From a virus: a DNA stretch of 43,845 nucleotides. Shown piece by piece: positions 1 to 43,845 of the stretch. The stretch spans positions 1-43,845 of the IMG/VR virus record IMGVR_UViG_3300028284_000016; one strand, given 5' to 3'. The notes beneath the pieces were generated by a model. It was not told where the DNA came from. It worked only from the letters and a program-made list of their open reading frames with translations, and made no database searches. The translations under genes were made by a program, and so were the position numbers. Position 1 is the first letter of the stretch, and each line of letters opens with the position of its first letter.

Positions 1-702
1 ATTGAAAAAGTTAAATTGTTTCCACTCAGGTCCTATTTCTTTGATAAACTTAGGAGGTCCGTCAAAAGTTTCATAATACTCTTTTTCATCCTCTGTGATT
101 ATTAATTCTTTTTGATATACTTCATCGCTATCGTGTATTGAAATCATTCCTCCGGGTTTAACTAACTTAGAGTACATATTGAAATCTTTTTTAACATCTT
201 CGTAGGAGTGTCCTGCATCTATATGTAAAAAATCAATTTCTATTTCTTGTTTTACAAAATAATTATAATATGCTGTTTCGGTTGTCTCGTTAATGAACCT
301 AGGAACAAATTGGTATCTAAAGAAAGAGTCTTCGTGTAAGTAGTCTATCTTTCCGCCTATTCCGTTAGCTGCATCGACAAGGTATGTAACGCCGATATCA
401 CCGTGATTGTAGTCATTGTTACCTTCAAATATACCTTGACTATGAAGGTCCAGTCTAGCCTGTGTTAATATTCTAGGGACAAATCCTCCTCCTGAGCCTA
501 AGCATACTAATGTCTTATATCTCATCATCTGAACAATGCTGTATAAGAGTAATCCATCTCCTAAATTATAATCTGTTGCACCATGTGTCCACCTATAAGG
601 AACCTTATTAAATTCCGTGTACTCTTTTCCGTTACCGTCAATCTTTTTAACTGGATTGTTGGTTATAAGCTGTCTTATGTATTCTCTATCTAGTATCGAC
701 AT
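1..702 (-). CDS. SAM-dependent methyltransferase, class I (3' end outside window)
   Basis: An open frame runs from an ATG at 702 to the window edge (234 codons visible, no stop), so the C-terminus is missing. The protein has a glycine-rich SAM-binding loop, LVCLGSGGGF (residues 65-74), an acidic segment IDFLHIDAGHSYEDV (156-170) and the post-motif LVKPGGMISIHDS (180-192). This pattern is typical of the Methyltransf_24-like class I methyltransferases that modify sugars or small molecules. The start overlaps the stop of the upstream glycosyltransferase by one base (TAATG), so the two are probably translationally coupled. Both follow the tail-fibre genes, which suggests glycan or surface modification, but the substrate cannot be read from sequence. 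Confidence 0.72.
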   Translation of the reverse strand, partial: MSILDREYIRQLITNNPVKKIDGNGKEYTEFNKVPYRWTHGATDYNLGDGLLLYSIVQMMRYKTLVCLGSGGGFVPRILTQARLDLHSQGIFEGNNDYNHGDIGVTYLVDAANGIGGKIDYLHEDSFFRYQFVPRFINETTETAYYNYFVKQEIEIDFLHIDAGHSYEDVKKDFNMYSKLVKPGGMISIHDSDEVYQKELIITEDEKEYYETFDGPPKFIKEIGPEWKQFNFFN

Positions 703-1556
703 TATGGTTTCTCAATTATATCTAAATACAAATTAGGAAAATTAATGCAATTAGACAACAATTTTACCTCCTCATTGTAATTTTGGTCTCCTAAATTCTT
801 TTTAATCCAAGATTTTAACGGTCCATAGTGTTTAAAATATAGTCCAGAATCATTCATAGTCCATATTCCTTTATCGTGATCTTCTCCCCATTCCCACTTT
901 TTACAGTCCCAATTAGTAGAGAGTATACTTTTGTACTCTATATTTTTTTTATCAAGTAAGTGTTTTAAAAGAAGTTGTTCAGCAAATATTAGGTATTGTG
1001 AATGTGGAACTTTCATTTTAGTAAACTCTTCCATAAATTTTAAGCTCATATTAGCGTACTCCTTTGTAAACTTAGGGTCTGGTAAATTTAGAAAACTAAC
1101 ATTAACTGATTCTGTTTTCCATCTTGCTCGGTAAGAAAGTTGTTGGATGTATGGATCTATAGCTGTCGGGTAGTATCCTTTTCCAACTTCAAAGTTACAT
1201 ACGTATACTTTATTTAAATCTAAGTATTCTTTAATGGGTTTAAATACTAATGTATCGTTGTCCATTATTATTACAGGTACTGTTTGTTTAGCTAGTATTT
1301 CTAATTTACTAGCTGCCCAAAATACCTTAGTGTTAATGTTTCGTGTTGGTTTGTATAAGGATATTTCATCCCAAAAGTGATGGACGTTTAACTCATGAAG
1401 TAAATCACGTGTCATTGAATCAGTATAAAGTACACAAGTGTCTTCTGGTTGATTCCTTTTCCATAGTCTAACTGAAGCTAAAAGTAGTAGTATATTAAGC
1501 TTACTGTAGAACTCTCGATTACCATCGATATTTTCTAAAACCCAAATTATTCTCAA
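702..1556 (-). CDS. Glycosyltransferase-like protein (GT-A, DxD)
   Basis: A 284-residue protein. It has a Rossmann-like N-terminus, a CVLYTD strand, and the sequence VPVIIMDNDTLVFKPI with a D-x-D at residues 99-101, the metal/nucleotide-sugar signature of GT-A glycosyltransferases. The predicted start is TTG at 1556; no in-frame ATG occurs before residue 48, which would remove the first strands of the fold, so TTG is the better choice. It lies 20 bases after the stop of the 158-residue protein and overlaps the methyltransferase start by one base. Its likely job is to transfer a sugar to a virion or host surface component. Acceptor and donor are unknown. Confidence 0.65.
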   Translation of the reverse strand: MRIIWVLENIDGNREFYSKLNILLLLASVRLWKRNQPEDTCVLYTDSMTRDLLHELNVHHFWDEISLYKPTRNINTKVFWAASKLEILAKQTVPVIIMDNDTLVFKPIKEYLDLNKVYVCNFEVGKGYYPTAIDPYIQQLSYRARWKTESVNVSFLNLPDPKFTKEYANMSLKFMEEFTKMKVPHSQYLIFAEQLLLKHLLDKKNIEYKSILSTNWDCKKWEWGEDHDKGIWTMNDSGLYFKHYGPLKSWIKKNLGDQNYNEEVKLLSNCINFPNLYLDIIEKP

Positions 1557-1576
1557 AACTTATTTTTTTTACTCCC

Positions 1577-2053
1577 TTAGAAATTCGTATCTGCAGGATT
1601 AATGTGCGTAGTTGTAAAGTATGCGTGAAACTCTACTACTGCTGTATGATCTGTATCTATTAATGTTAATGTGGATGAATTACTTAATAATGTTCCGCCT
1701 CCATTTATTGCGGTTCTCCATGAGTGAAATACGTATGGATAAGATGTTTCTGCTACTGCTGTTAAAGAGTATGAACTGATTAATACGTTCTTAGCTGCAA
1801 ATGAAGCTGCTGATAGTACCGTGTAGGGAGCTGTAAGTTTAACTGTTCCACCTGTTCCTGCGAAGAAAGCGCCATAAAAAATTGCTGAATTTGGTGCAAA
1901 TTCGGATACTGCAAATGGTGCTGAATTAGTTGGATAGAAGTCTTGTACAGCTACAGAGAGTCTACGCTCTTGTAGTGATGAAGAAATTCCGTTTGACCAA
2001 GTCTCAAAAGTATCAAATGAGATATTATTCGCTCCGTAGGTGTATACTGCCAT
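1577..2053 (-). CDS. Hypothetical virion-associated protein (158 aa)
   Basis: I do not recognise the family. The protein is rich in Ala, Ser, Thr and aromatic residues, has no Cys, no signal peptide and no clear membrane span, and reads like a beta-rich structural protein. The start MAVYTYGANN follows one base after the stop of the 183-residue gene, in a tight run downstream of the S74-type tail fibre. Position suggests a fibre tip, fibre accessory or adhesin component; this is inference from context only. Confidence 0.5.
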   Translation of the reverse strand: MAVYTYGANNISFDTFETWSNGISSSLQERRLSVAVQDFYPTNSAPFAVSEFAPNSAIFYGAFFAGTGGTVKLTAPYTVLSAASFAAKNVLISSYSLTAVAETSYPYVFHSWRTAINGGGTLLSNSSTLTLIDTDHTAVVEFHAYFTTTHINPADTNF

Positions 2054-2054
2054 G

Positions 2055-2606
2055 TTACTTCACTGTTTCTATTTTATCTTCAGGTAACCATTGTGTTAGT
2101 TCTTTCAGTGCGTGTCTGTAGCAGAACCCATATAGGTCACCTGCTAAACTGCCATCAATTACTTCTGCAGTCTCCACCTTTACTCCCACTCTTACTTTTT
2201 CTGTTTTAACTACCTTTCGATACTTAATTACTTCTTCTCCTTGCTCATCAAAACTCACATATGGAGCGTCTGTTTCAACTTCCTGTACTTCGTAGAGCGG
2301 TACTTCAATTTCTTTAATTGAGACTAACGGTGCTTTTAAATGGTTTGGAAGTAATACTTCTTTACCGTCACTTATATCGTCTTCAAAATAAAGAACTCTT
2401 TCCTGTACTAGCCCGATTGCGTTTTTCCTTTCTTCACTTAGATACGTTCTGTTAAAACGTATTGCATGATCTCTATCGAGCCAATATGTTAATTGAAACC
2501 TTACTTCACTTGTAACTTTATTGTATGAAAGACTCTCTATACGTGTATACACTTCATGAGATGGTCCTTCACTTGTTTCCAAGTCTACATTTAATACGAA
2601 ACCCAT
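2055..2606 (-). CDS. Hypothetical protein, tail-fibre cluster (183 aa)
   Basis: Family not recognised. The sequence is charged (many E, K, R), with alternating hydrophobic/charged stretches such as VRVGVKVETAEV that suggest beta strands, and a C-terminal helix containing HALKELTQWL. It has no catalytic motif. It starts 12 bases downstream of the S74-chaperone fibre stop, behind an A-rich leader without a Shine-Dalgarno sequence. Genes directly downstream of long fibres are often fibre-assembly or tip proteins, which is the best guess here. Confidence 0.5.
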   Translation of the reverse strand: MGFVLNVDLETSEGPSHEVYTRIESLSYNKVTSEVRFQLTYWLDRDHAIRFNRTYLSEERKNAIGLVQERVLYFEDDISDGKEVLLPNHLKAPLVSIKEIEVPLYEVQEVETDAPYVSFDEQGEEVIKYRKVVKTEKVRVGVKVETAEVIDGSLAGDLYGFCYRHALKELTQWLPEDKIETVK

Positions 2607-2618
2607 TTTTTATTGTTT

Positions 2619-4457
2619 TTATTTATTCTCTAATTCTTTCACTTTAGCTGAAAGTTCTTTTACTGCTTGGATAAGGATTGCTGTTAGTTTGTCATATTTA
2701 ACTGCTTTGTATCCATTTTCTCTAGAAGCAACTAACTCCGGTGCAATTTCTTCAATTTCTTGAGCTACTACTCCAATGTCATGACCTTCAAAAGTATCTT
2801 GATTATTATTCCAATCAAATTCATATCCACCAATTTGCTCTATCTTCAATAATGCATCTGGTATTGGTTTAATATTGTCTTTTAATCTTCTATCTGAAGA
2901 AGAATATGCAACTATATCTCCTGTAGCGGTTACACTAGAGAAGTTAACAGCTGAGCTAGTATTGGTAGCTTGGTTAGAAGTGTATGTTGTGTACCCCTCT
3001 GTTCCATGATCTCCCCAACCGTGTGCTGTATCTGCTTTAGTTCCTTGTGCTGAAGTAGCATATGCTGATGCTGCCGTTGTTGCTGCTGAACCTAAGCCTA
3101 GGTTTGTTCTAGCTGTACCTGCATTAGTTAAGTCTGATAAATTACTTGCTTTAGCTAATTTGGTACCTACTACTGATGTCAGTGCAACTACATCGCTATC
3201 TCCATTTGCTATAGAAGCAGATATCTCTGATAATGTATCAAATGCTGCTGGAGCACCGCCTATAATATCTGATACCTCTCTTATTACGAAAGCTGTAGTA
3301 GCTATTTTAGTAGAATTATCGTTATCTGCTGGTGTTGTGCTGACTGGTGTTCCGGTAAATGTAGGTGAAGCAAACATTGTTGCTTTACTCTCATTTGTTA
3401 CATTACCCAATCCTACATCTGCTTTAACAAGAGATACTACACCAGTTTTACCTGCTACACTATCTACTACGTTCACTTGTGCATTTTCTTCTATTGTTCC
3501 AAGTTTAGTACTTGCAGCATTACTATAGCTAATTTTAGCTGTGTTTGCAGTAATTGCTGATGCTTGACCAGAAGTTATTCCAGTTTTAGCAGTATTTGCA
3601 GTAATAGCTGAAGCTTGTGCACTGCTTATAGTTGTTGTTGAACTTGCTAAATAATCAGATGAGTCAAAAGCTTTAACTTGTGCTAAGTTTTCTACTTCTG
3701 AGTCCATTAGTGCACCTGCAGCAGTTACGTTAACAGTATCGGTTACATCTGCATTTTCTTCTATTGTAGCTAATTTAGTACTTGCAGCACTGTTATAGCT
3801 AATCTTAGCAGTATTTGCTGTTATTGCAGATGCTTGACCAGAAGTGATTCCAGTTTTAGCACTGTTTGCTGTTATTGCTGATGCTTGACTAGAAGTGATT
3901 CCAGTTTTAGCACTGTTTGCTGTTATTGCTGATGCTTGAGATGATGTAATTCCTACCTTAGCGTTGTTAGCAGCAATATCAGAAGCCTGTTGAGATGATA
4001 TTCCTGTCTTTGCTGAGTTAGTTACTATAGCAGATGCTTGAGCTCCGCTAATTGTAGTAGGTTGATTTTGAATTGACGCATAATCTATTTGAGCTGATCC
4101 ACTAACCACTCCTGCTGGAAGTACAAAATCTGTAGAGTACTTTTCAACTCCTTCTTGGAAGTGAGCTGAGCCAGTGTCTAATGTTATGCTTCTGCTAGTT
4201 ACAATAGTTCCTCCACCAGATAAACCTTGCCCACTTCCTATAGTTATAGTTGAGTGGTCAATATGTTCGTTTGCTACGAAGTTAGTTGCAGCATCATGGT
4301 CAATTTGTATTGATCCAGATACTAATGATGGTTTGTTGTTGACGTTTGCATATGCTACAGAATCAGCTTGTATGTCTCCATCGAATGTTCCGGTGAAGGA
4401 ACCGCTGAAAGACCCTGTGGCTTGGGCGTTAGTCATTAAAGGGCTATCTATTCTCAT
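2619..4457 (-). CDS. Tail fibre with C-terminal S74 intramolecular chaperone
   Basis: A 612-residue fibre protein. The N-terminal half has short beta repeats (GSFSGSFTGTFDGD, LVSGSIQID). Residues about 130-340 carry a coiled-coil-like tandem repeat with units such as GITSSQASAITANSAKT. The last ~92 residues are a Peptidase_S74 domain, SDRRLKDNIKPIPDAL...GVVAQEI...VKYDKL, ending in a helical tail. In this family the Ser and Lys of the S-D-x-R-x-K motif (here S521 and K526) perform self-cleavage after trimer folding, releasing the chaperone. The fibre should therefore trimerise and mature by autoproteolysis, and it is a likely receptor-binding component. A CTATTTAT-type element lies 32 bases upstream of the ATG. 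Confidence 0.88.
   Translation of the reverse strand: MRIDSPLMTNAQATGSFSGSFTGTFDGDIQADSVAYANVNNKPSLVSGSIQIDHDAATNFVANEHIDHSTITIGSGQGLSGGGTIVTSRSITLDTGSAHFQEGVEKYSTDFVLPAGVVSGSAQIDYASIQNQPTTISGAQASAIVTNSAKTGISSQQASDIAANNAKVGITSSQASAITANSAKTGITSSQASAITANSAKTGITSGQASAITANTAKISYNSAASTKLATIEENADVTDTVNVTAAGALMDSEVENLAQVKAFDSSDYLASSTTTISSAQASAITANTAKTGITSGQASAITANTAKISYSNAASTKLGTIEENAQVNVVDSVAGKTGVVSLVKADVGLGNVTNESKATMFASPTFTGTPVSTTPADNDNSTKIATTAFVIREVSDIIGGAPAAFDTLSEISASIANGDSDVVALTSVVGTKLAKASNLSDLTNAGTARTNLGLGSAATTAASAYATSAQGTKADTAHGWGDHGTEGYTTYTSNQATNTSSAVNFSSVTATGDIVAYSSSDRRLKDNIKPIPDALLKIEQIGGYEFDWNNNQDTFEGHDIGVVAQEIEEIAPELVASRENGYKAVKYDKLTAILIQAVKELSAKVKELENK
3781..4045 (-). repeat. Tandem ~45-bp coding repeats in the S74 fibre
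   Basis: Consecutive units of about 45 bp encode 15-residue blocks of the form G-I-[TS]-S-x-Q-A-S-[AD]-I-x-A-N-x-A-K. Two adjacent units (about 3846-3937) are almost identical at nucleotide level, which suggests recent duplication. Further copies lie at about 3530-3625 in the same gene. The 15-residue period fits a trimeric coiled-coil shaft. Confidence 0.8.
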
Positions 4458-4481
4458 CTCTTACTTAATTTTGGCTTTATA

Positions 4482-4489
4482 ATAAATAT
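4482..4489 (-). promoter_or_regulatory. CTATTTAT-family element (ATATTTAT variant)
   Basis: The coding strand reads ATATTTATTATAAAG, 32 bases before the ATG of the S74 fibre gene. It matches the recurring element found upstream of about 11 genes in this window. A promoter role is inferred from position and strand bias. Confidence 0.4.
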
Positions 4490-4509
4490 ATCACTGTCGG
4501 TTAAACTGT

Positions 4510-4935
4510 CTATTTTTTTACAACTACTTTTCCGGTAAAATTAGAGTCAAATGTTAATTCTACTGTACCGCTGTTTGTTGCTTTTATTTCTCCTGGTAAA
4601 ACCTGTACTTTGTCTGTATCGTAGACCTGTACTACTGGATAGTCCTCGTTTAATCCATGGTTTATGGTGTATTGAGTATTTCCAGATATATTTTCTTCGT
4701 ATCTTGTTAAATTATCTATTTGTGCTGAGCCAGATATTAATCCAGTTGGTATACTACTAAAGTTATTATAGTTTAGGTAGTAAGTACCACTTTGGTTGTT
4801 TAATAAGTCTGTGTTGAGATTAGTCAATCCTGAGCCGTCTCCAAGAAAGGAGGCTGCTGTAACTGTTGTAGTTACTGTTAAGTCGTTAAGGTTAGCAGAT
4901 GAACCACTAACTATTAGTTTTTTCCAATTCGGCAT
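4510..4935 (-). CDS. Short tail-fibre/structural protein with W-K-K-x-[IV]-V-S-G-S tag
   Basis: A 141-residue protein. The first 13 residues, MPNWKKLIVSGSS, match the starts of the 355- and 576-residue fibre proteins nearby. They are followed by the fibre-type strands ASFLGDGSGLTNLN and GLISGSAQID common in marine T4-like fibres. The C-terminal ~60 residues (from NTQYTINHGL to GKVVVKK) form a small beta domain that is repeated in the 355-residue protein (VAVNHNFNSKNVTVTVYDDTD...GNIVVAKG). This suggests a minimal member of a modular fibre family that attaches through a common N-terminal anchor. A promoter-like element lies 76 bases upstream. Confidence 0.62.
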   Translation of the reverse strand: MPNWKKLIVSGSSANLNDLTVTTTVTAASFLGDGSGLTNLNTDLLNNQSGTYYLNYNNFSSIPTGLISGSAQIDNLTRYEENISGNTQYTINHGLNEDYPVVQVYDTDKVQVLPGEIKATNSGTVELTFDSNFTGKVVVKK

Positions 4936-5003
4936 TTAACTTAATATTACGGTTGGTTACACAAGTGCCCACTTCCTCTTACGAGGCCGATAATAGCTTT
5001 AAT

Positions 5004-5011
5004 ATAAATAG
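5004..5011 (-). promoter_or_regulatory. CTATTTAT-family element
   Basis: The coding strand reads GACTATTTATATTAAAG in the 113-base gap between the 76- and 141-residue genes, 76 bases before the ATG at 4935. A CCTC-GTAA-GAGG mini-hairpin lies between the element and the start. Confidence 0.42.
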
Positions 5012-5048
5012 TCTAAATTAATATAAGAAGTTTTTCTTAAGTATTAAA

Positions 5049-5279
5049 CTATTTTTCTTTTAATTTTGCTAACTTAATCCAGACATTAGAAAACGTTTCA
5101 AACTCTGCTCCTGTATAGGAAGCTGATCTTAATTTAGTCAATACAAAATTGATTTCCGTTTCTGTGAGTGTATTAATTTGAACTCCTTGAATCTGCTGAA
5201 TGTCAGATATGGGTTCTTGTTTTGTTAAAACCTTTCCTTTTGTAACTAATCCCATTTTATTTAATAGTTGTTTAAGCAT
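5049..5279 (-). CDS. Hypothetical small protein (76 aa)
   Basis: No recognised family. It is basic at the N-terminus (MLKQLLNKMGLVTKGK) and helical toward the C-terminus. The region TLTETEINFVLTKLRSASYTG...SNVWIKLAKLKEK is similar in style to small phage proteins that sit between fibre genes. It overlaps the 3' end of the 355-residue fibre gene by 8 bases, so it is probably translated from the same message. Function unknown; a structural or assembly role is only suggested by location. Confidence 0.55.
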   Translation of the reverse strand: MLKQLLNKMGLVTKGKVLTKQEPISDIQQIQGVQINTLTETEINFVLTKLRSASYTGAEFETFSNVWIKLAKLKEK

Positions 5280-6339
5280 ATATAAAGACTGTACCTGAAT
5301 CTATCTTAACGTTTCCGTTTTTCTGATATTCCGGTATGTCTGTATGTCCTGCATCAATGTCTACTACTGCACCTGCATAAGCATCTGGTGTAGCGCTTGC
5401 TGCATTATGTGCTAATGAACCAGTATAACCGAATCTAGCAGCAGTATCATTGTAGATGAAAGCGTGACCTTGGCCATTTCCTTCGTCTATTACAATACCA
5501 CCTTGATCAGGTGCTCCTGAGCCAGAGTTTAATAGTATGAATTTATCCTCAACTAAGAGGTTTGTTGTATTTATAGCAGTTACATCTCCTTCTACTACTA
5601 AATCACCTGTAATGGTTAATCCAGCAAACTGTGGAGAAGAACTTTGTTGTAATGTCGGAACATTAATATTAGTTCCGTTAATTTTTATTTGACCTTGTGC
5701 ATCTCCTGCAATTGAAGAAGATACTAACTCTGATGGTTTATTAGATATAAAGTTCCATCCTGTAGAACCTGATACTATGTGTCCACCTTTAGCTACTACG
5801 ATATTACCTGAAGTTGATGAATCAAATGTTACTGTAGCAGTATTGTCGCTGCTTAATGTAACAGATGAAGGTATTATAAGTGTGTCGGTATCATCATAAA
5901 CTGTAACAGTAACGTTCTTACTGTTGAAGTTATGGTTAACAGCTACTGATGTTTGACTAACAAAGGCGTTAGCTACGGTAGCAACCATTGCAACGTTTAT
6001 ATTAGTTAGACCGGATCCGTCTCCAGATACTGATGTTGCATCAATGTCGTTAGCATAAATGTTATCCCATCTTTTAGTTGATGATCCTAAGTCATACGCA
6101 TTATTGGCTGCTGGTATTACGTTAGATACTACTTCCGCCCCTAAATTAACTGTATCACTTGAAGCATCGCCTAATGTGATGTTACCTCCTAAATTAATGT
6201 CTCCGCTTATATTAGCATCTCCGGATAATTGTAGATTAGATCCACTTATATCTCCTAGAACATTAACTTCTTGATCAATTTTAAGGTTTAATAGTTCTGC
6301 TTGTGAACCACTAACAATTACTTTTTTCCAACCTGCCAT
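5272..6339 (-). CDS. Modular tail fibre protein, paralogue of the 576-aa neighbour
   Basis: A 355-residue structural protein. Its N-terminus, MAGWKKVIVSGSQAELLNLK, shares the W-K-K-x-[IV]-V-S-G-S tag of neighbouring fibres. Shaft repeats such as ISGDINLGGNITLGDA and VSGDGSGLTNINV follow. A middle beta module resembles the C-terminus of the 141-residue protein. The last ~110 residues (VEDKFILLNSGSG...DQGGIVIDEGNGQGHAFIYND... to VFIYA) are clearly homologous to the end of the 576-residue protein. Both ends are thus shared while the middle differs, the mark of modular fibre evolution by domain shuffling. Confidence 0.7.
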   Translation of the reverse strand: MAGWKKVIVSGSQAELLNLKIDQEVNVLGDISGSNLQLSGDANISGDINLGGNITLGDASSDTVNLGAEVVSNVIPAANNAYDLGSSTKRWDNIYANDIDATSVSGDGSGLTNINVAMVATVANAFVSQTSVAVNHNFNSKNVTVTVYDDTDTLIIPSSVTLSSDNTATVTFDSSTSGNIVVAKGGHIVSGSTGWNFISNKPSELVSSSIAGDAQGQIKINGTNINVPTLQQSSSPQFAGLTITGDLVVEGDVTAINTTNLLVEDKFILLNSGSGAPDQGGIVIDEGNGQGHAFIYNDTAARFGYTGSLAHNAASATPDAYAGAVVDIDAGHTDIPEYQKNGNVKIDSGTVFIYA

Positions 6340-6386
6340 GTCGTATATAATATTTTAATTTTATATTGTAAAGGTGACCATAAAAA

Positions 6387-6414
6387 GGAATAGACGAAGG
6401 GTAAATCCCTTCGC
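6387..6414 (-). terminator. Rho-independent terminator after the 576-aa fibre gene
   Basis: On the coding strand a 7-bp stem CGAAGGG / CCCTTCG (6407-6413 with 6395-6401) closes a 5-base loop and is followed by TCTATTCCTTTTTA. It lies about 20 bases downstream of the stop at 6433 and before the next fibre gene. Confidence 0.7.
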
Positions 6415-6432
6415 CTTATCCAATTTAATTAT

Positions 6433-8163
6433 TTATACGTAGATGTAGATTTCATCTGAAGAATCTAACTTCATATTTCCTCTCTGTGCGTATTCAGCGT
6501 CTGTAATATCATGAGCTGCATTGTTTTGATCTACTACTAAAGCAACATATGCTTCAGAGTTAGCTGTTAAAGCTGTTTTTGAATCAACCGATTGGTTAAC
6601 TCCGAAACGACCATCGCCAGCATCAAAGATAAATCCATGCCCAACTCCATTACCTTCATCGATAATAAATCCACCTTCATCTGGATCTGCTGATCCTGAG
6701 TTAAGTAAGATAAATTTGTCAGTGATTGCTGTGTTAGTTGTACTAAGGTAAGTCATGTCTCCAGAAACTGTTAAGTTTCCAGTGATTACTGAATTTCCGT
6801 TAACTGTTAAGCCACCAAAAGTAACATCGTCTACTGCATTAAGACCTAAATCTACATCTGCATTAACTCCGTTAAGTGTTGATCTCATAGTACCCTGGTT
6901 AGGTGAACTAAATGCTGAAGCTGAAACGAATCCTGCTCCTTGAGATACATTAATTGCTACACTGTTGTTAGATACTACTGCATCTAATCCTGCTCCTCCA
7001 CCGAAAGTTAAAGTCTCACCACCATTGATAGTGTCAGTTCCTGAATCTCCTGCTAATCCAAAAGATGTTGCAATTGATACTTCAGAAGCTGCTGTTAAGC
7101 GACCTTGTGCATCTACTGTGAAAGTAGGAATAGCTGTAGTTGAACCATATGCTCCTGATGTTACTGCTGTATGAGCTAATTTGTCTGCTGTTACTGCATT
7201 ATCAGCAATTTTTGCTGTTGATACTGCACCTGCTCCAATCTTAGTGTTTGTAATTGCACCTGCTCCAATAGAAGCTTCAACAATTGCACCTGTTGCTAAG
7301 TGTTCTGAATCAATAGAATCATCTGCTATTTTAGATCCATCTACTGCATCAGCTCCAATCTTAGCACCTGTAACAGCACCTGCTGCTAATTTACCAGTTG
7401 TTACTGCTAAGTCAGCGATTTTAGCTGTTGCTACTGCTCCATCTGCAATTTTTGCTGATGTTACTGCTGCTGTATCGATTGCTGCTGTATCTACTGCTAA
7501 AGCATCTAAATGCTCTGATCCGATTGATCCATCTGCAATTTTAGATCCATCTACTGCATCTGCTGCAATTTTAGCTCCGATTACTGCTCCTGTAGCAATT
7601 TTAGCTGCGACGATACCGCCGTCTTTTACTCTTACAGCTCCGGTTCCGTCTGCTGCTGATAATTCAATAGAAGCTCCATCTACTGTTACTTCTAATTCAT
7701 CTGCATTAGCTGTGATACCATCACCACCTACTACATTTAAAGTCACATCACCTGTTGATCCATCTGGTGTTGTTAGACCTGCTCCAGCTACTACTGATGT
7801 GATATCACCTACTAAATCCGCATCGATTGTAATAGTTCCTGCTACATCATTATAGGTTGCGGTAATATTATTACCACCTACGATAGCTGCTCCTACTACA
7901 TCCTGAACATCCTCAGAAAAATCGGTTACGTCTCTAGCTACTACTTGAGTAGATCCAGATACTAGTGCTGGTTTGTTAGCTACATTTGCGTACTCTACGC
8001 TTGCTGCTGCTACATTTGTTAATGAGGCGCCATTTCCTGCGAATGTACCATTAAATGAACCAGATAAGACTACTCCAGAATCTCCTTCTGCAAGGAAATT
8101 AGAATCATTTACTAGTTGACTTACGGAACTCCCGGAGACGACGACCTTTTTCCATTCTGCCAT
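6433..8163 (-). CDS. Long tail fibre protein with decapeptide-repeat shaft
   Basis: A 576-residue protein. The N-terminal tag MAEWKKVVVSGSS is shared with two other fibres here. Residues ~40-75 hold GSFNGTFAGNGASLTN and a VANKPALVSGSTQ segment. Residues ~181-335 are a strikingly regular 10-residue repeat of the type [DG]-A-V-x-x-x-K-I-A (about 15 units). The last ~110 residues (TDKFILLNSGSADPDEGGFI... to EIYIYV) match the C-terminus of the 355-residue fibre. No S74 chaperone is present. It is probably a trimeric fibre. A promoter-like element lies 58 bases upstream and a strong terminator directly downstream, so it may be made from its own late transcript. Confidence 0.78.
   Translation of the reverse strand: MAEWKKVVVSGSSVSQLVNDSNFLAEGDSGVVLSGSFNGTFAGNGASLTNVAAASVEYANVANKPALVSGSTQVVARDVTDFSEDVQDVVGAAIVGGNNITATYNDVAGTITIDADLVGDITSVVAGAGLTTPDGSTGDVTLNVVGGDGITANADELEVTVDGASIELSAADGTGAVRVKDGGIVAAKIATGAVIGAKIAADAVDGSKIADGSIGSEHLDALAVDTAAIDTAAVTSAKIADGAVATAKIADLAVTTGKLAAGAVTGAKIGADAVDGSKIADDSIDSEHLATGAIVEASIGAGAITNTKIGAGAVSTAKIADNAVTADKLAHTAVTSGAYGSTTAIPTFTVDAQGRLTAASEVSIATSFGLAGDSGTDTINGGETLTFGGGAGLDAVVSNNSVAINVSQGAGFVSASAFSSPNQGTMRSTLNGVNADVDLGLNAVDDVTFGGLTVNGNSVITGNLTVSGDMTYLSTTNTAITDKFILLNSGSADPDEGGFIIDEGNGVGHGFIFDAGDGRFGVNQSVDSKTALTANSEAYVALVVDQNNAAHDITDAEYAQRGNMKLDSSDEIYIYV
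7162..7623 (-). repeat. Decapeptide-encoding 30-bp repeats
   Basis: About 15 consecutive 30-bp units encode ten-residue blocks such as DAVDGSKIAD, GAVTGAKIGA and GAVSTAKIAD (residues ~181-335 of the 576-residue fibre). The register is kept without insertion through the whole array. The block containing SEHL occurs twice, about 70 residues apart, so a larger ~7-unit duplication is visible inside the array. Confidence 0.85.
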
Positions 8164-8213
8164 AATTGTTTAGAATTTAAATTGGTTAAGATTAATATTA
8201 ATTGTTATTGATA

Positions 8214-8221
8214 ATAAATAG
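8214..8221 (-). promoter_or_regulatory. CTATTTAT-family element
   Basis: The coding strand reads GTCTATTTATTATCAATAA, 58 bases before the ATG of the 576-residue fibre, in the 69-base gap after the 217-residue gene. Confidence 0.42.
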
Positions 8222-8232
8222 ACTCGTTTTTA

Positions 8233-8886
8233 TTAAACTCCAAAGTAAAAGTGTCCATCTGAACCGAAATATATTCCACCGGATACTGGGTTAGGAACGC
8301 TTGATTGAGATGCTATTGTTAGTACACCACTTTTGGATACTTTGAAGACTTCAATAGAAGCCGAGGTTACGTTGAAAGGTTCCGAAGAACCGTTATAATC
8401 TAATGTTAATGACCCAGTAATCTGTAGATCATTAGTTGTACTGTATATTGATCCAGTAGCAGTAAAGATACCAGAGTCTAATAAGTTAGTAATTGCGTTT
8501 GTAAAATGTGCGGAGCCTGTATCTAATGTAATAGCTACTGATCCACTTGTTCCTCCTCCGGTTAATCCAGTTCCTGCTATTACTGCTGTTATATCTCCAC
8601 TTCCAGATACACCGCCTCCTCCAAAGCCGGAAAATTCAGACCATGAAACTGTAGGGGCAAATGTACTAATGTAATTTTGTGGAGTAATAGTAGCTTGGTA
8701 AGTAGAACTAGCACTTTCAACCCAAACTATTTGACCTTCAGATACTCTAGCAAGCGGAATGTCTGCTAATTCGGTATACTGGGCTACTGTATAGAATGCT
8801 CCTTTAATGAACTCTATATCAGCCAGCGCTGTTCCAGATCCGGTAGCGAGGGGTGTTAATTCTAATTTATTTCCAAAAAATGGCAT
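8233..8886 (-). CDS. Tail-fibre-type structural protein (217 aa)
   Basis: A beta-rich protein. The N-terminal ~90 residues (MPFFGNKLELTPLATGSG...) contain a compact domain with GQIVWVESASSTYQATI. A Gly-rich hinge FGGGGVSGSGD follows, then fibre motifs ITAVIAGTGLTGGGTSGSVAITLDTGSAHF and LQITGSLTLDYNG that are also seen in the S74 fibre. The C-terminus VSGGIYFGSDGHFYFGV looks like a small terminal beta cap. It lies 15 bases downstream of the 1251-residue adhesin and is probably a minor fibre or tip protein. Confidence 0.58.
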   Translation of the reverse strand: MPFFGNKLELTPLATGSGTALADIEFIKGAFYTVAQYTELADIPLARVSEGQIVWVESASSTYQATITPQNYISTFAPTVSWSEFSGFGGGGVSGSGDITAVIAGTGLTGGGTSGSVAITLDTGSAHFTNAITNLLDSGIFTATGSIYSTTNDLQITGSLTLDYNGSSEPFNVTSASIEVFKVSKSGVLTIASQSSVPNPVSGGIYFGSDGHFYFGV

Positions 8887-8901
8887 ACTTCTGTTTTATT
8901 T

Positions 8902-11900
8902 TTAAACTGGTGCTGATCCAGATTCTGCTGTTAATCTTGCTTCATATGATAATGAGGTGTTAGTACTTGTTCGTCCTAATACAAACCAATCATCATATCC
9001 TTCATGAGCTGAGCTCAAGGTAATTTTATTTATTTTAGCTCCGTTAATAGTATTAGCAAAACCTCCTGCATCATTTATATTTAATACATAATCTCCATCA
9101 TCTGATCCTCCGAATGAAAATGCTATATCAGTTGGTATACCTGACATATCTGATCCACTAGGGTAAATAAATAATAATTGATCAGCGACTGTTCCTGTTC
9201 CTGAGAAGCTTCCTATATTTTCTATTATTTCAGAAGGAGATGATCCGCTTGCGATTGCTCTTCTAGTCATTACTCCTCCTCCAACTGTAATACTTGAATC
9301 TCCTAGACTTCCATTAATCAACTTATAAATAGGTGAAGAAGTATCTGCTGTTAAAGCAGTAACTTTAGGAGGTGTTTCTGAGTTTGTTGATGCGATTCCC
9401 ATTATGCCATTATAATTAGCATTACCTAGAGTACCGCCACCAGTTCTGGTAGAAGAATAAATGTAAAGTTCACCAAAGTCTGCTGCTCTAACTACCTCTA
9501 GTATATCTGTATCGCTTCCTTGTTTACTAAATGAATCTGTTACAGTTGCAGTAATTGAATACTGACCAGCTATTATGCTTTGATTAGCAACTAAATCCCA
9601 AGAGGAAGAAGCTGCATTTTTTGCTACAGGATTTACTAATCCAGAACCTGCTCCAGATAATTGTAAACTGTAAGGGGTATCTGATTCACTATCTGATATT
9701 GCTATTGTAGCAATCGTAGTACCAGATGTTGCTTGATCTGTATTTAAACCTATTGGTGTTATATTAACTGTAGGAGCAGCATTTTCTGTAACAGTAATAT
9801 TTAAATTACCTGTTCCTGTATTGCCGTATTGATCACCGTAAGTAATAGTAGTATTAATTATATCTCCTGATACAATCGACGAACCACTAATATTTTGAGC
9901 TAAAGAAAGATACCCTTGAGGAGTAACATTTATAACTGGATTGGATGAACTAAATGATTGTACAGTTGCATTTTTATATTTAGGATTATAATTTACTCCT
10001 AAATCTACTCTAGTACCAGAAGGAATACCATTAGGGTTAGTTACAATGTCACTTCCTGCTAAAGCAGATTCTATTATATACGGTGTACCGTTCTGTGTTA
10101 AGGTTCCAGAAGGTGCTTGTAATATATTAATAGAGAATTGATATGCACTGCTTCCATATCCTGTAACATCTGCAACAGAAATATCAAATTGATAAGTACC
10201 TGCTGGTAGATCTTGAGTAGGTTGAATAAGGAATGCATTTCCTGATCTAGTAGATGTAATTAGGGCAGGGTCATAGTTGATAGGAGCTAATACAAAAGAG
10301 TTATAATCAATAGTATCACCTTCTCTATCATTAAATGTAACTGTTGCAATACTATTACCAGGTCTTGCCCCGTTAGTGTTTAAGTTAGAGTTATTTGGGT
10401 TAAAGAATACTATTGGCCCTTGATTATCTGTTACCGATACTGCAAAGTTAGAGGTTGTATGAGTGCCAAAACTATTAGTTGCGGTTACAGTGCCGTTTAT
10501 TGAACTGCCTATTGAATCAGATGATCCTGCTATATCTCTATCAAGGAATAAGTATCCTTGAGAATTAATACTAAAGTCTGCTGCTGACGATGATACATTC
10601 CAGGTTACGCTTTGATTAGAAGTAAACCTAGTAGCATTACTTCCGTAACCTTCTCCATCATCATATACCTTTCCTCCTGCTAATGCAGATTCCAATACAT
10701 AAAATTGAGAACCTCCGGATATAGAAGGTGCTGGATCGTCTGTAATAGGTATAGTTATAGTAGCTGGTAAAGATTCTATGTTATATGCATCTTTTACCTT
10801 TACTTCATATTCGTATTTATTTATTTTATCGCTATTAATAAAGACTCCTGATTTTCTTATTACGTTTCCGCTTGAATTCGATTGGAAAGGATTTTCATGA
10901 GGGTCTAACTGGCCTCCGCCTGTGTAAGTACCTGGGCTTACTAGCACATTATCTAAATAAGCACCGATTTGATTAAATGTAGTAAAGTTTATTGTATCTC
11001 CTTCCGTATCTGAAGCTGATATTGTATCTACTGATGCTCCATTACTAGAGTTTTCTGAGATTGAATTTAATGTCTGGCTAGCAATAGTAGGAGTCTTATT
11101 ATCTAATACTTGTACCTGTATAGTCATAGTATTTATCGCTAAGAAATCATCTCCTGCTTGGTAGTGTTCATCAGATGCTGTAATTGCCATCAAATAGTTA
11201 GTCTTAGTTTCATAATCTAATGAACTAGTTACTTGATCTAACCTAATATAGTTACCTACTTGAGTTAAATTAAAATGTCCTGATGTGTCTTGTTGTAAGC
11301 CTACTGTAATACTATCTGCTTCTGTATCAGAAAGGTATACTCTGTATAAATCGTTAGTAGCTCCGTTTGCTTCTGTTCTTGGTAATGTTACACCATTAAT
11401 CACCATACCGTTTACAGAATCTTTTCTAAATTTAGGAGCAGTATTTCTTATTGATGTAATATATATGTCGGTAGTAGCAGATGAATTAAAAGTATCCACA
11501 ACTTTTACTTCTACTTTATGTGCTAAAGTACCATCACCTCTATCGTCTGTGTTGAATGTACCTGTAGTAGGTATTGAGTTAAGTATTATTTGACCGTTAG
11601 ACTGTATGTTGACTAAATTATCAGTATATGTATCTCCTTTACTAAAAGTTAAAGCTTGTCCTTCAGGATCAGTTGCAGTTAACGTACCTATTAGGTAACT
11701 ACCGTTGTTAGTAAATTCTGGTACTGAGAAATTAGCACTATTAGTAAATGAAGGTCCTGAGTTAGGATAAAATACAGCGTCGAGAAATTCAGTTACTGTT
11801 GATGTCCCTGGATTTACGCTGTCTGTGAATAAAGCTCCTAATTTATCGTTAGATATAATTCTAGATCCGTCAAACGAAGTACTTCCTCCTCCAGAACTTG

Positions 11901-12657
11901 TTATATTTAATATTCTATAATCGAATGATGCAGAATCTAGGGTGTTAGATGCTGTATATGCATTTAATGCGCTAATATCTGTAGGCGTAAAACTAGAACT
12001 AGGAATAGTAATTGTATTCCCACTAGAAATAGTTAATTGATCGCCAACTATAGATATAGTTTGTGAATCTGTTTCAGATGTTAGGTAAGATCCTGTAGCT
12101 GCTTCTAAATCATCTAATCTAGAGTCTAATGCTGTTTCTAAGTTAACTAATTGCTGGTCAGTAGCAAATGCTGCATCTAATGACGATGAAAAACCCTGTA
12201 GTGCAGAGATATCTGTTGCAATAGATGAAGATGCATTAGTAAATGAGCCGGATATATCTGTAGCTAGTTGTGCTGATGATGATATTAGTGTTGGCTTGTT
12301 TGTAATGTTATCAAAGTCGGTAGATATACTACTTATTGAACTAGCTAAGGATGAGGATAGGGATGTTACGGATGCTTCTGTTGCTAAAGAACTACCGTCT
12401 AATACTAGGTTTCCATCAATAGCTACTGATCCTGTAAAGCTATGAATATCGTCTGCTGTGTTACCGAACTTAGAAGATCCGCTTTCAAATAAAATGGATG
12501 CAGAAATTACCTCAGAATGGTATGCCTGCGCTGAGACAACACCATCTACAGTTAAATTACCTGTAATAGTCTGAGATCCTGATAGATTTAATGACCCTGT
12601 TAAGTAACCGGAGTCCTCTAAATTAGGATTTATCTGTTTCCACTGTATTAATGCCAT
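8902..12657 (-). CDS. Giant tail adhesin with cadherin-like repeats (1251 aa)
   Basis: The N-terminus MALIQWKQINPNLEDSGYLTG carries a divergent W-K anchor followed by fibre strands (SGSQTITGNLTVDG) and a coiled-coil-like region (~90-200). From ~300 to ~1070 at least five cadherin-like/BIG-type modules contain the calcium-type signature T-[AL]-x-D-x-E-[GS]-D/Q (for example TATDPEGQALTF, ISASDTEGDTINF, ATVTFNDREGDTIDY). They alternate with a second module type holding the near-identical words VLESALAGGKV and IIESALAGSDI. The C-terminal ~180 residues (FGELYIYSSTRTGGGT...) form a distinct end domain. It probably forms a long host-binding fibre. Its start abuts the stop of the gp15-like gene. Confidence 0.75.
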   Translation of the reverse strand: MALIQWKQINPNLEDSGYLTGSLNLSGSQTITGNLTVDGVVSAQAYHSEVISASILFESGSSKFGNTADDIHSFTGSVAIDGNLVLDGSSLATEASVTSLSSSLASSISSISTDFDNITNKPTLISSSAQLATDISGSFTNASSSIATDISALQGFSSSLDAAFATDQQLVNLETALDSRLDDLEAATGSYLTSETDSQTISIVGDQLTISSGNTITIPSSSFTPTDISALNAYTASNTLDSASFDYRILNITSSGGGSTSFDGSRIISNDKLGALFTDSVNPGTSTVTEFLDAVFYPNSGPSFTNSANFSVPEFTNNGSYLIGTLTATDPEGQALTFSKGDTYTDNLVNIQSNGQIILNSIPTTGTFNTDDRGDGTLAHKVEVKVVDTFNSSATTDIYITSIRNTAPKFRKDSVNGMVINGVTLPRTEANGATNDLYRVYLSDTEADSITVGLQQDTSGHFNLTQVGNYIRLDQVTSSLDYETKTNYLMAITASDEHYQAGDDFLAINTMTIQVQVLDNKTPTIASQTLNSISENSSNGASVDTISASDTEGDTINFTTFNQIGAYLDNVLVSPGTYTGGGQLDPHENPFQSNSSGNVIRKSGVFINSDKINKYEYEVKVKDAYNIESLPATITIPITDDPAPSISGGSQFYVLESALAGGKVYDDGEGYGSNATRFTSNQSVTWNVSSSAADFSINSQGYLFLDRDIAGSSDSIGSSINGTVTATNSFGTHTTSNFAVSVTDNQGPIVFFNPNNSNLNTNGARPGNSIATVTFNDREGDTIDYNSFVLAPINYDPALITSTRSGNAFLIQPTQDLPAGTYQFDISVADVTGYGSSAYQFSINILQAPSGTLTQNGTPYIIESALAGSDIVTNPNGIPSGTRVDLGVNYNPKYKNATVQSFSSSNPVINVTPQGYLSLAQNISGSSIVSGDIINTTITYGDQYGNTGTGNLNITVTENAAPTVNITPIGLNTDQATSGTTIATIAISDSESDTPYSLQLSGAGSGLVNPVAKNAASSSWDLVANQSIIAGQYSITATVTDSFSKQGSDTDILEVVRAADFGELYIYSSTRTGGGTLGNANYNGIMGIASTNSETPPKVTALTADTSSPIYKLINGSLGDSSITVGGGVMTRRAIASGSSPSEIIENIGSFSGTGTVADQLLFIYPSGSDMSGIPTDIAFSFGGSDDGDYVLNINDAGGFANTINGAKINKITLSSAHEGYDDWFVLGRTSTNTSLSYEARLTAESGSAPV

Positions 12658-13911
12658 TTACGATGTAAATTTACCGGATACGGAGTATTCATCAGATGTC
12701 GATGGTTCGTACCCTAATCCGCTGTTAAATGTAATTACTATATCACTGCCTGCTTGTAGTACTGATGTGATTGCATCACTTTCTACAATAAGACCGTTTA
12801 TAAATATCTTAAAATTAGCTACTTCCAAGGCTGGAAAGCCAGCTGGTGGTATTGCTATAGTAACCCCTTGCATAGTTACGGTTAAATTAGGACTGTCTAC
12901 TACAACAGTCTTGTTGTTACTGGTAAAGATCCTCTCTAGAGTAACATATTCTTTTTGTTCTGCTGTCATTGATTCTTCAATTGTTGTTATACTTAGTGAC
13001 TGTCCGGCTCTATCATAGAACTTAGTGCCTGTTTGACCGCTTTTTTGATTAGCTTGTTTAATTCTGTCTATATTTCCCATATCAGATACTGTTTCTAATC
13101 CAAATTGTACTTTAGACTTAGAAAAGAACTTTGTACTCCCTTGAAGTGCTGTATTAATAGCATCTGGTATGATATGTCCTAACAAAGCTATTGTAAAGCT
13201 TGTTTTAATTGTTCTGTCTTGTCCTTGTACTAGTTCTGTTGTTGTTTGGTAGTCTTTTATTGTTGCTCTAAAGTTAAATTTGTTTGGATCTCCCCAATAC
13301 GAATCAGAAGCATAGTTTATAGCTTCTATTATCTTATTCATTTGCTCTATATAAGATGTAAACACTATACATGAGTAAGTAAGGTTAACAAAGTCAGGAA
13401 CTACCACTCCTTGGTACTCTTTTGTCTGCTCTCTGTTGTTTAAAAGTGAGAATCGACTATATTGGTTAAGTTTAGAGTATTTCTTTTCAAATATCCCAAA
13501 ATTATTAGGGTTATTAGCGTCCATCTTATTAGATAGGTTCCTATTCTTCTCTAAACTGTCTCTTTTTAACATTAATAGAGGAGTTAACACTTTACCGTTC
13601 TTATCTCTATAGTATCCGTCTTTCTGTACCGATTTCCATCTTTCAGGTGAACCATATAGTATGGGAACCTTCTTTTGTAAGCTATTTTGAACTACTGAGA
13701 GTTTTATTACGTTTTCAAAGTAGTAAAATATAGCCTCATCTATGTCTCTTATGCCAATACTAAACTTAGCTGTATCATCAGCTTTAACAGTACGCTGTAA
13801 TTCACGTTTCTTTCTATTAGTAGCGAAAGACTGTGAACCTTTTATTAAAGGGTCTACTGTCTCCTCTGATAGTTGTTGCTGTGACTTAGGTGTTGGTTTA
13901 TTAACGGCCAT
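12658..13911 (-). CDS. Tail sheath stabiliser/completion protein, T4 gp15-like
   Basis: A 417-residue protein, longer than T4 gp15 (272). The core order matches gp15: an N-terminal helix, then VPILYGSPERWK (compare the gp15 VPITYASKEHF region), a hydrophobic PLLMLKRDSLE segment, then DFVNLTYSCIVFTSYIEQMNKIIEAI, KFNFRATIKDYQTTTELVQGQDRTIKTSFTIALLGHIIPDAI. The C-terminal ~100 residues are an extra domain. In T4 gp15 caps the tail tube/sheath and joins it to the neck. Gene order here (gp13-like, small protein, gp14-like, this gene) is the T4 13-14-15 order, which strengthens the call. It overlaps the gp14-like gene by 11 bases. Confidence 0.66.
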   Translation of the reverse strand: MAVNKPTPKSQQQLSEETVDPLIKGSQSFATNRKKRELQRTVKADDTAKFSIGIRDIDEAIFYYFENVIKLSVVQNSLQKKVPILYGSPERWKSVQKDGYYRDKNGKVLTPLLMLKRDSLEKNRNLSNKMDANNPNNFGIFEKKYSKLNQYSRFSLLNNREQTKEYQGVVVPDFVNLTYSCIVFTSYIEQMNKIIEAINYASDSYWGDPNKFNFRATIKDYQTTTELVQGQDRTIKTSFTIALLGHIIPDAINTALQGSTKFFSKSKVQFGLETVSDMGNIDRIKQANQKSGQTGTKFYDRAGQSLSITTIEESMTAEQKEYVTLERIFTSNNKTVVVDSPNLTVTMQGVTIAIPPAGFPALEVANFKIFINGLIVESDAITSVLQAGSDIVITFNSGLGYEPSTSDEYSVSGKFTS

Positions 13912-14389
13912 AATACTCTATTCCTGTTGCTTCTCTTCTTGTTAAGTGACAATCTACTATAATAGATACAGAAGAACCAAAGTTCTGTCCATAATCAGTT
14001 AAGTTGTAGCTCTTATCTCTACCTAAGAATAGTTGGTTCTCTCCTACTTTATCTACTTGGTAGTAATCTTCTGACCATACCACTATATCCCCTACCTCAG
14101 GTACGGTCTGTATATCTTCTAAGTCTCTTCTAAGGAAAGCAAAGGATACATCTCTACCTAAATCAGGTCCAAACTCATCTACCGTTACTACTTGATCTCC
14201 TCTTGTAATTAAACAGTTGAGTTTAGTAGGTTCTAAGTAGGTCTTATCTAAAGCTTCACCGTAGATGTTAGCTTCTGTATCATCTAATGATATTTTATAG
14301 TATAGAATCTCTTGTTCAACGACATCGCTTAATAGTTCCCTATTAATTCCCACTAGTAAATCAAAATCTCTATTACTTCCGAATATCAT
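13901..14389 (-). CDS. Neck / head-completion protein, T4 gp14-like
   Basis: A 162-residue protein with the pattern of gp14-type neck proteins: a central GRDVSFAFLRRDLED followed by VPEVGDIVVWSEDYYQVDKVGENQLFLGRDKSYNL, then a C-terminal strand SVSIIVDCHLTRRE. It is shorter than T4 gp14 (256). The start overlaps the 99-residue gene by four bases (ATGA) and its own 3' end overlaps the gp15-like gene by 11 bases, placing it inside a tight neck operon. An alternative is a generic head-tail connector of the same fold. The call rests on motif spacing and gene order. Confidence 0.58.
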   Translation of the reverse strand: MIFGSNRDFDLLVGINRELLSDVVEQEILYYKISLDDTEANIYGEALDKTYLEPTKLNCLITRGDQVVTVDEFGPDLGRDVSFAFLRRDLEDIQTVPEVGDIVVWSEDYYQVDKVGENQLFLGRDKSYNLTDYGQNFGSSVSIIVDCHLTRREATGIEYYGR

Positions 14390-14685
14390 TTCTCTTCTAT
14401 TGTCTGTTCCCCTACCTCTACTGAGATTATATTAGTGTATTTCTTAGTAGCATTGTCTCTAAACGATGTGTATGCTTCTATTCCTTCTTTTTGACTAATT
14501 AACTTAACTTTATATGTAGCTATATTAGCTTCTTGGTCTTGATTAGCTACAGTTACTGTTGTAACGCCCGGTAATGCTCTTAAAGCATCGTCATAGCCTT
14601 CAGCTCCCTCTTCACCGTAGGTTACTTTAACCATTGCTTCAAAGGTCCTGTAATTTATCTCTAATATTAAATCTATTAACTTCAT
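14386..14685 (-). CDS. Small conserved neck-cassette protein with capsid-targeting-like N-terminus
   Basis: A 99-residue protein. The start MKLIDLILEIN has the M-K-L-x-x-[IL]-I-L-E pattern found on several unrelated proteins in this window and ends in the (I/L)-x-E prohead-protease consensus at E9. The rest alternates strand and helix (LPGVTTVTVANQDQEA, ATYKVKLISQKEG, IISVEVGE) and looks like a small ferredoxin-like domain. It sits between the gp13- and gp14-like genes, overlapping the former by one base and the latter by four. T4 has no gene at this place. It may be a head-vertex or neck accessory protein; the function is not known. Confidence 0.6.
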   Translation of the reverse strand: MKLIDLILEINYRTFEAMVKVTYGEEGAEGYDDALRALPGVTTVTVANQDQEANIATYKVKLISQKEGIEAYTSFRDNATKKYTNIISVEVGEQTIEEK

Positions 14686-15884
14686 TAACCTATATAGATT
14701 AAATTTGGGACGCCTGTAAGTGCGTCATTTATGTACTTTGTCTGAGTAGCTTGCATTTCTAATTGATTACTTAATGAAGCTGTCTGTAATATCTGTTTTA
14801 AGTCTTCTATTAATGTAGACTTTTCTGTTCTTGCATCTGCTAACAAGTCTGCTTGATTTAAAGTTGCTTCTGAGCCTGGTACTGGTACTGTTTGGTACTT
14901 TCCTCTTACATAAGCTAGTGTTTCCTTGCTTACTGCTGCTGCATACTTATATATCCACTGTCTTCCTATAGAATTAATGTCAGCATATACTGGGTTTTCA
15001 GTTGGAACGTTAGACATGTTAGTGACTATATTAGAACCTCCTTGACTACCGCCAACTCCACCTGAAGCATCTGCTGATGCAGATACGTTTAATCCATCGT
15101 CAACATATCTCTTCTCTTCCTCTAGATAGTATTCGAATCTTAGTTTTCCTGCTGCTTTTGGTATAGGAAATATCTTTAATTTGTTATTTACTATTTCAAA
15201 CGTAAAAGCTGACTTCCTAACTGCATCATTAAACTCAATACCCTGTGTTTTAAGTAAATCAAAAGAAACCGGCATCAACATAAAGTTAATTCCCGGACTA
15301 AACTTACCAAAGTCAAAAGTATCCATCAGTCCCTGTGCAGAAGTACCAGAACCTGCAAAAGGATCAAAATACCTTGTTATTGCTGGTGGTGCTTCATAGA
15401 ATACTCTTCTTATATCAGCAACTCCACTGTTAGGCAGTGTATTAACGAATGCCTGTAAGTCATAATCTTGTTGTCCTGCTACTAAAGGTAATGAACCTGT
15501 GTACATTGTAGTGGTACCCCCAACTCCAGCTTCCATTCCATACATTTTAGACGTTCTAATCATCTCATTTAAGGATGGACGAATTAAAGTAGTATTAACA
15601 GCACTTGCTGTAGAACCTCCAGATAGAGATCCGAAATTTTGTGATGCTAAGCTTTGGAATACCTCTGCTCCATACGCTGTTACTGCTTCTTCGAATGCTG
15701 CAAAAAAGTTTCCACATTCTAACTCTACATCCATCATAGGGTAACCTAACTTCTTAGCACAGAATGTTGCTACTTTAGGAGCTTCTGCTTGAAATACAAG
15801 ATCACTGTCGTAAAATCCAAAAGGAGTTGGGTTAGATGCTTCGTCAAACGTGCATGAGCCGTTCCATATTGATACTGCTGCCAT
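14685..15884 (-). CDS. Neck / portal-adaptor protein, T4 gp13-like
   Basis: A 399-residue protein. Residues ~25-75 have the typical connector pattern VATFCAKKLGYPMMDVELECGNFFAAFEEAVTAYG (helix, L-G-x-P, V-E-L, then an amphipathic helix), as in gp13 and other ring-forming neck proteins. The middle contains the beta-rich QDYDLQAFVNTL and VNNKLKIFPIPKAAGKLRFEYYLEEE, and the end is helical (KSTLIEDLKQILQTASLSNQLEMQATQ). It lies between phoH and the gp14/gp15-like genes. A CTATTTAT element is 25 bases upstream of the ATG, so the neck operon probably starts here. Confidence 0.66.
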   Translation of the reverse strand: MAAVSIWNGSCTFDEASNPTPFGFYDSDLVFQAEAPKVATFCAKKLGYPMMDVELECGNFFAAFEEAVTAYGAEVFQSLASQNFGSLSGGSTASAVNTTLIRPSLNEMIRTSKMYGMEAGVGGTTTMYTGSLPLVAGQQDYDLQAFVNTLPNSGVADIRRVFYEAPPAITRYFDPFAGSGTSAQGLMDTFDFGKFSPGINFMLMPVSFDLLKTQGIEFNDAVRKSAFTFEIVNNKLKIFPIPKAAGKLRFEYYLEEEKRYVDDGLNVSASADASGGVGGSQGGSNIVTNMSNVPTENPVYADINSIGRQWIYKYAAAVSKETLAYVRGKYQTVPVPGSEATLNQADLLADARTEKSTLIEDLKQILQTASLSNQLEMQATQTKYINDALTGVPNLIYIG

Positions 15885-15901
15885 ATATGAATAGTTTACT
15901 T

Positions 15902-15909
15902 ATAAATAG
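15902..15909 (-). promoter_or_regulatory. CTATTTAT-family element, neck operon
   Basis: The coding strand reads CACTATTTATAAGTAAAC, exactly 25 bases before the ATG of the gp13-like gene, in the 28-base gap after phoH. Confidence 0.48.
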
Positions 15910-15912
15910 TGG

Positions 15913-16599
15913 TTAATCTCTGAAGGTATTATAAACCCTAAGTACTGGTGCTACTATTTCATGTCTGTGATTAGTTTCTAAAGAAGCTGTTTTAAATCCT
16001 TCTACGTTTTCTTCTATCCTACTAAGGAAAGAAAATCCAGTTTCACGTTTATCTTTGAGGTCTATTTGAGCCATATCTCCACAGATCACCATTTTAGATC
16101 CTTTACCAAGCCTTCCTATAACTGTCTCCATTTGATTATGAGTTACATTTTGTGCTTCATCTACTATTACAAATGAATTTAAAAAGGTTCTTCCTCTTAA
16201 AAAAGCAAAAGGAACTATCTCTATAATTCCATCATCAAGAAGTTTTTGAATCTTTTCCTTATTATATAGCATATGTAGATTATGATATATTGGTGCTAAC
16301 CAAGGGTCCATTTTTTCTCTTATATCTCCTGGTAAAAAGCCTATATCTTCTTTAGACACAGTCGGTCTTGTTATAATAACCTTCTCTACTTGCTTTGTAA
16401 ATAGCATATCTAATGCTACTTGGGTTGCTACGAGAGTTTTACCTGATCCAGCCATTCCTTTGACGACTGTTATAGGTGATTCTATTATTTTAGCTTTCGC
16501 TAATTTTTGTTCATCATTTAGTTGAACGTTAAACTTAATCGGTCTTTTGGGTCTTCTCTTTTGTGAAAACACCTCATCGGTGTGATGCTTTGAAGGCAT
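15913..16599 (-). CDS. phoH: PhoH-like ATPase
   Basis: A 228-residue P-loop protein with Walker A GMAGSGKT (48-55), Walker B VIVDEAQN (145-151), the sensor-like VICGDMAQIDL and the arginine-finger region ETNHRHEIV, all typical of the PhoH-like domain. PhoH genes are common in marine phages; the family has ATPase and possibly RNA/DNA-unwinding activity, but its role in infection is unsettled. A basic N-terminal stretch (residues 13-21, QKRRPKRPI) may bind nucleic acid. The gene sits between the capsid and neck genes with its own CTATTTAT element 35 bases upstream and follows the capsid terminator, so it can be expressed separately from the capsid operon. Confidence 0.92.
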   Translation of the reverse strand: MPSKHHTDEVFSQKRRPKRPIKFNVQLNDEQKLAKAKIIESPITVVKGMAGSGKTLVATQVALDMLFTKQVEKVIITRPTVSKEDIGFLPGDIREKMDPWLAPIYHNLHMLYNKEKIQKLLDDGIIEIVPFAFLRGRTFLNSFVIVDEAQNVTHNQMETVIGRLGKGSKMVICGDMAQIDLKDKRETGFSFLSRIEENVEGFKTASLETNHRHEIVAPVLRVYNTFRD

Positions 16600-16626
16600 A
16601 TATAATAACGTTTTTAGTTTGTTATA

Positions 16627-16634
16627 ATAAATAG
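16627..16634 (-). promoter_or_regulatory. CTATTTAT-family element, phoH
   Basis: The coding strand reads TCCTATTTATTATAACA, 35 bases upstream of the phoH ATG and immediately downstream of the capsid-gene terminator. Confidence 0.48.
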
Positions 16635-16640
16635 GACATA

Positions 16641-16663
16641 AAAAAAGAGGCCCGAAGGCCTCT
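16641..16663 (-). terminator. Strong terminator after the major capsid gene
   Basis: The coding strand reads GAGGCC-TTCG-GGCCTC followed by seven T. It is a 6-bp (7 with the flanking pair) GC stem capped by a stable TTCG tetraloop, 25 bases after the capsid stop. This is a textbook intrinsic terminator. Confidence 0.92.
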
Positions 16664-16687
16664 CTTAATATTAAATCTAAAGTTAGA

Positions 16688-18250
16688 TTATATCTGAGCT
16701 AAATCAGATACAAAAATCTTACCGTAGAATTCTGGACGAATCATTTTCTTAGCGTAACGAGTCATCAAACCTTTTCTTGGTGTGAAAGATTCTGGATCGT
16801 ATACTAATGGAGTCATCAATAATGGAACGTAAGGAGCATATACAGCACCTGTTTCCAAGAATTGACTACCTCTATAACCCATAAGAACGATGTTCTCAGT
16901 CATATAAGGATTCTTGTACACTTTAAAGCGGTTAGCTAAGCTACCTACTTTTTGTACACCCATTGAGAATTCCATTTGATCACCATCTGTAGCTGCAGCA
17001 TATCCTGGGATAGACTCTAGTACAGTAGCAACTGTTGGAGATACTACTAAGAAATTAGCACCACCTCTTAAAGTTTTTTGGTGAATCTTGTTAGATACTT
17101 TTTGGATTTTAGTTCCTAAAGTTTGGAACCATTGACCTTGAGTATTGTAGAAATCAGAAGTACCAGTTGACCAGTTAGAACCAGTCCATACTTTATTGTT
17201 TTCTGCAGACCAGTGATCAGTAGTTCTAGCACCTAAGATCAACATATCTAAGATCTCTAAATCGATCTCCATAGAGATGTATTCAGATAACAAAGATGTT
17301 AACTCAGCCTCAGCATCAATACTGTGGTAAGCGTTAAGATCTTGTGCAAATTCTGGAGTCCATTGTGCTTTTAACTTTCTAGTCTTAGCTACAATTGCCT
17401 CAGAACTTAACTTAACGTCGATTTCTGGAATACCTAAGTTTTCTACTGCTACTGCTGATGCAGCTTCGTAGTCTCCTCTTGTATTGTCAGTTGGTTGCTT
17501 GTGGAATACTAACGGTAGTGATGCAGCAGCAGTTGCTCCTGTAGCACATAAAAATTCGATTGCATTTCCATTTACTTTAGTGTACTCGTTAAAAGTAGCA
17601 ACACCAGTTAATCTAAAAGCTCTTACACCTTCTACATCAGCAGAAGCTGGTAGTGGTACAGAGATAATGTCATAATCAGCTGGTGATAGACCAACTTCGT
17701 GGTTTATTGATCCAGAAGTTGCTCCTGTAGTAATAGTTGTAGCAGATGCTACTGATGCGTCATTGATTGAGTAACCAAATTGACCTGCACCATACATACC
17801 ACCGCTTACTGCGTTGTCTACAGCAATTTTGCTGTTAGCAGTTGATACGTTTCCGTATAGGTTATCTCCTTCTGCTCTTCCGTTTTTAGTATCTCCATAT
17901 TTGAAGTCTAAATAGAATACTAGACCTGAAGGTAAGTTCATTGGTTGAACTGATACGAAGTCTTGTGCTACGATAGAAGAAAATACTTTTCTTACTAATG
18001 GTAGAGCAACACCTGCCCAAGTTTCACCAGCGCCAGCGCTAAAGCCAGAACCTCCTGATTGATTTACGTTAGCTTCAGCTACGATTTGTTTTGCTTGGTT
18101 TTCCAAGATCATTGCCATGCTAGTTGCATACCTCTTATCTTCGATCCCCTCTAACAAACCAGAAGCTTGCCATTTATCTGCTAATTTAGCAGAGTCAGCC
18201 ATCATACTTTTGTAAGTATTCGAGCTTTCTAATAGGTTGTTAATTTCCAT
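16688..18250 (-). CDS. Major capsid protein, T4 gp23-like
   Basis: A 520-residue protein close in length to T4 gp23 (521). The N-terminal ~60 residues are a helical propeptide with protease-type sites (NLLE at 5-8, LLE at 32-34, ILE at 48-50, VAE at 57-59 followed by ANVNQSGG). After it come the gp23 core motifs, including LPLVRKVFSSIVAQDFVSVQPMNLPSGLVFYLDFKYG. The C-terminus (residues ~460-520) matches the end of gp23-type HK97-fold shells. In T4 the prohead protease removes ~65 residues, and a similar cut near E59 is expected. The gene follows the scaffold by 26 bases with no promoter element between them and ends at a strong terminator. Confidence 0.93.
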   Translation of the reverse strand: MEINNLLESSNTYKSMMADSAKLADKWQASGLLEGIEDKRYATSMAMILENQAKQIVAEANVNQSGGSGFSAGAGETWAGVALPLVRKVFSSIVAQDFVSVQPMNLPSGLVFYLDFKYGDTKNGRAEGDNLYGNVSTANSKIAVDNAVSGGMYGAGQFGYSINDASVASATTITTGATSGSINHEVGLSPADYDIISVPLPASADVEGVRAFRLTGVATFNEYTKVNGNAIEFLCATGATAAASLPLVFHKQPTDNTRGDYEAASAVAVENLGIPEIDVKLSSEAIVAKTRKLKAQWTPEFAQDLNAYHSIDAEAELTSLLSEYISMEIDLEILDMLILGARTTDHWSAENNKVWTGSNWSTGTSDFYNTQGQWFQTLGTKIQKVSNKIHQKTLRGGANFLVVSPTVATVLESIPGYAAATDGDQMEFSMGVQKVGSLANRFKVYKNPYMTENIVLMGYRGSQFLETGAVYAPYVPLLMTPLVYDPESFTPRKGLMTRYAKKMIRPEFYGKIFVSDLAQI

Positions 18251-18276
18251 TTTGAAATTGTTTTGAGTTTAATTAA

Positions 18277-19383
18277 TTATTTTATAATACCTGCAAGTTT
18301 TTGCATTCTACGAACTGTATCAGATACTTCTGAGATTACCTCTCTTGAAGCAGTTGTTCCAGTAGCTTTAGATGCAAGCCCTTTAATTTTTGATTCTGCA
18401 ACGTTTCCTTTTTTCGTAGTAACTACATTTTCAGAAACTGTTTCGAATACTAACTTAACTTCTTTTACTGTTTCAGCTTTATCAAAAGCAGCAATGATGT
18501 TAACTTTTTGAGATTCAGCCAAATTGCTTGACTTGAAAATTTTGTTTACATAAAGAAGTTTAGAATTTAATAAGTTCACTTCTTGTAGGTCTACTCTCAA
18601 TGTCTCAATTGTTGTTAGAGCATCTTTTAAGTCTTCCTTAAGAGTTCTGTTAATATTCTTTTCTTTAGTATCACTTTCAGCAGGAACTTCTACAGCAGTA
18701 TCTTCAGTTACAGACTCGTCTTTTTCGTCTTCGTCTTTGTCTTCTGATACAACTCCTTCTAGTTCTCTTAAAAGTTCGTCAAGATCGATTTCATCGTCTT
18801 CAGCTTCTGGTTCAGCTCCTAATTCTGGTTCCATTCCTGGTTCTTCAATTGGTGCTTCGTCTCCCATGCCTTCGATATCACCGCCATCCATATCCATTCC
18901 AAGTTCCTCTTCACCGTCTCCGGCTCCAACTTCTTGAGCGATTATGTCTCTGATCATATCTTTAAACTGGTCAACAGAAAGTTTAGATAAATCTTCGTCT
19001 CCGTCGATTTCTTCTTCACCTTCTACTTCTGCTTCTGGTGCAATGTCTTCTATCTCTTCTTCACCGGCTTCAGCAGGAGCTTCGTCTTCAGATTCTTCTG
19101 AATCATCCTCTACTTCTTCTTCTTCGGTTGTGAATTCTTCCTCTATTGCTTCTTCTTTTTTATCTTCGTCGTAGTTTCCTTCTTCTATCTCTTCTTCGAC
19201 TTCGTTTACTACAGCTTCATCTTTGGAATCTTTATCTTCCATTTCTTGAAGTTTTGCAGCTAACATGTCTTTAAGATGAGGAGTTAAAGTCTCTTCTAAA
19301 GCTTCTTTAGCGTTTGCAATAGCGGCTTCACGGACAGATTTTGCTTCAGCAATTGCTTGCTTGAACATTTCTTTGTTTGCCAT
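18277..19383 (-). CDS. Prohead core scaffolding protein, T4 gp22-like
   Basis: A 368-residue protein. The N-terminus MANKEMFKQAIAEAKSVREA contains a prohead-protease-type site (IAE|A at 11-13) of the same wording as the T4 internal-protein leader. Residues ~55-240 are extremely acidic and low in complexity. The C-terminal region has the gp22 signature LRVDLQEVNLLNSKLLYVNKIFKSSNLAESQKVNIIAAFDKA, with an LAE|S site. Such scaffolds form the prohead core and are degraded by the protease at maturation. The position directly before the capsid gene and after the protease gene matches T4 order. Two CTATTTAT-type elements precede it. Confidence 0.85.
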   Translation of the reverse strand: MANKEMFKQAIAEAKSVREAAIANAKEALEETLTPHLKDMLAAKLQEMEDKDSKDEAVVNEVEEEIEEGNYDEDKKEEAIEEEFTTEEEEVEDDSEESEDEAPAEAGEEEIEDIAPEAEVEGEEEIDGDEDLSKLSVDQFKDMIRDIIAQEVGAGDGEEELGMDMDGGDIEGMGDEAPIEEPGMEPELGAEPEAEDDEIDLDELLRELEGVVSEDKDEDEKDESVTEDTAVEVPAESDTKEKNINRTLKEDLKDALTTIETLRVDLQEVNLLNSKLLYVNKIFKSSNLAESQKVNIIAAFDKAETVKEVKLVFETVSENVVTTKKGNVAESKIKGLASKATGTTASREVISEVSDTVRRMQKLAGIIK

Positions 19384-19435
19384 TATTTAAAATTGTTGTG
19401 GTTTCGTATAGCTATTAGAGCTATAATGTGAAGTT

Positions 19436-19443
19436 ATAAATAG
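19436..19443 (-). promoter_or_regulatory. CTATTTAT-family element, scaffold-capsid operon
   Basis: The coding strand reads AACTATTTATAACTTC, 60 bases before the scaffold ATG. It lies in the longest non-coding gap of the window (19384-19567), downstream of a terminator. Confidence 0.52.
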
Positions 19444-19478
19444 TTTACGACACAGTATAGAGACTGTGTATTGTTCTT

Positions 19479-19486
19479 ATAAATAT
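19479..19486 (-). promoter_or_regulatory. Second, upstream CTATTTAT-like element (ATATTTAT)
   Basis: The coding strand reads GTATATATTTATAAGAAC, 43 bases upstream of the first element. A 6-bp hairpin CACAGT/ACTGTG (about 19451-19468) separates the two. Tandem promoters would fit the high demand for scaffold and capsid. Confidence 0.38.
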
Positions 19487-19494
19487 ATACTTTT

Positions 19495-19530
19495 TACAAA
19501 AAACAAGAAAACCACCTAAAATAGATGGTT
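19495..19530 (-). terminator. Terminator after the 181-aa membrane protein gene
   Basis: The coding strand has an 8-bp stem AACCATCT / AGGTGGTT (one G-T pair) around ATTTT, followed by TTCTTGTTTTTTG. It lies 38 bases downstream of the stop at 19568 and upstream of the scaffold promoter elements. Confidence 0.78.
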
Positions 19531-19567
19531 AACTCTCCTGCCCGTCGGTAGCGTCCGAGGAATTATC

Positions 19568-20113
19568 TTACCCTATTACTCCAATGTCTGATAAGACATC
19601 TTTAATTAAGGTGTGTACTTCTTTACCTTTAACGAGAGATTTAACTGATGCAAATGCTGTAGCTCCCCAAGCAGACTTTCTAATTGAAGTAATCACTTCA
19701 CCTCCGTATTGTCCTGCTAAGAAGAAAATAAATAAAGCGTAAAGTCCTTTTGTTACTGTTGGAATATACTTCTTAGTCGGCCCTACCATTACTAAGGTAA
19801 GTACCCTTTTAATTGGGGACATAAAAGCTGTTTCGTTCTTATGAGTCCAATCGTATATTGCTTTTGCTTTATCACCAACTTTTTCCCATCCTTGTTTTTT
19901 AGCAATTTTGGTAGCCATACTAGAAAGTAAATTAGCGACTGTATTAGATAAAAGTATATAACTTAGTACCCCTAAAACACCTGCAACTTCATTTGCCTGT
20001 CCATCTTGTTTTATATCTTTACCCTCAAGTTCTTTTTGGATAGCTTGAGCAAGTACTGAGAAGTTTTCCTGTTCGTGGAGGGTATCTTCAAGTATTATAT
20101 TTGCTAATTTCAT
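19568..20113 (-). CDS. Putative prohead-packaged membrane protein with capsid-targeting-like leader
   Basis: A 181-residue protein of unknown family. The start MKLANIILEDT has the shared M-K-L-x-x-[IL]-I-L-E leader, with a candidate (I/L)-x-E cut at E9. Two hydrophobic segments suggest membrane helices: VLGVLSYILLSNTVANLL (~45-62) and LYALFIFFLAGQYGG (~123-137). The C-terminus is amphipathic (VHTLIKDVLSDIGVIG). The gene sits between the protease and scaffold genes, where T4 has none. A packaged hydrophobic protein could insert into the host membrane on injection; that is inference. Confidence 0.6.
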   Translation of the reverse strand: MKLANIILEDTLHEQENFSVLAQAIQKELEGKDIKQDGQANEVAGVLGVLSYILLSNTVANLLSSMATKIAKKQGWEKVGDKAKAIYDWTHKNETAFMSPIKRVLTLVMVGPTKKYIPTVTKGLYALFIFFLAGQYGGEVITSIRKSAWGATAFASVKSLVKGKEVHTLIKDVLSDIGVIG

Positions 20114-20129
20114 ACTTTAGAATTAGTTA

Positions 20130-20708
20130 TTATGCTCTTAGAATATCGTTAATGATAGCGTCTAATGTACTGTAGTTTATAGCTTGTGTTTTACCCTCTT
20201 GTAATTGTATTGGGTTCATAAAAGCTCCGTGGGTGGAAGGATTAGATACAAAATCCCAGCATACTAATTCAAAGTCTTGCTGAACTTCTAATGTTCCTTC
20301 GTTTGTTTGGTTTACTGAGCCTGTACCTCTAGATGAGATTCCAATTGTATGACCAGCTTTAATAATTTCTTTAACTATATTACCTGATGGTGTATTAAGT
20401 AGTTCAACACGTCCCATAAGGTCGTTTCCTTTCCACCATAAGTCTTTTACTATATGAGAAGCATTCTTTAAAGAGACTACAGGAGATTCAGGGTGATCAA
20501 GTTCTCCGAAAGCATTTCCGTTTTTAACAAACTCTGTTATGTATTTCTTTGCCTCTCTTTCTAAAATAGCCTTAGAATAAACTCTACCGTTTTGATTCTC
20601 TGCTACTGCTCTCTGCATTACACCTTCTACTTCGAATACTCCAGGTCTCCCTTTAGCTTCTCTAAGTATAGATTTAAACGGTGTAACATTTAATAGTAAT
20701 TGTTGCAT
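20130..20708 (-). CDS. Prohead core protease, T4 gp21-like (S80 family)
   Basis: A 192-residue protein with the gp21 landmarks GVFEVEGVMQRAVAENQNGRVYSKAIL, the catalytic-His region GELDHPES (H72) and the catalytic-Ser region IGISSRGTGSV (S125/S126), then DFELVCWDFVSNPSTHGAFM. Gp21-type serine proteases reside in the prohead core and cut scaffold, capsid and internal proteins after (I/L)-x-E. The protein's own N-terminus contains SILRE|A (E17), a plausible self-processing site. It lies 3 bases downstream of the 703-residue gene and 17 upstream of the membrane-protein gene, in T4-like order between portal and scaffold. Confidence 0.93.
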   Translation of the reverse strand: MQQLLLNVTPFKSILREAKGRPGVFEVEGVMQRAVAENQNGRVYSKAILEREAKKYITEFVKNGNAFGELDHPESPVVSLKNASHIVKDLWWKGNDLMGRVELLNTPSGNIVKEIIKAGHTIGISSRGTGSVNQTNEGTLEVQQDFELVCWDFVSNPSTHGAFMNPIQLQEGKTQAINYSTLDAIINDILRA

Positions 20709-20711
20709 GTT

Positions 20712-22823
20712 CTAGATATTTGGTGTATATACTGTTTGTTTAGGCTGTTCTTCTATTTCTGTTTCACCTAATGGTTTTTGACCTGAGTTATGTGCGTCAA
20801 TTTCTGCTTGAGATACTGTACGTACTTTAGGTAGTTCTGTTTTATTTAAGAACCCTCTTTTAGTAACTGGTCTAAGGTCTTTTTTAAATGCTGCTTCTAA
20901 AGAAGGTGCTATAAATGCTCCTATCTTTAATCCTTCTCCATTTGTAAAATCCGCTGTCTTAGCGAATGTTTTAGCTATCTTCTCACCAATCTTATCATAA
21001 AAAGATTCTACCTCTGTTACAATATTTTCCAGGTCATGTACGACTGATTTCACGCCGCTAAAGTCAGCATAAGTCTCTCCCCAACCAGATAGTTCAGCTG
21101 TTGCTGCTTCATTCAATACTTGCTCTTCTAATACTTTAGAGATTATTGCTTTTAGGTTGCTTTTAACCATTGCTTCATTCTTTCCGGAGGCTTTCTTAAT
21201 AGCCTTATCTTTTGCTGCCATATAATCATCTTTGTCAACGTCTCCGTCTCCATCATGATCTTTACCTTTCTTTTCGTCTAGTTCTTCTTCTCTTAGTTTG
21301 TGCCATCCTGTATTATCACAATGGTCACATCCTGAGCCGTCGCATTCTGGGCATATATCTTCTGGGTCTGGTCCAACAGATTCTGCTAAAGACTCTTCTA
21401 ATTTTTGATCTATATAAGATACTACATCTGATTTAGCATGAGGAATCATTCCAGGTTCTGTCATAGGACCTTCTTTCCATTGCCCAAAGGCTATGATTAA
21501 TTTGTCTACTGCTTTATCGAAATCAGGGCCCATAGATTCAACATATCCTCCAGTTTCATAATCATTCTCTGTTACGATCTTTCCACCTTGGGTTTTCTTA
21601 CGTCTTCCTTCTTGTAGTCTTTCTGATCTACGTACATATCCTTCTTCTGCTTCTCTTACTGGGAATACTCCTTCGAATAGGTCAGATAAAGATTGTTTTA
21701 ATGCGGCTCTAAATTTCTTTAGGTATTCTAATGCTTCTTCTTTATTCCCTGCTTCTACAGAATCAATCATATAAGATAGACTTTCTCCTTCTCTATGGTA
21801 ATTTACATCTTCAAAAGAACTAAAAAGTTTTTCTAGTTTATCTAATGGAGTATTAATTCTTACTTTAAGTCCTGCTTTCATCATTCCTTCGTAATCGAAG
21901 TTTGAAGAAAAATGGTCTCCTAATTTATAAGGTGTAATTTCATCTCCCTTACCGTAGTTTTTAATATTGTCCATCTCTTCATCAGACATTGCTTCTCCTA
22001 TACTGTCTCTGTTAATATCCTCAAACTCATTATAGTTCATCCAAATATCTTGCTCATCACTACAGTCAATATCTCCTGAGAATATATCTTCTTTGTGAGT
22101 TCTTATGAAGCTTAATGCATCGTCTAAGTTTACTTTATATCCTTTTTCGTCTCCTGTAATAGTTAAAGCATCAATGACTTTTCTCATTGCCATCTTTCTA
22201 TCGTGGTTAGAAGCTCTAACTCCATACTCTTTACCGTCGTCTCCTATTTTAGTTTGACCTGGTTCGGTTGGTATTGGTTCTGCTTCAAAAAGTTTCTTTT
22301 CTTTTATTGTTTGAATAGCTGCTTCTATTTGAGCTTCTGTGTAGCCTTCTTTTAGAGCTGCTTTCTTTAATCCATTAAATGAGTCTACATCTGCTGCGCC
22401 TCTTTTAACTTCTTTAGATTGATCGTTCTTATCTACTTTACTAGACTCACCTGATAAAAGGTTAAGGTAGTGTAGAGGGTCTTTGCGGAGGTTTTTAATA
22501 GCTAATGCTTTTGCTTTAACTACTGATTCATCTGGTGTGTCGAACTCATAAGTATCGATTCCCATGACTTTCATTTCTATTCTCATACCTCTTCTAATAG
22601 CTTCATCGGAAAAACCATAAGAGACATTATTATCGTCTTTAGGTAGAGCGGCTGATTCAAAAAGTAGGCCTTTGTTCTTAAGAATTTGTACACTGTCGTT
22701 GAATCCATTAAACTGTGTAATATGCTGAGGGAATGTTTGACGCATTTGTCTAACGAATTCCTTCGTAGTCATATTACCTTCGTTAACGGCTCTTAGTTTC
22801 TCTGTAGCTGTTAGTTTTCTCAT
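20712..22823 (-). CDS. Large prohead-associated protein with many protease-type sites (703 aa)
   Basis: No known whole-length family. The protein contains at least seven (I/L)-x-E sites followed by small residues: LLFE|SAAL, LKE|GYTE, LFE|AEPI, LFE|GVFP, LQE|GRRK, LEE|SLAE|SVGP and VLNE|AATA. A DnaJ-type zinc-binding motif CPECDGSGCDHCDNTGW lies at ~500, followed by an EF-hand-like loop DHDGDGDVDKDDY. Acidic stretches and a helical C-terminus complete it. The position between portal and protease corresponds to T4 genes 67/68 (core proteins). It is best read as a core or internal polyprotein cut during head maturation. Starts overlap the 62-residue gene by one base. Confidence 0.6.
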   Translation of the reverse strand: MRKLTATEKLRAVNEGNMTTKEFVRQMRQTFPQHITQFNGFNDSVQILKNKGLLFESAALPKDDNNVSYGFSDEAIRRGMRIEMKVMGIDTYEFDTPDESVVKAKALAIKNLRKDPLHYLNLLSGESSKVDKNDQSKEVKRGAADVDSFNGLKKAALKEGYTEAQIEAAIQTIKEKKLFEAEPIPTEPGQTKIGDDGKEYGVRASNHDRKMAMRKVIDALTITGDEKGYKVNLDDALSFIRTHKEDIFSGDIDCSDEQDIWMNYNEFEDINRDSIGEAMSDEEMDNIKNYGKGDEITPYKLGDHFSSNFDYEGMMKAGLKVRINTPLDKLEKLFSSFEDVNYHREGESLSYMIDSVEAGNKEEALEYLKKFRAALKQSLSDLFEGVFPVREAEEGYVRRSERLQEGRRKKTQGGKIVTENDYETGGYVESMGPDFDKAVDKLIIAFGQWKEGPMTEPGMIPHAKSDVVSYIDQKLEESLAESVGPDPEDICPECDGSGCDHCDNTGWHKLREEELDEKKGKDHDGDGDVDKDDYMAAKDKAIKKASGKNEAMVKSNLKAIISKVLEEQVLNEAATAELSGWGETYADFSGVKSVVHDLENIVTEVESFYDKIGEKIAKTFAKTADFTNGEGLKIGAFIAPSLEAAFKKDLRPVTKRGFLNKTELPKVRTVSQAEIDAHNSGQKPLGETEIEEQPKQTVYTPNI

Positions 22824-23011
22824 TATTTTAATTCTTTGTATCCTTGTTTTTTTAATGTCTTAATTGCTTTCTTTGCTTTACCTAAAAAATTAGGGGTTGC
22901 ATAGTTCATACCTTCACCTGGAGTGAAAGATGCTGAACCGCCTGTAACATTAGCTTCGTCTAACTCTTGCATTACCTCTCTTATTAAGCCTGTTAACTCT
23001 GAACGTTTCAT
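22823..23011 (-). CDS. Small prohead-cluster protein (62 aa)
   Basis: A short basic protein with an N-terminal amphipathic helix MKRSELTGLIREVMQELDEA containing two (I/L)-x-E sites (IRE at 10-12, LDE|A at 17-19). It is followed by a Gly-rich turn GEGMNYATPNFLGK and a Lys-rich end. Proteins of this shape (R-S-E-L helix followed by G-E-G-x-x-Y-A-T-P) recur in the head clusters of marine T4-like phages. It may be a small core protein comparable in place to T4 gp67. It overlaps the upstream gene by four bases (ATGA). Confidence 0.6.
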   Translation of the reverse strand: MKRSELTGLIREVMQELDEANVTGGSASFTPGEGMNYATPNFLGKAKKAIKTLKKQGYKELK

Positions 23012-23862
23012 GATGTTTTGAGTTCGTTAACTAAATCGTAGTATTGCATTAAGTTTACCAAGTGGTTATCATTAACACGTTCCTTATTAGTAATAGGGTT
23101 AATGTTTTTTATAATCTCTTCTAATTTAATCTTTATTACTTCGTTTTTAATAGTACCGGTATGCTTTTTAATAGCTGCTGCAATTTTAGCTAATTCCTCA
23201 TTAACTACATTACGTAGTCTAGTGTTAGAATTAACTGATGTAATAAACTCCTTTAGTATGCTCTTTTGCTCCGGTAGAAGGTCTTTATATTTGTCGTTAA
23301 ACTTTTCTAATAGAATTTTAAACGTCAACAACCTTAAGTCTTTGTCGTACTTACTGTAGTCTTCTATAAGAGTATCTTTAACATCATTTTCGCTCTGTGG
23401 GCTAGATGTTAAGTGCTGTAAAATAGTAGTTTTATTCTCTACTAAAGATTGAGGATCTATTAGATCTGAGTTATTCTGTGCTTCTAGTAAGCAAAATAGA
23501 GCTGCAAATGGTTTATAGTCTCTTATCTGTATACCAAAGAACTCTTCTACATTGTAGCTTTCTTTAATATCAGATATAAGAGCATATTTTTGCTTCTTTA
23601 ATTGCTTTTGATCTAATTTCCTAGATACTTCAGTAATAGTAGAAACAATAGTCTCTGCTTTAGCCTGTGATACAGTTCTGTTCTTACTAATAAACTCATA
23701 GAGTTTAAATTCTTTAGCAAGAGCTGTCTTACCTGCAAAGTACTTTCTAATTATAGCAACAGCTTGAGAATCTCTATTATTAAGAGTGTCTGAAGCTACT
23801 TGCTTAACTAGTAGTTCAAAGATAAGACCTGTATTTTTAAATTTTGAGTGTTTTACTTTCAT
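23008..23862 (-). CDS. Conserved hypothetical head-module protein (284 aa)
   Basis: Family not recognised. It is strongly helical and basic. It begins MKVKHSKFKNTGLIFELLVKQVASDTLN and contains several long Lys/Glu-rich helices without Cys pairs, signal or membrane span. It is located between portal and the small prohead protein, with an ATGA overlap downstream. The leader has an ATATTTATAATAG element 25 bases before the ATG. The place in the operon suggests a prohead core or portal-assembly protein. Confidence 0.55.
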   Translation of the reverse strand: MKVKHSKFKNTGLIFELLVKQVASDTLNNRDSQAVAIIRKYFAGKTALAKEFKLYEFISKNRTVSQAKAETIVSTITEVSRKLDQKQLKKQKYALISDIKESYNVEEFFGIQIRDYKPFAALFCLLEAQNNSDLIDPQSLVENKTTILQHLTSSPQSENDVKDTLIEDYSKYDKDLRLLTFKILLEKFNDKYKDLLPEQKSILKEFITSVNSNTRLRNVVNEELAKIAAAIKKHTGTIKNEVIKIKLEEIIKNINPITNKERVNDNHLVNLMQYYDLVNELKTS

Positions 23863-23879
23863 TCTACACGTTTACTATT

Positions 23880-23887
23880 ATAAATAT
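23880..23887 (-). promoter_or_regulatory. CTATTTAT-family element (ATATTTAT variant)
   Basis: The coding strand reads ACATATTTATAATAGTAAAC, 25 bases before the ATG at 23862. This is the same spacing as at the portal and gp13-like genes. Confidence 0.4.
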
Positions 23888-23890
23888 GTA

Positions 23891-25792
23891 CTATATACCT
23901 AAATCTTTGATTTGATCTTCATTAAGGAGATTTGACTCTACTTTAGGTTCTTTTTTAAATACAATATTCTTTAATGATTCCTTATTCTTATGGTATATAG
24001 CTTGGGTTTTTAATGGAGCATCTTTGCTCTCAGCCATATTTTCATTATCTGATGGATATCCACCATGCATACCATGTTGACCTAAAGGATCTCTTCCTCC
24101 CAAGCCGTCATTAGTACCGTAGATAGAAAATTTCTCTGTTGGTCTTCCACCTTCAGGGCCTGGTTCACCGTGAGATGGTTCTTCTACTTCTGAATAACCT
24201 AGTGGTACATCGTCAACTCCACCTCCTTTAGGTGTAGAGGTTGCTCTTCTACCGTACATAGAAGCTAAATCATGTGGTGTACCGTAAGAAATTCCTGATT
24301 TAGCAGGATCATTTCCTTCTGCTTCAATTTGACCTACTCTAAATGTTCGTTTACTATCTTCTCTGATTAGGTCTCTCATCTCTATATAGTTATCTTCTGA
24401 CAAGTTAAATATATTTTCATAGATATAATCAGTAGAGAACATTTTAGAATCCTTCATTTGATTTGCTAAGTCAATCTTCTCCTTTAATAAGGCAACTTTC
24501 TCTTGCTCAAATATTATTGAAGGTGTTGTTAGCTTTAGCTCAAAGTTAGTTAGTGATTCTCCTGTGAATCCCTGTGTGTATAAATGTACTAGAGCAATTT
24601 TAGTTAATTCTGACTCTAATATTTTCTGTATCCTCTCAACAGTACGAGCAAATCTAATATCTTCTGCTGCTAAAGTAGCTTTACCTGATAAATCTCCTTC
24701 AAAGCCAAAGTATGCTTTAGGTATTTTTAAAGCTGCAAATAATTTAGCTTGTAAATACTGTACATCATTAGTTCCGTCGTATTCTAATCCCTTAGTAGTT
24801 TCAATTCTAGTAGAAGTATCACCACCTCTTACAGGCATGTAGAAATCTTCCATCATGTTCTGCATATTGAAACGTAAATTGTATTGACCATCATCCCCTA
24901 TGTAAGGAGTCTTCTTCATTGTGTTGATAGTCTTTTGCATAAACTGCTCTACTTCATTAGGAGGTATTGAACCTACGTTAATGTAGAACATTCTCTTCTC
25001 AGGAGCTCTCATTATTCTATGTATCAACATAGCGTCCTCCATTAAAGTAACTTGTTTATGTATTTTCCTAGCTGGTTCTAAATAAGAACGTCCATAAGGT
25101 AGGAAAGCTGTATCTGATAGTAATCTAAAGTGAGCTACTTCGTAGTTGTCAAAGAAGATAGCATCTTTGTGGTTCTTTCTATAGTTTGGATCAGCTTGTG
25201 CTGCAATTCCATCCATTTCTAATTGAAATTCTACTTTAGAAGGATCTTCTGGATCTGTTCCTTCATGACGGATTAGATTATACACCGTATAAGGTAGTAC
25301 ATTATATACGCCAAACTTCTCTGCTATCTCTAACTTTAAGAAAAAGTCTCCATATTTAAGCATATTACGTGCCCATGACCATAGATTAAACTCTATGTTT
25401 AATACGTCGTAGAATAGGTTGTAAAGTACTTTTTGAATATTCTCATCAGATGATTTAATTGCTAAGATTTCGTTTTGATCGTTCTTAACGCAGCATTCAT
25501 CTGCTATAATATCTAATGCTGATGCAATAATAGGGTCAGTATCCATCCCTTCATAATCAGTATATAACTGAATACGTAAGGTTTGGTAGTTCATGTTTGG
25601 ATTGTAAACATTATTTCTACTATTCACATAAAGTCTACTAAACCTATCCATAAGAGAATTAGTTTCGTACTTACCTGTTGCTTGGATAGAATTAATATCT
25701 GCTACCTTTAATTGATCGCCACCTACGTTACGTATGACAACGTCATTTGAAAATAATCTTCTTAATCTACCGAATAATGTAGTATCCGCCAT
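23891..25792 (-). CDS. Portal vertex protein, T4 gp20-like
   Basis: A 633-residue protein that fits the gp20 family (T4: 524) with a C-terminal extension. Landmarks are YQTLRIQLYTDYEGMDTDPIIASALDIIADECC, LWSWARNMLKYGDFFLKLEI, the clip/stem region RIMRAPEKRMFYINVGSIP and GLEYDGTNDVQYLQAKLFAALKIPKAYFGFEGDLSGKATLAAEDIRFARTVERIQ. The extension beyond ~510 is Gly/Pro-rich and ends VESNLLNEDQIKDLGI, with an LNE|D protease-type site. It forms the dodecameric DNA channel at the capsid vertex and docks terminase and neck. A CTATTTAT element lies 25 bases upstream. Confidence 0.93.
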   Translation of the reverse strand: MADTTLFGRLRRLFSNDVVIRNVGGDQLKVADINSIQATGKYETNSLMDRFSRLYVNSRNNVYNPNMNYQTLRIQLYTDYEGMDTDPIIASALDIIADECCVKNDQNEILAIKSSDENIQKVLYNLFYDVLNIEFNLWSWARNMLKYGDFFLKLEIAEKFGVYNVLPYTVYNLIRHEGTDPEDPSKVEFQLEMDGIAAQADPNYRKNHKDAIFFDNYEVAHFRLLSDTAFLPYGRSYLEPARKIHKQVTLMEDAMLIHRIMRAPEKRMFYINVGSIPPNEVEQFMQKTINTMKKTPYIGDDGQYNLRFNMQNMMEDFYMPVRGGDTSTRIETTKGLEYDGTNDVQYLQAKLFAALKIPKAYFGFEGDLSGKATLAAEDIRFARTVERIQKILESELTKIALVHLYTQGFTGESLTNFELKLTTPSIIFEQEKVALLKEKIDLANQMKDSKMFSTDYIYENIFNLSEDNYIEMRDLIREDSKRTFRVGQIEAEGNDPAKSGISYGTPHDLASMYGRRATSTPKGGGVDDVPLGYSEVEEPSHGEPGPEGGRPTEKFSIYGTNDGLGGRDPLGQHGMHGGYPSDNENMAESKDAPLKTQAIYHKNKESLKNIVFKKEPKVESNLLNEDQIKDLGI

Positions 25793-25809
25793 ATACTTTT
25801 AATTTATAT

Positions 25810-25817
25810 ATAAATAG
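25810..25817 (-). promoter_or_regulatory. CTATTTAT-family element, portal
   Basis: The coding strand reads GAACTATTTATATATAAATT, 25 bases before the portal ATG, in the 27-base gap after the terminase gene. Confidence 0.48.
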
Positions 25818-25819
25818 TT

Positions 25820-27397
25820 CTATTTTAATAACCAGGAGATGTCCTCTTGTTGACCTCGTCCATTATCAATAAGATACGGATTATTAATCGAACTACCAAC
25901 GTTTTGTATGATTGCTTTATTACGTGCATTCATATTACCAAATGAAGATAATTGAGCCCTAGCTAAGTCCATACCTTGTTGCTGTAAGCGTAGAGCTGTG
26001 TCTCTAACATATAGAGCGGTTGCAAAGGATATTATAAGGTCATCATTATATCTTGTCTGAGCTTGAGCTTTACCGTTCTTCCAAACAAATACTCTCATCT
26101 CTCCTGTAAGTCTTTTAGATTGAATAGTAACTGAGTGCTCTCTAATGTATTCAATCATTTTAGCAATTACCAAAGGACGTGTTCTCATTGACATTGTAAA
26201 GCCAGGAACTAATTTATCTCTTTCGTATTTGTTCATATAAGATTCTACTGTCTCCATGTTAGAAGTAGCACTGTAGTAAAGGTTCTTATATTCTCGCTCC
26301 ATTATCTGTTCTATAGTAGCCCATCCAATATTTGCGTTTTCACATACCAGTAATGCGTCGTTATATTCTGATGCTATTCCTACTAATACGTTACCGAAAT
26401 CTTTAGGTGATATCTTACCTTTATATTCTCCTACCTGTACACAGTTAGCTATATCCATAATATGGAATGCAGAATAATCCGTAGAATCCCCACGAGCTAC
26501 ATCGGCAACGACCATATAAGACTTAGTATAATCTACTCCCTCCCATATCCATAAGTTACCATCTACTCCTCTTCTCTCTAAAGGTTCTTTTAAGTACGAC
26601 TGTTCGTAGAATGCCATATCATCTGTATCAAATACAGTATCTCCAGAAGCTAAGAAATCACAATCACATTCCTGTCCTGCCATCTTAGGTCCTAAATCTC
26701 TATCTTGTTGAGCTCTCCATGATTCGTCTCTTTCTGGATGTACAGTCCAAGGTAGTCTTATAGGTAGAAAACTATTTTCTCCTGTCTCTGCTTTTTCCCA
26801 TGTCTGATGAAACCAGTTACCAATTCCGTTAGGAGTTGATAAAGCCATACATTGTCCACCCGTTGCTAAGGTTTGTTGTGCAGCTGTAAACGTCTCTTCA
26901 ATGTTATCAATAAAGGCTGCTTCATCGATAAGTAATAAAGATACTGCTTCTGATCGTGCTGCATCTGCGTTAGAAGATTTAGCTGTGATTTTAGATCCAT
27001 TTTTAAGTCTTAAAGATAGTTTGTTTTTTTCTACCGCTGGTAATTTTAACCATTTAGGTAGTTCATCATACATAAACATTGTCTTCGTAACTAAGTTACG
27101 TGCTGTTGCTTGTGTAGTTGCTAATGCCAAGACGTTTTTATCTTTATGAAACAACATTAACCAAAGTGAATAGCCAGCTGCTAAGGTAGAAATACCTAAC
27201 TGTCTAGACTTTAATGTGATAAGGAATTGATGATCTCTAAATAAATGTAATACTTTATCTTGAAATGGGTAAAGATTAAACAATATCCGTCCTCTAGTAG
27301 GATGCTGTATATAGCAATACTTCCTCATGAAGTATACCGGATCTTTAGCACACTTAATATACTCTTGTGCTATTATTTTCTTTATATTTTGAGCCAT
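25820..27397 (-). CDS. Terminase large subunit, T4 gp17-like
   Basis: About 525 residues from the ATG at 27397. An in-frame ATG at 27436 would add 13 residues but overlap the upstream gene by 32 bases, whereas 27397 lies 7 bases after that gene's stop and is preferred. The packaging ATPase has a Walker A-type LKSRQLGIST (62-71 of the short form) and Walker B LLLIDEAAFI (D158/E159). The nuclease domain begins with MVVADVARGDSTDYSAFHIMD, which supplies a metal-binding Asp, and continues with LVCENANIGWATIEQI. It cuts concatemeric DNA and drives it through the portal, whose gene follows directly. No gp16-like small subunit is recognisable upstream. Confidence 0.93.
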   Translation of the reverse strand: MAQNIKKIIAQEYIKCAKDPVYFMRKYCYIQHPTRGRILFNLYPFQDKVLHLFRDHQFLITLKSRQLGISTLAAGYSLWLMLFHKDKNVLALATTQATARNLVTKTMFMYDELPKWLKLPAVEKNKLSLRLKNGSKITAKSSNADAARSEAVSLLLIDEAAFIDNIEETFTAAQQTLATGGQCMALSTPNGIGNWFHQTWEKAETGENSFLPIRLPWTVHPERDESWRAQQDRDLGPKMAGQECDCDFLASGDTVFDTDDMAFYEQSYLKEPLERRGVDGNLWIWEGVDYTKSYMVVADVARGDSTDYSAFHIMDIANCVQVGEYKGKISPKDFGNVLVGIASEYNDALLVCENANIGWATIEQIMEREYKNLYYSATSNMETVESYMNKYERDKLVPGFTMSMRTRPLVIAKMIEYIREHSVTIQSKRLTGEMRVFVWKNGKAQAQTRYNDDLIISFATALYVRDTALRLQQQGMDLARAQLSSFGNMNARNKAIIQNVGSSINNPYLIDNGRGQQEDISWLLK

Positions 27398-27404
27398 AAC
27401 TTTT

Positions 27405-28481
27405 TTAGAATACGTACCACCATCTAGGTAGTCCATCTTTCATTTGTACTTTAATTTTCGTTCCAGCTAAATCTGATAGTGCATCTGCAGCTATTTTTAT
27501 GAATGAACCTGAACTATCGTCAAGAAATAGTACCTCTTCGAATTTATCTAATATAACGTATAAATCAATTACTTTCTTTCCAAATACTACTTCTAGCTTA
27601 TCTGCATCGATAGTGTTTCCACTTTTAAATGATGATAGATTAAAATCTGTAAAGTCAATACCTCTATATAGTCTCTTAATTATAGAGTCCATGATATCAA
27701 TTGCTGAATCTACTTTACTGCTGTCTACTGTAGCAACTGCTTCTAGTATTTTATTTAACCTATGGAATGGTCTATTACCTTTAGTCTGAACTTCGAGTTG
27801 TTGACCTACTAAGCTGCTAATTTCTTTAATAGCGTCTGCAATCATTACGCCTGCTGTTGCTTTGCTAAATTCAGCTTTTTGGCCCATTGGTATTGCTCCG
27901 CCGTTTTTAACTTCAATTCCTTTCTTTCCTACACCGACATCTCCATGAATTGGATCTCCATGTACATCTCCTACAAGAGTACAGAGTAAGACTTCTCCTT
28001 TACCAGTTGCAATATTACCCATTGATGGTTTAGTATTAAGTAGGTAAGAAATTGTCTCAGCAGATATAAATTTTTCGAATGCTGTCTTAAGGTTACCTGA
28101 GGCTCCTAAGCCGTCGTAGGTAATAGGTGTTCCTGTTATATAAGCGTGGAATTTCTGAATGTCTCCATTCTCTACAAATTCATTATATATTTGTTTACTT
28201 ATAGAAGTTACTGCTTTACCTTTTTTGTTTAGGTAATCCATTACTTCCTGTTTATAAGCTACTCCGGAAATACCGCTAAGTATGTTCTTGAGTTGTTGAG
28301 GTGTAAACTCTCCTATCTTAATAGCATTAATAACTTCATCTTTAGTAATTTGACCATCTGCTGCGCCTAATTCCTTTAAAAGAGATTCTAATATTGCTTT
28401 GTCTTCAGGATTGTTCATATCTGGAGTACCGTTTTTAGTTCTCCATGCCCACTCTGTATATAGTTTATCTGTAACGTTCAT
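27405..28481 (-). CDS. Putative PD-(D/E)XK-type nuclease-like protein upstream of terminase
   Basis: A 358-residue protein. The region GKGEVLLCTLVGDVHGDPIHGDVGV-GKKGIEVKNGGAIPMG (~160-200) has the spacing of a PD-(D/E)XK core: G-K-G-E, then D, then E-V-K-N. A similar G-K-G-E...I-E-[IV]-K-x-x-G-G pattern occurs in proteins of other marine T4-like phages. The N-terminal ~100 residues are helical with an EF-hand-like DGQITKDEV; the C-terminal half is helical. It sits immediately before the large terminase, where a small terminase could be expected, but I see no small-terminase features. Nuclease activity is an inference from the motif alone. Confidence 0.5.
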   Translation of the reverse strand: MNVTDKLYTEWAWRTKNGTPDMNNPEDKAILESLLKELGAADGQITKDEVINAIKIGEFTPQQLKNILSGISGVAYKQEVMDYLNKKGKAVTSISKQIYNEFVENGDIQKFHAYITGTPITYDGLGASGNLKTAFEKFISAETISYLLNTKPSMGNIATGKGEVLLCTLVGDVHGDPIHGDVGVGKKGIEVKNGGAIPMGQKAEFSKATAGVMIADAIKEISSLVGQQLEVQTKGNRPFHRLNKILEAVATVDSSKVDSAIDIMDSIIKRLYRGIDFTDFNLSSFKSGNTIDADKLEVVFGKKVIDLYVILDKFEEVLFLDDSSGSFIKIAADALSDLAGTKIKVQMKDGLPRWWYVF

Positions 28482-29566
28482 TATGCTTCTGGTTCTTCAG
28501 TTTCGTCTTCGAAATCAATTTCTTCTCCTCCTAAATCAGCTGGTGCTTCATCTCCTCCTCCGCCGTCTTCTGCTCCAAAGTCCTCTTCTCCACCTTCAGC
28601 TCCTCCATCTCCTCCAGGGAAGTCTCCTCCTCCACCTCCTCCGCCGCCGGAATCAGTATCAGGTGCTTCACCTTCTCCAGCTCCACTCATCGGTGCTTCT
28701 TTATAAAGGATAGATAGCTTATCAAGTGCTTGTTGGTACTCTGATATTACAGATAAAGAGTATCGTTTACCCATAATTTGAGCTTCGAAAGTTTTACCTG
28801 TCCACTTTAAGATATAGTCTTGTCCGTTTTTAAGGTTAACTCTAAATGAAGATGGTCTAGGTGAGATCCAATCAATAGAATCTACAAATTCTTTAAAATC
28901 TTCTGTCTGTAATTTTATTAAAGCTGCTTTAACAGTAGGAAATTTAGCTAATATAGTATCAGTAGAATCTTCTAAAACTGTCTCTGGTGCTGCATCTGTA
29001 TCTGGTTCTTCTTCTGGTGCTGGTGCTTCATCTTCTTCTGCTTCTTCTAATTGTTGCCAAAGAGACTCTTCTTTTAATAGTGATGTATGAGAGTAAATCA
29101 GTTCTACTGACTCGTTGATATCTTCAGATATTCTTCTCATTTTCATGAGTTCGTATTGATCTGGTCTCTCTATTCTTAAATACCTTTGTAGTTTTCTAAA
29201 GTTAGTCTTAATTAATTCAAAAAGCTCTCTAGCATTTTTATCTTGTCTAATATCTGGAGAGTTCATTAAGTTTCTAATGTCAGATATTAATGAAGTAAAG
29301 TTAGAGTATAACCCTTCAAATGAGGGTAATTTTACTACTGTATGACCTATATTACCTGTAGTTTTATCTACCGAAGTTGTCTTAAAGTATGTTTGCATAT
29401 CAGAAGATACGAAATCCTTTTCAGGCCATTTAGAAACTCCGTATCTTTTTTCGATACTATCTCTAAAGGCTTTTGGAAGTTCTTCTAAGCCATATGTGCC
29501 TTTCTCTTTCTCTTCTTCTCTTAGTTCAGAAAATGCTTCTAGTATAAGTTTCTCTAATTTATGCAT
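28481..29566 (-). CDS. Putative internal head protein with capsid-targeting-like leader (361 aa)
   Basis: The start MHKLEKLILEAFSE carries the shared leader with a candidate cut at ILE|A (E10). Further protease-type sites are INE|S (~153) and LEE|A (~174), which flank an acidic Pro/Ala/Glu linker. A folded middle domain (~205-300, FRVNLKNGQDYILKWTGKTFEAQIMGKRYSL) follows. The C-terminus is an acidic tail of polyglycine and Glu/Asp. No enzymatic motif is seen. It lies 3 bases after the 1126-residue gene and overlaps the next start by one base. It is best read as a processed, packaged core protein. Confidence 0.58.
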   Translation of the reverse strand: MHKLEKLILEAFSELREEEKEKGTYGLEELPKAFRDSIEKRYGVSKWPEKDFVSSDMQTYFKTTSVDKTTGNIGHTVVKLPSFEGLYSNFTSLISDIRNLMNSPDIRQDKNARELFELIKTNFRKLQRYLRIERPDQYELMKMRRISEDINESVELIYSHTSLLKEESLWQQLEEAEEDEAPAPEEEPDTDAAPETVLEDSTDTILAKFPTVKAALIKLQTEDFKEFVDSIDWISPRPSSFRVNLKNGQDYILKWTGKTFEAQIMGKRYSLSVISEYQQALDKLSILYKEAPMSGAGEGEAPDTDSGGGGGGGGDFPGGDGGAEGGEEDFGAEDGGGGDEAPADLGGEEIDFEDETEEPEA

Positions 29567-29569
29567 ATC

Positions 29570-32500
29570 TTATTTTTTAGGGCATCCAGAACTCTTCTTA
29601 TGAGTAGTTCCGCATCCGCCGCAATATGTTGCTTTATCTTCGTTTATATCAGCATCTAATTCAAACTTCTTAAATTTATCTACATCGTTGATATTTTTAA
29701 TATGAACTCTTTTGCCGTCTTTATCTAAACCGTATACTTTAGAACCATCATTTCCAGGCTTCTTAAGTTCTGCTTTTGCTCTACGTTTAGATACTGATGA
29801 AGACATTCCTAAATCTTGTCTAGTAGCTTCACTAACTCTTTTTCCTAATCCAGGTAAGTTTCTTAAGTCTTGTACGTACTCATCTGTTTTAACTAGAATA
29901 GTACCTAATACTTCTTTTTCTTCTTTATCACGTCTATCTGCTGCTTTCTTAGTAATCTTAAATAATGTAATTTTAGATACTCCAGGATTAAAGTCTGGGT
30001 CTGTATCTTTGAAGTTACTGTTATAGTATTGTGTTTGATGCATTCTATAGTATTCACCTTCATGCTCTAATTCATGGTATTGAACGTGAACAAACATTGG
30101 TGCATACTGTTTCATTCTAGCTTTGATACCACTCGCATCATGTTTCTTTAAAGCTTCAATTGCATTGTTTTCACTAGCTACTCCTTTAGGAAGTAAGTCG
30201 GCAAATATCTGCTTACCAAACATATCAGGCCCTCTTTTATTAGCATCGTCGATTAGTTCTGAACCTTTAAATGAATTGTCTGTAAATTCTTTTAGTATTT
30301 TATTTTCATTTACTCCATCAAAATCTCTTTGTTTCAAAGCTGCCATAATAGCATAAACAGCATCTTGCTCTTTATAGTCATACCTTTTAGCCATTGCTTT
30401 GATGAATTGAGCTACTTTTTTAGATACTTCTGGGTTAAGGCTTTCTTTTATGACTCCTTCATCGTAAGCATCTATCATATAAGCATCTCTCAATGCCTCT
30501 ATAACCTCTAATGCTGCTTCTTTAGTTGTAGTTCCGTCTTCATTAGCCATATCAGTAATTACTCTTACGATAGTGTCTAAATCTCCTCTTCCTTCTTTAA
30601 CTGTAGATTCGTTATATTCATCATCACCAAAGTAAAATCCTAAATTTTCTAATTCTTCATTATCGTACTCTTGTGATAGTTTCTGTTGGAAATCAGATAT
30701 TCCTCCGATCCATTCCATTATTACTTCTACACAGCCAGGATTATCTTCTATAAATTCATCAAATCCTTGTCTGTACCCTATAGCTCCGAATATTTCATCT
30801 AAGTCTCTAGAAGCAGATTCATTGATTGATAATTCTTGATCTCTTCCTGAGCCTGATACTTTATCATCTAATGCTTTTTCTAACTTTTTCTTAGTTATAG
30901 TTAGAGTTTTTAATTGGTCGACTACTGATTTGTCTCCTGCTTTATATTTTTTAGCAAGATCTTTCATTATGCTAATTGTCTGGTCGTAAGATTTTTGTAT
31001 CTTATTTAGAGAAACTTCACTAACAGATTCTAAAGCTAGCTGATCCATAGCAGGTTGCTTTTCATTAGAGTCTAAATAGTGGTATGCTGCTGACATATAC
31101 TCTCTAGCTAAGACTAGTTTCTTTTGCCACCAATGTGGAAAGTCTACTTCACCGTCTTGTTTGTCGTATTTGTCTAGTTTTTTATATAGCTTAGCTGAAT
31201 ACTCTGCTGTTTCCATAGCAGATGATTTTAACATACTAGGCTCATCGTCTTGATGACCCACATCTAAATCTCCTTCACCAGTAGGTGTACCGTCTAACTC
31301 TTCTGATTCCTCTAAATCATTATTTAAGTAGTCATCTTCTTCTCTTCGATAGTCTTCATAATCTGTTTGATCACTCCCTTTTGCAGCGTCTAGTAAATCT
31401 CCTAGCGTTTCATCATTTTCCATTTCTGGGTTATTTAAAGTAACAGCGTTAGGGTGAGTATCTCCTCTTCCTACATGAAGTTCGTAATCTTGTTCTGAGT
31501 AATTAGTTTTTAAGTAGTGTACTACGTACTCTATTTCATCTAAGTCAAATCCGAAAGTAAATAAACTGTCATCATCAAAACTTTCATTAGCTTTACCGAC
31601 AGCTGTATCGTAATCCATAGATTTTCTGCCTCTTGCTTTTTCAAGTGCAGTATCTATCTTGTTTAACATGTCTCCATATTTGTCAGCGATAGGTCCTCCT
31701 TGTGGTTCTGCCTCTTGCTCCATGTCTCTCATCACTTGAGCTCTTTTAGCTTCAAGTTTATCTATGATTGCTTTTACCTTAGGAGAGGTACCGGTATTCT
31801 TTTTATAGTTTGGATTAATTTTTAATCCAGCTTTTTTTATTTTATCAAGCTGTTTCATTTGTCTTCCGTGTTGGTTAATGCTACGAATCTTCATAGCCCA
31901 ATCGCTATTGTCTGCTTCTTCACTCATTACTTTACCGTAACGTGAATTTGAAGTGAGAGTTAAAGATTCTGCTAATTCATCCATATCATCTACATCATGA
32001 CTCATTCCAGTCATTTCTATATCGTTGGCTCTTAAGTCCATTACTACATCGTATAGGAATGATTCCGGATTCTCATCTGGTTCTTGATAGAATTCTGAGT
32101 CTTGATTTTCTGAGTCATCATACATATCGTCAAACCCATCTTCATGTCTAAAGTTAAAATAAACGATAACGTTTCCGTCTCCGTCATTATCAACTATATC
32201 CATCTTAACATAAGTTGGGTCAATATTAGAATTTAAAATATCCATTGCCTTCTTATATTGATGGCTAGGAAATTTAATATATGTAGTTTGGTGAGGTGCT
32301 TCGTTTACTTCTGATTCTCGTAGATTAGCTTTGATTGCTCTTTGAATATTTCCTGCTACTACATCAACATGTAGGATAGCTTCTCCTGAAGGTTGTACTC
32401 CTACTTGCCCTACCATTTTATCAAAGTCTTCATTTTTTAAGTGAAGCCTGTCTTCTTTATCTATAATAAATTCATATATAGACTCTTTACCGTTTTTAAA

Positions 32501-32950
32501 TTCTACGAAGATTTCAAATTTACCCGGTACTATTCGTTTAGCTTTAGAAGAAGATATTCCTTCCCCCATATTCTTTAAAGCTTTAAGAGTTGCCTCTCCT
32601 GCTTTTTTAGCTATAGCCTTTGTTTGTTCCATAGAGATCTGTATATTCTCTTGGATAGTTTCTTTAATTTTTTTTCCTTTAGCAGTCTTAATAGAATCTA
32701 TATCTGTGTTGTTCTTAAGATCTCTAAGTTCTTGTTCATCCTCATAGGAGATAGCTGTTTTGTTGACAAAGGCTGTCTTTTCTTGTTCAAGTACCATTAA
32801 TTGGTTTGAAAGTTCTTCTTTCATTACTTGTAATTGGTTAATAGCTGCAGGTACTTGAGCTTGCGGTAAGGAAGCGTAGTTACCGTTCTGTAGTGCGGAC
32901 AAGGAACGTTCGCACTTACCTAGCTTATCTTTAATTTCTTCGTAGGTCAT
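29570..32950 (-). CDS. Very large putative internal/core polyprotein (1126 aa)
   Basis: No whole-length family recognised. The N-terminal ~150 residues are coiled coil. Several globular segments follow, separated by acidic linkers and (I/L)-x-E sites with small residues after them: LRE|S, LAE|S, LEE|S, INE|S, IKE|S and LKE|F. One segment holds a DNDGDGN acidic loop. The region around HVQYHELEHEGEYYRMHQTQYYNSNF near the end is rich in His/Glu. The last residues CGGCGTTHKKSSGCPKK form a Zn-ribbon-like tail. With the nearby protease, this looks like a head-internal protein cut into pieces. A CTATTTAT element lies 35 bases upstream. Confidence 0.55.
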   Translation of the reverse strand: MTYEEIKDKLGKCERSLSALQNGNYASLPQAQVPAAINQLQVMKEELSNQLMVLEQEKTAFVNKTAISYEDEQELRDLKNNTDIDSIKTAKGKKIKETIQENIQISMEQTKAIAKKAGEATLKALKNMGEGISSSKAKRIVPGKFEIFVEFKNGKESIYEFIIDKEDRLHLKNEDFDKMVGQVGVQPSGEAILHVDVVAGNIQRAIKANLRESEVNEAPHQTTYIKFPSHQYKKAMDILNSNIDPTYVKMDIVDNDGDGNVIVYFNFRHEDGFDDMYDDSENQDSEFYQEPDENPESFLYDVVMDLRANDIEMTGMSHDVDDMDELAESLTLTSNSRYGKVMSEEADNSDWAMKIRSINQHGRQMKQLDKIKKAGLKINPNYKKNTGTSPKVKAIIDKLEAKRAQVMRDMEQEAEPQGGPIADKYGDMLNKIDTALEKARGRKSMDYDTAVGKANESFDDDSLFTFGFDLDEIEYVVHYLKTNYSEQDYELHVGRGDTHPNAVTLNNPEMENDETLGDLLDAAKGSDQTDYEDYRREEDDYLNNDLEESEELDGTPTGEGDLDVGHQDDEPSMLKSSAMETAEYSAKLYKKLDKYDKQDGEVDFPHWWQKKLVLAREYMSAAYHYLDSNEKQPAMDQLALESVSEVSLNKIQKSYDQTISIMKDLAKKYKAGDKSVVDQLKTLTITKKKLEKALDDKVSGSGRDQELSINESASRDLDEIFGAIGYRQGFDEFIEDNPGCVEVIMEWIGGISDFQQKLSQEYDNEELENLGFYFGDDEYNESTVKEGRGDLDTIVRVITDMANEDGTTTKEAALEVIEALRDAYMIDAYDEGVIKESLNPEVSKKVAQFIKAMAKRYDYKEQDAVYAIMAALKQRDFDGVNENKILKEFTDNSFKGSELIDDANKRGPDMFGKQIFADLLPKGVASENNAIEALKKHDASGIKARMKQYAPMFVHVQYHELEHEGEYYRMHQTQYYNSNFKDTDPDFNPGVSKITLFKITKKAADRRDKEEKEVLGTILVKTDEYVQDLRNLPGLGKRVSEATRQDLGMSSSVSKRRAKAELKKPGNDGSKVYGLDKDGKRVHIKNINDVDKFKKFELDADINEDKATYCGGCGTTHKKSSGCPKK

Positions 32951-32977
32951 AGTTGTATTGTTATATACGTATATATT

Positions 32978-32985
32978 ATAAATAG
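32978..32985 (-). promoter_or_regulatory. CTATTTAT-family element
   Basis: The coding strand reads TTATCTATTTATAATATATACG, 35 bases before the ATG of the 1126-residue protein, in the 74-base gap after the holin-like gene. Confidence 0.48.
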
Positions 32986-33024
32986 ATAACTCTTATGGAA
33001 TTACCTATCTTTGTGTATTCTATC

Positions 33025-33384
33025 CTATTTAAAAGGTAATGGTACATTAAATACCATCTTAAGAGCCATAGCAATTAAAGTTCCAAATATAATCCATAAA
33101 GCTCTGGTGACTCCTTCTTTCCATCTTTTGAGGTTTTCTATCTCTCTAAAATTATCTTCAAACTCTTTCTTTTCAGATTGGAGTCCTACTCTAAATTCTG
33201 TGTTTTTATTTGTATTAACAATCACACCATCTTCAGGATTTAATAAAGTGTATTTTAAGTCCGACATATCCTCTTTCATGCCCTCAATATCTTTCTGCAT
33301 CTGCTTCAGCTCGCCGTTAGGCATATGAGTTTTAATGTGTTTTAATTCGTGCAGAACATTTTCTAGTAAATCCTTTTGTGTCAT
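33025..33384 (-). CDS. Holin-like / XhlA-type single-pass membrane protein
   Basis: A 119-residue protein. It has an N-terminal coiled coil (LHELKHIKTHM...MQKDIEGMKEDMSDLKYTLL) and a second coiled segment (EKKEFEDNFREIENLKRWKEG). One C-terminal membrane helix, ALWIIFGTLIAMALKMVF, starts at about residue 94 with a short tail. This layout is that of XhlA-like haemolysin/holin accessory proteins and of some phage membrane proteins. No endolysin gene is visible beside it, so the lysis role is tentative; it may instead be a membrane anchor. A CTATTTAT element lies 39 bases upstream. Confidence 0.5.
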   Translation of the reverse strand: MTQKDLLENVLHELKHIKTHMPNGELKQMQKDIEGMKEDMSDLKYTLLNPEDGVIVNTNKNTEFRVGLQSEKKEFEDNFREIENLKRWKEGVTRALWIIFGTLIAMALKMVFNVPLPFK

Positions 33385-33415
33385 TTGGAAACGTTTAGAA
33401 TAAAATTGATTTATA

Positions 33416-33423
33416 ATAAATAG
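33416..33423 (-). promoter_or_regulatory. CTATTTAT-family element
   Basis: The coding strand reads TGGCTATTTATTATAAATC, 39 bases before the ATG at 33384, directly after the stop of the Zn-ribbon gene. Confidence 0.46.
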
Positions 33424-33426
33424 CCA

Positions 33427-34005
33427 CTAAATTTCAGTACGTAAATTTTTAAGGTACCCTTTCATTTCTTTCATGACCTTCTCTTTATATGCTTGTGGCA
33501 TATCATTCCAATCTTCTACATCTCCTGCTTCTGTTACATATGAACTAGTGCCTTCCATAGCTTCCAATACATAGGCTTCCATGTCATTAGCAAATGCTTT
33601 TAAGTTACCTTGTAGCATTCTCTTTTCATATTGATCGTACAGCCCTACCTTCTTTAAGGTTGCTTCCATAAGTACGGTACATGGGTCAAAACAAAAACCA
33701 TGTATCTTATACATCTTTTTTGCTAAGTGGTGTTTCATTTCACCTCCACAGTTAGGACAAGATAGGGGTACCCTAACAGATTTTTTAGCTTCGTCTAGCT
33801 TGGTAATATTCTGTTTAAGTCCGTCTTTGATAGTCCACTGTTTACCATTCTCTTCCCAAATGTCTCCTTCTGAGTATCTTATCTGTTGTTTTTGGTATCC
33901 GGTTTGTTGCTTTGTAGAAGAAGTAAAGTCCTTATTGACTATGTTTCTTACTCTTTGTACATCGCTTTGCTTAAACTCTTTCTTTAGTAAACTTTCGTTA
34001 CTCAT
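33427..34005 (-). CDS. Zn-ribbon protein of unknown function (192 aa)
   Basis: The centre contains LSCPNCGGEMKHHLAKKMYKIHGFCFDPC, a C-x2-C...C-x3-C metal site with extra His residues. Gln/Lys-rich polar segments precede it and a helical, acidic C-terminus follows (NDMEAYVLEAMEG, VMKEMKGYLKNL). Proteins with this C-P-x-C-x-G...K-K-M-x-x-x-H pattern are found in marine T4-like genomes next to structural genes. No catalytic residues are evident, so it may bind nucleic acid or another phage protein. It overlaps the HAD gene by 8 bases. Confidence 0.58.
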   Translation of the reverse strand: MSNESLLKKEFKQSDVQRVRNIVNKDFTSSTKQQTGYQKQQIRYSEGDIWEENGKQWTIKDGLKQNITKLDEAKKSVRVPLSCPNCGGEMKHHLAKKMYKIHGFCFDPCTVLMEATLKKVGLYDQYEKRMLQGNLKAFANDMEAYVLEAMEGTSSYVTEAGDVEDWNDMPQAYKEKVMKEMKGYLKNLRTEI

Positions 34006-34546
34006 AACCTAGCTCTTTTAATTTTTCGATAACATGATTCACATCACCGTTTTTACATCTTATTGCTATTCCTCCTTTTGCAGCCCACTCATCTATATTA
34101 GACGGTTTGTCGTCTATAAGAATAGAATTCTCGTTTGCATACCTTTGCTTTGCTTTTGAATATGCAAAGATGACTTTTGGTTTAGGGTTAACATTATTCT
34201 TAACCCAAAGGTTTTTCCCGAGTCTAGAGTTGTTATGTCTAGAGGGAGAAGTAAGTAAATCAGGTTGATATGGTTTAATAAAATCCCAAAGCTGTTGTCC
34301 AGCTGGCATCCAATCCATTCCTACCCAAAATTTAACTCCTACTGTATTATCTATTAACTCCCAGAATGCTGGTGTTCCTTTTTCTTTTTCGTATACTTGG
34401 GGATTCATCCCCGTATAGTGTTCAAATCTACTTTCAAAATCTGTTAGTACTCCATCCATATCACAATAGATCTTATACGGAGGTACTTCTTTTTTCTCTG
34501 CTAAAGGGTAAGCCTCTAGCAATTCTACTAAACTTTTTTGTTTCAT
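33998..34546 (-). CDS. HAD-superfamily phosphatase / 5'(3')-deoxyribonucleotidase-like
   Basis: A 182-residue protein. HAD motif I is YCDMDGVLTDF (D29, D31), motif II is LLTSPSRH, and the motif III/IV region is ENSILIDDKPSNIDEWAAKGGIAI. The layout matches the small 5'(3')-deoxyribonucleotidase-like HADs that dephosphorylate (deoxy)nucleotides. An N-terminal extension, MKQKSLVELLEAYPLAEKKE, precedes the fold and has an (I/L)-x-E site (LLE|A at 9-11), so the enzyme might be packaged and trimmed like other leader-bearing proteins here. It overlaps the nucleotidyltransferase gene by four bases. Confidence 0.75.
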   Translation of the reverse strand: MKQKSLVELLEAYPLAEKKEVPPYKIYCDMDGVLTDFESRFEHYTGMNPQVYEKEKGTPAFWELIDNTVGVKFWVGMDWMPAGQQLWDFIKPYQPDLLTSPSRHNNSRLGKNLWVKNNVNPKPKVIFAYSKAKQRYANENSILIDDKPSNIDEWAAKGGIAIRCKNGDVNHVIEKLKELGYE

Positions 34547-36399
34547 AACCTTTGTTTAATGCCTAACTTTGGAAGGCGTTTATTCCACAATATACGAATT
34601 TTTTTACGGTTCTCCAACTCTACGCCAGCTTTTTCAAAGTAATCTTCTACTACATCAGCGAAAGGAGTCCTAGATTTTTTAGCTTTAAAATACATTCCTT
34701 GTATCATGGCATCAACTTCTTTCGGGAGTTGATAATATTCATCTTTATCCATTACACCCATATCGATCATACCTCTTACTAGAGCATCATCTTCTATATA
34801 CTTACCGGGTTTAACGTTTTCTCCGTCTTGAGTTAAGTGCTCTAACTCATGTCTTACTACATCCTTAAGGTCAAATGATACTTCTTGCCAGTCGGGGTTC
34901 TTTTGTATTTTAAATTTAACGTTTAGCATTGGTTGAATTTCATCTCCGTCATCATCGAAACCAGCGTTTGCTCCTCCGTCTACACTATATGTGTCTTCTG
35001 TAAACTCTACTACTCCTAAGAAGTCAAATTCAAACTGTGAAGAAGGAATATCTACTTCTGGATCTTCTGGGTTACCTACTCGGAATTCAAACTCTCCTCC
35101 TTTGTCTCCTCTATCGTGGATGTCTATAAAAGTTTCTAGTGCTAATCCAGATAACTTATTTGCTAATTTGTCGTATTTACCTTCTGCCATAACCGTTTCA
35201 TTTGTTTCCTCTTTCTTCATTGCTTTTCCTGCAGCTTCTGCATCCTTATGAGCTTTCGAATTACCGTGAGATGGTTTCTCTCCTCTTTTCTTTTTAGCAT
35301 TTATATTGGCCCATAGTCCAGGTTTCTTTGCTTCAGAGGTGTTCTTATAACTGTCTTCCCAGTTTCTAAATGTTATGTTACCAACTAGGTATGCTTCTTT
35401 CTCTAATTCTAATAGAGCGTCGTCAGCTGTTGTGTCTGATGTTTGAATGTTTCCTAATCTATTCTCTATGTTTTGAATATGGTGAACCATTTCATGAGTA
35501 AAAGATCTACATATGTCTTTAGGGTGTCTACCGCTTACATATAGTACTATTTCTTTACTGTTTGGATCGTAATGAGCTGTCTTTCCGAAGAAATCTTTAG
35601 CATTCTCTTCATCATATCTAACTTTAACTTCAGGTAGAGGTTGAATATTCATATCCTGGTCTAACATATACTCTAATATAGATCCAATATACTTAGTATA
35701 TTCAGGTTTACTATTAAGGGCAGATTCTTTCTCTATTTCTGGAGTTGTATCTTCTGCAAAATACTCTGATAGAAATCCATTTATGTTATTACTTATTACT
35801 TCGGCAACTATCTTTTCTTTTAAATTTGATAGAATACCTAATATTTGGTCTTTAGTTAGTTCCTTAGGGAAAAAATCAACAATAGTGTCTAAGTTACCTG
35901 AGAGTATACTCTTTCTAAAGTTTGTTGCTCTAACTCCGGAATCATTAGCTGTTGTTACTGCTAATCCTTTCACATTAGGAGTATTTTTAAATGTAGTTAC
36001 CCTCCTTAGGTCTACAAAATCTTCTTCACCTCTTAAGCCTGTTACTGCTACAAACTCTTCATCAGGGTTTGCTTTAGCCCAATCTTTAGCAGCAAACATA
36101 GGGTTCTTTTGACCGTCTATAATTTCTACATTAGATAGGTGTTGAGCATATATCTCCCATATCTTAGTAGCTTCTTGTTTATCTATTCCGTTTCTTTCTC
36201 CTCCTCCTACAAATATTAGTACTTTATCTATAGATGGTTTACCTTCTGGTCTACCTTTTAATAGAGATGTTGCTTTTTCTTTGAAATCTGTTATATCATA
36301 AACTGTTCCATTGTAGGAACCATCTAATAAAGATTTTACTACATTAAAATGTCCTCTATGAGGTGGTTTATATGCTCCGGGGTATAGTGCTGTTGCCAT
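34543..36399 (-). CDS. Fusion: NMNAT-like nucleotidyltransferase + two HExxH metallopeptidase-like domains
   Basis: A 618-residue protein. Residues 1-~185 form a nucleotidyltransferase of the NMNAT/cytidylyltransferase type: LYPGAYKPPHRGHFNVV with H-x-G-H at 14-17, and an ATP-site TTANDSGVRATNFRKSIL analogous to the S/T-x-x-x-[RK] motif. Around 300 the sequence RSFTHEMVHHIQNIE has HExxH (302-306) with downstream LELEKEAYLVGN as a likely third ligand. A second HExxH occurs in VVRHELEHLTQDG (517-521), followed by LPKEVDAMIQGM. A Lys-rich linker (~355-400) separates the two. The fusion suggests nucleotide/NAD metabolism combined with proteolysis. It overlaps neighbours by 1-4 bases. Confidence 0.72.
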   Translation of the reverse strand: MATALYPGAYKPPHRGHFNVVKSLLDGSYNGTVYDITDFKEKATSLLKGRPEGKPSIDKVLIFVGGGERNGIDKQEATKIWEIYAQHLSNVEIIDGQKNPMFAAKDWAKANPDEEFVAVTGLRGEEDFVDLRRVTTFKNTPNVKGLAVTTANDSGVRATNFRKSILSGNLDTIVDFFPKELTKDQILGILSNLKEKIVAEVISNNINGFLSEYFAEDTTPEIEKESALNSKPEYTKYIGSILEYMLDQDMNIQPLPEVKVRYDEENAKDFFGKTAHYDPNSKEIVLYVSGRHPKDICRSFTHEMVHHIQNIENRLGNIQTSDTTADDALLELEKEAYLVGNITFRNWEDSYKNTSEAKKPGLWANINAKKKRGEKPSHGNSKAHKDAEAAGKAMKKEETNETVMAEGKYDKLANKLSGLALETFIDIHDRGDKGGEFEFRVGNPEDPEVDIPSSQFEFDFLGVVEFTEDTYSVDGGANAGFDDDGDEIQPMLNVKFKIQKNPDWQEVSFDLKDVVRHELEHLTQDGENVKPGKYIEDDALVRGMIDMGVMDKDEYYQLPKEVDAMIQGMYFKAKKSRTPFADVVEDYFEKAGVELENRKKIRILWNKRLPKLGIKQRL

Positions 36400-37331
36400 T
36401 ATGCTAAAAAGGATTGTAAGTCTCTATCTATTTCTTGAGGAGTTGAATGAGCTAACTTTTCTTGAAATTTAGGATCGTATAACATATCTACTATATTATC
36501 CATAACTTCAACATGTTTTCCATCATTCTTCTCTTTTCTATCTCTATACTTCGTTATTGCGTCTTTTAGTTTATCAGCTCCAGGTCCTGCTCCGTTTTTC
36601 TGATAAGCTTTTATAAAGGCATTCTTTATAGCTTTATCCTCAGATCTATTGTTAGTATCCCAATTAATACCTGTTGTAGCTTTTTTAAACTCTTGCTCTT
36701 CTTCATCATTCATTTCAACTGGAGAGAAAAATGTTGAACCTCCTACTCCATGCTTAGTATTATATTTCTGCAAGTAATCTTTTAGTCCTTGAGTTCCGTT
36801 TTTTGCTGCTGTATCAAATCCTTCGACTTCTTTTGCATATTTACCTCCTCTATCACTAACGTGAACGGAAAGATTACCGCTTAGCATTTTATCATACTCT
36901 CCAATCAATTGATAGACATTACGCCAGGTAGAGAATACTGCTGGTCCGGGTATACTTCTATCTGATCTACTAAAGTTAGATATGTAAGAAATCATAGGAT
37001 GAGTATACACCATTACCATATATACTTTATACCCTGCATTTAAGATATCTTTTACCTTAGAAGCATTAGAAGCTGTCGTATCCCAAACGAAACTAGTTTT
37101 TTCTTCGAGGGCTGCTGCTACGTCTTTGTTGGTTTGAGCTGCTGCTGGTCCTAGTTTGTTGTGGTATGGATGATTGGGATCCTCTACGTATTTGTCTGGG
37201 TTGAACTGTTCTAGGCTGTCTAGGGACAATTGGTTTAATAGGTGTGACTTGCCTGACCCTGCTCCCCCTGCCATTACCACTGCTTTCGGGGCGTTGGTAG
37301 ACTCTAGGATTAGTTCTGATAGTTTTATCAT
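36399..37331 (-). CDS. Zeta-toxin-like P-loop kinase with capsid-targeting-like leader
   Basis: A 310-residue protein. The leader MIKLSELILEST fits the shared M-(I)-K-L-x-x-L-I-L-E pattern with a candidate cut at ILE|S (E10). It is followed by the strand APKAVVMAGGAGSGKS, with Walker A at 22-29. Zeta-toxin/PNK-type landmarks are FNPDKYVEDPNHPYHN, FVWDTTASN and the lid region SRSDRSIPGPAVFSTWRNV. Zeta toxins phosphorylate UDP-sugars; related phage kinases act on nucleic acid or nucleotides, so the substrate is open. The C-terminal half is helical and charged. The first 79 codons overlap the 3' end of the lipoprotein gene by 239 bases in another frame. Confidence 0.72.
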   Translation of the reverse strand: MIKLSELILESTNAPKAVVMAGGAGSGKSHLLNQLSLDSLEQFNPDKYVEDPNHPYHNKLGPAAAQTNKDVAAALEEKTSFVWDTTASNASKVKDILNAGYKVYMVMVYTHPMISYISNFSRSDRSIPGPAVFSTWRNVYQLIGEYDKMLSGNLSVHVSDRGGKYAKEVEGFDTAAKNGTQGLKDYLQKYNTKHGVGGSTFFSPVEMNDEEEQEFKKATTGINWDTNNRSEDKAIKNAFIKAYQKNGAGPGADKLKDAITKYRDRKEKNDGKHVEVMDNIVDMLYDPKFQEKLAHSTPQEIDRDLQSFLA

Positions 37332-37938
37332 TGTTGTTAGTATTTACTGTTCTTCTCTTTTTTACCTTTACTTCTTTTGTTGATTGAATCATAGCAGCGT
37401 GTGCTCTACCATTTCTTGTAGTTGTAGTTCCTCTTCTACCGCTATGATAAGCTACGTTAGTACCTCTATATCTATTATAATTAGGACCGTAGTAACCGTT
37501 GCTCCAGTTATTCCAACCGTTAAAACTCCATCCATGATTATTCCAACCATAGTACATATTGTATCCCCATCTATCATACCCAAATGGTGACCATCTATGA
37601 GGAGAACCCCAAGAATTCCAACCTGTATAACCCCAAACCCAATCATTCCACATTTGACTTCTACTGTAGTAGGGGTTATAGTAATAATACCTATTACCTA
37701 GTAACCTATTGTTCCAATCAAATGAACTAGGTTGACTTATAGCATACTGAGCATAATCATATCTAAAGTTAAAATCAGTTCTAAGTAAATTACGTAATTG
37801 AAATTCATTTTTAATTACATTAATGTTTACATCAGAGCCTTCTAGGACGTATTCTGGTTCATGATTAATAGTGCTCAATTGAAATGAAGCACAACCTGTT
37901 AGCACTGTTGATAGTAATACAATAAGTAATTTTTTCAT
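37093..37938 (-). CDS. Phage-encoded lipoprotein, W/Y/N-rich, with overprinted basic tail
   Basis: A 281-residue protein. A type II signal peptide MKKLLIVLLSTVLTGC has a lipobox L-T-G-C (13-16), so C16 should be lipidated. Residues ~60-165 are very rich in Trp, Tyr, Asn and Gly (for example GWNSWGSPHRWSPFGYDRWG), as in some Bacteroidota cell-envelope proteins. From about residue 203 the frame overlaps the kinase gene and becomes a biased R/S/Q/P tail. Phage lipoproteins can block superinfection or alter the envelope, which is a possible role. A CTATTTAT element lies 41 bases upstream of the ATG. Confidence 0.68.
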   Translation of the reverse strand: MKKLLIVLLSTVLTGCASFQLSTINHEPEYVLEGSDVNINVIKNEFQLRNLLRTDFNFRYDYAQYAISQPSSFDWNNRLLGNRYYYYNPYYSRSQMWNDWVWGYTGWNSWGSPHRWSPFGYDRWGYNMYYGWNNHGWSFNGWNNWSNGYYGPNYNRYRGTNVAYHSGRRGTTTTRNGRAHAAMIQSTKEVKVKKRRTVNTNNNDKTIRTNPRVYQRPESSGNGRGSRVRQVTPIKPIVPRQPRTVQPRQIRRGSQSSIPQQTRTSSSSNQQRRSSSPRRKN

Positions 37939-37941
37939 ATC

Positions 37942-38724
37942 TTATAATTTTAATGATGTAGGGTAGCTATTATAAATAGGTTCCGTATTCGGGTTTTCTA
38001 ATGAATACAGTCTGTATATCATTTGAAACAATTCGAAGTTTTGGTCTATATCGTCAATCTGTATCAGTTTCCAGCCTTTACCCTGTATCTTTCCTTTTTG
38101 TTTTGAAGGTCCTCGACATGAAGCTTTAAGCCAAATAATACCTGTTCTATCTATCTTCTGACCTTTTGATTCTTCCATAGCTTTAGCATATGAAGCTAAT
38201 TGTAAATCAAATGACTTATGTACTGAGTTAGAAGTTTTGATGTCTAATAGCCAGATCTCTCCATCAATCTTACATACGATATCTGCTGTACCAGCATATT
38301 TGTGTTCATCTGACCATACAAATTCTTCTGCGGAAATCAGCTCAGGTTTATGAGTTGTCCAGAAATCATGGAACTTAAGTATCATCTCCCATACTATTTG
38401 AGAGTACTTAGCATTACCGTAATCATCCATCCAGGTTACCTCGTTACCTAGTATCAATTGCTCTGCAGCTTCATGAACTTGTGTACCTTCTTTACCTGCT
38501 CTTCTCATTATAAGATTGGAGTTATGCCCAACGTCTTTTAACCAATTCTCAAAAAACTTATTCTTGGGCATATACTGGAGTATAGTGGTTACGGACGGGT
38601 AGTATACTCCTTCTCCTCTCTTATAGACTCTTCTATCTAAGAAATTAATCTGTTTTAAATCAGGATTAAAGTCTAATCTATTCTTTGCATTCTCTTTAAG
38701 AATGTTCATACCTTGTTTTATCAT
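37942..38724 (-). CDS. RecB/Cas4-like PD-(D/E)XK exonuclease
   Basis: A 260-residue protein with the RecB-family motifs in order: GTQVHEAAEQL (H84), SAEEFVW (E133/E134), YAGTADIVCKIDGEIWLLDIKTS (D148 and the D161-x-K163 active-site pair) and the Q-rich motif LQLASYAKAM. This is a single-domain PD-(D/E)XK nuclease likely to act in DNA recombination, host DNA degradation or end processing during replication. It overlaps the primase stop region by four bases, consistent with a replication mini-operon. An alternative start (Met6) would shorten it by five residues. Confidence 0.82.
   Translation of the reverse strand: MIKQGMNILKENAKNRLDFNPDLKQINFLDRRVYKRGEGVYYPSVTTILQYMPKNKFFENWLKDVGHNSNLIMRRAGKEGTQVHEAAEQLILGNEVTWMDDYGNAKYSQIVWEMILKFHDFWTTHKPELISAEEFVWSDEHKYAGTADIVCKIDGEIWLLDIKTSNSVHKSFDLQLASYAKAMEESKGQKIDRTGIIWLKASCRGPSKQKGKIQGKGWKLIQIDDIDQNFELFQMIYRLYSLENPNTEPIYNSYPTSLKL
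37972..37979 (-). promoter_or_regulatory. CTATTTAT-family element inside the nuclease 3' end
   Basis: The coding strand reads AACCTATTTATAATAGC, 41 bases upstream of the lipoprotein ATG. It lies within the last codons of the RecB-like gene (encoding E-P-I-Y-N-S), so it has been accommodated inside coding sequence. Confidence 0.4.
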
Positions 38725-39644
38725 AGGTCTAATTTGTGCAGCATTAAACTACTAAAGTCTAATTCTTCTGCTGTTTTTATTTTTTTAGTAAACTCTTTAA
38801 AGCCCATTTCTGATGGGTCTTTTCCTTGCATTGCTACATTAAATACTTTGAAGCCTGAGTTTAAGAACTTCTCTGCTAATTGCATTGCTACTTTTTGAGC
38901 GTCTTCATCAAGAGCAATGTAGATATCAGTTAATGTACTTGTTAAAATCTTTTTATATAGTGAATCAGAAATACTTTTACCTAGTATTGGTATAGCATTT
39001 CTCCTTATTGCCATTGCATCAAATACTCCTTCACATAGAATAATAGGTGCGTTCCAGTTTATTAAGTTCTCAAAGAATATTATGTCCTTGGAAGCTTCTG
39101 GGTTCTTGTATTTAAAATAATTTCCGTCATGAGTTCTTCCAACAAAGAAATTGAGTTGATTGGATCCAGAATAACTTGGTACAATAACTCTTCCTGAATA
39201 TTCTCCAGTTGTACAGTATCCAATATTATATTTAATAAAATCATTGTCGGTAAGTCCTCGTTCATATAGATAACGTCTAATTTTGTTAGCTATTACAGAT
39301 TCAGTAGAAGCTGTATATAGTGCTTGAAATTCTTTTGGTAGTTCTACAGCTGAGAGTCCTTTATATTCTATATAGGATCCTTTCGGAAGGTATCTTAGTA
39401 TTTCAGCTGCTTGATCTCTAGGAGTTTTTAACTGCTTTAATAATGAACGAATAGATTGACCACGAGTTTGACATACCCAACACTCCCAGAAGTTCTTTCC
39501 TTCTTCGTTAGTATGCATGTTAATTTCCAACTTAGGCTTTCTATGATTACAAAAAGGGCAGTGGAAAGCATGGTTATCTCTAGATCTCTTGTGAGATTTA
39601 CCGAGTAAGTTCTCAATAGAGCCTAGTAAAAAAGTATAATCCAT
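38721..39644 (-). CDS. DnaG-type DNA primase (Zn-finger + TOPRIM)
   Basis: A 307-residue protein. An N-terminal CHC2-like zinc finger uses HCPFC (C29, C32) and WECWVC (C55, C58). The central primase region has YLYERGLTDNDFIKYNIGY and GRVIVPSYSG. The TOPRIM domain has IILCEGVFDAMAI (catalytic Glu) and IYIALDEDAQ. It makes RNA primers for lagging-strand synthesis with a helicase, which is not in this window. It is short for DnaG (no C-terminal helicase-binding domain is obvious), comparable to T4 gp61. It begins the replication pair with the RecB-like nuclease (four-base overlap). Confidence 0.85.
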   Translation of the reverse strand: MDYTFLLGSIENLLGKSHKRSRDNHAFHCPFCNHRKPKLEINMHTNEEGKNFWECWVCQTRGQSIRSLLKQLKTPRDQAAEILRYLPKGSYIEYKGLSAVELPKEFQALYTASTESVIANKIRRYLYERGLTDNDFIKYNIGYCTTGEYSGRVIVPSYSGSNQLNFFVGRTHDGNYFKYKNPEASKDIIFFENLINWNAPIILCEGVFDAMAIRRNAIPILGKSISDSLYKKILTSTLTDIYIALDEDAQKVAMQLAEKFLNSGFKVFNVAMQGKDPSEMGFKEFTKKIKTAEELDFSSLMLHKLDL

Positions 39645-39720
39645 AGTATTGTCCGTAACTATTATACAATAATATACGAATAATATATGTAGTCTCCTAC
39701 TGTTTTGTTAAAAAGTTTAA

Positions 39721-40152
39721 TTAATCTAGTGGTCCATACTTACCTGATGCCATATCTGCACCGAAGTCTCTAGAAGATTTAGAGTCTAACTGTATGTATA
39801 CTGGGTCTGTATTATTTTTATTGGGCATATGACTTATCCCGTAAAAAGATCTTAAGTGATACCTGTCTATAGCTTTAGACTCATCACTTTCTATAGCAGA
39901 TTTAAGGATAGAAACTACTTCTGATCTCCAATCGCCGCTAGGTTTTATAGTTTTGTAATCGCTGCTGGTTGCGAAGTTGTTTAAATTAATTGGTATTTTA
40001 ATACTTTCAATAGTATCAGGTACTCTTTTAAGAAGCTCTATAAACTCTTCCATTGAATCTGTTGAACCTAACCAGTCTACAGAGTATGTTTTACCATTAA
40101 TTACAGATGTAGCTGCTTCAAATCCTTCAAAAATAATACTTCTTAATTTCAT
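39721..40152 (-). CDS. Hypothetical protein with capsid-targeting-like leader (143 aa)
   Basis: The start is taken at the ATG at 40152. It gives MKLRSIIFEGFEAATSV, the shared leader with an IFE|G site at E9, and lies 5 bases after the stop of a 19-residue microgene. A longer frame from an ATG at 40173 would overlap that microgene. The rest looks like a small alpha/beta domain (VINGKTYSVDWLGSTDSMEEFIELLKRVPDTIESIKIPINL) with a middle K-P-S-G-D-W-R-S-E segment and an end QLDSKSSRDFGADMASGKYGPLD. No family is recognised. By its leader it is a candidate packaged protein. Confidence 0.55.
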   Translation of the reverse strand: MKLRSIIFEGFEAATSVINGKTYSVDWLGSTDSMEEFIELLKRVPDTIESIKIPINLNNFATSSDYKTIKPSGDWRSEVVSILKSAIESDESKAIDRYHLRSFYGISHMPNKNNTDPVYIQLDSKSSRDFGADMASGKYGPLD

Positions 40153-40157
40153 AATAC

Positions 40158-40217
40158 TTAATCGTTTCCGCATCCACAGTTACCACCGCATCCGCATTCG
40201 TCGTCTTTTATATTCAT
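40158..40217 (-). CDS. 19-residue Cys-rich microprotein
   Basis: ATG at 40217, TAA at 40158; the translation is MNIKDDECGCGGNCGCGND. The start overlaps the stop of the 84-residue gene as ATGA, and the stop lies 5 bases before the next ATG, so the short frame fills exactly the space between two genes. The C-x-C-x3-C-x-C spacing could bind a metal. No family is known to me; the evidence is architecture and coupling only. Confidence 0.45.
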   Translation of the reverse strand: MNIKDDECGCGGNCGCGND

Positions 40218-40468
40218 AGTTTCTTCACTTTTAATTTTAAATCTCCAGACCCTTTAATAAGTCTATGGTAAGTCCCTTTAGGGATAAATAGTTCTTCTTC
40301 AAGTAGTGTCTGAGGTATCTTATTATCGAATTGAAACTTCCAATCTGTTGAATGTAAAGGAGATATTAATCTATCTTCTCTATCTCTATGCCAGACTAAT
40401 TCAAAGTCTCCTACGTGTTGAGTAAATGTTCTTACTTCTCCGTCTTCGATATAAGGTCTATCTTTCAT
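40214..40468 (-). CDS. Cupin-like small conserved phage protein (84 aa)
   Basis: The sequence has ELVWHRDREDRLISPLHSTDWKFQFDNKIPQTL and ends LFIPKGTYHRLIKGSGDLKLKVKKL. The alternating strands with W-H-R-D, a D-W-x-F-Q-F-D-N segment and P-K-G-x-Y-H-R resemble a small cupin/double-stranded beta-helix. Similar short proteins are found in many marine phages. The His and Glu residues could bind a metal. Function is unknown. It is followed by an ATGA overlap with the Cys-rich microgene. Confidence 0.58.
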   Translation of the reverse strand: MKDRPYIEDGEVRTFTQHVGDFELVWHRDREDRLISPLHSTDWKFQFDNKIPQTLLEEELFIPKGTYHRLIKGSGDLKLKVKKL

Positions 40469-40501
40469 TTATCATAAGATACGAAATATTCCTCTATCTT
40501 C

Positions 40502-41287
40502 CTACCAGTAACCAGAAAAGTTAGAGCTTCCTCCAAGTGATTTCCAATATCTACCTATATTACAAGACCAATAGCCTGCTTTAGTTTTATCTTTCTTAGT
40601 TGAACACTTATGACGTGCTGCAAAAGAAGCTCGTGCTCCCTTTTGTTTAAATTTGACAGAAAGGCCGGTATCTCCGAATGACACCTTTTTAACGTTGCCT
40701 TTGGGAGATTTAACATAAACGTAGAACTTTTTACTTCCGCCTCGTTTTGGTTTGTTAAGCTGCACCTTTTTGCCTTGGTACTCTGCTTCGTTCATATATC
40801 CTACTGAAGCTTTAAGTAGGTCAAATCCATTATAATCGAATGATTCATTATTAAGCTCGACTGCTTTTCTAAACTTATCCATATCGATCGTTCCTCCAAT
40901 TGATTCAACTAATTCTTGAATCTGGTCGAAGTCTATCATTTCCGATATAGTTGACGCTTCGTCAATTGTATCTTCATTTTCAATCATAGAGTCAATATAT
41001 GCTCCAATCTCAAATAACGGATTATATTTTGTAGAAGCCATAGGAAGGTCTAATGGTACTTTCATTCCGTTATACTCTCCGTATTCCCCTATATCTGTTG
41101 TTTCTAGTAATTCTTGGTCTTCTTCGGTAAGTTCTATTTCTTCGTTGCTAAGAGCTTCTCTTGCTTCGCTAAATAGATTAACAAAGGCTTCGCTAGAGTA
41201 GCGGTAGACATGCTCATGTAAAGAGAGTCCATGGTCTAAGTGGTACTGTAGTGAAGGGTATCCTATTACGTCTTTTAATTTAATCAT
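40502..41287 (-). CDS. Protein with conserved phage C-terminal Arg/Cys/Trp domain (261 aa)
   Basis: The N-terminal ~165 residues are acidic and helical (MIKLKDVIGYPSLQYHLDHG...; SNEEIELTEEDQELLETTD). The C-terminal ~90 residues form a conserved domain: KKFYVYVKSPKGNVKKVSFGDTGLSVKFKQKGARASFAARHKCSTKKDKTKAGYWSCNIGRYWKSLG. This A-R-H-x-C...Y-W-S-C-x-x-G-R-Y-W pattern is widespread in marine T4-like phages, often at the end of head-associated proteins, with two Cys that may bind metal. The junction sequence YMNEAEYQGKK holds an N-E|A site where the domain may be released. Role unknown; a packaged DNA-binding protein is plausible. Confidence 0.6.
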   Translation of the reverse strand: MIKLKDVIGYPSLQYHLDHGLSLHEHVYRYSSEAFVNLFSEAREALSNEEIELTEEDQELLETTDIGEYGEYNGMKVPLDLPMASTKYNPLFEIGAYIDSMIENEDTIDEASTISEMIDFDQIQELVESIGGTIDMDKFRKAVELNNESFDYNGFDLLKASVGYMNEAEYQGKKVQLNKPKRGGSKKFYVYVKSPKGNVKKVSFGDTGLSVKFKQKGARASFAARHKCSTKKDKTKAGYWSCNIGRYWKSLGGSSNFSGYW

Positions 41288-41745
41288 ATTTCGAAATCTT
41301 TTCTGTAGAACTTAGCTAAAACGTTATCATTAATGTAATCGTTTCCTTCTAAGACCTCTTTAATAAATAGGTATTTACATTCGAAATACGTCAATTGTTT
41401 TTTTGTAGGTACAAATTGCAGTATCTCTCTAGTAAACTCTTCTTGTTTTTTATCCTTAATAAGAGTAATAATTTCTTTATGAGAGCCGTAGTAGGTTTTC
41501 CAGTCTGATTCTTTTACTATCTTCTGTTTCATAGGAGTTCTTCCGCCTATGCCTTTTGTTTTACGCTCTAATCGAAGTTCTTCTAATGCTCTTTTACCTA
41601 ACTTCTTATTTCTTTCAAAGTAGAGTACCTTTTTACCTATGTACTTTCTACCTGTTGGAGTATGAGTCACTTCGTAAATAAACCCAAAAGAAGATTTTGG
41701 CATTTCTTCAATACTCTCTATAATAGAGTCTTTATATTTCCACAT
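41284..41745 (-). CDS. GIY-YIG-type nuclease-like protein
   Basis: A 153-residue protein. FGFIYEVTHTPTGRKYIGKK has the GIY (here G-F-I-Y, 21-24) and YIG (K-Y-I-G, 34-37) strands with normal spacing, followed by a basic helix and KTYYGSHKEIITLIK, which supplies the Tyr/Glu region. The C-terminal FECKYLFIKEVLEGNDYINDNVLAKF resembles T4 Seg-like and other phage GIY-YIG proteins. It could be a free-standing homing endonuclease or a phage DNA-processing nuclease. The N-terminus MWKYKDSIIESIEEM holds an IIE|S site similar to the leaders on other proteins here. It overlaps the next gene by four bases. Confidence 0.66.
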   Translation of the reverse strand: MWKYKDSIIESIEEMPKSSFGFIYEVTHTPTGRKYIGKKVLYFERNKKLGKRALEELRLERKTKGIGGRTPMKQKIVKESDWKTYYGSHKEIITLIKDKKQEEFTREILQFVPTKKQLTYFECKYLFIKEVLEGNDYINDNVLAKFYRKDFEI

Positions 41746-41769
41746 AACTATTTAATTAATTTAAATTAT

Positions 41770-43845
41770 TTACTCTGGTACAAAGCCACCGCCTTTAGGT
41801 CCACCACAAGTAATAACAGCTGTAATTATTCCTTGGCTATTGACTTGAATTACTTTAGAATTTATTTCATCGTATGGCTGTATTTTCCAATTAAGGTTCT
41901 GTCCATTAAATATATACGTTAAATTAGAGTCAGTGAAAACTGTCTCATTCACTGCCCATTGAGTCTGTGTATATAAGTTAGCTTCTGTTGTTGTTAAATC
42001 ACATGCTCCTGAGGCGCTAAATTGACCGGTTGACCTAGACGCTTCTTTAACTGAAGGTACAGGTGTCGGTGTTGCTGTTGGGTTAGGAGTAGCTGTTGGA
42101 AGTTCTTCCAGAGTTGGTGTAGGGGTACTTGTTGGTGTAGCTGTAGCCGTTGGTTCAGGAGTTGGTGCAGGTGTTGGTGTTGGTGTTGCTGTAGGAACGA
42201 AAGCTGGGTTGTTTATATAACAGTGTATGTCGTCAAAACACATTCTTTCGACACAGCTATAAATTGTTGCATCTTCATTTCCTGCAGGGTGATCAACTGA
42301 TACTACAGTTCCACAGTGTATAAAGCGTTGATCGGCTGTTTGTATATACTGTACCACATCGTTTACTTGTATATTAATACATCCACCTTTACTCATGTTG
42401 TACTGAGCATTTGTTACACAATCTACAACTCTAAAGTTAAGTATAGGCGTAGGTGTACTAGTAGATGTTGGAGCTGGTGTATTAGTAGGACCAGGTGTAT
42501 TTGTAGCTGTTGGTACTGGTGTGTTAGTAGGTTTAGGTGTTGATGTTGGGTAAGGTGTATTAGTAGCTGTTGGTGCAGGTGTTGGTGTTCCGTTAGGGAA
42601 TCTACAAATATCACAGTCTAGATATGCCGTATAAGTATCTAAGTTAACAGTTCCTACTTGATCCTCATCTACATTTATTATTTGCCAACATACTCCTTTA
42701 TTATCTTTATAGACTGTTCCAGGTACTGGTTGGAATCCGGATATTACACCTTTAGTGTTTATTTCAAATGCATCACACCTTACTAAGTGGTAGTAGTATA
42801 AGCTAGGTGCTGGTGTTGATGTTGGAGCCGGAGTGTTAGTTGGATTAGGAGTTGCTGTAGCTGTAGGCTCAGGGGTACTTGTTGGTGTTACTGATGGTGT
42901 AGCTGTTGGTCCTGGTGTACTCGTAGCTGTTGGAGCTGGAGTACTAGTTGGTGTTACTGATGGTGTAGCTGTCGGAGCCGGAGTACTTGTAGCTGTCGGA
43001 GCCGGAGTGTTCGTTGGATTAGGAGTTGGTGTTGGTGTTGCTGGTATTACTGCTTCACATAGTAGTTCGGTACAGCCGTTTTTATGAACGTTAATGTTCA
43101 TTCCGGCTAAAGCTACAAATGGTGCTCCAGATGGACCATATTTAAACATGTTGCTTGTTGTTCCTCCTTGACATAGACCGAAGTATGTTGAATTACCCTG
43201 TATTGTACTTATCGCAGTTGTTAAGTTTACATCTTGATTAGCTGCATTACAAGAATTTAATACGTAATATAAGTCTAATCCTCCATTAGTTAATTGACTG
43301 TTTAATACATCTACTGTAATACATTTACAATCTTCTGGTACTGGCGTACTCGTAGCTGTTGGTACTGGTGTGTTAGTAGGTTCAGGAGTATCTGTTGGAG
43401 CAGGTGTTGGTGTATCTGTTGGTACTGGTGTGTTCGTTGGTTCAGGAGTATCGGTTGGAGCAGGTGTTGGTGTATCTGTTGGTAACGGAGTATTTGTAGC
43501 CGTTGGTTCAGGAGTATCGGTTGGTAGTGGTGTATTCGTAGCTGTAGGAGCCGGAGTGTCAGTTGGGGCAGGTGTTGGTGTGTCAGTTGGAGCTGGTGTA
43601 TCGGTTGGAGCAGGTGTTGGTGTATCGGTTGGAGCTGGTGTATCTGTTGGGTTAGGAGTTACTGTAGCTGTTGGAGCCGGAGTATCTGTTGGGTTAGGGG
43701 TAGCTGTAGCTGTTGGAGCCGGAGTATTAGTAGCTGTTGGTTCAGGAGTGTCAGTTGGAGCAGGTGTTGGTGTATCTGTTGGCTCAGGAGTAGCTGTTGC
43801 AGTAGGAGCAGGTGTACTTGTTGGAGCAGGTGTTGGTGTAGCTAA
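41770..43845 (-). CDS. Pro/Thr-repeat protein with Cys-containing beads (5' end outside window)
   Basis: The frame is open from the window edge to the stop at 41770 (691 residues visible). A Met at 43149 is internal, because the same frame continues upstream through a folded bead and more repeats. Four Pro/Thr-rich linkers (units such as TPAPTATSTP) alternate with beads holding paired Cys: around 43050-43335, 42600-42805 (YYHLVRCDAFEI...CWQIINVDED...LDCDICRF), 42200-42440 (VVDCVTNAQYNM...CINIQVNDVVQYI) and the C-terminal end (FSASGACDLTTTEANLYTQ...VITCGG). This beads-on-a-string plan suggests an extended adhesin or tail fibre. The terminal signal or anchor is not visible. Confidence 0.72.
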   Translation of the reverse strand, partial: LATPTPAPTSTPAPTATATPEPTDTPTPAPTDTPEPTATNTPAPTATATPNPTDTPAPTATVTPNPTDTPAPTDTPTPAPTDTPAPTDTPTPAPTDTPAPTATNTPLPTDTPEPTATNTPLPTDTPTPAPTDTPEPTNTPVPTDTPTPAPTDTPEPTNTPVPTATSTPVPEDCKCITVDVLNSQLTNGGLDLYYVLNSCNAANQDVNLTTAISTIQGNSTYFGLCQGGTTSNMFKYGPSGAPFVALAGMNINVHKNGCTELLCEAVIPATPTPTPNPTNTPAPTATSTPAPTATPSVTPTSTPAPTATSTPGPTATPSVTPTSTPEPTATATPNPTNTPAPTSTPAPSLYYYHLVRCDAFEINTKGVISGFQPVPGTVYKDNKGVCWQIINVDEDQVGTVNLDTYTAYLDCDICRFPNGTPTPAPTATNTPYPTSTPKPTNTPVPTATNTPGPTNTPAPTSTSTPTPILNFRVVDCVTNAQYNMSKGGCINIQVNDVVQYIQTADQRFIHCGTVVSVDHPAGNEDATIYSCVERMCFDDIHCYINNPAFVPTATPTPTPAPTPEPTATATPTSTPTPTLEELPTATPNPTATPTPVPSVKEASRSTGQFSASGACDLTTTEANLYTQTQWAVNETVFTDSNLTYIFNGQNLNWKIQPYDEINSKVIQVNSQGIITAVITCGGPKGGGFVPE
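42053..43845 (-). repeat. Four Pro/Thr linker arrays
   Basis: Arrays lie at about 42053-42197, 42443-42590, 42803-43045 and 43336-43845 (continuing off the edge). Units are 18-30 bp and encode T-P-x-P-T-[AND]-T variants. Codon choice varies between units, but several blocks are identical at DNA level, so unequal recombination or strand slippage is likely to change copy number. Confidence 0.8.

Follow-up and report, generated by a model that had tools for sequence, protein, structure and literature searches.

A shuffled multidomain chain with candidate prohead protease sites at its module borders in T4-like viruses of aquatic bacteria

The 1126-residue protein encoded at 29570-32950 of the window (the whole 43,845-base virus record analysed here) belongs to a family of long chains whose modules are broken apart, permuted and exchanged among related viruses. 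At the seams between modules the sequences carry a hydrophobic residue, any residue and then Glu (hxE), usually followed by a small residue, and this signature is, at the level of sequence, the L/I-X-E rule after which T4 gp21 cleaves (PMC9026906). With a probability of roughly 0.6, we read the protein as a polyprotein matured by a gp21-type protease, which would bring several small proteins into the prohead. The initial annotation had proposed a protease-cleavable chain of modules, and comparison with relatives lends that proposal good support: hxE lies at the seams in three data sets, a Peptidase S77 gene lies nearby and modules also occur free-standing. Overall the initial interpretation is partly supported; that the released pieces would be internal head proteins is an inference.

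The open reading frame is real, a single frame on the minus strand that starts at ATG. Most genes in the window lie on the same strand, and the head genes are of T4 type (Table 1). No Pfam domain was found in the protein at E<=0.01, and its sole PHROG match, of unknown function, covers residues 464-530. A scan of viral contigs gave relatives at 51 loci, together with one isolate lineage, Flavobacterium phage immuto, whose gp079 is the best isolate relative; the family belongs to one group of T4-like viruses infecting aquatic bacteria. Immuto is a cultured phage, grown on Flavobacterium LMO8, and is not named in the accessible part of the Flavobacterium paper PMC7077304. Pfam searches over 32 chains gave nothing useful, only three weak single-member matches.

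Table 1. Features of the window: the chain protein, its modules from N- to C-terminus (residue numbers are those of the chain) and neighbouring genes. The arrow marks the bond after the Glu at P1.
Feature	Position	Strand	Remarks
Chain protein, 1126 aa	29570..32950 (incl. stop)	(-)	Without Pfam domain; phrog_23411 at residues 464-530
Residues 1-55, M05 or start of M03	32786..32950	(-)	Constant N-terminal helical part (alignment, module table); candidate core-targeting propeptide
Residues 56-212, M03	32315..32785	(-)	Conserved N-terminal domain; pLDDT about 90 over 107-212; ends LRE212↓S
Residues 213-328, M02	31967..32314	(-)	Ferredoxin-like fold over 218-319; junctions VNE217↓A, LAE328↓S
Residues 329-456, M08	31583..31966	(-)	Ends ANE456↓S
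Residues 457-548, M15	31307..31582	(-)	Ends LEE548↓S; occurs as a separate 76-aa gene in Cellulophaga phage phiST
Residues 549-641, M01	31028..31306	(-)	Helical hairpin, commonest module; ends ALE641↓S
Residues 642-711, M06	30818..31027	(-)	Helical; ends INE711↓S
Residues 712-781, M18/M16	30608..30817	(-)	Ends YNE781↓S; near opposite chain end in L013, 93% identity
Residues 782-836, M10 (GRGD module)	30443..30607	(-)	VKE786↓G; ends IKE836↓S; common to 703-type chain
Residues 837-888, M09	30287..30442	(-)	Ends LKE888↓F
Residues 889-1041, M07	29828..30286	(-)	Ends VSE1041↓A; left edge hxE↓(F/Y)TD in relatives whose preceding module differs
Residues 1042-1104, M12	29639..29827	(-)	Ends INE1104↓D
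Residues 1105-1126, M04	29573..29638	(-)	Zn-knuckle-like C-terminal module; conserved terminal module
361-aa neighbour	28481..29566	(-)	Its residues 196-316 fused to C-terminal part of immuto chain, 52% identity
Terminase	25820-27436		T4-type head gene
Portal gp20	23891-25792		T4-type head gene
Second modular multi-site protein, 703 aa	20712..22823	(-)	Portal-protease interval, the T4 gp67/gp68 place; relatives carry M10, M22, M25, M18, M02, M13
Prohead protease gp21, Peptidase S77, PF03420	20130..20708	(-)	H, S, D positions conserved with T4
gp22-like scaffold	18277..19383	(-)	Named by position and composition; C-terminus RMQKLAGIIK; immuto counterpart seen
Major capsid protein gp23	16688..18250	(-)	VAE↓ANV aligned to T4 cleavage site LTE65↓A

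Pairwise matches between the chains are broken and permuted, with modules gained, lost and exchanged with other genes. Residues 712-784 of the window protein correspond to residues 1224-1296 of the chain at locus L013 (93% identity) and residues 783-836 to residues 961-1014 of L014 (81%); in L007 the counterpart of window residues 782-1102 precedes those of 708-773 and 647-722. A module table drawn from 39 nonredundant chains out of 53 (one open reading frame from each of the 51 loci, the window protein and immuto) comprises 26 families; three of the loci (L051, L052 and L053) are other genes bearing one or two modules. The table holds 65 distinct ordered adjacencies, and M01 alone has seven different modules before it and six after. 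M03, M05 or M11 comes first in 27 of the 30 chains with an intact start, and M04 or M13 comes last in 31 of the 38 with an intact end; as judged from these sequences, a variable middle lies between an N-terminal part and an end that are both constant. The Zn-ribbon-like end noted initially is borne out by a CxxC-x3-H-x5-C pattern in the conserved terminal M04, which closes 23 of the 38 nonredundant chains whose 3' end is intact. At the other terminus, the 55-residue head of the window protein ends VLE55↓Q, probably a further junction absent from the initial list, and in the alignment immuto has at this place a 9-residue start, MKKLIRIVE↓A. Exchange extends beyond the family, with M02, M10, M13, M18, M22 and M25 recurring in the 703-type chain and M02, M09, M15 and M21 in smaller genes.

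The association of hxE with the seams was assessed at homology breakpoints, which are the ends of pairwise alignments and so are defined independently of the motif; the module table was not used here because its borders had been cut at Glu. Breakpoints are dense (817 in 39 chains that share ancestry), so that about one third of random sites score as near one. Against this background, [LI].E[SAG] lay near a breakpoint at 101 of 148 sites in the 39 chains (rotated null 47.1, sd 5.7), and no enrichment was seen in these chains for the controls [LI].D[SAG] (15/78, null 25.6), [LI].K[SAG] (30/107, null 34.9) or [LI].[^E][SAG] (171/587, null 193.9). When all 20 residues were scanned at position Z of [LIV].Z, Glu stood out: of its 576 sites, 344 lay close to a breakpoint (null 186.1, z 14.4; runner-up z 2.8), and the best residues were L, I, M and V at P3 and A and G at P1'. 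The result held in 15 divergent chains, where [LIV].E[SAG] scored 47/92 (null 21.6, z 6.4), a value reached in none of 400 rotations, and the D, K and Q controls were at or below null. In 24 nonredundant chains of the 35 in the 703-type set the same motif scored 60/142 (null 30.8), with the control [LIV].K[SAG] enriched too (33/81, null 17.7); in the immuto-like set (20 of 45), [LIV].E scored 81/194 (null 46.9) and [LIV].E[SAG] only 10/32 (null 7.6), P1' [SAG] not being enriched at its seams. These last two sets indicate that the general feature is Glu together with a hydrophobic residue at P3, whereas the small P1' residue is not general.

Individual edges also stay constant when their neighbours change, as in hxE↓GRGD, hxE↓(F/Y)TD and hxE↓(A/S)GPGF, and the right edge of M01 reads LALE or LALQE ahead of varied followers. 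All six sites first listed are present (LRE212↓S, LAE328↓S, LEE548↓S, INE711↓S, IKE836↓S and LKE888↓F), but the list was partial, having missed the same-kind junctions VNE217↓A, ANE456↓S, ALE641↓S, YNE781↓S, VKE786↓G, VSE1041↓A and INE1104↓D. The consistent E-S junction described with it stands as regards the Glu at P1, conserved with L, I, M or V at P3; the Ser was too narrow, since A and G predominate at P1' across relatives and E, D, Q, S, T, F and Y occur there too. The [LI].ES subset was not enriched near breakpoints in the 39 chains (17/42, null 14.6), and we read many of these sites as copies of a conserved LKES inside the N-terminal part.

Could the pattern be chance within one acidic protein? 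The window protein taken singly would permit it: against composition shuffles, [LI].E[SAG] is not significant (5 sites, 2.55 expected, p 0.10), nor is the ES dipeptide (10, 6.3 expected, p 0.09). Five [LI].ES sites were found where 0.82 are expected, a count reached in 0.08% of 5000 shuffles for a pattern chosen post hoc. As only this post hoc pattern stands out, the window sequence alone is modest evidence, and it is the relatives that make the evidence strong. When the window protein was aligned with 38 relatives, 90 of 172 alignment endpoints lay no more than 6 residues from one of its ten ES dipeptides (mean 19.0 and maximum 61 in 1086 rotations); for the six sites first listed the count was 41 of 172 (rotation mean 11.4), reached in 7 of 1086 rotations. 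The breakpoint tests in relatives contradict chance, and we hold that explanation to be very improbable.

A protease gene of the expected kind is present. The window's S77 protease matches PF03420 with E 7e-36 and its catalytic H, S and D align with those of T4 gp21; an S77 protease was found in 20 of the 45 relatives' records given, and in 15 of the 18 records of at least 25 kb. The T4 gp23 site LTE65↓A corresponds in the alignment to VAE↓A in the window virus and to VSE↓A in immuto, and V at P3 therefore fits the lineage. Three features to be expected if the chain is an S77 substrate were found: a protease with its catalytic residues in the same virus, L/I-X-E at the sites, and predicted accessibility of those sites between folded parts.

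These observations bear on a further alternative, that the chain is a multidomain virion protein, or one of polyvalent type, which is left uncleaved and in which hxE is a favoured linker or recombination seam. Shuffling as such does not need cleavage, E-rich linkers are common, and domain mosaicism is known in polyvalent proteins (PMC5512222). A mere linker preference sits poorly, however, with controls at or below null when Glu is replaced by Asp, Lys or Gln in the divergent set, with P3 and P1' preferences that agree with gp21, and with the protease gene nearby. Codons differ between junctions as well: the junction serines are encoded by TCA, TCT, AGT and AGC, which places the constraint on the protein and not on a DNA repeat. 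Given these codons, we discarded the idea that the seams arose from a DNA repeat, even though each of the 15 listed junctions has GAA for Glu (overall, Glu is encoded by 86 GAA and 19 GAG). We consider the uncleaved alternative quite unlikely.

Structure prediction agrees with folded parts joined by flexible stretches. An alignment of 104 fragments was misaligned and dropped, and one of 28 mostly co-linear rows took its place. The AlphaFold2 model from 28 sequences (mean pLDDT 63.6, pTM 0.27) shows folded pieces lying apart and loosely linked. Although low pLDDT in part reflects a shallow alignment with few sequences, 12 of 13 junctions chosen as breakpoint-supported fall in segments with pLDDT <50 (rotation mean 4.3, max 8), as do 7 of 9 [LIV].E[SAG] sites (rotation mean 3.0). 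Five of the six sites first listed do so (rotation mean 2.0, max 5), in accord with the acidic linkers between folded segments initially described. Modelled alone, M01 is predicted to be a helical hairpin, and pLDDT exceeds 90 over most of its core. M02 is ferredoxin-like (VIA-align best Z 9.4 over 84 residues, 3.0 Å) and residues 108-211 resemble CapZ (Z about 7), both being common arrangements. Foldseek searches of the PDB with the whole model gave nothing at E<=0.001. Weak matches, such as one to phage SPO1 Acb4 (E 0.12, rmsd about 10 Å), were rejected as functional evidence.

Two modules, one of them from the sister chain, have counterparts as separate proteins. In Cellulophaga phage phiST, M15 is matched by a 76-residue protein (35% identity and TM 0.73 by target length in Foldseek; tblastn E 2e-4), whose gene lies in a run of small genes, which could be an early region, on the strand opposite the genes that are annotated as virion structural. 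In immuto, a 75-residue gene that lies beside the phage's own protease and begins MENNFDIHKWQAKFLKE↓S matches residues 423-471 of the 703-residue chain of the window (59% identity). M13 matches part of cyanophage proteins in 29 phage records, several annotated as possible cytidyltransferase; cytidyltransferase or NMNAT-like proteins, possibly other than those bearing M13, were detected by virion mass spectrometry of cyanophages (PMC10665884, PMC9602691). In tblastn searches of isolate phages M02, M06, M07 and M10 with M09 gave no match.

If the chain is a gp21-matured polyprotein, its about a dozen small domains may follow a common path. The constant N-terminal part would take the chain into the prohead core; once the shell had closed, a gp21-type serine protease would cut after hxE at the junctions, whose signature fits the protease rule, leaving many small proteins of about 6-18 kDa within the head. 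Some products at least may remain with the DNA and enter the host like T4 internal proteins, the weakest step in the scheme. Swapped domains joined by protease-type sites suggest that the chain probably brings several small proteins into the head together. Modules are seen to be shuffled, and the reason may be that, with a cutting site at every junction, recombination could insert, lose or reorder them without spoiling release.

The principal competing explanation makes the chain a scaffold-like prohead core protein, chopped by gp21 into pieces that exit the head like those of T4 gp22, gp67 and gp68, with the modules as space-fillers or core organisers. T4 gp21 cuts core proteins into several fragments, most of which leave the head (PMC9026906). 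T4 gp22 has eight [LI].E[SAG] sites in 269 residues, many of them E↓S, the chain is acidic (pI 4.8, net -65), and its 703-residue sister occupies the gp67/68 place. Sites in the chain are sparse by comparison (0.44 [LI].E[SAG] per 100 residues) and placed at domain borders; the modules are conserved folded units found as separate genes too, and swapping of so many modules would be odd for a core builder. We regard a core role as unlikely, if less so than the uncleaved protein. Several modules are themselves strongly acidic (net -25, -23 and -16), which is unlike DNA-binding cargo and counts against the cargo reading, as does the fact that no function was recognised in any module.

More specifically, though at somewhat under even odds in our estimation, the polyprotein may be a cassette array, in which small effector domains drawn from a recombining pool, each with a gp21 site of its own at its end, are placed between a head that targets the core and a tail, both constant. 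A single late gene would then supply a dozen early-acting proteins per virion, and recombination would change the cargo list with the packaging machinery unchanged. In T4 each internal protein is loaded from a gene of its own; if the maturation protease cuts the chain, many small proteins would be loaded together in fixed proportion and could be exchanged through recombination. The cutting sites at the seams would in that case show where unknown small domains of these viruses begin and end. The modules would be candidate host-takeover or anti-defence proteins.

The separate parts of this proposal, gp21 processing, internal proteins and mosaic injected proteins, are known; no description of a swappable multi-cargo chain with a separate protease in T4-like heads was found in searches of open-access papers. 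Among the closest systems are the T4 internal head proteins (IPI-III and Alt), which have capsid targeting sequences and are cut by gp21. The window likewise has T4-type head genes, an S77 protease, hxE sites and a candidate N-terminal targeting part, and related genes near the chain open with short leaders that end in hxE. The chain differs in joining many domains where T4 has one protein per gene, and no sequence similarity between the two was found. With the T4 core proteins gp22, gp67 and gp68 it shares the presence of several hxE sites fitting gp21, but its gene lies upstream of gp17, outside the gp20-gp21 interval in which the 703-residue chain holds the gp67/gp68 place. Phages and conjugative elements also have polyvalent proteins, which are likewise long, shuffled and multidomain and which Iyer et al. 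(2017, PMC5512222) liken to polyproteins; as described there they carry domains of disparate, mostly enzymatic function and embedded releasing peptidase domains, whereas Pfam recognises none in the chain, whose presumed protease is encoded by a gene of its own. In the giant phages phiKZ, 201phi2-1 and SPN3US, inner-body and ejection proteins are processed by a gp21-related protease that cuts after Glu, with several sites per substrate reported. Those cuts mostly take off N-terminal propeptides (13 of 14 SPN3US sites, according to PMC10052503), whereas in the chain the sites border swappable modules.

A second modular chain, of 703 residues, lies between the portal (gp20) and protease (gp21) genes; it carries nine [LI].E[SAG] sites, and relatives of this second chain have exchanged modules with the 1126-residue one. 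A protein of the Prochlorococcus phage is likewise made up of small modules (an M13-like stretch, a DVDNDGDVDSSDKYLHKKRK stretch and a GLYANIHAKRKRGE stretch), and it starts with MKSLSDFTKKSKVAE/A, where the slash marks the putative gp21 cut. The chain principle may reach cyanophages.

Features of the window and of related phages
Feature	Location	Remark
703-residue second modular chain	window 20712-22823	T4 gp67/gp68 place
Candidate short N-terminal leaders, different proteins	window 19568-20113, 28481-29566, 33998-34546, 36399-37331, 39721-40173, 41284-41745	
618-residue protein	window 34543-36399	35% identity to immuto protein annotated NMN adenylyltransferase
459-residue protein	window 41770-43149	long proline-threonine repeats, PTATPTP type
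Related N-terminal leaders in Flavobacterium phage immuto, loci L134-L141 and L054	record positions 1803, 25061, 103806, 111675, 117631, 118632, 125241	
Modular cyanophage protein	L143:3422-4738	Prochlorococcus phage P-HM2

Several other features of the window were recorded. The 618-residue protein contains two HExxH motifs (THEMVHHIQ and RHELEHLTQ), from which it is possibly metallopeptidase-like. Two minus-strand ORFs, 36399-37331 and 37093-37938, are read in different frames and share 239 bases; the latter has a lipoprotein-like look (MKKLLIVLLSTVLTGCAS) and a basic, low-complexity end. Positions 30986-31009 of the 1126-residue chain gene and 16699-16722, in the final part of the gene for the major capsid protein, form a 24-base inverted match (96%, E 1.3e-4), which may be due to chance.

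In immuto, proteins that are otherwise unlike each other bear N-terminal leaders of common families (MENFDLKKFLVENKLTxNSxLLKE and MKKQILSEQFKRMQFLAGIITE). The segment RMQKLAGII of the latter is also the C-terminus of gp22-like scaffolds (11/12 distinct contexts), hinting at a core-binding motif common to leaders of this type and the scaffolds. Within the window, forms such as KLANIILE/D, KLEKLILE/A, KSLVELLE/A, KLSELILE/S, KLRSIIFE/G and KYKDSIIE/S stand at protein starts, and the proteins bearing them include a Zeta-toxin/kinase-like P-loop protein and a deoxyribonucleotidase-like protein. These candidate leaders appear to resemble the capsid targeting sequences of T4.

What the first reader, a model, noticed from the sequence alone, without database searches (positions are those of the whole stretch)
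36399..37331. Zeta-toxin-like kinase that appears to be a packaged, injectable effector
A P-loop kinase with zeta-toxin/PNK landmarks starts with the leader MIKLSELILE directly before the first strand of its fold, so cleavage after E10 would leave an intact enzyme. No antitoxin-like partner is visible beside it. By analogy with T4 Alt, an enzyme packaged and injected with the DNA, this could act on host nucleotides, RNA or cell-wall precursors at the start of infection.
Basis: partly seen in the sequence, partly recalled or inferred. Interest (0 to 1): 0.85.

Follow-up and report, generated by a model that had tools for sequence, protein, structure and literature searches.

The report
Phage kinase with capsid-packaging tag
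A family of marine T4-like phages attaches a short, apparently cleavable tag to a kinase and to several unrelated enzymes, which suggests that the phage packs them into its head and injects them with its DNA to act on the host before any phage gene is expressed.

Summary
The ORF is real (36399-37331, minus, 310 aa): a zeta-toxin/PNK-type P-loop kinase with an intact active site (K28, D46, D84, R122, R125 invariant in 57 orthologues). The leader is real too: L4 and E10 are invariant in all 57, residues 11-14 vary, and the model leaves it outside the fold (pLDDT 47). The same leader starts 253 of 1676 distinct genes in related contigs (shuffled expectation 2.2), on at least a dozen unrelated families, among them superoxide dismutase. 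It matches the T4 capsid-targeting sequence at the positions shown in T4 to drive targeting (4, 7) and cleavage (8, 10). A gp21-like protease is present and conserved [LIV]xE sites stud the capsid protein's propeptide. Distant homologues in T4-like phages carry T4-type leaders (MKRFKDFVLEE). No antitoxin is adjacent. I conclude: a capsid-targeted cargo kinase, probably packaged, trimmed after E10 and injected. Virion presence and substrate are untested; PNK is the nearest fold, zeta toxin the nearest sequence family. Unexpectedly, an upstream lipoprotein gene runs about 235 nt into the kinase gene in another frame in 73 of 76 loci, kept open by selection.

The parts
36399..37331 (-). Zeta-toxin/PNK-type P-loop kinase, 310 aa (stop included)
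   Evidence: Pfam Zeta_toxin 2.4e-10; AF2 model pLDDT 85; 129 viral relatives
37302..37331 (-). Leader MIKLSELILE, predicted capsid-targeting sequence; predicted cut after E10 (between 37302 and 37301)
   Evidence: L4/E10 invariant in 57 orthologues; shared by 253/1676 genes
37245..37268 (-). Walker A (GGAGSGKS, residues 22-29)
   Evidence: G27 and K28 invariant
37194..37202 (-). N44-P45-D46, catalytic-type Asp
   Evidence: N44 and D46 invariant in 57
34543..36399 (-). Downstream HIGH-type nucleotidyltransferase with two HExxH motifs; no leader
   Evidence: abuts the kinase (TAATG) in most loci; alignment A2
33998..34546 (-). HAD phosphatase (5'(3')-deoxyribonucleotidase-like) with leader ending LLE|A
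   Evidence: phrog_2643 6e-23; leader E in 95% of 45 orthologues
20130..20708 (-). gp21-like prohead protease, predicted processing enzyme
   Evidence: phrog_207 4.6e-53
16688..18250 (-). Major capsid protein with four [LIV]xE sites (8, 34, 50, 59) conserved in 50 of 50
   Evidence: phrog_138
18277..19383 (-). Protein in scaffold (gp22) position, N-terminus MANKEMFKQAIAE|A
   Evidence: site conserved 48/48; assignment by position
19568..20113 (-). Leader-bearing protein (MKLANIILE) between protease and scaffold
   Evidence: E9 conserved in 33/33
28481..29566 (-). Leader-bearing protein (MHKLEKLILE)
14386..14685 (-). Leader-bearing protein (MKLIDLILE)
39721..40173 (-). Leader-bearing protein (MKLRSIIFE, start probably at the second Met, 40152)
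37093..37938 (-). Lipoprotein-like ORF overlapping the kinase by 239 bp in another frame

Best explanation
The gene encodes a cargo enzyme of a T4-like phage of the Immutovirus-related (flavobacterial) type. Its ten-residue leader works as a capsid-targeting sequence: it brings the kinase into the prohead core, the gp21-like prohead protease cuts after E10 (I-L-E|S), and the free kinase stays in the head with the DNA and is ejected into the next host. There it phosphorylates a hydroxyl on a nucleotide-type substrate from the first moments of infection. My order of likelihood for the substrate: RNA/DNA 5'-OH or tRNA, then a free nucleotide or NAD-like compound, then UDP-sugar cell-wall precursors. 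Shown here: gene, fold class, intact active site, leader conservation, leader sharing, protease gene, head-type cut sites. Inferred: packaging, cleavage, injection. Guessed with weak support: substrate.
For: Leader L4/E10 invariant in 57 orthologues while the next four residues drift; in L064-L067 an inserted Ala gives IILAE, so the [LI]xE end is kept. In T4, targeting maps to CTS residues 4 and 7 and processing to 8 and 10 (PMC9026906); the kinase leader is hydrophobic at 4 and 7 in 57/57, I8 in 55/57, E10 in 57/57. T4 leaders read from the genome: IPII/IPIII MKTYQEFIAE, gp24 MAKINELLRE, Alt MELITE. Same leader on many unrelated proteins, 253 genes against 2.2 expected, including Fe/Mn SOD in 19 contigs. 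Families are nearly all-or-none for an N-terminal [LIVMF]xE: kinase 58/58, scaffold-position protein 49/49, HAD 93%; primase, portal, terminase, protease 0. Prohead protease present and [LIV]xE sites fully conserved in the MCP propeptide region. Distant kinase homologues carry leaders of their own: MKRFKDFVLEE and MKKFSEFIKLEE in Straboviridae, MKTFAELQE in Melnitz, MIPFILKE in HTVC008M. The Atu_ph07 homologue (gp53) lies in gene cluster 31-76, where 29 products were found in virions by MS. Fold: PNK Z 13.1, tRNA(Sec) kinase 11.6, AvrRxo1 10.6, zeta 10.0. Kinase, HIGH-type nucleotidyltransferase and HAD phosphatase lie in the same order in this clade and in HTVC008M.
Against: No virion proteome of this clade is available, so neither presence nor cleavage is demonstrated. 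The abutting nucleotidyltransferase lacks the leader, so the operon is not wholly cargo. Immuto, the nearest cultured relative, lacks both this kinase and this leader version. Whether Atu_ph07 gp53 itself was among the MS hits could not be read, and the kinase there is internal to a larger protein. No RNA ligase (PF09414) in 14 related records weakens an RNA-repair role. The P-loop kinase fold resemblance does not fix a substrate.
Confidence: 0.62

Rival explanations
1. Split polynucleotide kinase-phosphatase for RNA repair: kinase plus the tagged HAD phosphatase restore RNA or tRNA ends cut by host anticodon-nuclease defences, either injected or made after infection.
For: PNK is the best structural match; HAD phosphatase two genes downstream with a leader of its own in 95% of orthologues; weak match of the HAD protein to phrog_415 polynucleotide kinase.
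Against: No RNA ligase PF09414 in 14 records (PF09511 search uninformative); HAD is closer to nucleotidases (phrog_2643); the Arg of T4 Pnkp three residues after the Asp is not present.
Confidence: 0.22
2. True zeta-type toxin: the injected kinase phosphorylates UDP-N-acetylglucosamine and weakens the cell wall, as proposed for zeta-like domains in phage polyvalent proteins (PMC5512222).
For: Pfam Zeta_toxin above cut-off in 57/57; only PDB profile hit is PezT; published prediction of packaged zeta-like kinases.
Against: E-G-T motif is D-T-T; fold scores higher with PNK; a phage must make the kinase in its own host, with no antitoxin beside it.
Confidence: 0.13
3. Leader-tagged but structural: the kinase goes into the prohead core and helps assembly or DNA packaging, and is not injected as an effector.
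For: The same [LI]xE N-termini occur on head-core proteins (19568-20113, scaffold-position protein).
Against: Absent from immuto, whose head genes are about 76% identical; tag also sits on SOD and GNAT/NTase proteins; active site invariant.
Confidence: 0.12
4. Not packaged: the leader is a docking helix for some other partner, and the kinase works in the cytoplasm during replication; it lies just downstream of the primase and exonuclease genes.
For: Gene position next to replication genes; packaging not shown directly.
Against: Primase (0/53) lacks the leader; leader matches the T4 CTS in register and ends at a protease site; distant homologues carry T4-type leaders.
Confidence: 0.15

Closest known systems
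T4 internal head proteins IPI-III and gp24 (capsid-targeting sequence / gp21 propeptide)
   Same: Leader of about 10 residues with hydrophobic positions 4/7/8 and a terminal [LI]xE; gp21-like protease in the genome; leader shared among otherwise unrelated proteins
   Different: MKLxxLILE consensus instead of MKTYQEFIAE; cargo is a kinase; virion presence not shown
T4 Alt (injected ADP-ribosyltransferase)
   Same: An enzyme with a short N-terminal propeptide ending [LI]xE (MELITE)
   Different: Unrelated enzyme fold; Alt also loses a C-terminal propeptide (PMC5694885)
Zeta toxin / PezT (PF06414)
   Same: Pfam family match above cut-off; Walker A Lys and catalytic-type Asp conserved
   Different: No epsilon/PezA-type antitoxin gene, D-T-T in place of E-G-T, helical C-terminal region without a PDB match, phage leader
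Bacterial/T4 polynucleotide kinase and tRNA(Sec) kinase
   Same: Best structural matches of the kinase core
   Different: About 15% identity; no fused phosphatase or ligase; substrate unknown
AvrRxo1 (zeta-like effector kinase)
   Same: Zeta-like kinase fold, 183-187 residues aligned at Z 10.0-10.6
   Different: A plant-pathogen effector delivered by another route; no sequence match found
Phage polyvalent proteins (Iyer et al. 2017, PMC5512222)
   Same: Predicted injected repertoire includes zeta-like kinases, truncated protein kinases, GNAT and Pol-beta NTase domains, comparable to the tagged set here
   Different: There they are domains of one large polypeptide; here mostly single-domain proteins, each with its own cleavable leader
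phrog_2071 (ATPase) and phrog_5268 phage kinases
   Same: Related P-loop kinases; several members have T4-type leaders
   Different: Annotated only as ATPase or unknown function

Membership tests
T4-type capsid-targeted, gp21-processed head cargo | N-terminal ~10-residue propeptide with hydrophobic positions 4, 7, 8 and Glu 10 ([LI]xE) | tested here: met
   57/57 at 4, 7 and 10, I in 55/57 at 8; T4 mapping from PMC9026906
T4-type capsid-targeted, gp21-processed head cargo | Prohead protease of the gp21 type in the same genome | tested here: met
   phrog_207 4.6e-53
T4-type capsid-targeted, gp21-processed head cargo | Leader shared by otherwise unrelated proteins of the phage | tested here: met
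   253/1676 genes against 2.2 expected, 19 clusters
T4-type capsid-targeted, gp21-processed head cargo | Protein present in virions, trimmed at the leader | not testable with these tools
   No proteome of this clade; supplement of PMC6102473 not readable here
T4-type capsid-targeted, gp21-processed head cargo | Ejected into the host | not testable with these tools
   needs an infection experiment
Zeta toxin (PF06414) | Family profile above curated cut-off | tested here: met
   40.6 bits vs 22.3; 57/57 orthologues match
Zeta toxin (PF06414) | Walker A Lys and catalytic Asp | tested here: met
   K28, D46 invariant
Zeta toxin (PF06414) | Adjacent epsilon/PezA-type antitoxin | tested here: not met
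   Neighbours are a lipoprotein or exonuclease and an NTase or tagged protein, directly abutting
Zeta toxin (PF06414) | UNAG-binding motif (E-G-T in zeta/PezT) | tested here: inconclusive
   D84-T85-T86 lies at that place in the family pattern; the printed profile alignment is loose there
Zeta toxin (PF06414) | UDP-N-acetylglucosamine kinase activity | not testable with these tools
   needs an enzyme assay
Polynucleotide kinase | PNK kinase fold | tested here: met
   Z 13.1, 156 aligned, 3.3 A; but related P-loop kinases score 10-12
Polynucleotide kinase | Arg three residues after the catalytic Asp as in T4 Pnkp (recalled from memory) | tested here: not met
   V/I at position 49 in 57/57
Polynucleotide kinase | 5'-OH kinase activity | not testable with these tools
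   needs an enzyme assay
Polyvalent protein | Several effector domains in one polypeptide | tested here: not met
   Single kinase domain plus a helical region

The most novel reading that the evidence does not exclude
This clade of T4-like phages runs a general cargo system: one cleavable 9-10-residue tag delivers a cocktail of mostly single-domain enzymes (this kinase, a HAD phosphatase, superoxide dismutase, a GNAT/Pol-beta protein, a protein-kinase-like N-lobe and others) into the host at entry. The kinase gene is in addition dual-coding, its P-loop region also specifying the tail of a lipoprotein.
Probability: 0.5. Interest if true: 0.82.

Novelty: new variant of a known kind. Interest (0 to 1): 0.62.

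Why it matters
In T4 only Alt and three internal proteins are known as leader-targeted, injected cargo. A readable tag lets one list the putative injected proteome of uncultured phages straight from sequence, and here the list includes a kinase, a phosphatase and a superoxide dismutase, enzymes that could act on host defence or metabolism before phage transcription starts. The prediction is cheap to test by virion proteomics and would turn hypothetical genes of a widespread marine phage group into candidate first-minute effectors.

Tried and rejected
Chance leader: rejected. Leader conservation as a by-product of the overlapping lipoprotein frame: unlikely, since the leader persists in loci without the overlap (L020, L028, L057, L078: early stops in that frame) and on families with no overlap. 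Mis-called start: no other in-frame ATG upstream of the leader in the window, and the next Met (20) would remove the first strand. Sequence search against PDB with the single protein: nothing. C-terminal 149 residues predicted alone (pLDDT 84) and searched: no Foldseek match below E 1, best Z 4.2; no built-in antitoxin or RNA-binding domain was recognised, which does not exclude one. RNA ligase search: PF09414 none; PF09511 uninformative because no control rang. PADLOC: only weak P-loop matches. Profile searches of the neighbouring NTase and HAD against PDB: nothing convincing. Virion proteomics of cultured relatives: the Baltic Flavobacterium phage paper mentions neither mass spectrometry nor immuto; for Atu_ph07 the MS table is in a supplement that could not be read. 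An ADP-ribosyltransferase-looking stretch in front of the Atu_ph07 kinase was seen by eye only; Pfam does not call it, so I make no claim. Synonymous diversity alone was a weak test of the overlap (0.84 vs 0.88); stop counts and alt-frame identity were decisive. The family clustering is single-linkage, and its largest cluster (320) is a mixture.

Full report
Observation. The ORF lies exactly where stated (36399-37331, minus strand, 310 aa) and its stop overlaps the ATG of the next gene. Pfam places it in Zeta_toxin (E 2.4e-10, above the gathering score, residues 11-126). The window is a 43.8-kb virus record with T4-like head genes: terminase, portal, gp21-like protease, a protein in scaffold position and the major capsid protein. 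The nearest cultured relative is Flavobacterium phage immuto (terminase 78%, protease 76%), so a flavobacterial host is likely but unproven.

Conservation. A scan of viral contigs gave 129 relatives, 80 kept at 58-73% identity. In 57 distinct orthologues K28, D46, D84-T85-T86, R122, R125, W136 and R137 are invariant, so an active kinase is expected. In the leader, L4 and E10 are invariant and K3, I8, L9 nearly so, while residues 11-14 vary freely. In L064-L067 one residue is inserted and the leader becomes IILAE, still ending [LI]xE. The AlphaFold2 model (pLDDT 85) starts its first strand at residue 16 and gives the leader low confidence (pLDDT 47). Removal after E10 should therefore leave the fold intact.

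The leader is a shared tag. Among 1676 distinct main-strand genes in the kinase and protease loci, 253 begin with the motif; shuffling residues 2-15 gives 2.2 on average and never more than 6; internal Met gives 7 of 8236. It occurs on 19 clusters, many unrelated. In ten long records the strict DNA pattern hits 29 times against 2 for the reversed pattern, always on one strand per record. By a looser definition (N-terminal [LIVMF]xE ending at 9-13) most families are close to all-or-none: kinase 58/58, scaffold-position protein 49/49, HAD phosphatase 93%, against 0 for primase, portal, terminase and protease. Tagged proteins include Fe/Mn superoxide dismutase (Pfam 1.6e-36 and 2.9e-25; 19 contigs) and a GNAT plus Pol-beta NTase protein.

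Why a capsid-targeting sequence. In T4 the first ten residues of IPIII suffice for packaging; residues 4 and 7 matter for targeting, 8 and 10 for processing (PMC9026906). The kinase leader has hydrophobic residues at 4 and 7, I at 8 and E at 10, in register. T4 leaders read here are MKTYQEFIAE (IPII, IPIII), MAKINELLRE (gp24) and MELITE (Alt). The window's MCP has four [LIV]xE sites in its first 59 residues conserved in 50 of 50 orthologues. A leader-bearing gene sits between protease and scaffold (19568-20113). Independent support comes from distant homologues of the kinase: in Straboviridae they begin MKRFKDFVLEE, MKKFSEFIKLEE, MKMKFSEFVQLEE, MNFKEFCQLDE; in Melnitz MKTFAELQE; in Pelagibacter phage HTVC008M MIPFILKE. 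The Atu_ph07 homologue is gp53 (gp2 = AUZ94814, gp4-5 = AUZ94816-7, so AUZ94865 = gp53), inside cluster CDS 31-76, of which 29 products were found in virions by MS (PMC6102473). Whether gp53 is one of them could not be read.

What the kinase does. The fold is closest to C. thermocellum PNK (Z 13.1, 156 residues, 3.3 A), then tRNA(Sec) kinase (11.6), AvrRxo1 (10.6) and zeta (10.0); many P-loop kinases score near these, so the ranking is a hint. The profile's only PDB sequence hit is PezT (E 0.018). Features of real zeta toxins are mixed: Lys and Asp present, antitoxin absent, D-T-T where zeta has E-G-T. The C-terminal helical region has no PDB match. The gene is followed by a HIGH-type nucleotidyltransferase and a tagged HAD phosphatase, and the three occur in that order in HTVC008M, which suggests nucleotide-type chemistry. 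RNA ligase (PF09414) was not found in 14 related records. I therefore keep RNA/tRNA ends, small nucleotides or NAD-like compounds, and UDP-sugars as open substrates, in that order.

Novelty. Packaging of zeta-like kinase domains has been predicted before, for polyvalent proteins (PMC5512222), and T4 internal proteins are classic. New here is a stand-alone zeta/PNK-type kinase with a T4-style cleavable tag as one member of a larger tagged set in an uncultured phage clade.

Unplanned finding. In 73 of 76 loci with a recognisable lipoprotein gene upstream, that gene continues 199-238 nt into the kinase gene in another frame. With the kinase protein held fixed, none of 22,800 codon shuffles keeps that frame open to 225 nt, against 48 of 57 real genes. 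The region has 0.08 stops in that frame against 8.4 expected, and alt-frame identity 0.45 against 0.30; three control regions of the gene behave as expected. This is strong evidence for real dual coding of about 78 codons.

Noticed in passing
window 37093-37331 (overlap of 37093-37938 with the kinase); L001-L079: A lipoprotein-like gene runs 199-238 nt into the kinase gene in another frame in 73 of 76 loci; the frame is kept free of stops (0.08 vs 8.4 expected) and its protein sequence is more conserved than expected: long dual-coding overlap across the P-loop.
   Followed up: yes
L034:5938-6558; L175-L193: Fe/Mn superoxide dismutase with the same leader directly before its domain in viral contigs (19 found; leader present wherever the N-terminus was read): apparent packaged SOD in a bacteriophage.
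   Followed up: partly
L185 and L187, upstream of position 2501: SOD is fused in frame behind another leader-bearing protein with an internal MSDILLE|A between them: looks like a two-cargo polyprotein.
   Followed up: no
L002, L010, L020, L032 (about 143 aa); immuto L165:3366-3806: Tagged small proteins that look like the N-lobe of protein kinases (GxGDYGSAYLL..K), reminiscent of truncated kinases predicted in injected polyvalent proteins of Bacteroidetes phages (PMC5512222).
   Followed up: no
L030:14339-15589: Tagged protein with GNAT and Pol-beta nucleotidyltransferase domains (leader MKLTQLILE).
   Followed up: partly
immuto L165: record 103806-104354, 117631-118632, 118632-118931; L141: The related phage immuto uses different recurrent N-termini on unrelated proteins (M..FDL.KFL.ENKLT.NS.LL.E and MKKSQLR..IKE..), possibly alternative targeting leaders.
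   Followed up: no
window 34543-36399: 618-aa protein combining a HIGH-type nucleotidyltransferase with two HExxH motifs and a conserved MAEG.Y segment that could be an internal protease site; matches no Pfam family at E 0.1.
   Followed up: partly
L018, L019, L037, L053, L065, L067 directly after the kinase stop: An extra leader-bearing 160-194-aa protein (MIKLANILLES.., MIKLSKILLEK..) is inserted between kinase and nucleotidyltransferase in some genomes; no convincing Pfam match.
   Followed up: partly
L165:6221-7129 (immuto gp089): In immuto the kinase slot between exonuclease and nucleotidyltransferase is taken by an unrelated protein that looks by eye like a Pol-beta-type nucleotidyltransferase (no Pfam match).
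   Followed up: no

Follow-up and report, generated by a model that had tools for sequence, protein, structure and literature searches.

In a T4-like phage of marine Bacteroidetes, the first 80 codons of a P-loop kinase gene also encode, in the +2 frame, the C-terminal ~78 residues of a predicted lipoprotein; this explanation, with the translation, export and history of the tail set out below, is very probably correct as a whole. Comparison with related sequences shows that the overlap is genuine, ancient and under selection. It lies in the window, i. e. the whole stretch of 43,845 nucleotides that was analysed (IMG/VR virus record IMGVR_UViG_3300028284_000016).

The overlap and its conservation

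The genes concerned follow each other on the minus strand in the order exonuclease (37942..38724; phrog_298, E 3e-40), lipoprotein (37093..37938), P-loop kinase (36399..37331) and a gene for a 618-aa product (34543..36399), the positional equivalent of the NMN adenylyltransferase of Flavobacterium phage immuto. The first and the last of these were the kinase neighbours examined. The 618-aa product has no Pfam match; it contains HEMVHH, recognised by eye, which we take to be a metalloprotease-like motif.

The lipoprotein and kinase genes share 239 nt (37093..37331, minus strand), over which both frames are open, as claimed in a first-pass annotation of the window. Its view that this length is exceptional also stands, since the remaining same-strand overlaps in the ORF list of the window measure 1-32 nt. 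Of the lipoprotein gene, the shared stretch covers the codons of residues 204-281 (78 in the tail), the stop codon and 2 nt of the codon ahead of residue 204. The stop (TAG, 37093..37095) is reached 235 nt past the kinase ATG (37331), 1 nt ahead of the codon for kinase residue F81 in the conserved strand FVWDTT, and this spacing recurs in 71 of the 109 overlapped contexts described below. A lipoprotein codon consists of position 3 of one kinase codon and positions 1 and 2 of the next. Thus a silent change in the kinase will usually replace a residue of the lipoprotein. The GC content is 46.9% in the overlap, 34.0% in the remaining kinase gene and 33.9% in the lipoprotein gene ahead of the overlap.

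The kinase (310 aa) is of the zeta-toxin-like P-loop type, judging by its Walker A motif and zeta-type core. The Walker A motif GGAGSGKS (residues 22-29; 37245..37268, minus strand), assigned from the sequence and the kinase alignment, lies inside the overlap, as had been noted in the first pass. Strand 1 lies there too, and both are conserved between phages. The match to Pfam PF06414 (Zeta_toxin) starts at residue 11 (E 2.4e-10, 40.6 bits, cutoff 22.3). The AlphaFold model has a pLDDT of 85 and its Foldseek matches are P-loop kinases, the ranking also including tRNA(Sec) and polynucleotide kinases. A PDB sequence search with the kinase profile gave weak matches only (PezT, E 0.057).

The lipoprotein (281 aa) carries a type II signal peptide with a lipobox (LTGC; 37891..37938, minus strand), and its Cys16, which is invariant in a 17-sequence alignment, is predicted to be lipidated. 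A Trp/Tyr/Asn-rich body and a basic low-complexity tail follow. The lipoprotein had no Pfam match above a curated cut-off, its PHROG matches were weak and confined to the N-terminal end, and its structure model is of low confidence (pLDDT 47). The tail, which consists to ~80% of R/S/P/Q/G/T/N, is basic, Cys-free and predicted to be disordered; the overlap accounts for the last quarter or more of the lipoprotein.

Relatives were collected by scanning viral contigs; the queries were the two proteins, an alignment of kinases and two distant kinases. Each scan kept its best 80 matches, which favours close relatives. The 250 sequences, including the window, were reduced to 246 usable ones by dropping four in which a usable kinase start or any kinase match was missing (L210, L105, L106, L121), and the 246 form 118 distinct contexts, again including the window. 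L099, with a broken kinase frame, had been removed beforehand; on this contig the frame is broken after ~96 residues, which a sequencing error or a real pseudogene may explain. Lipoprotein loci found later, including a relative in a Schleiferiaceae MAG, are outside the 118-context counts. Clustering at 96% kinase identity gave 88 representatives, 81 of them overlapped. A lipobox-like signal peptide (by lipobox pattern) is present in all 81, in lipoproteins of 188-338 aa.

Among the matches listed, 109 of the 118 contexts have an overlap of 203-242 nt, one has a premature stop and eight have no overlap. The kinase queries, which do not select for the presence of the lipoprotein, reached 110 contexts among the matches listed: 102 overlapped, 1 truncated and 7 without overlap. 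Kinases of overlapped contexts are 50-73% identical to that of the window. Because the same overlap is found in contexts from many different metagenome samples, an assembly artefact, a frameshift for instance, as the first-pass annotation had considered, is excluded. When the homologous loci were compared for an earlier lipoprotein stop, the 109 overlapped and the one truncated context yielded only that of L242, at 158 nt, behind which the frame is open again to the usual end. This stop could be a recent nonsense change or an error.

Selection on the hidden frame

To what extent an open +2 frame is expected was calculated exactly, with the kinase protein fixed and synonymous codons drawn from the non-overlapped part of the gene itself. 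For the window 8.9 stops are expected and P(open) is 7e-7. Thus, given the kinase protein and its codon usage, chance is excluded for the window overlap. Over the 81 overlapped representatives P(open) has a geometric mean of 4e-7 and a maximum of 1.4e-4. Across the remaining kinase gene the +2 frame holds 11.8 stops per 78 codons.

A lipoprotein stop might have been lost by accident, so that a useless tail is translated and selection only removes harmful tails, i. e. those with cysteines or aromatics. This would fit a tail whose exact sequence varies and whose constraint is on composition, an overlap length that itself varies, and the premature stop in L242. Yet new stops would then be harmless, and although 6-12 are expected per representative, none of the 81 has any. 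Furthermore, lipoproteins of the same family that are encoded without overlap have a similar tail. We therefore regard a useless tail as unlikely.

Ten such loci were found, three beside the kinase and seven without such a kinase found beside them (L105, L106, L116, L121, L253, L254, L255). The 78-residue C-termini of all ten lack cysteine, have a net charge of +7 to +22 and are rich in N, R, S, T and P; L105, L106, L116 and L254 share the C-terminus RRKN with the window. The L1 distance in composition to these separate tails is 0.57 for the overlapped tails and 0.71 for a null in which the kinase protein is kept and stops are forbidden. Compared with the overlapped tails, the separate ones have more Asn and less Gln. 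Since basic, Cys-free tails persist in relatives without overlap, a long, basic and disordered tail seems to be a requirement of this lipoprotein family, one that the codons of the kinase gene would satisfy at the kinase locus.

The stop-free null also bears on the first-pass description of the tail as R/S/Q/P-rich and of low complexity, the usual look of an overprinted extension. Overprinting is not a full account of this composition: R, S, P, Q, G, T and N make up 81% of the observed residues and 58% under the null, and the ten separate tails are of the same basic, Cys-free kind. Cys, Phe and Lys are predicted at 5.3, 5.1 and 8.5%, respectively, and observed at 0, 0.3 and 2.0%; Pro, Gln, Gly, Asn and Val lie above the null. 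Among 6,179 tail residues there is no cysteine where 331 are expected. This could be explained if the protein leaves the cytoplasm.

Kinase codons in which T and C are synonymous at the third position (T3) were classed by the lipoprotein residue that T would make. In the overlap T is never used where it would make a stop (0/840) or Cys (0/193, at sites spanning 32 alignment columns). It is used in 36/39 sites where it makes Tyr (and C gives His), in 46/59 for Trp, 444/1022 for Ser and 17/56 for Phe. Outside the overlap of the same genes the T3 fraction is 0.84 in stop, 0.83 in Cys, 0.85 in Tyr, 0.61 in Trp and 0.75 in Ser contexts, and 61-87% over all classes. Fourfold sites preceding GC or GT have T in 0/592 cases in the overlap vs 358/932 in the remaining gene. 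Kinases without overlap keep T in 15 of 21 Cys contexts. Hence, as far as codon choice can tell, selection acts on the amino acids of the tail, beyond the avoidance of stops.

The open frame could also be a by-product of an RNA structure or a base-composition constraint that depletes T3, with a tail that has no function of its own. GC3 is indeed raised in the overlap (0.466 in codons 1-70 vs 0.207 in the rest of 108 overlapped kinases), and predicted folding, calculated for every second of the 81 representatives, is strongest near +60 to +100 of the kinase. However, T3 is wholly absent only in the stop and Cys contexts, while in the Tyr and Trp contexts its use equals or exceeds that outside the overlap, and such context-specific exclusion cannot be explained by general T avoidance or RNA structure. 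The bias is lost in the eight overlap-free kinases (GC3 0.22 vs 0.244), and an Rfam search of the region gave no family above threshold (the sub-threshold SAM match, E 0.87, lies inside the exonuclease gene). A by-product is thus very improbable.

For the selected tail, substitutions by codon position, a check suggested in the first-pass annotation, gave a weak signal only. Over 38 disjoint pairs, differences per site at position 3 are modestly reduced, from 0.235 in the remaining gene to 0.188 in the overlap; fourfold differences are lower in the overlap in every identity bin, sometimes slightly, and there are slightly more differences at positions 1 and 2 there. This indicates a constraint on the composition of the tail rather than on its sequence.

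Kinase start and history of the overlap

The 30 nt ahead of the kinase ATG (37332..37361, minus strand), within the lipoprotein ORF, form an A-rich, unstructured initiation region without Shine-Dalgarno sequence, according to composition and folding. In the 81 overlapped representatives the A content is 57% at -30..-1 vs 38% at -230..-31; A stands at -12 in 57, at -13 in 66 and at -3 in 38 of them (G at -3 in 36). Folding energies are lowest around the kinase start, where the predicted structure is weakest (every second of the 81 representatives). The region matches the initiation determinants published for Flavobacterium; in the accessible text of that study, A at -3 is a positive determinant in Flavobacterium johnsoniae (PMC6847099). 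In the window, 3 of 37 genes have an SD-like word upstream. The sequences show that the kinase gene has retained an ATG of its own.

Since long overlaps are often annotation errors, we also considered that the true kinase might begin downstream of the lipoprotein stop, with no coding overlap at all, for which no support was found and which the position of strand 1 and Walker A inside the overlap, the Zeta_toxin match from residue 11 and the use of the same ATG in overlap-free relatives make practically negligible.

We infer that the tail is translated and exported and that the kinase starts internally. Ribosomes translating the lipoprotein would pass the kinase start and continue for the further 235 nt, and other ribosomes would enter at the SD-less kinase ATG, as is usual in Bacteroidetes. 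The lipoprotein would then be exported and lipidated, which would place the tail outside the cytoplasm, and the kinase would act in the cytoplasm. For the tail we favour a role in periplasmic anchoring or binding, probably of an electrostatic kind and within the envelope.

The overlap-free contexts are of different kinds. Four lack a lipoprotein, the first long ORF upstream being the exonuclease: L020 and L021, which form one cluster, L057 and L190. In L028, L117 and L224 a lipoprotein with its own tail ends at or just ahead of the kinase ATG. L116 has no overlap and only a distant kinase (28% identical); a length and completeness filter kept it out of the kinase tree, a quick ML tree of the C-terminal part with 88 rows, a midpoint root and moderate support. 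On this tree the six overlap-free rows are separate tips amid overlapped ones (six changes; the starred branches alone require at least four for the overlapped group). Such scattered single tips suggest repeated loss, which may have occurred together with the lipoprotein or by replacement with an allele carrying its own tail. With moderate support and a midpoint root, we infer a single origin of the overlap rather than read it from the tree; it would have arisen once, prior to the radiation of the sampled group. A long overlap is missing from the outgroup kinases of Pelagibacter phage HTVC008M and Methylophilales phage Melnitz-3, whose +2 frame contains stops. Thus the kinase frame is probably the older one, and the overlap a derived state. 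In Melnitz-3 (L294:1314-2127), a small annotated ORF overlaps the start of the distant kinase by 53 nt.

In the six overlap-free representatives the hidden frame has acquired 4-11 internal stops and 1-7 Cys codons. L190, L224 and L117 have a partly raised GC3 (0.33-0.39) and fewer stops and Cys codons than L020, L028 and L057 (GC3 0.14-0.17), as would be expected if they had lost the overlap more recently. The overprint recognised in the first pass thus amounts to genuine dual coding, with a frame that is open beyond chance, selected in its residues, conserved, and decaying after loss.

Known overlapping genes, host and lipoprotein bodies

Overprinting as such is known. As far as our literature searches go, this pair of genes, the selection for a Cys-free product and the replicated losses have not been described; a search for a phage lipoprotein-kinase overlap or similar found none alike. 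Long overlaps in large dsDNA phages are rare and hard to prove.

The present case resembles Rz/Rz1 of phage lambda in that a second frame of some other gene specifies an outer-membrane lipoprotein of the phage. In lambda, according to the accessible part of PMC5295617, the whole of Rz1 lies within the gene of its functional partner, and sensitive parts of either protein face silent parts of the other. Here, unlike Rz/Rz1, only the tail of the lipoprotein overlaps, and it does so over the Walker A motif. An Rz/Rz1-type spanin was rejected, as the partner is a P-loop kinase-like protein and the overlap is limited to the lipoprotein C-terminus.

The tail resembles the de novo frames of viruses, as far as the accessible text of a review describes them, in being a disorder-prone, basic, low-hydrophobic +2 product over an older gene (PMC8227390). 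The +2 de novo proteins covered there are enriched in cysteine, whereas cysteine is absent here, which fits an exported product; and here a tail was replaced or extended instead of a whole protein being created. According to the visible part of a survey, +2 overlaps of dsDNA viruses are almost all 1 or 4 nt long and overlapping regions of DNA viruses have a median of 15.6 nt (PMC8903798). The present genes are same-strand +2 neighbours like those surveyed, but their shared stretch measures 203-242 nt and is conserved across a group of phages. In Pseudomonas phage Fc02, olg1/olg2 are likewise alternative-frame phage genes with separate starts, apparently on one transcript; from what is accessible of that report, they differ in encoding unrelated proteins, in their role in superinfection exclusion and in having no lipoprotein tail over a kinase (PMC9936078).

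The accessible text of the review names as an open question whether the unusual composition of overlapping genes is what causes the overlap or what results from it (PMC8227390). The ~80 divergent replicates, the sister lineages that lost the overlap and the relatives with separate tails make this question directly testable. That the composition bias is gone or fading after overlap loss points to a consequence. Cys exclusion in addition provides a sign, available from sequence alone, of where the product of a hidden frame goes.

The nearest relative of this T4-like phage is immuto (gp23 66%, terminase 78% identical), and the viruses with the overlap probably infect marine flavobacteria. The lipoprotein relative in the Schleiferiaceae MAG was counted toward this reading. 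At the corresponding position in immuto both the lipoprotein and the kinase are absent; the immuto gene at the kinase position was compared as a possible homologue and rejected. L253 and L255 are lipoprotein relatives in contigs of the Schleiferiaceae MAG and of a "Woesearchaeota" MAG, the latter probably a misbinned phage contig.

The lipoprotein bodies fall into 34 of a long and 37 of a short type (10 of the 81 were unclassified and dropped), with at least nine changes on the kinase tree, counted with no shuffle control. L007 and L012, whose kinases are 85% identical, have a short and a long body, respectively. These switches suggest an exchange of bodies on a fixed tail. Tentatively, the 5' end of the kinase gene could thus be a shared tail cassette: bodies swapped upstream by recombination would inherit one exported tail, which would link a conserved kinase to an envelope protein that varies, and the absence of cysteine would be a general signature of exported overlapping frames. 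The bodies of L202 and L204 had been another candidate for a swap; an internal deletion fits them better (94 of 144 aligned body positions identical).
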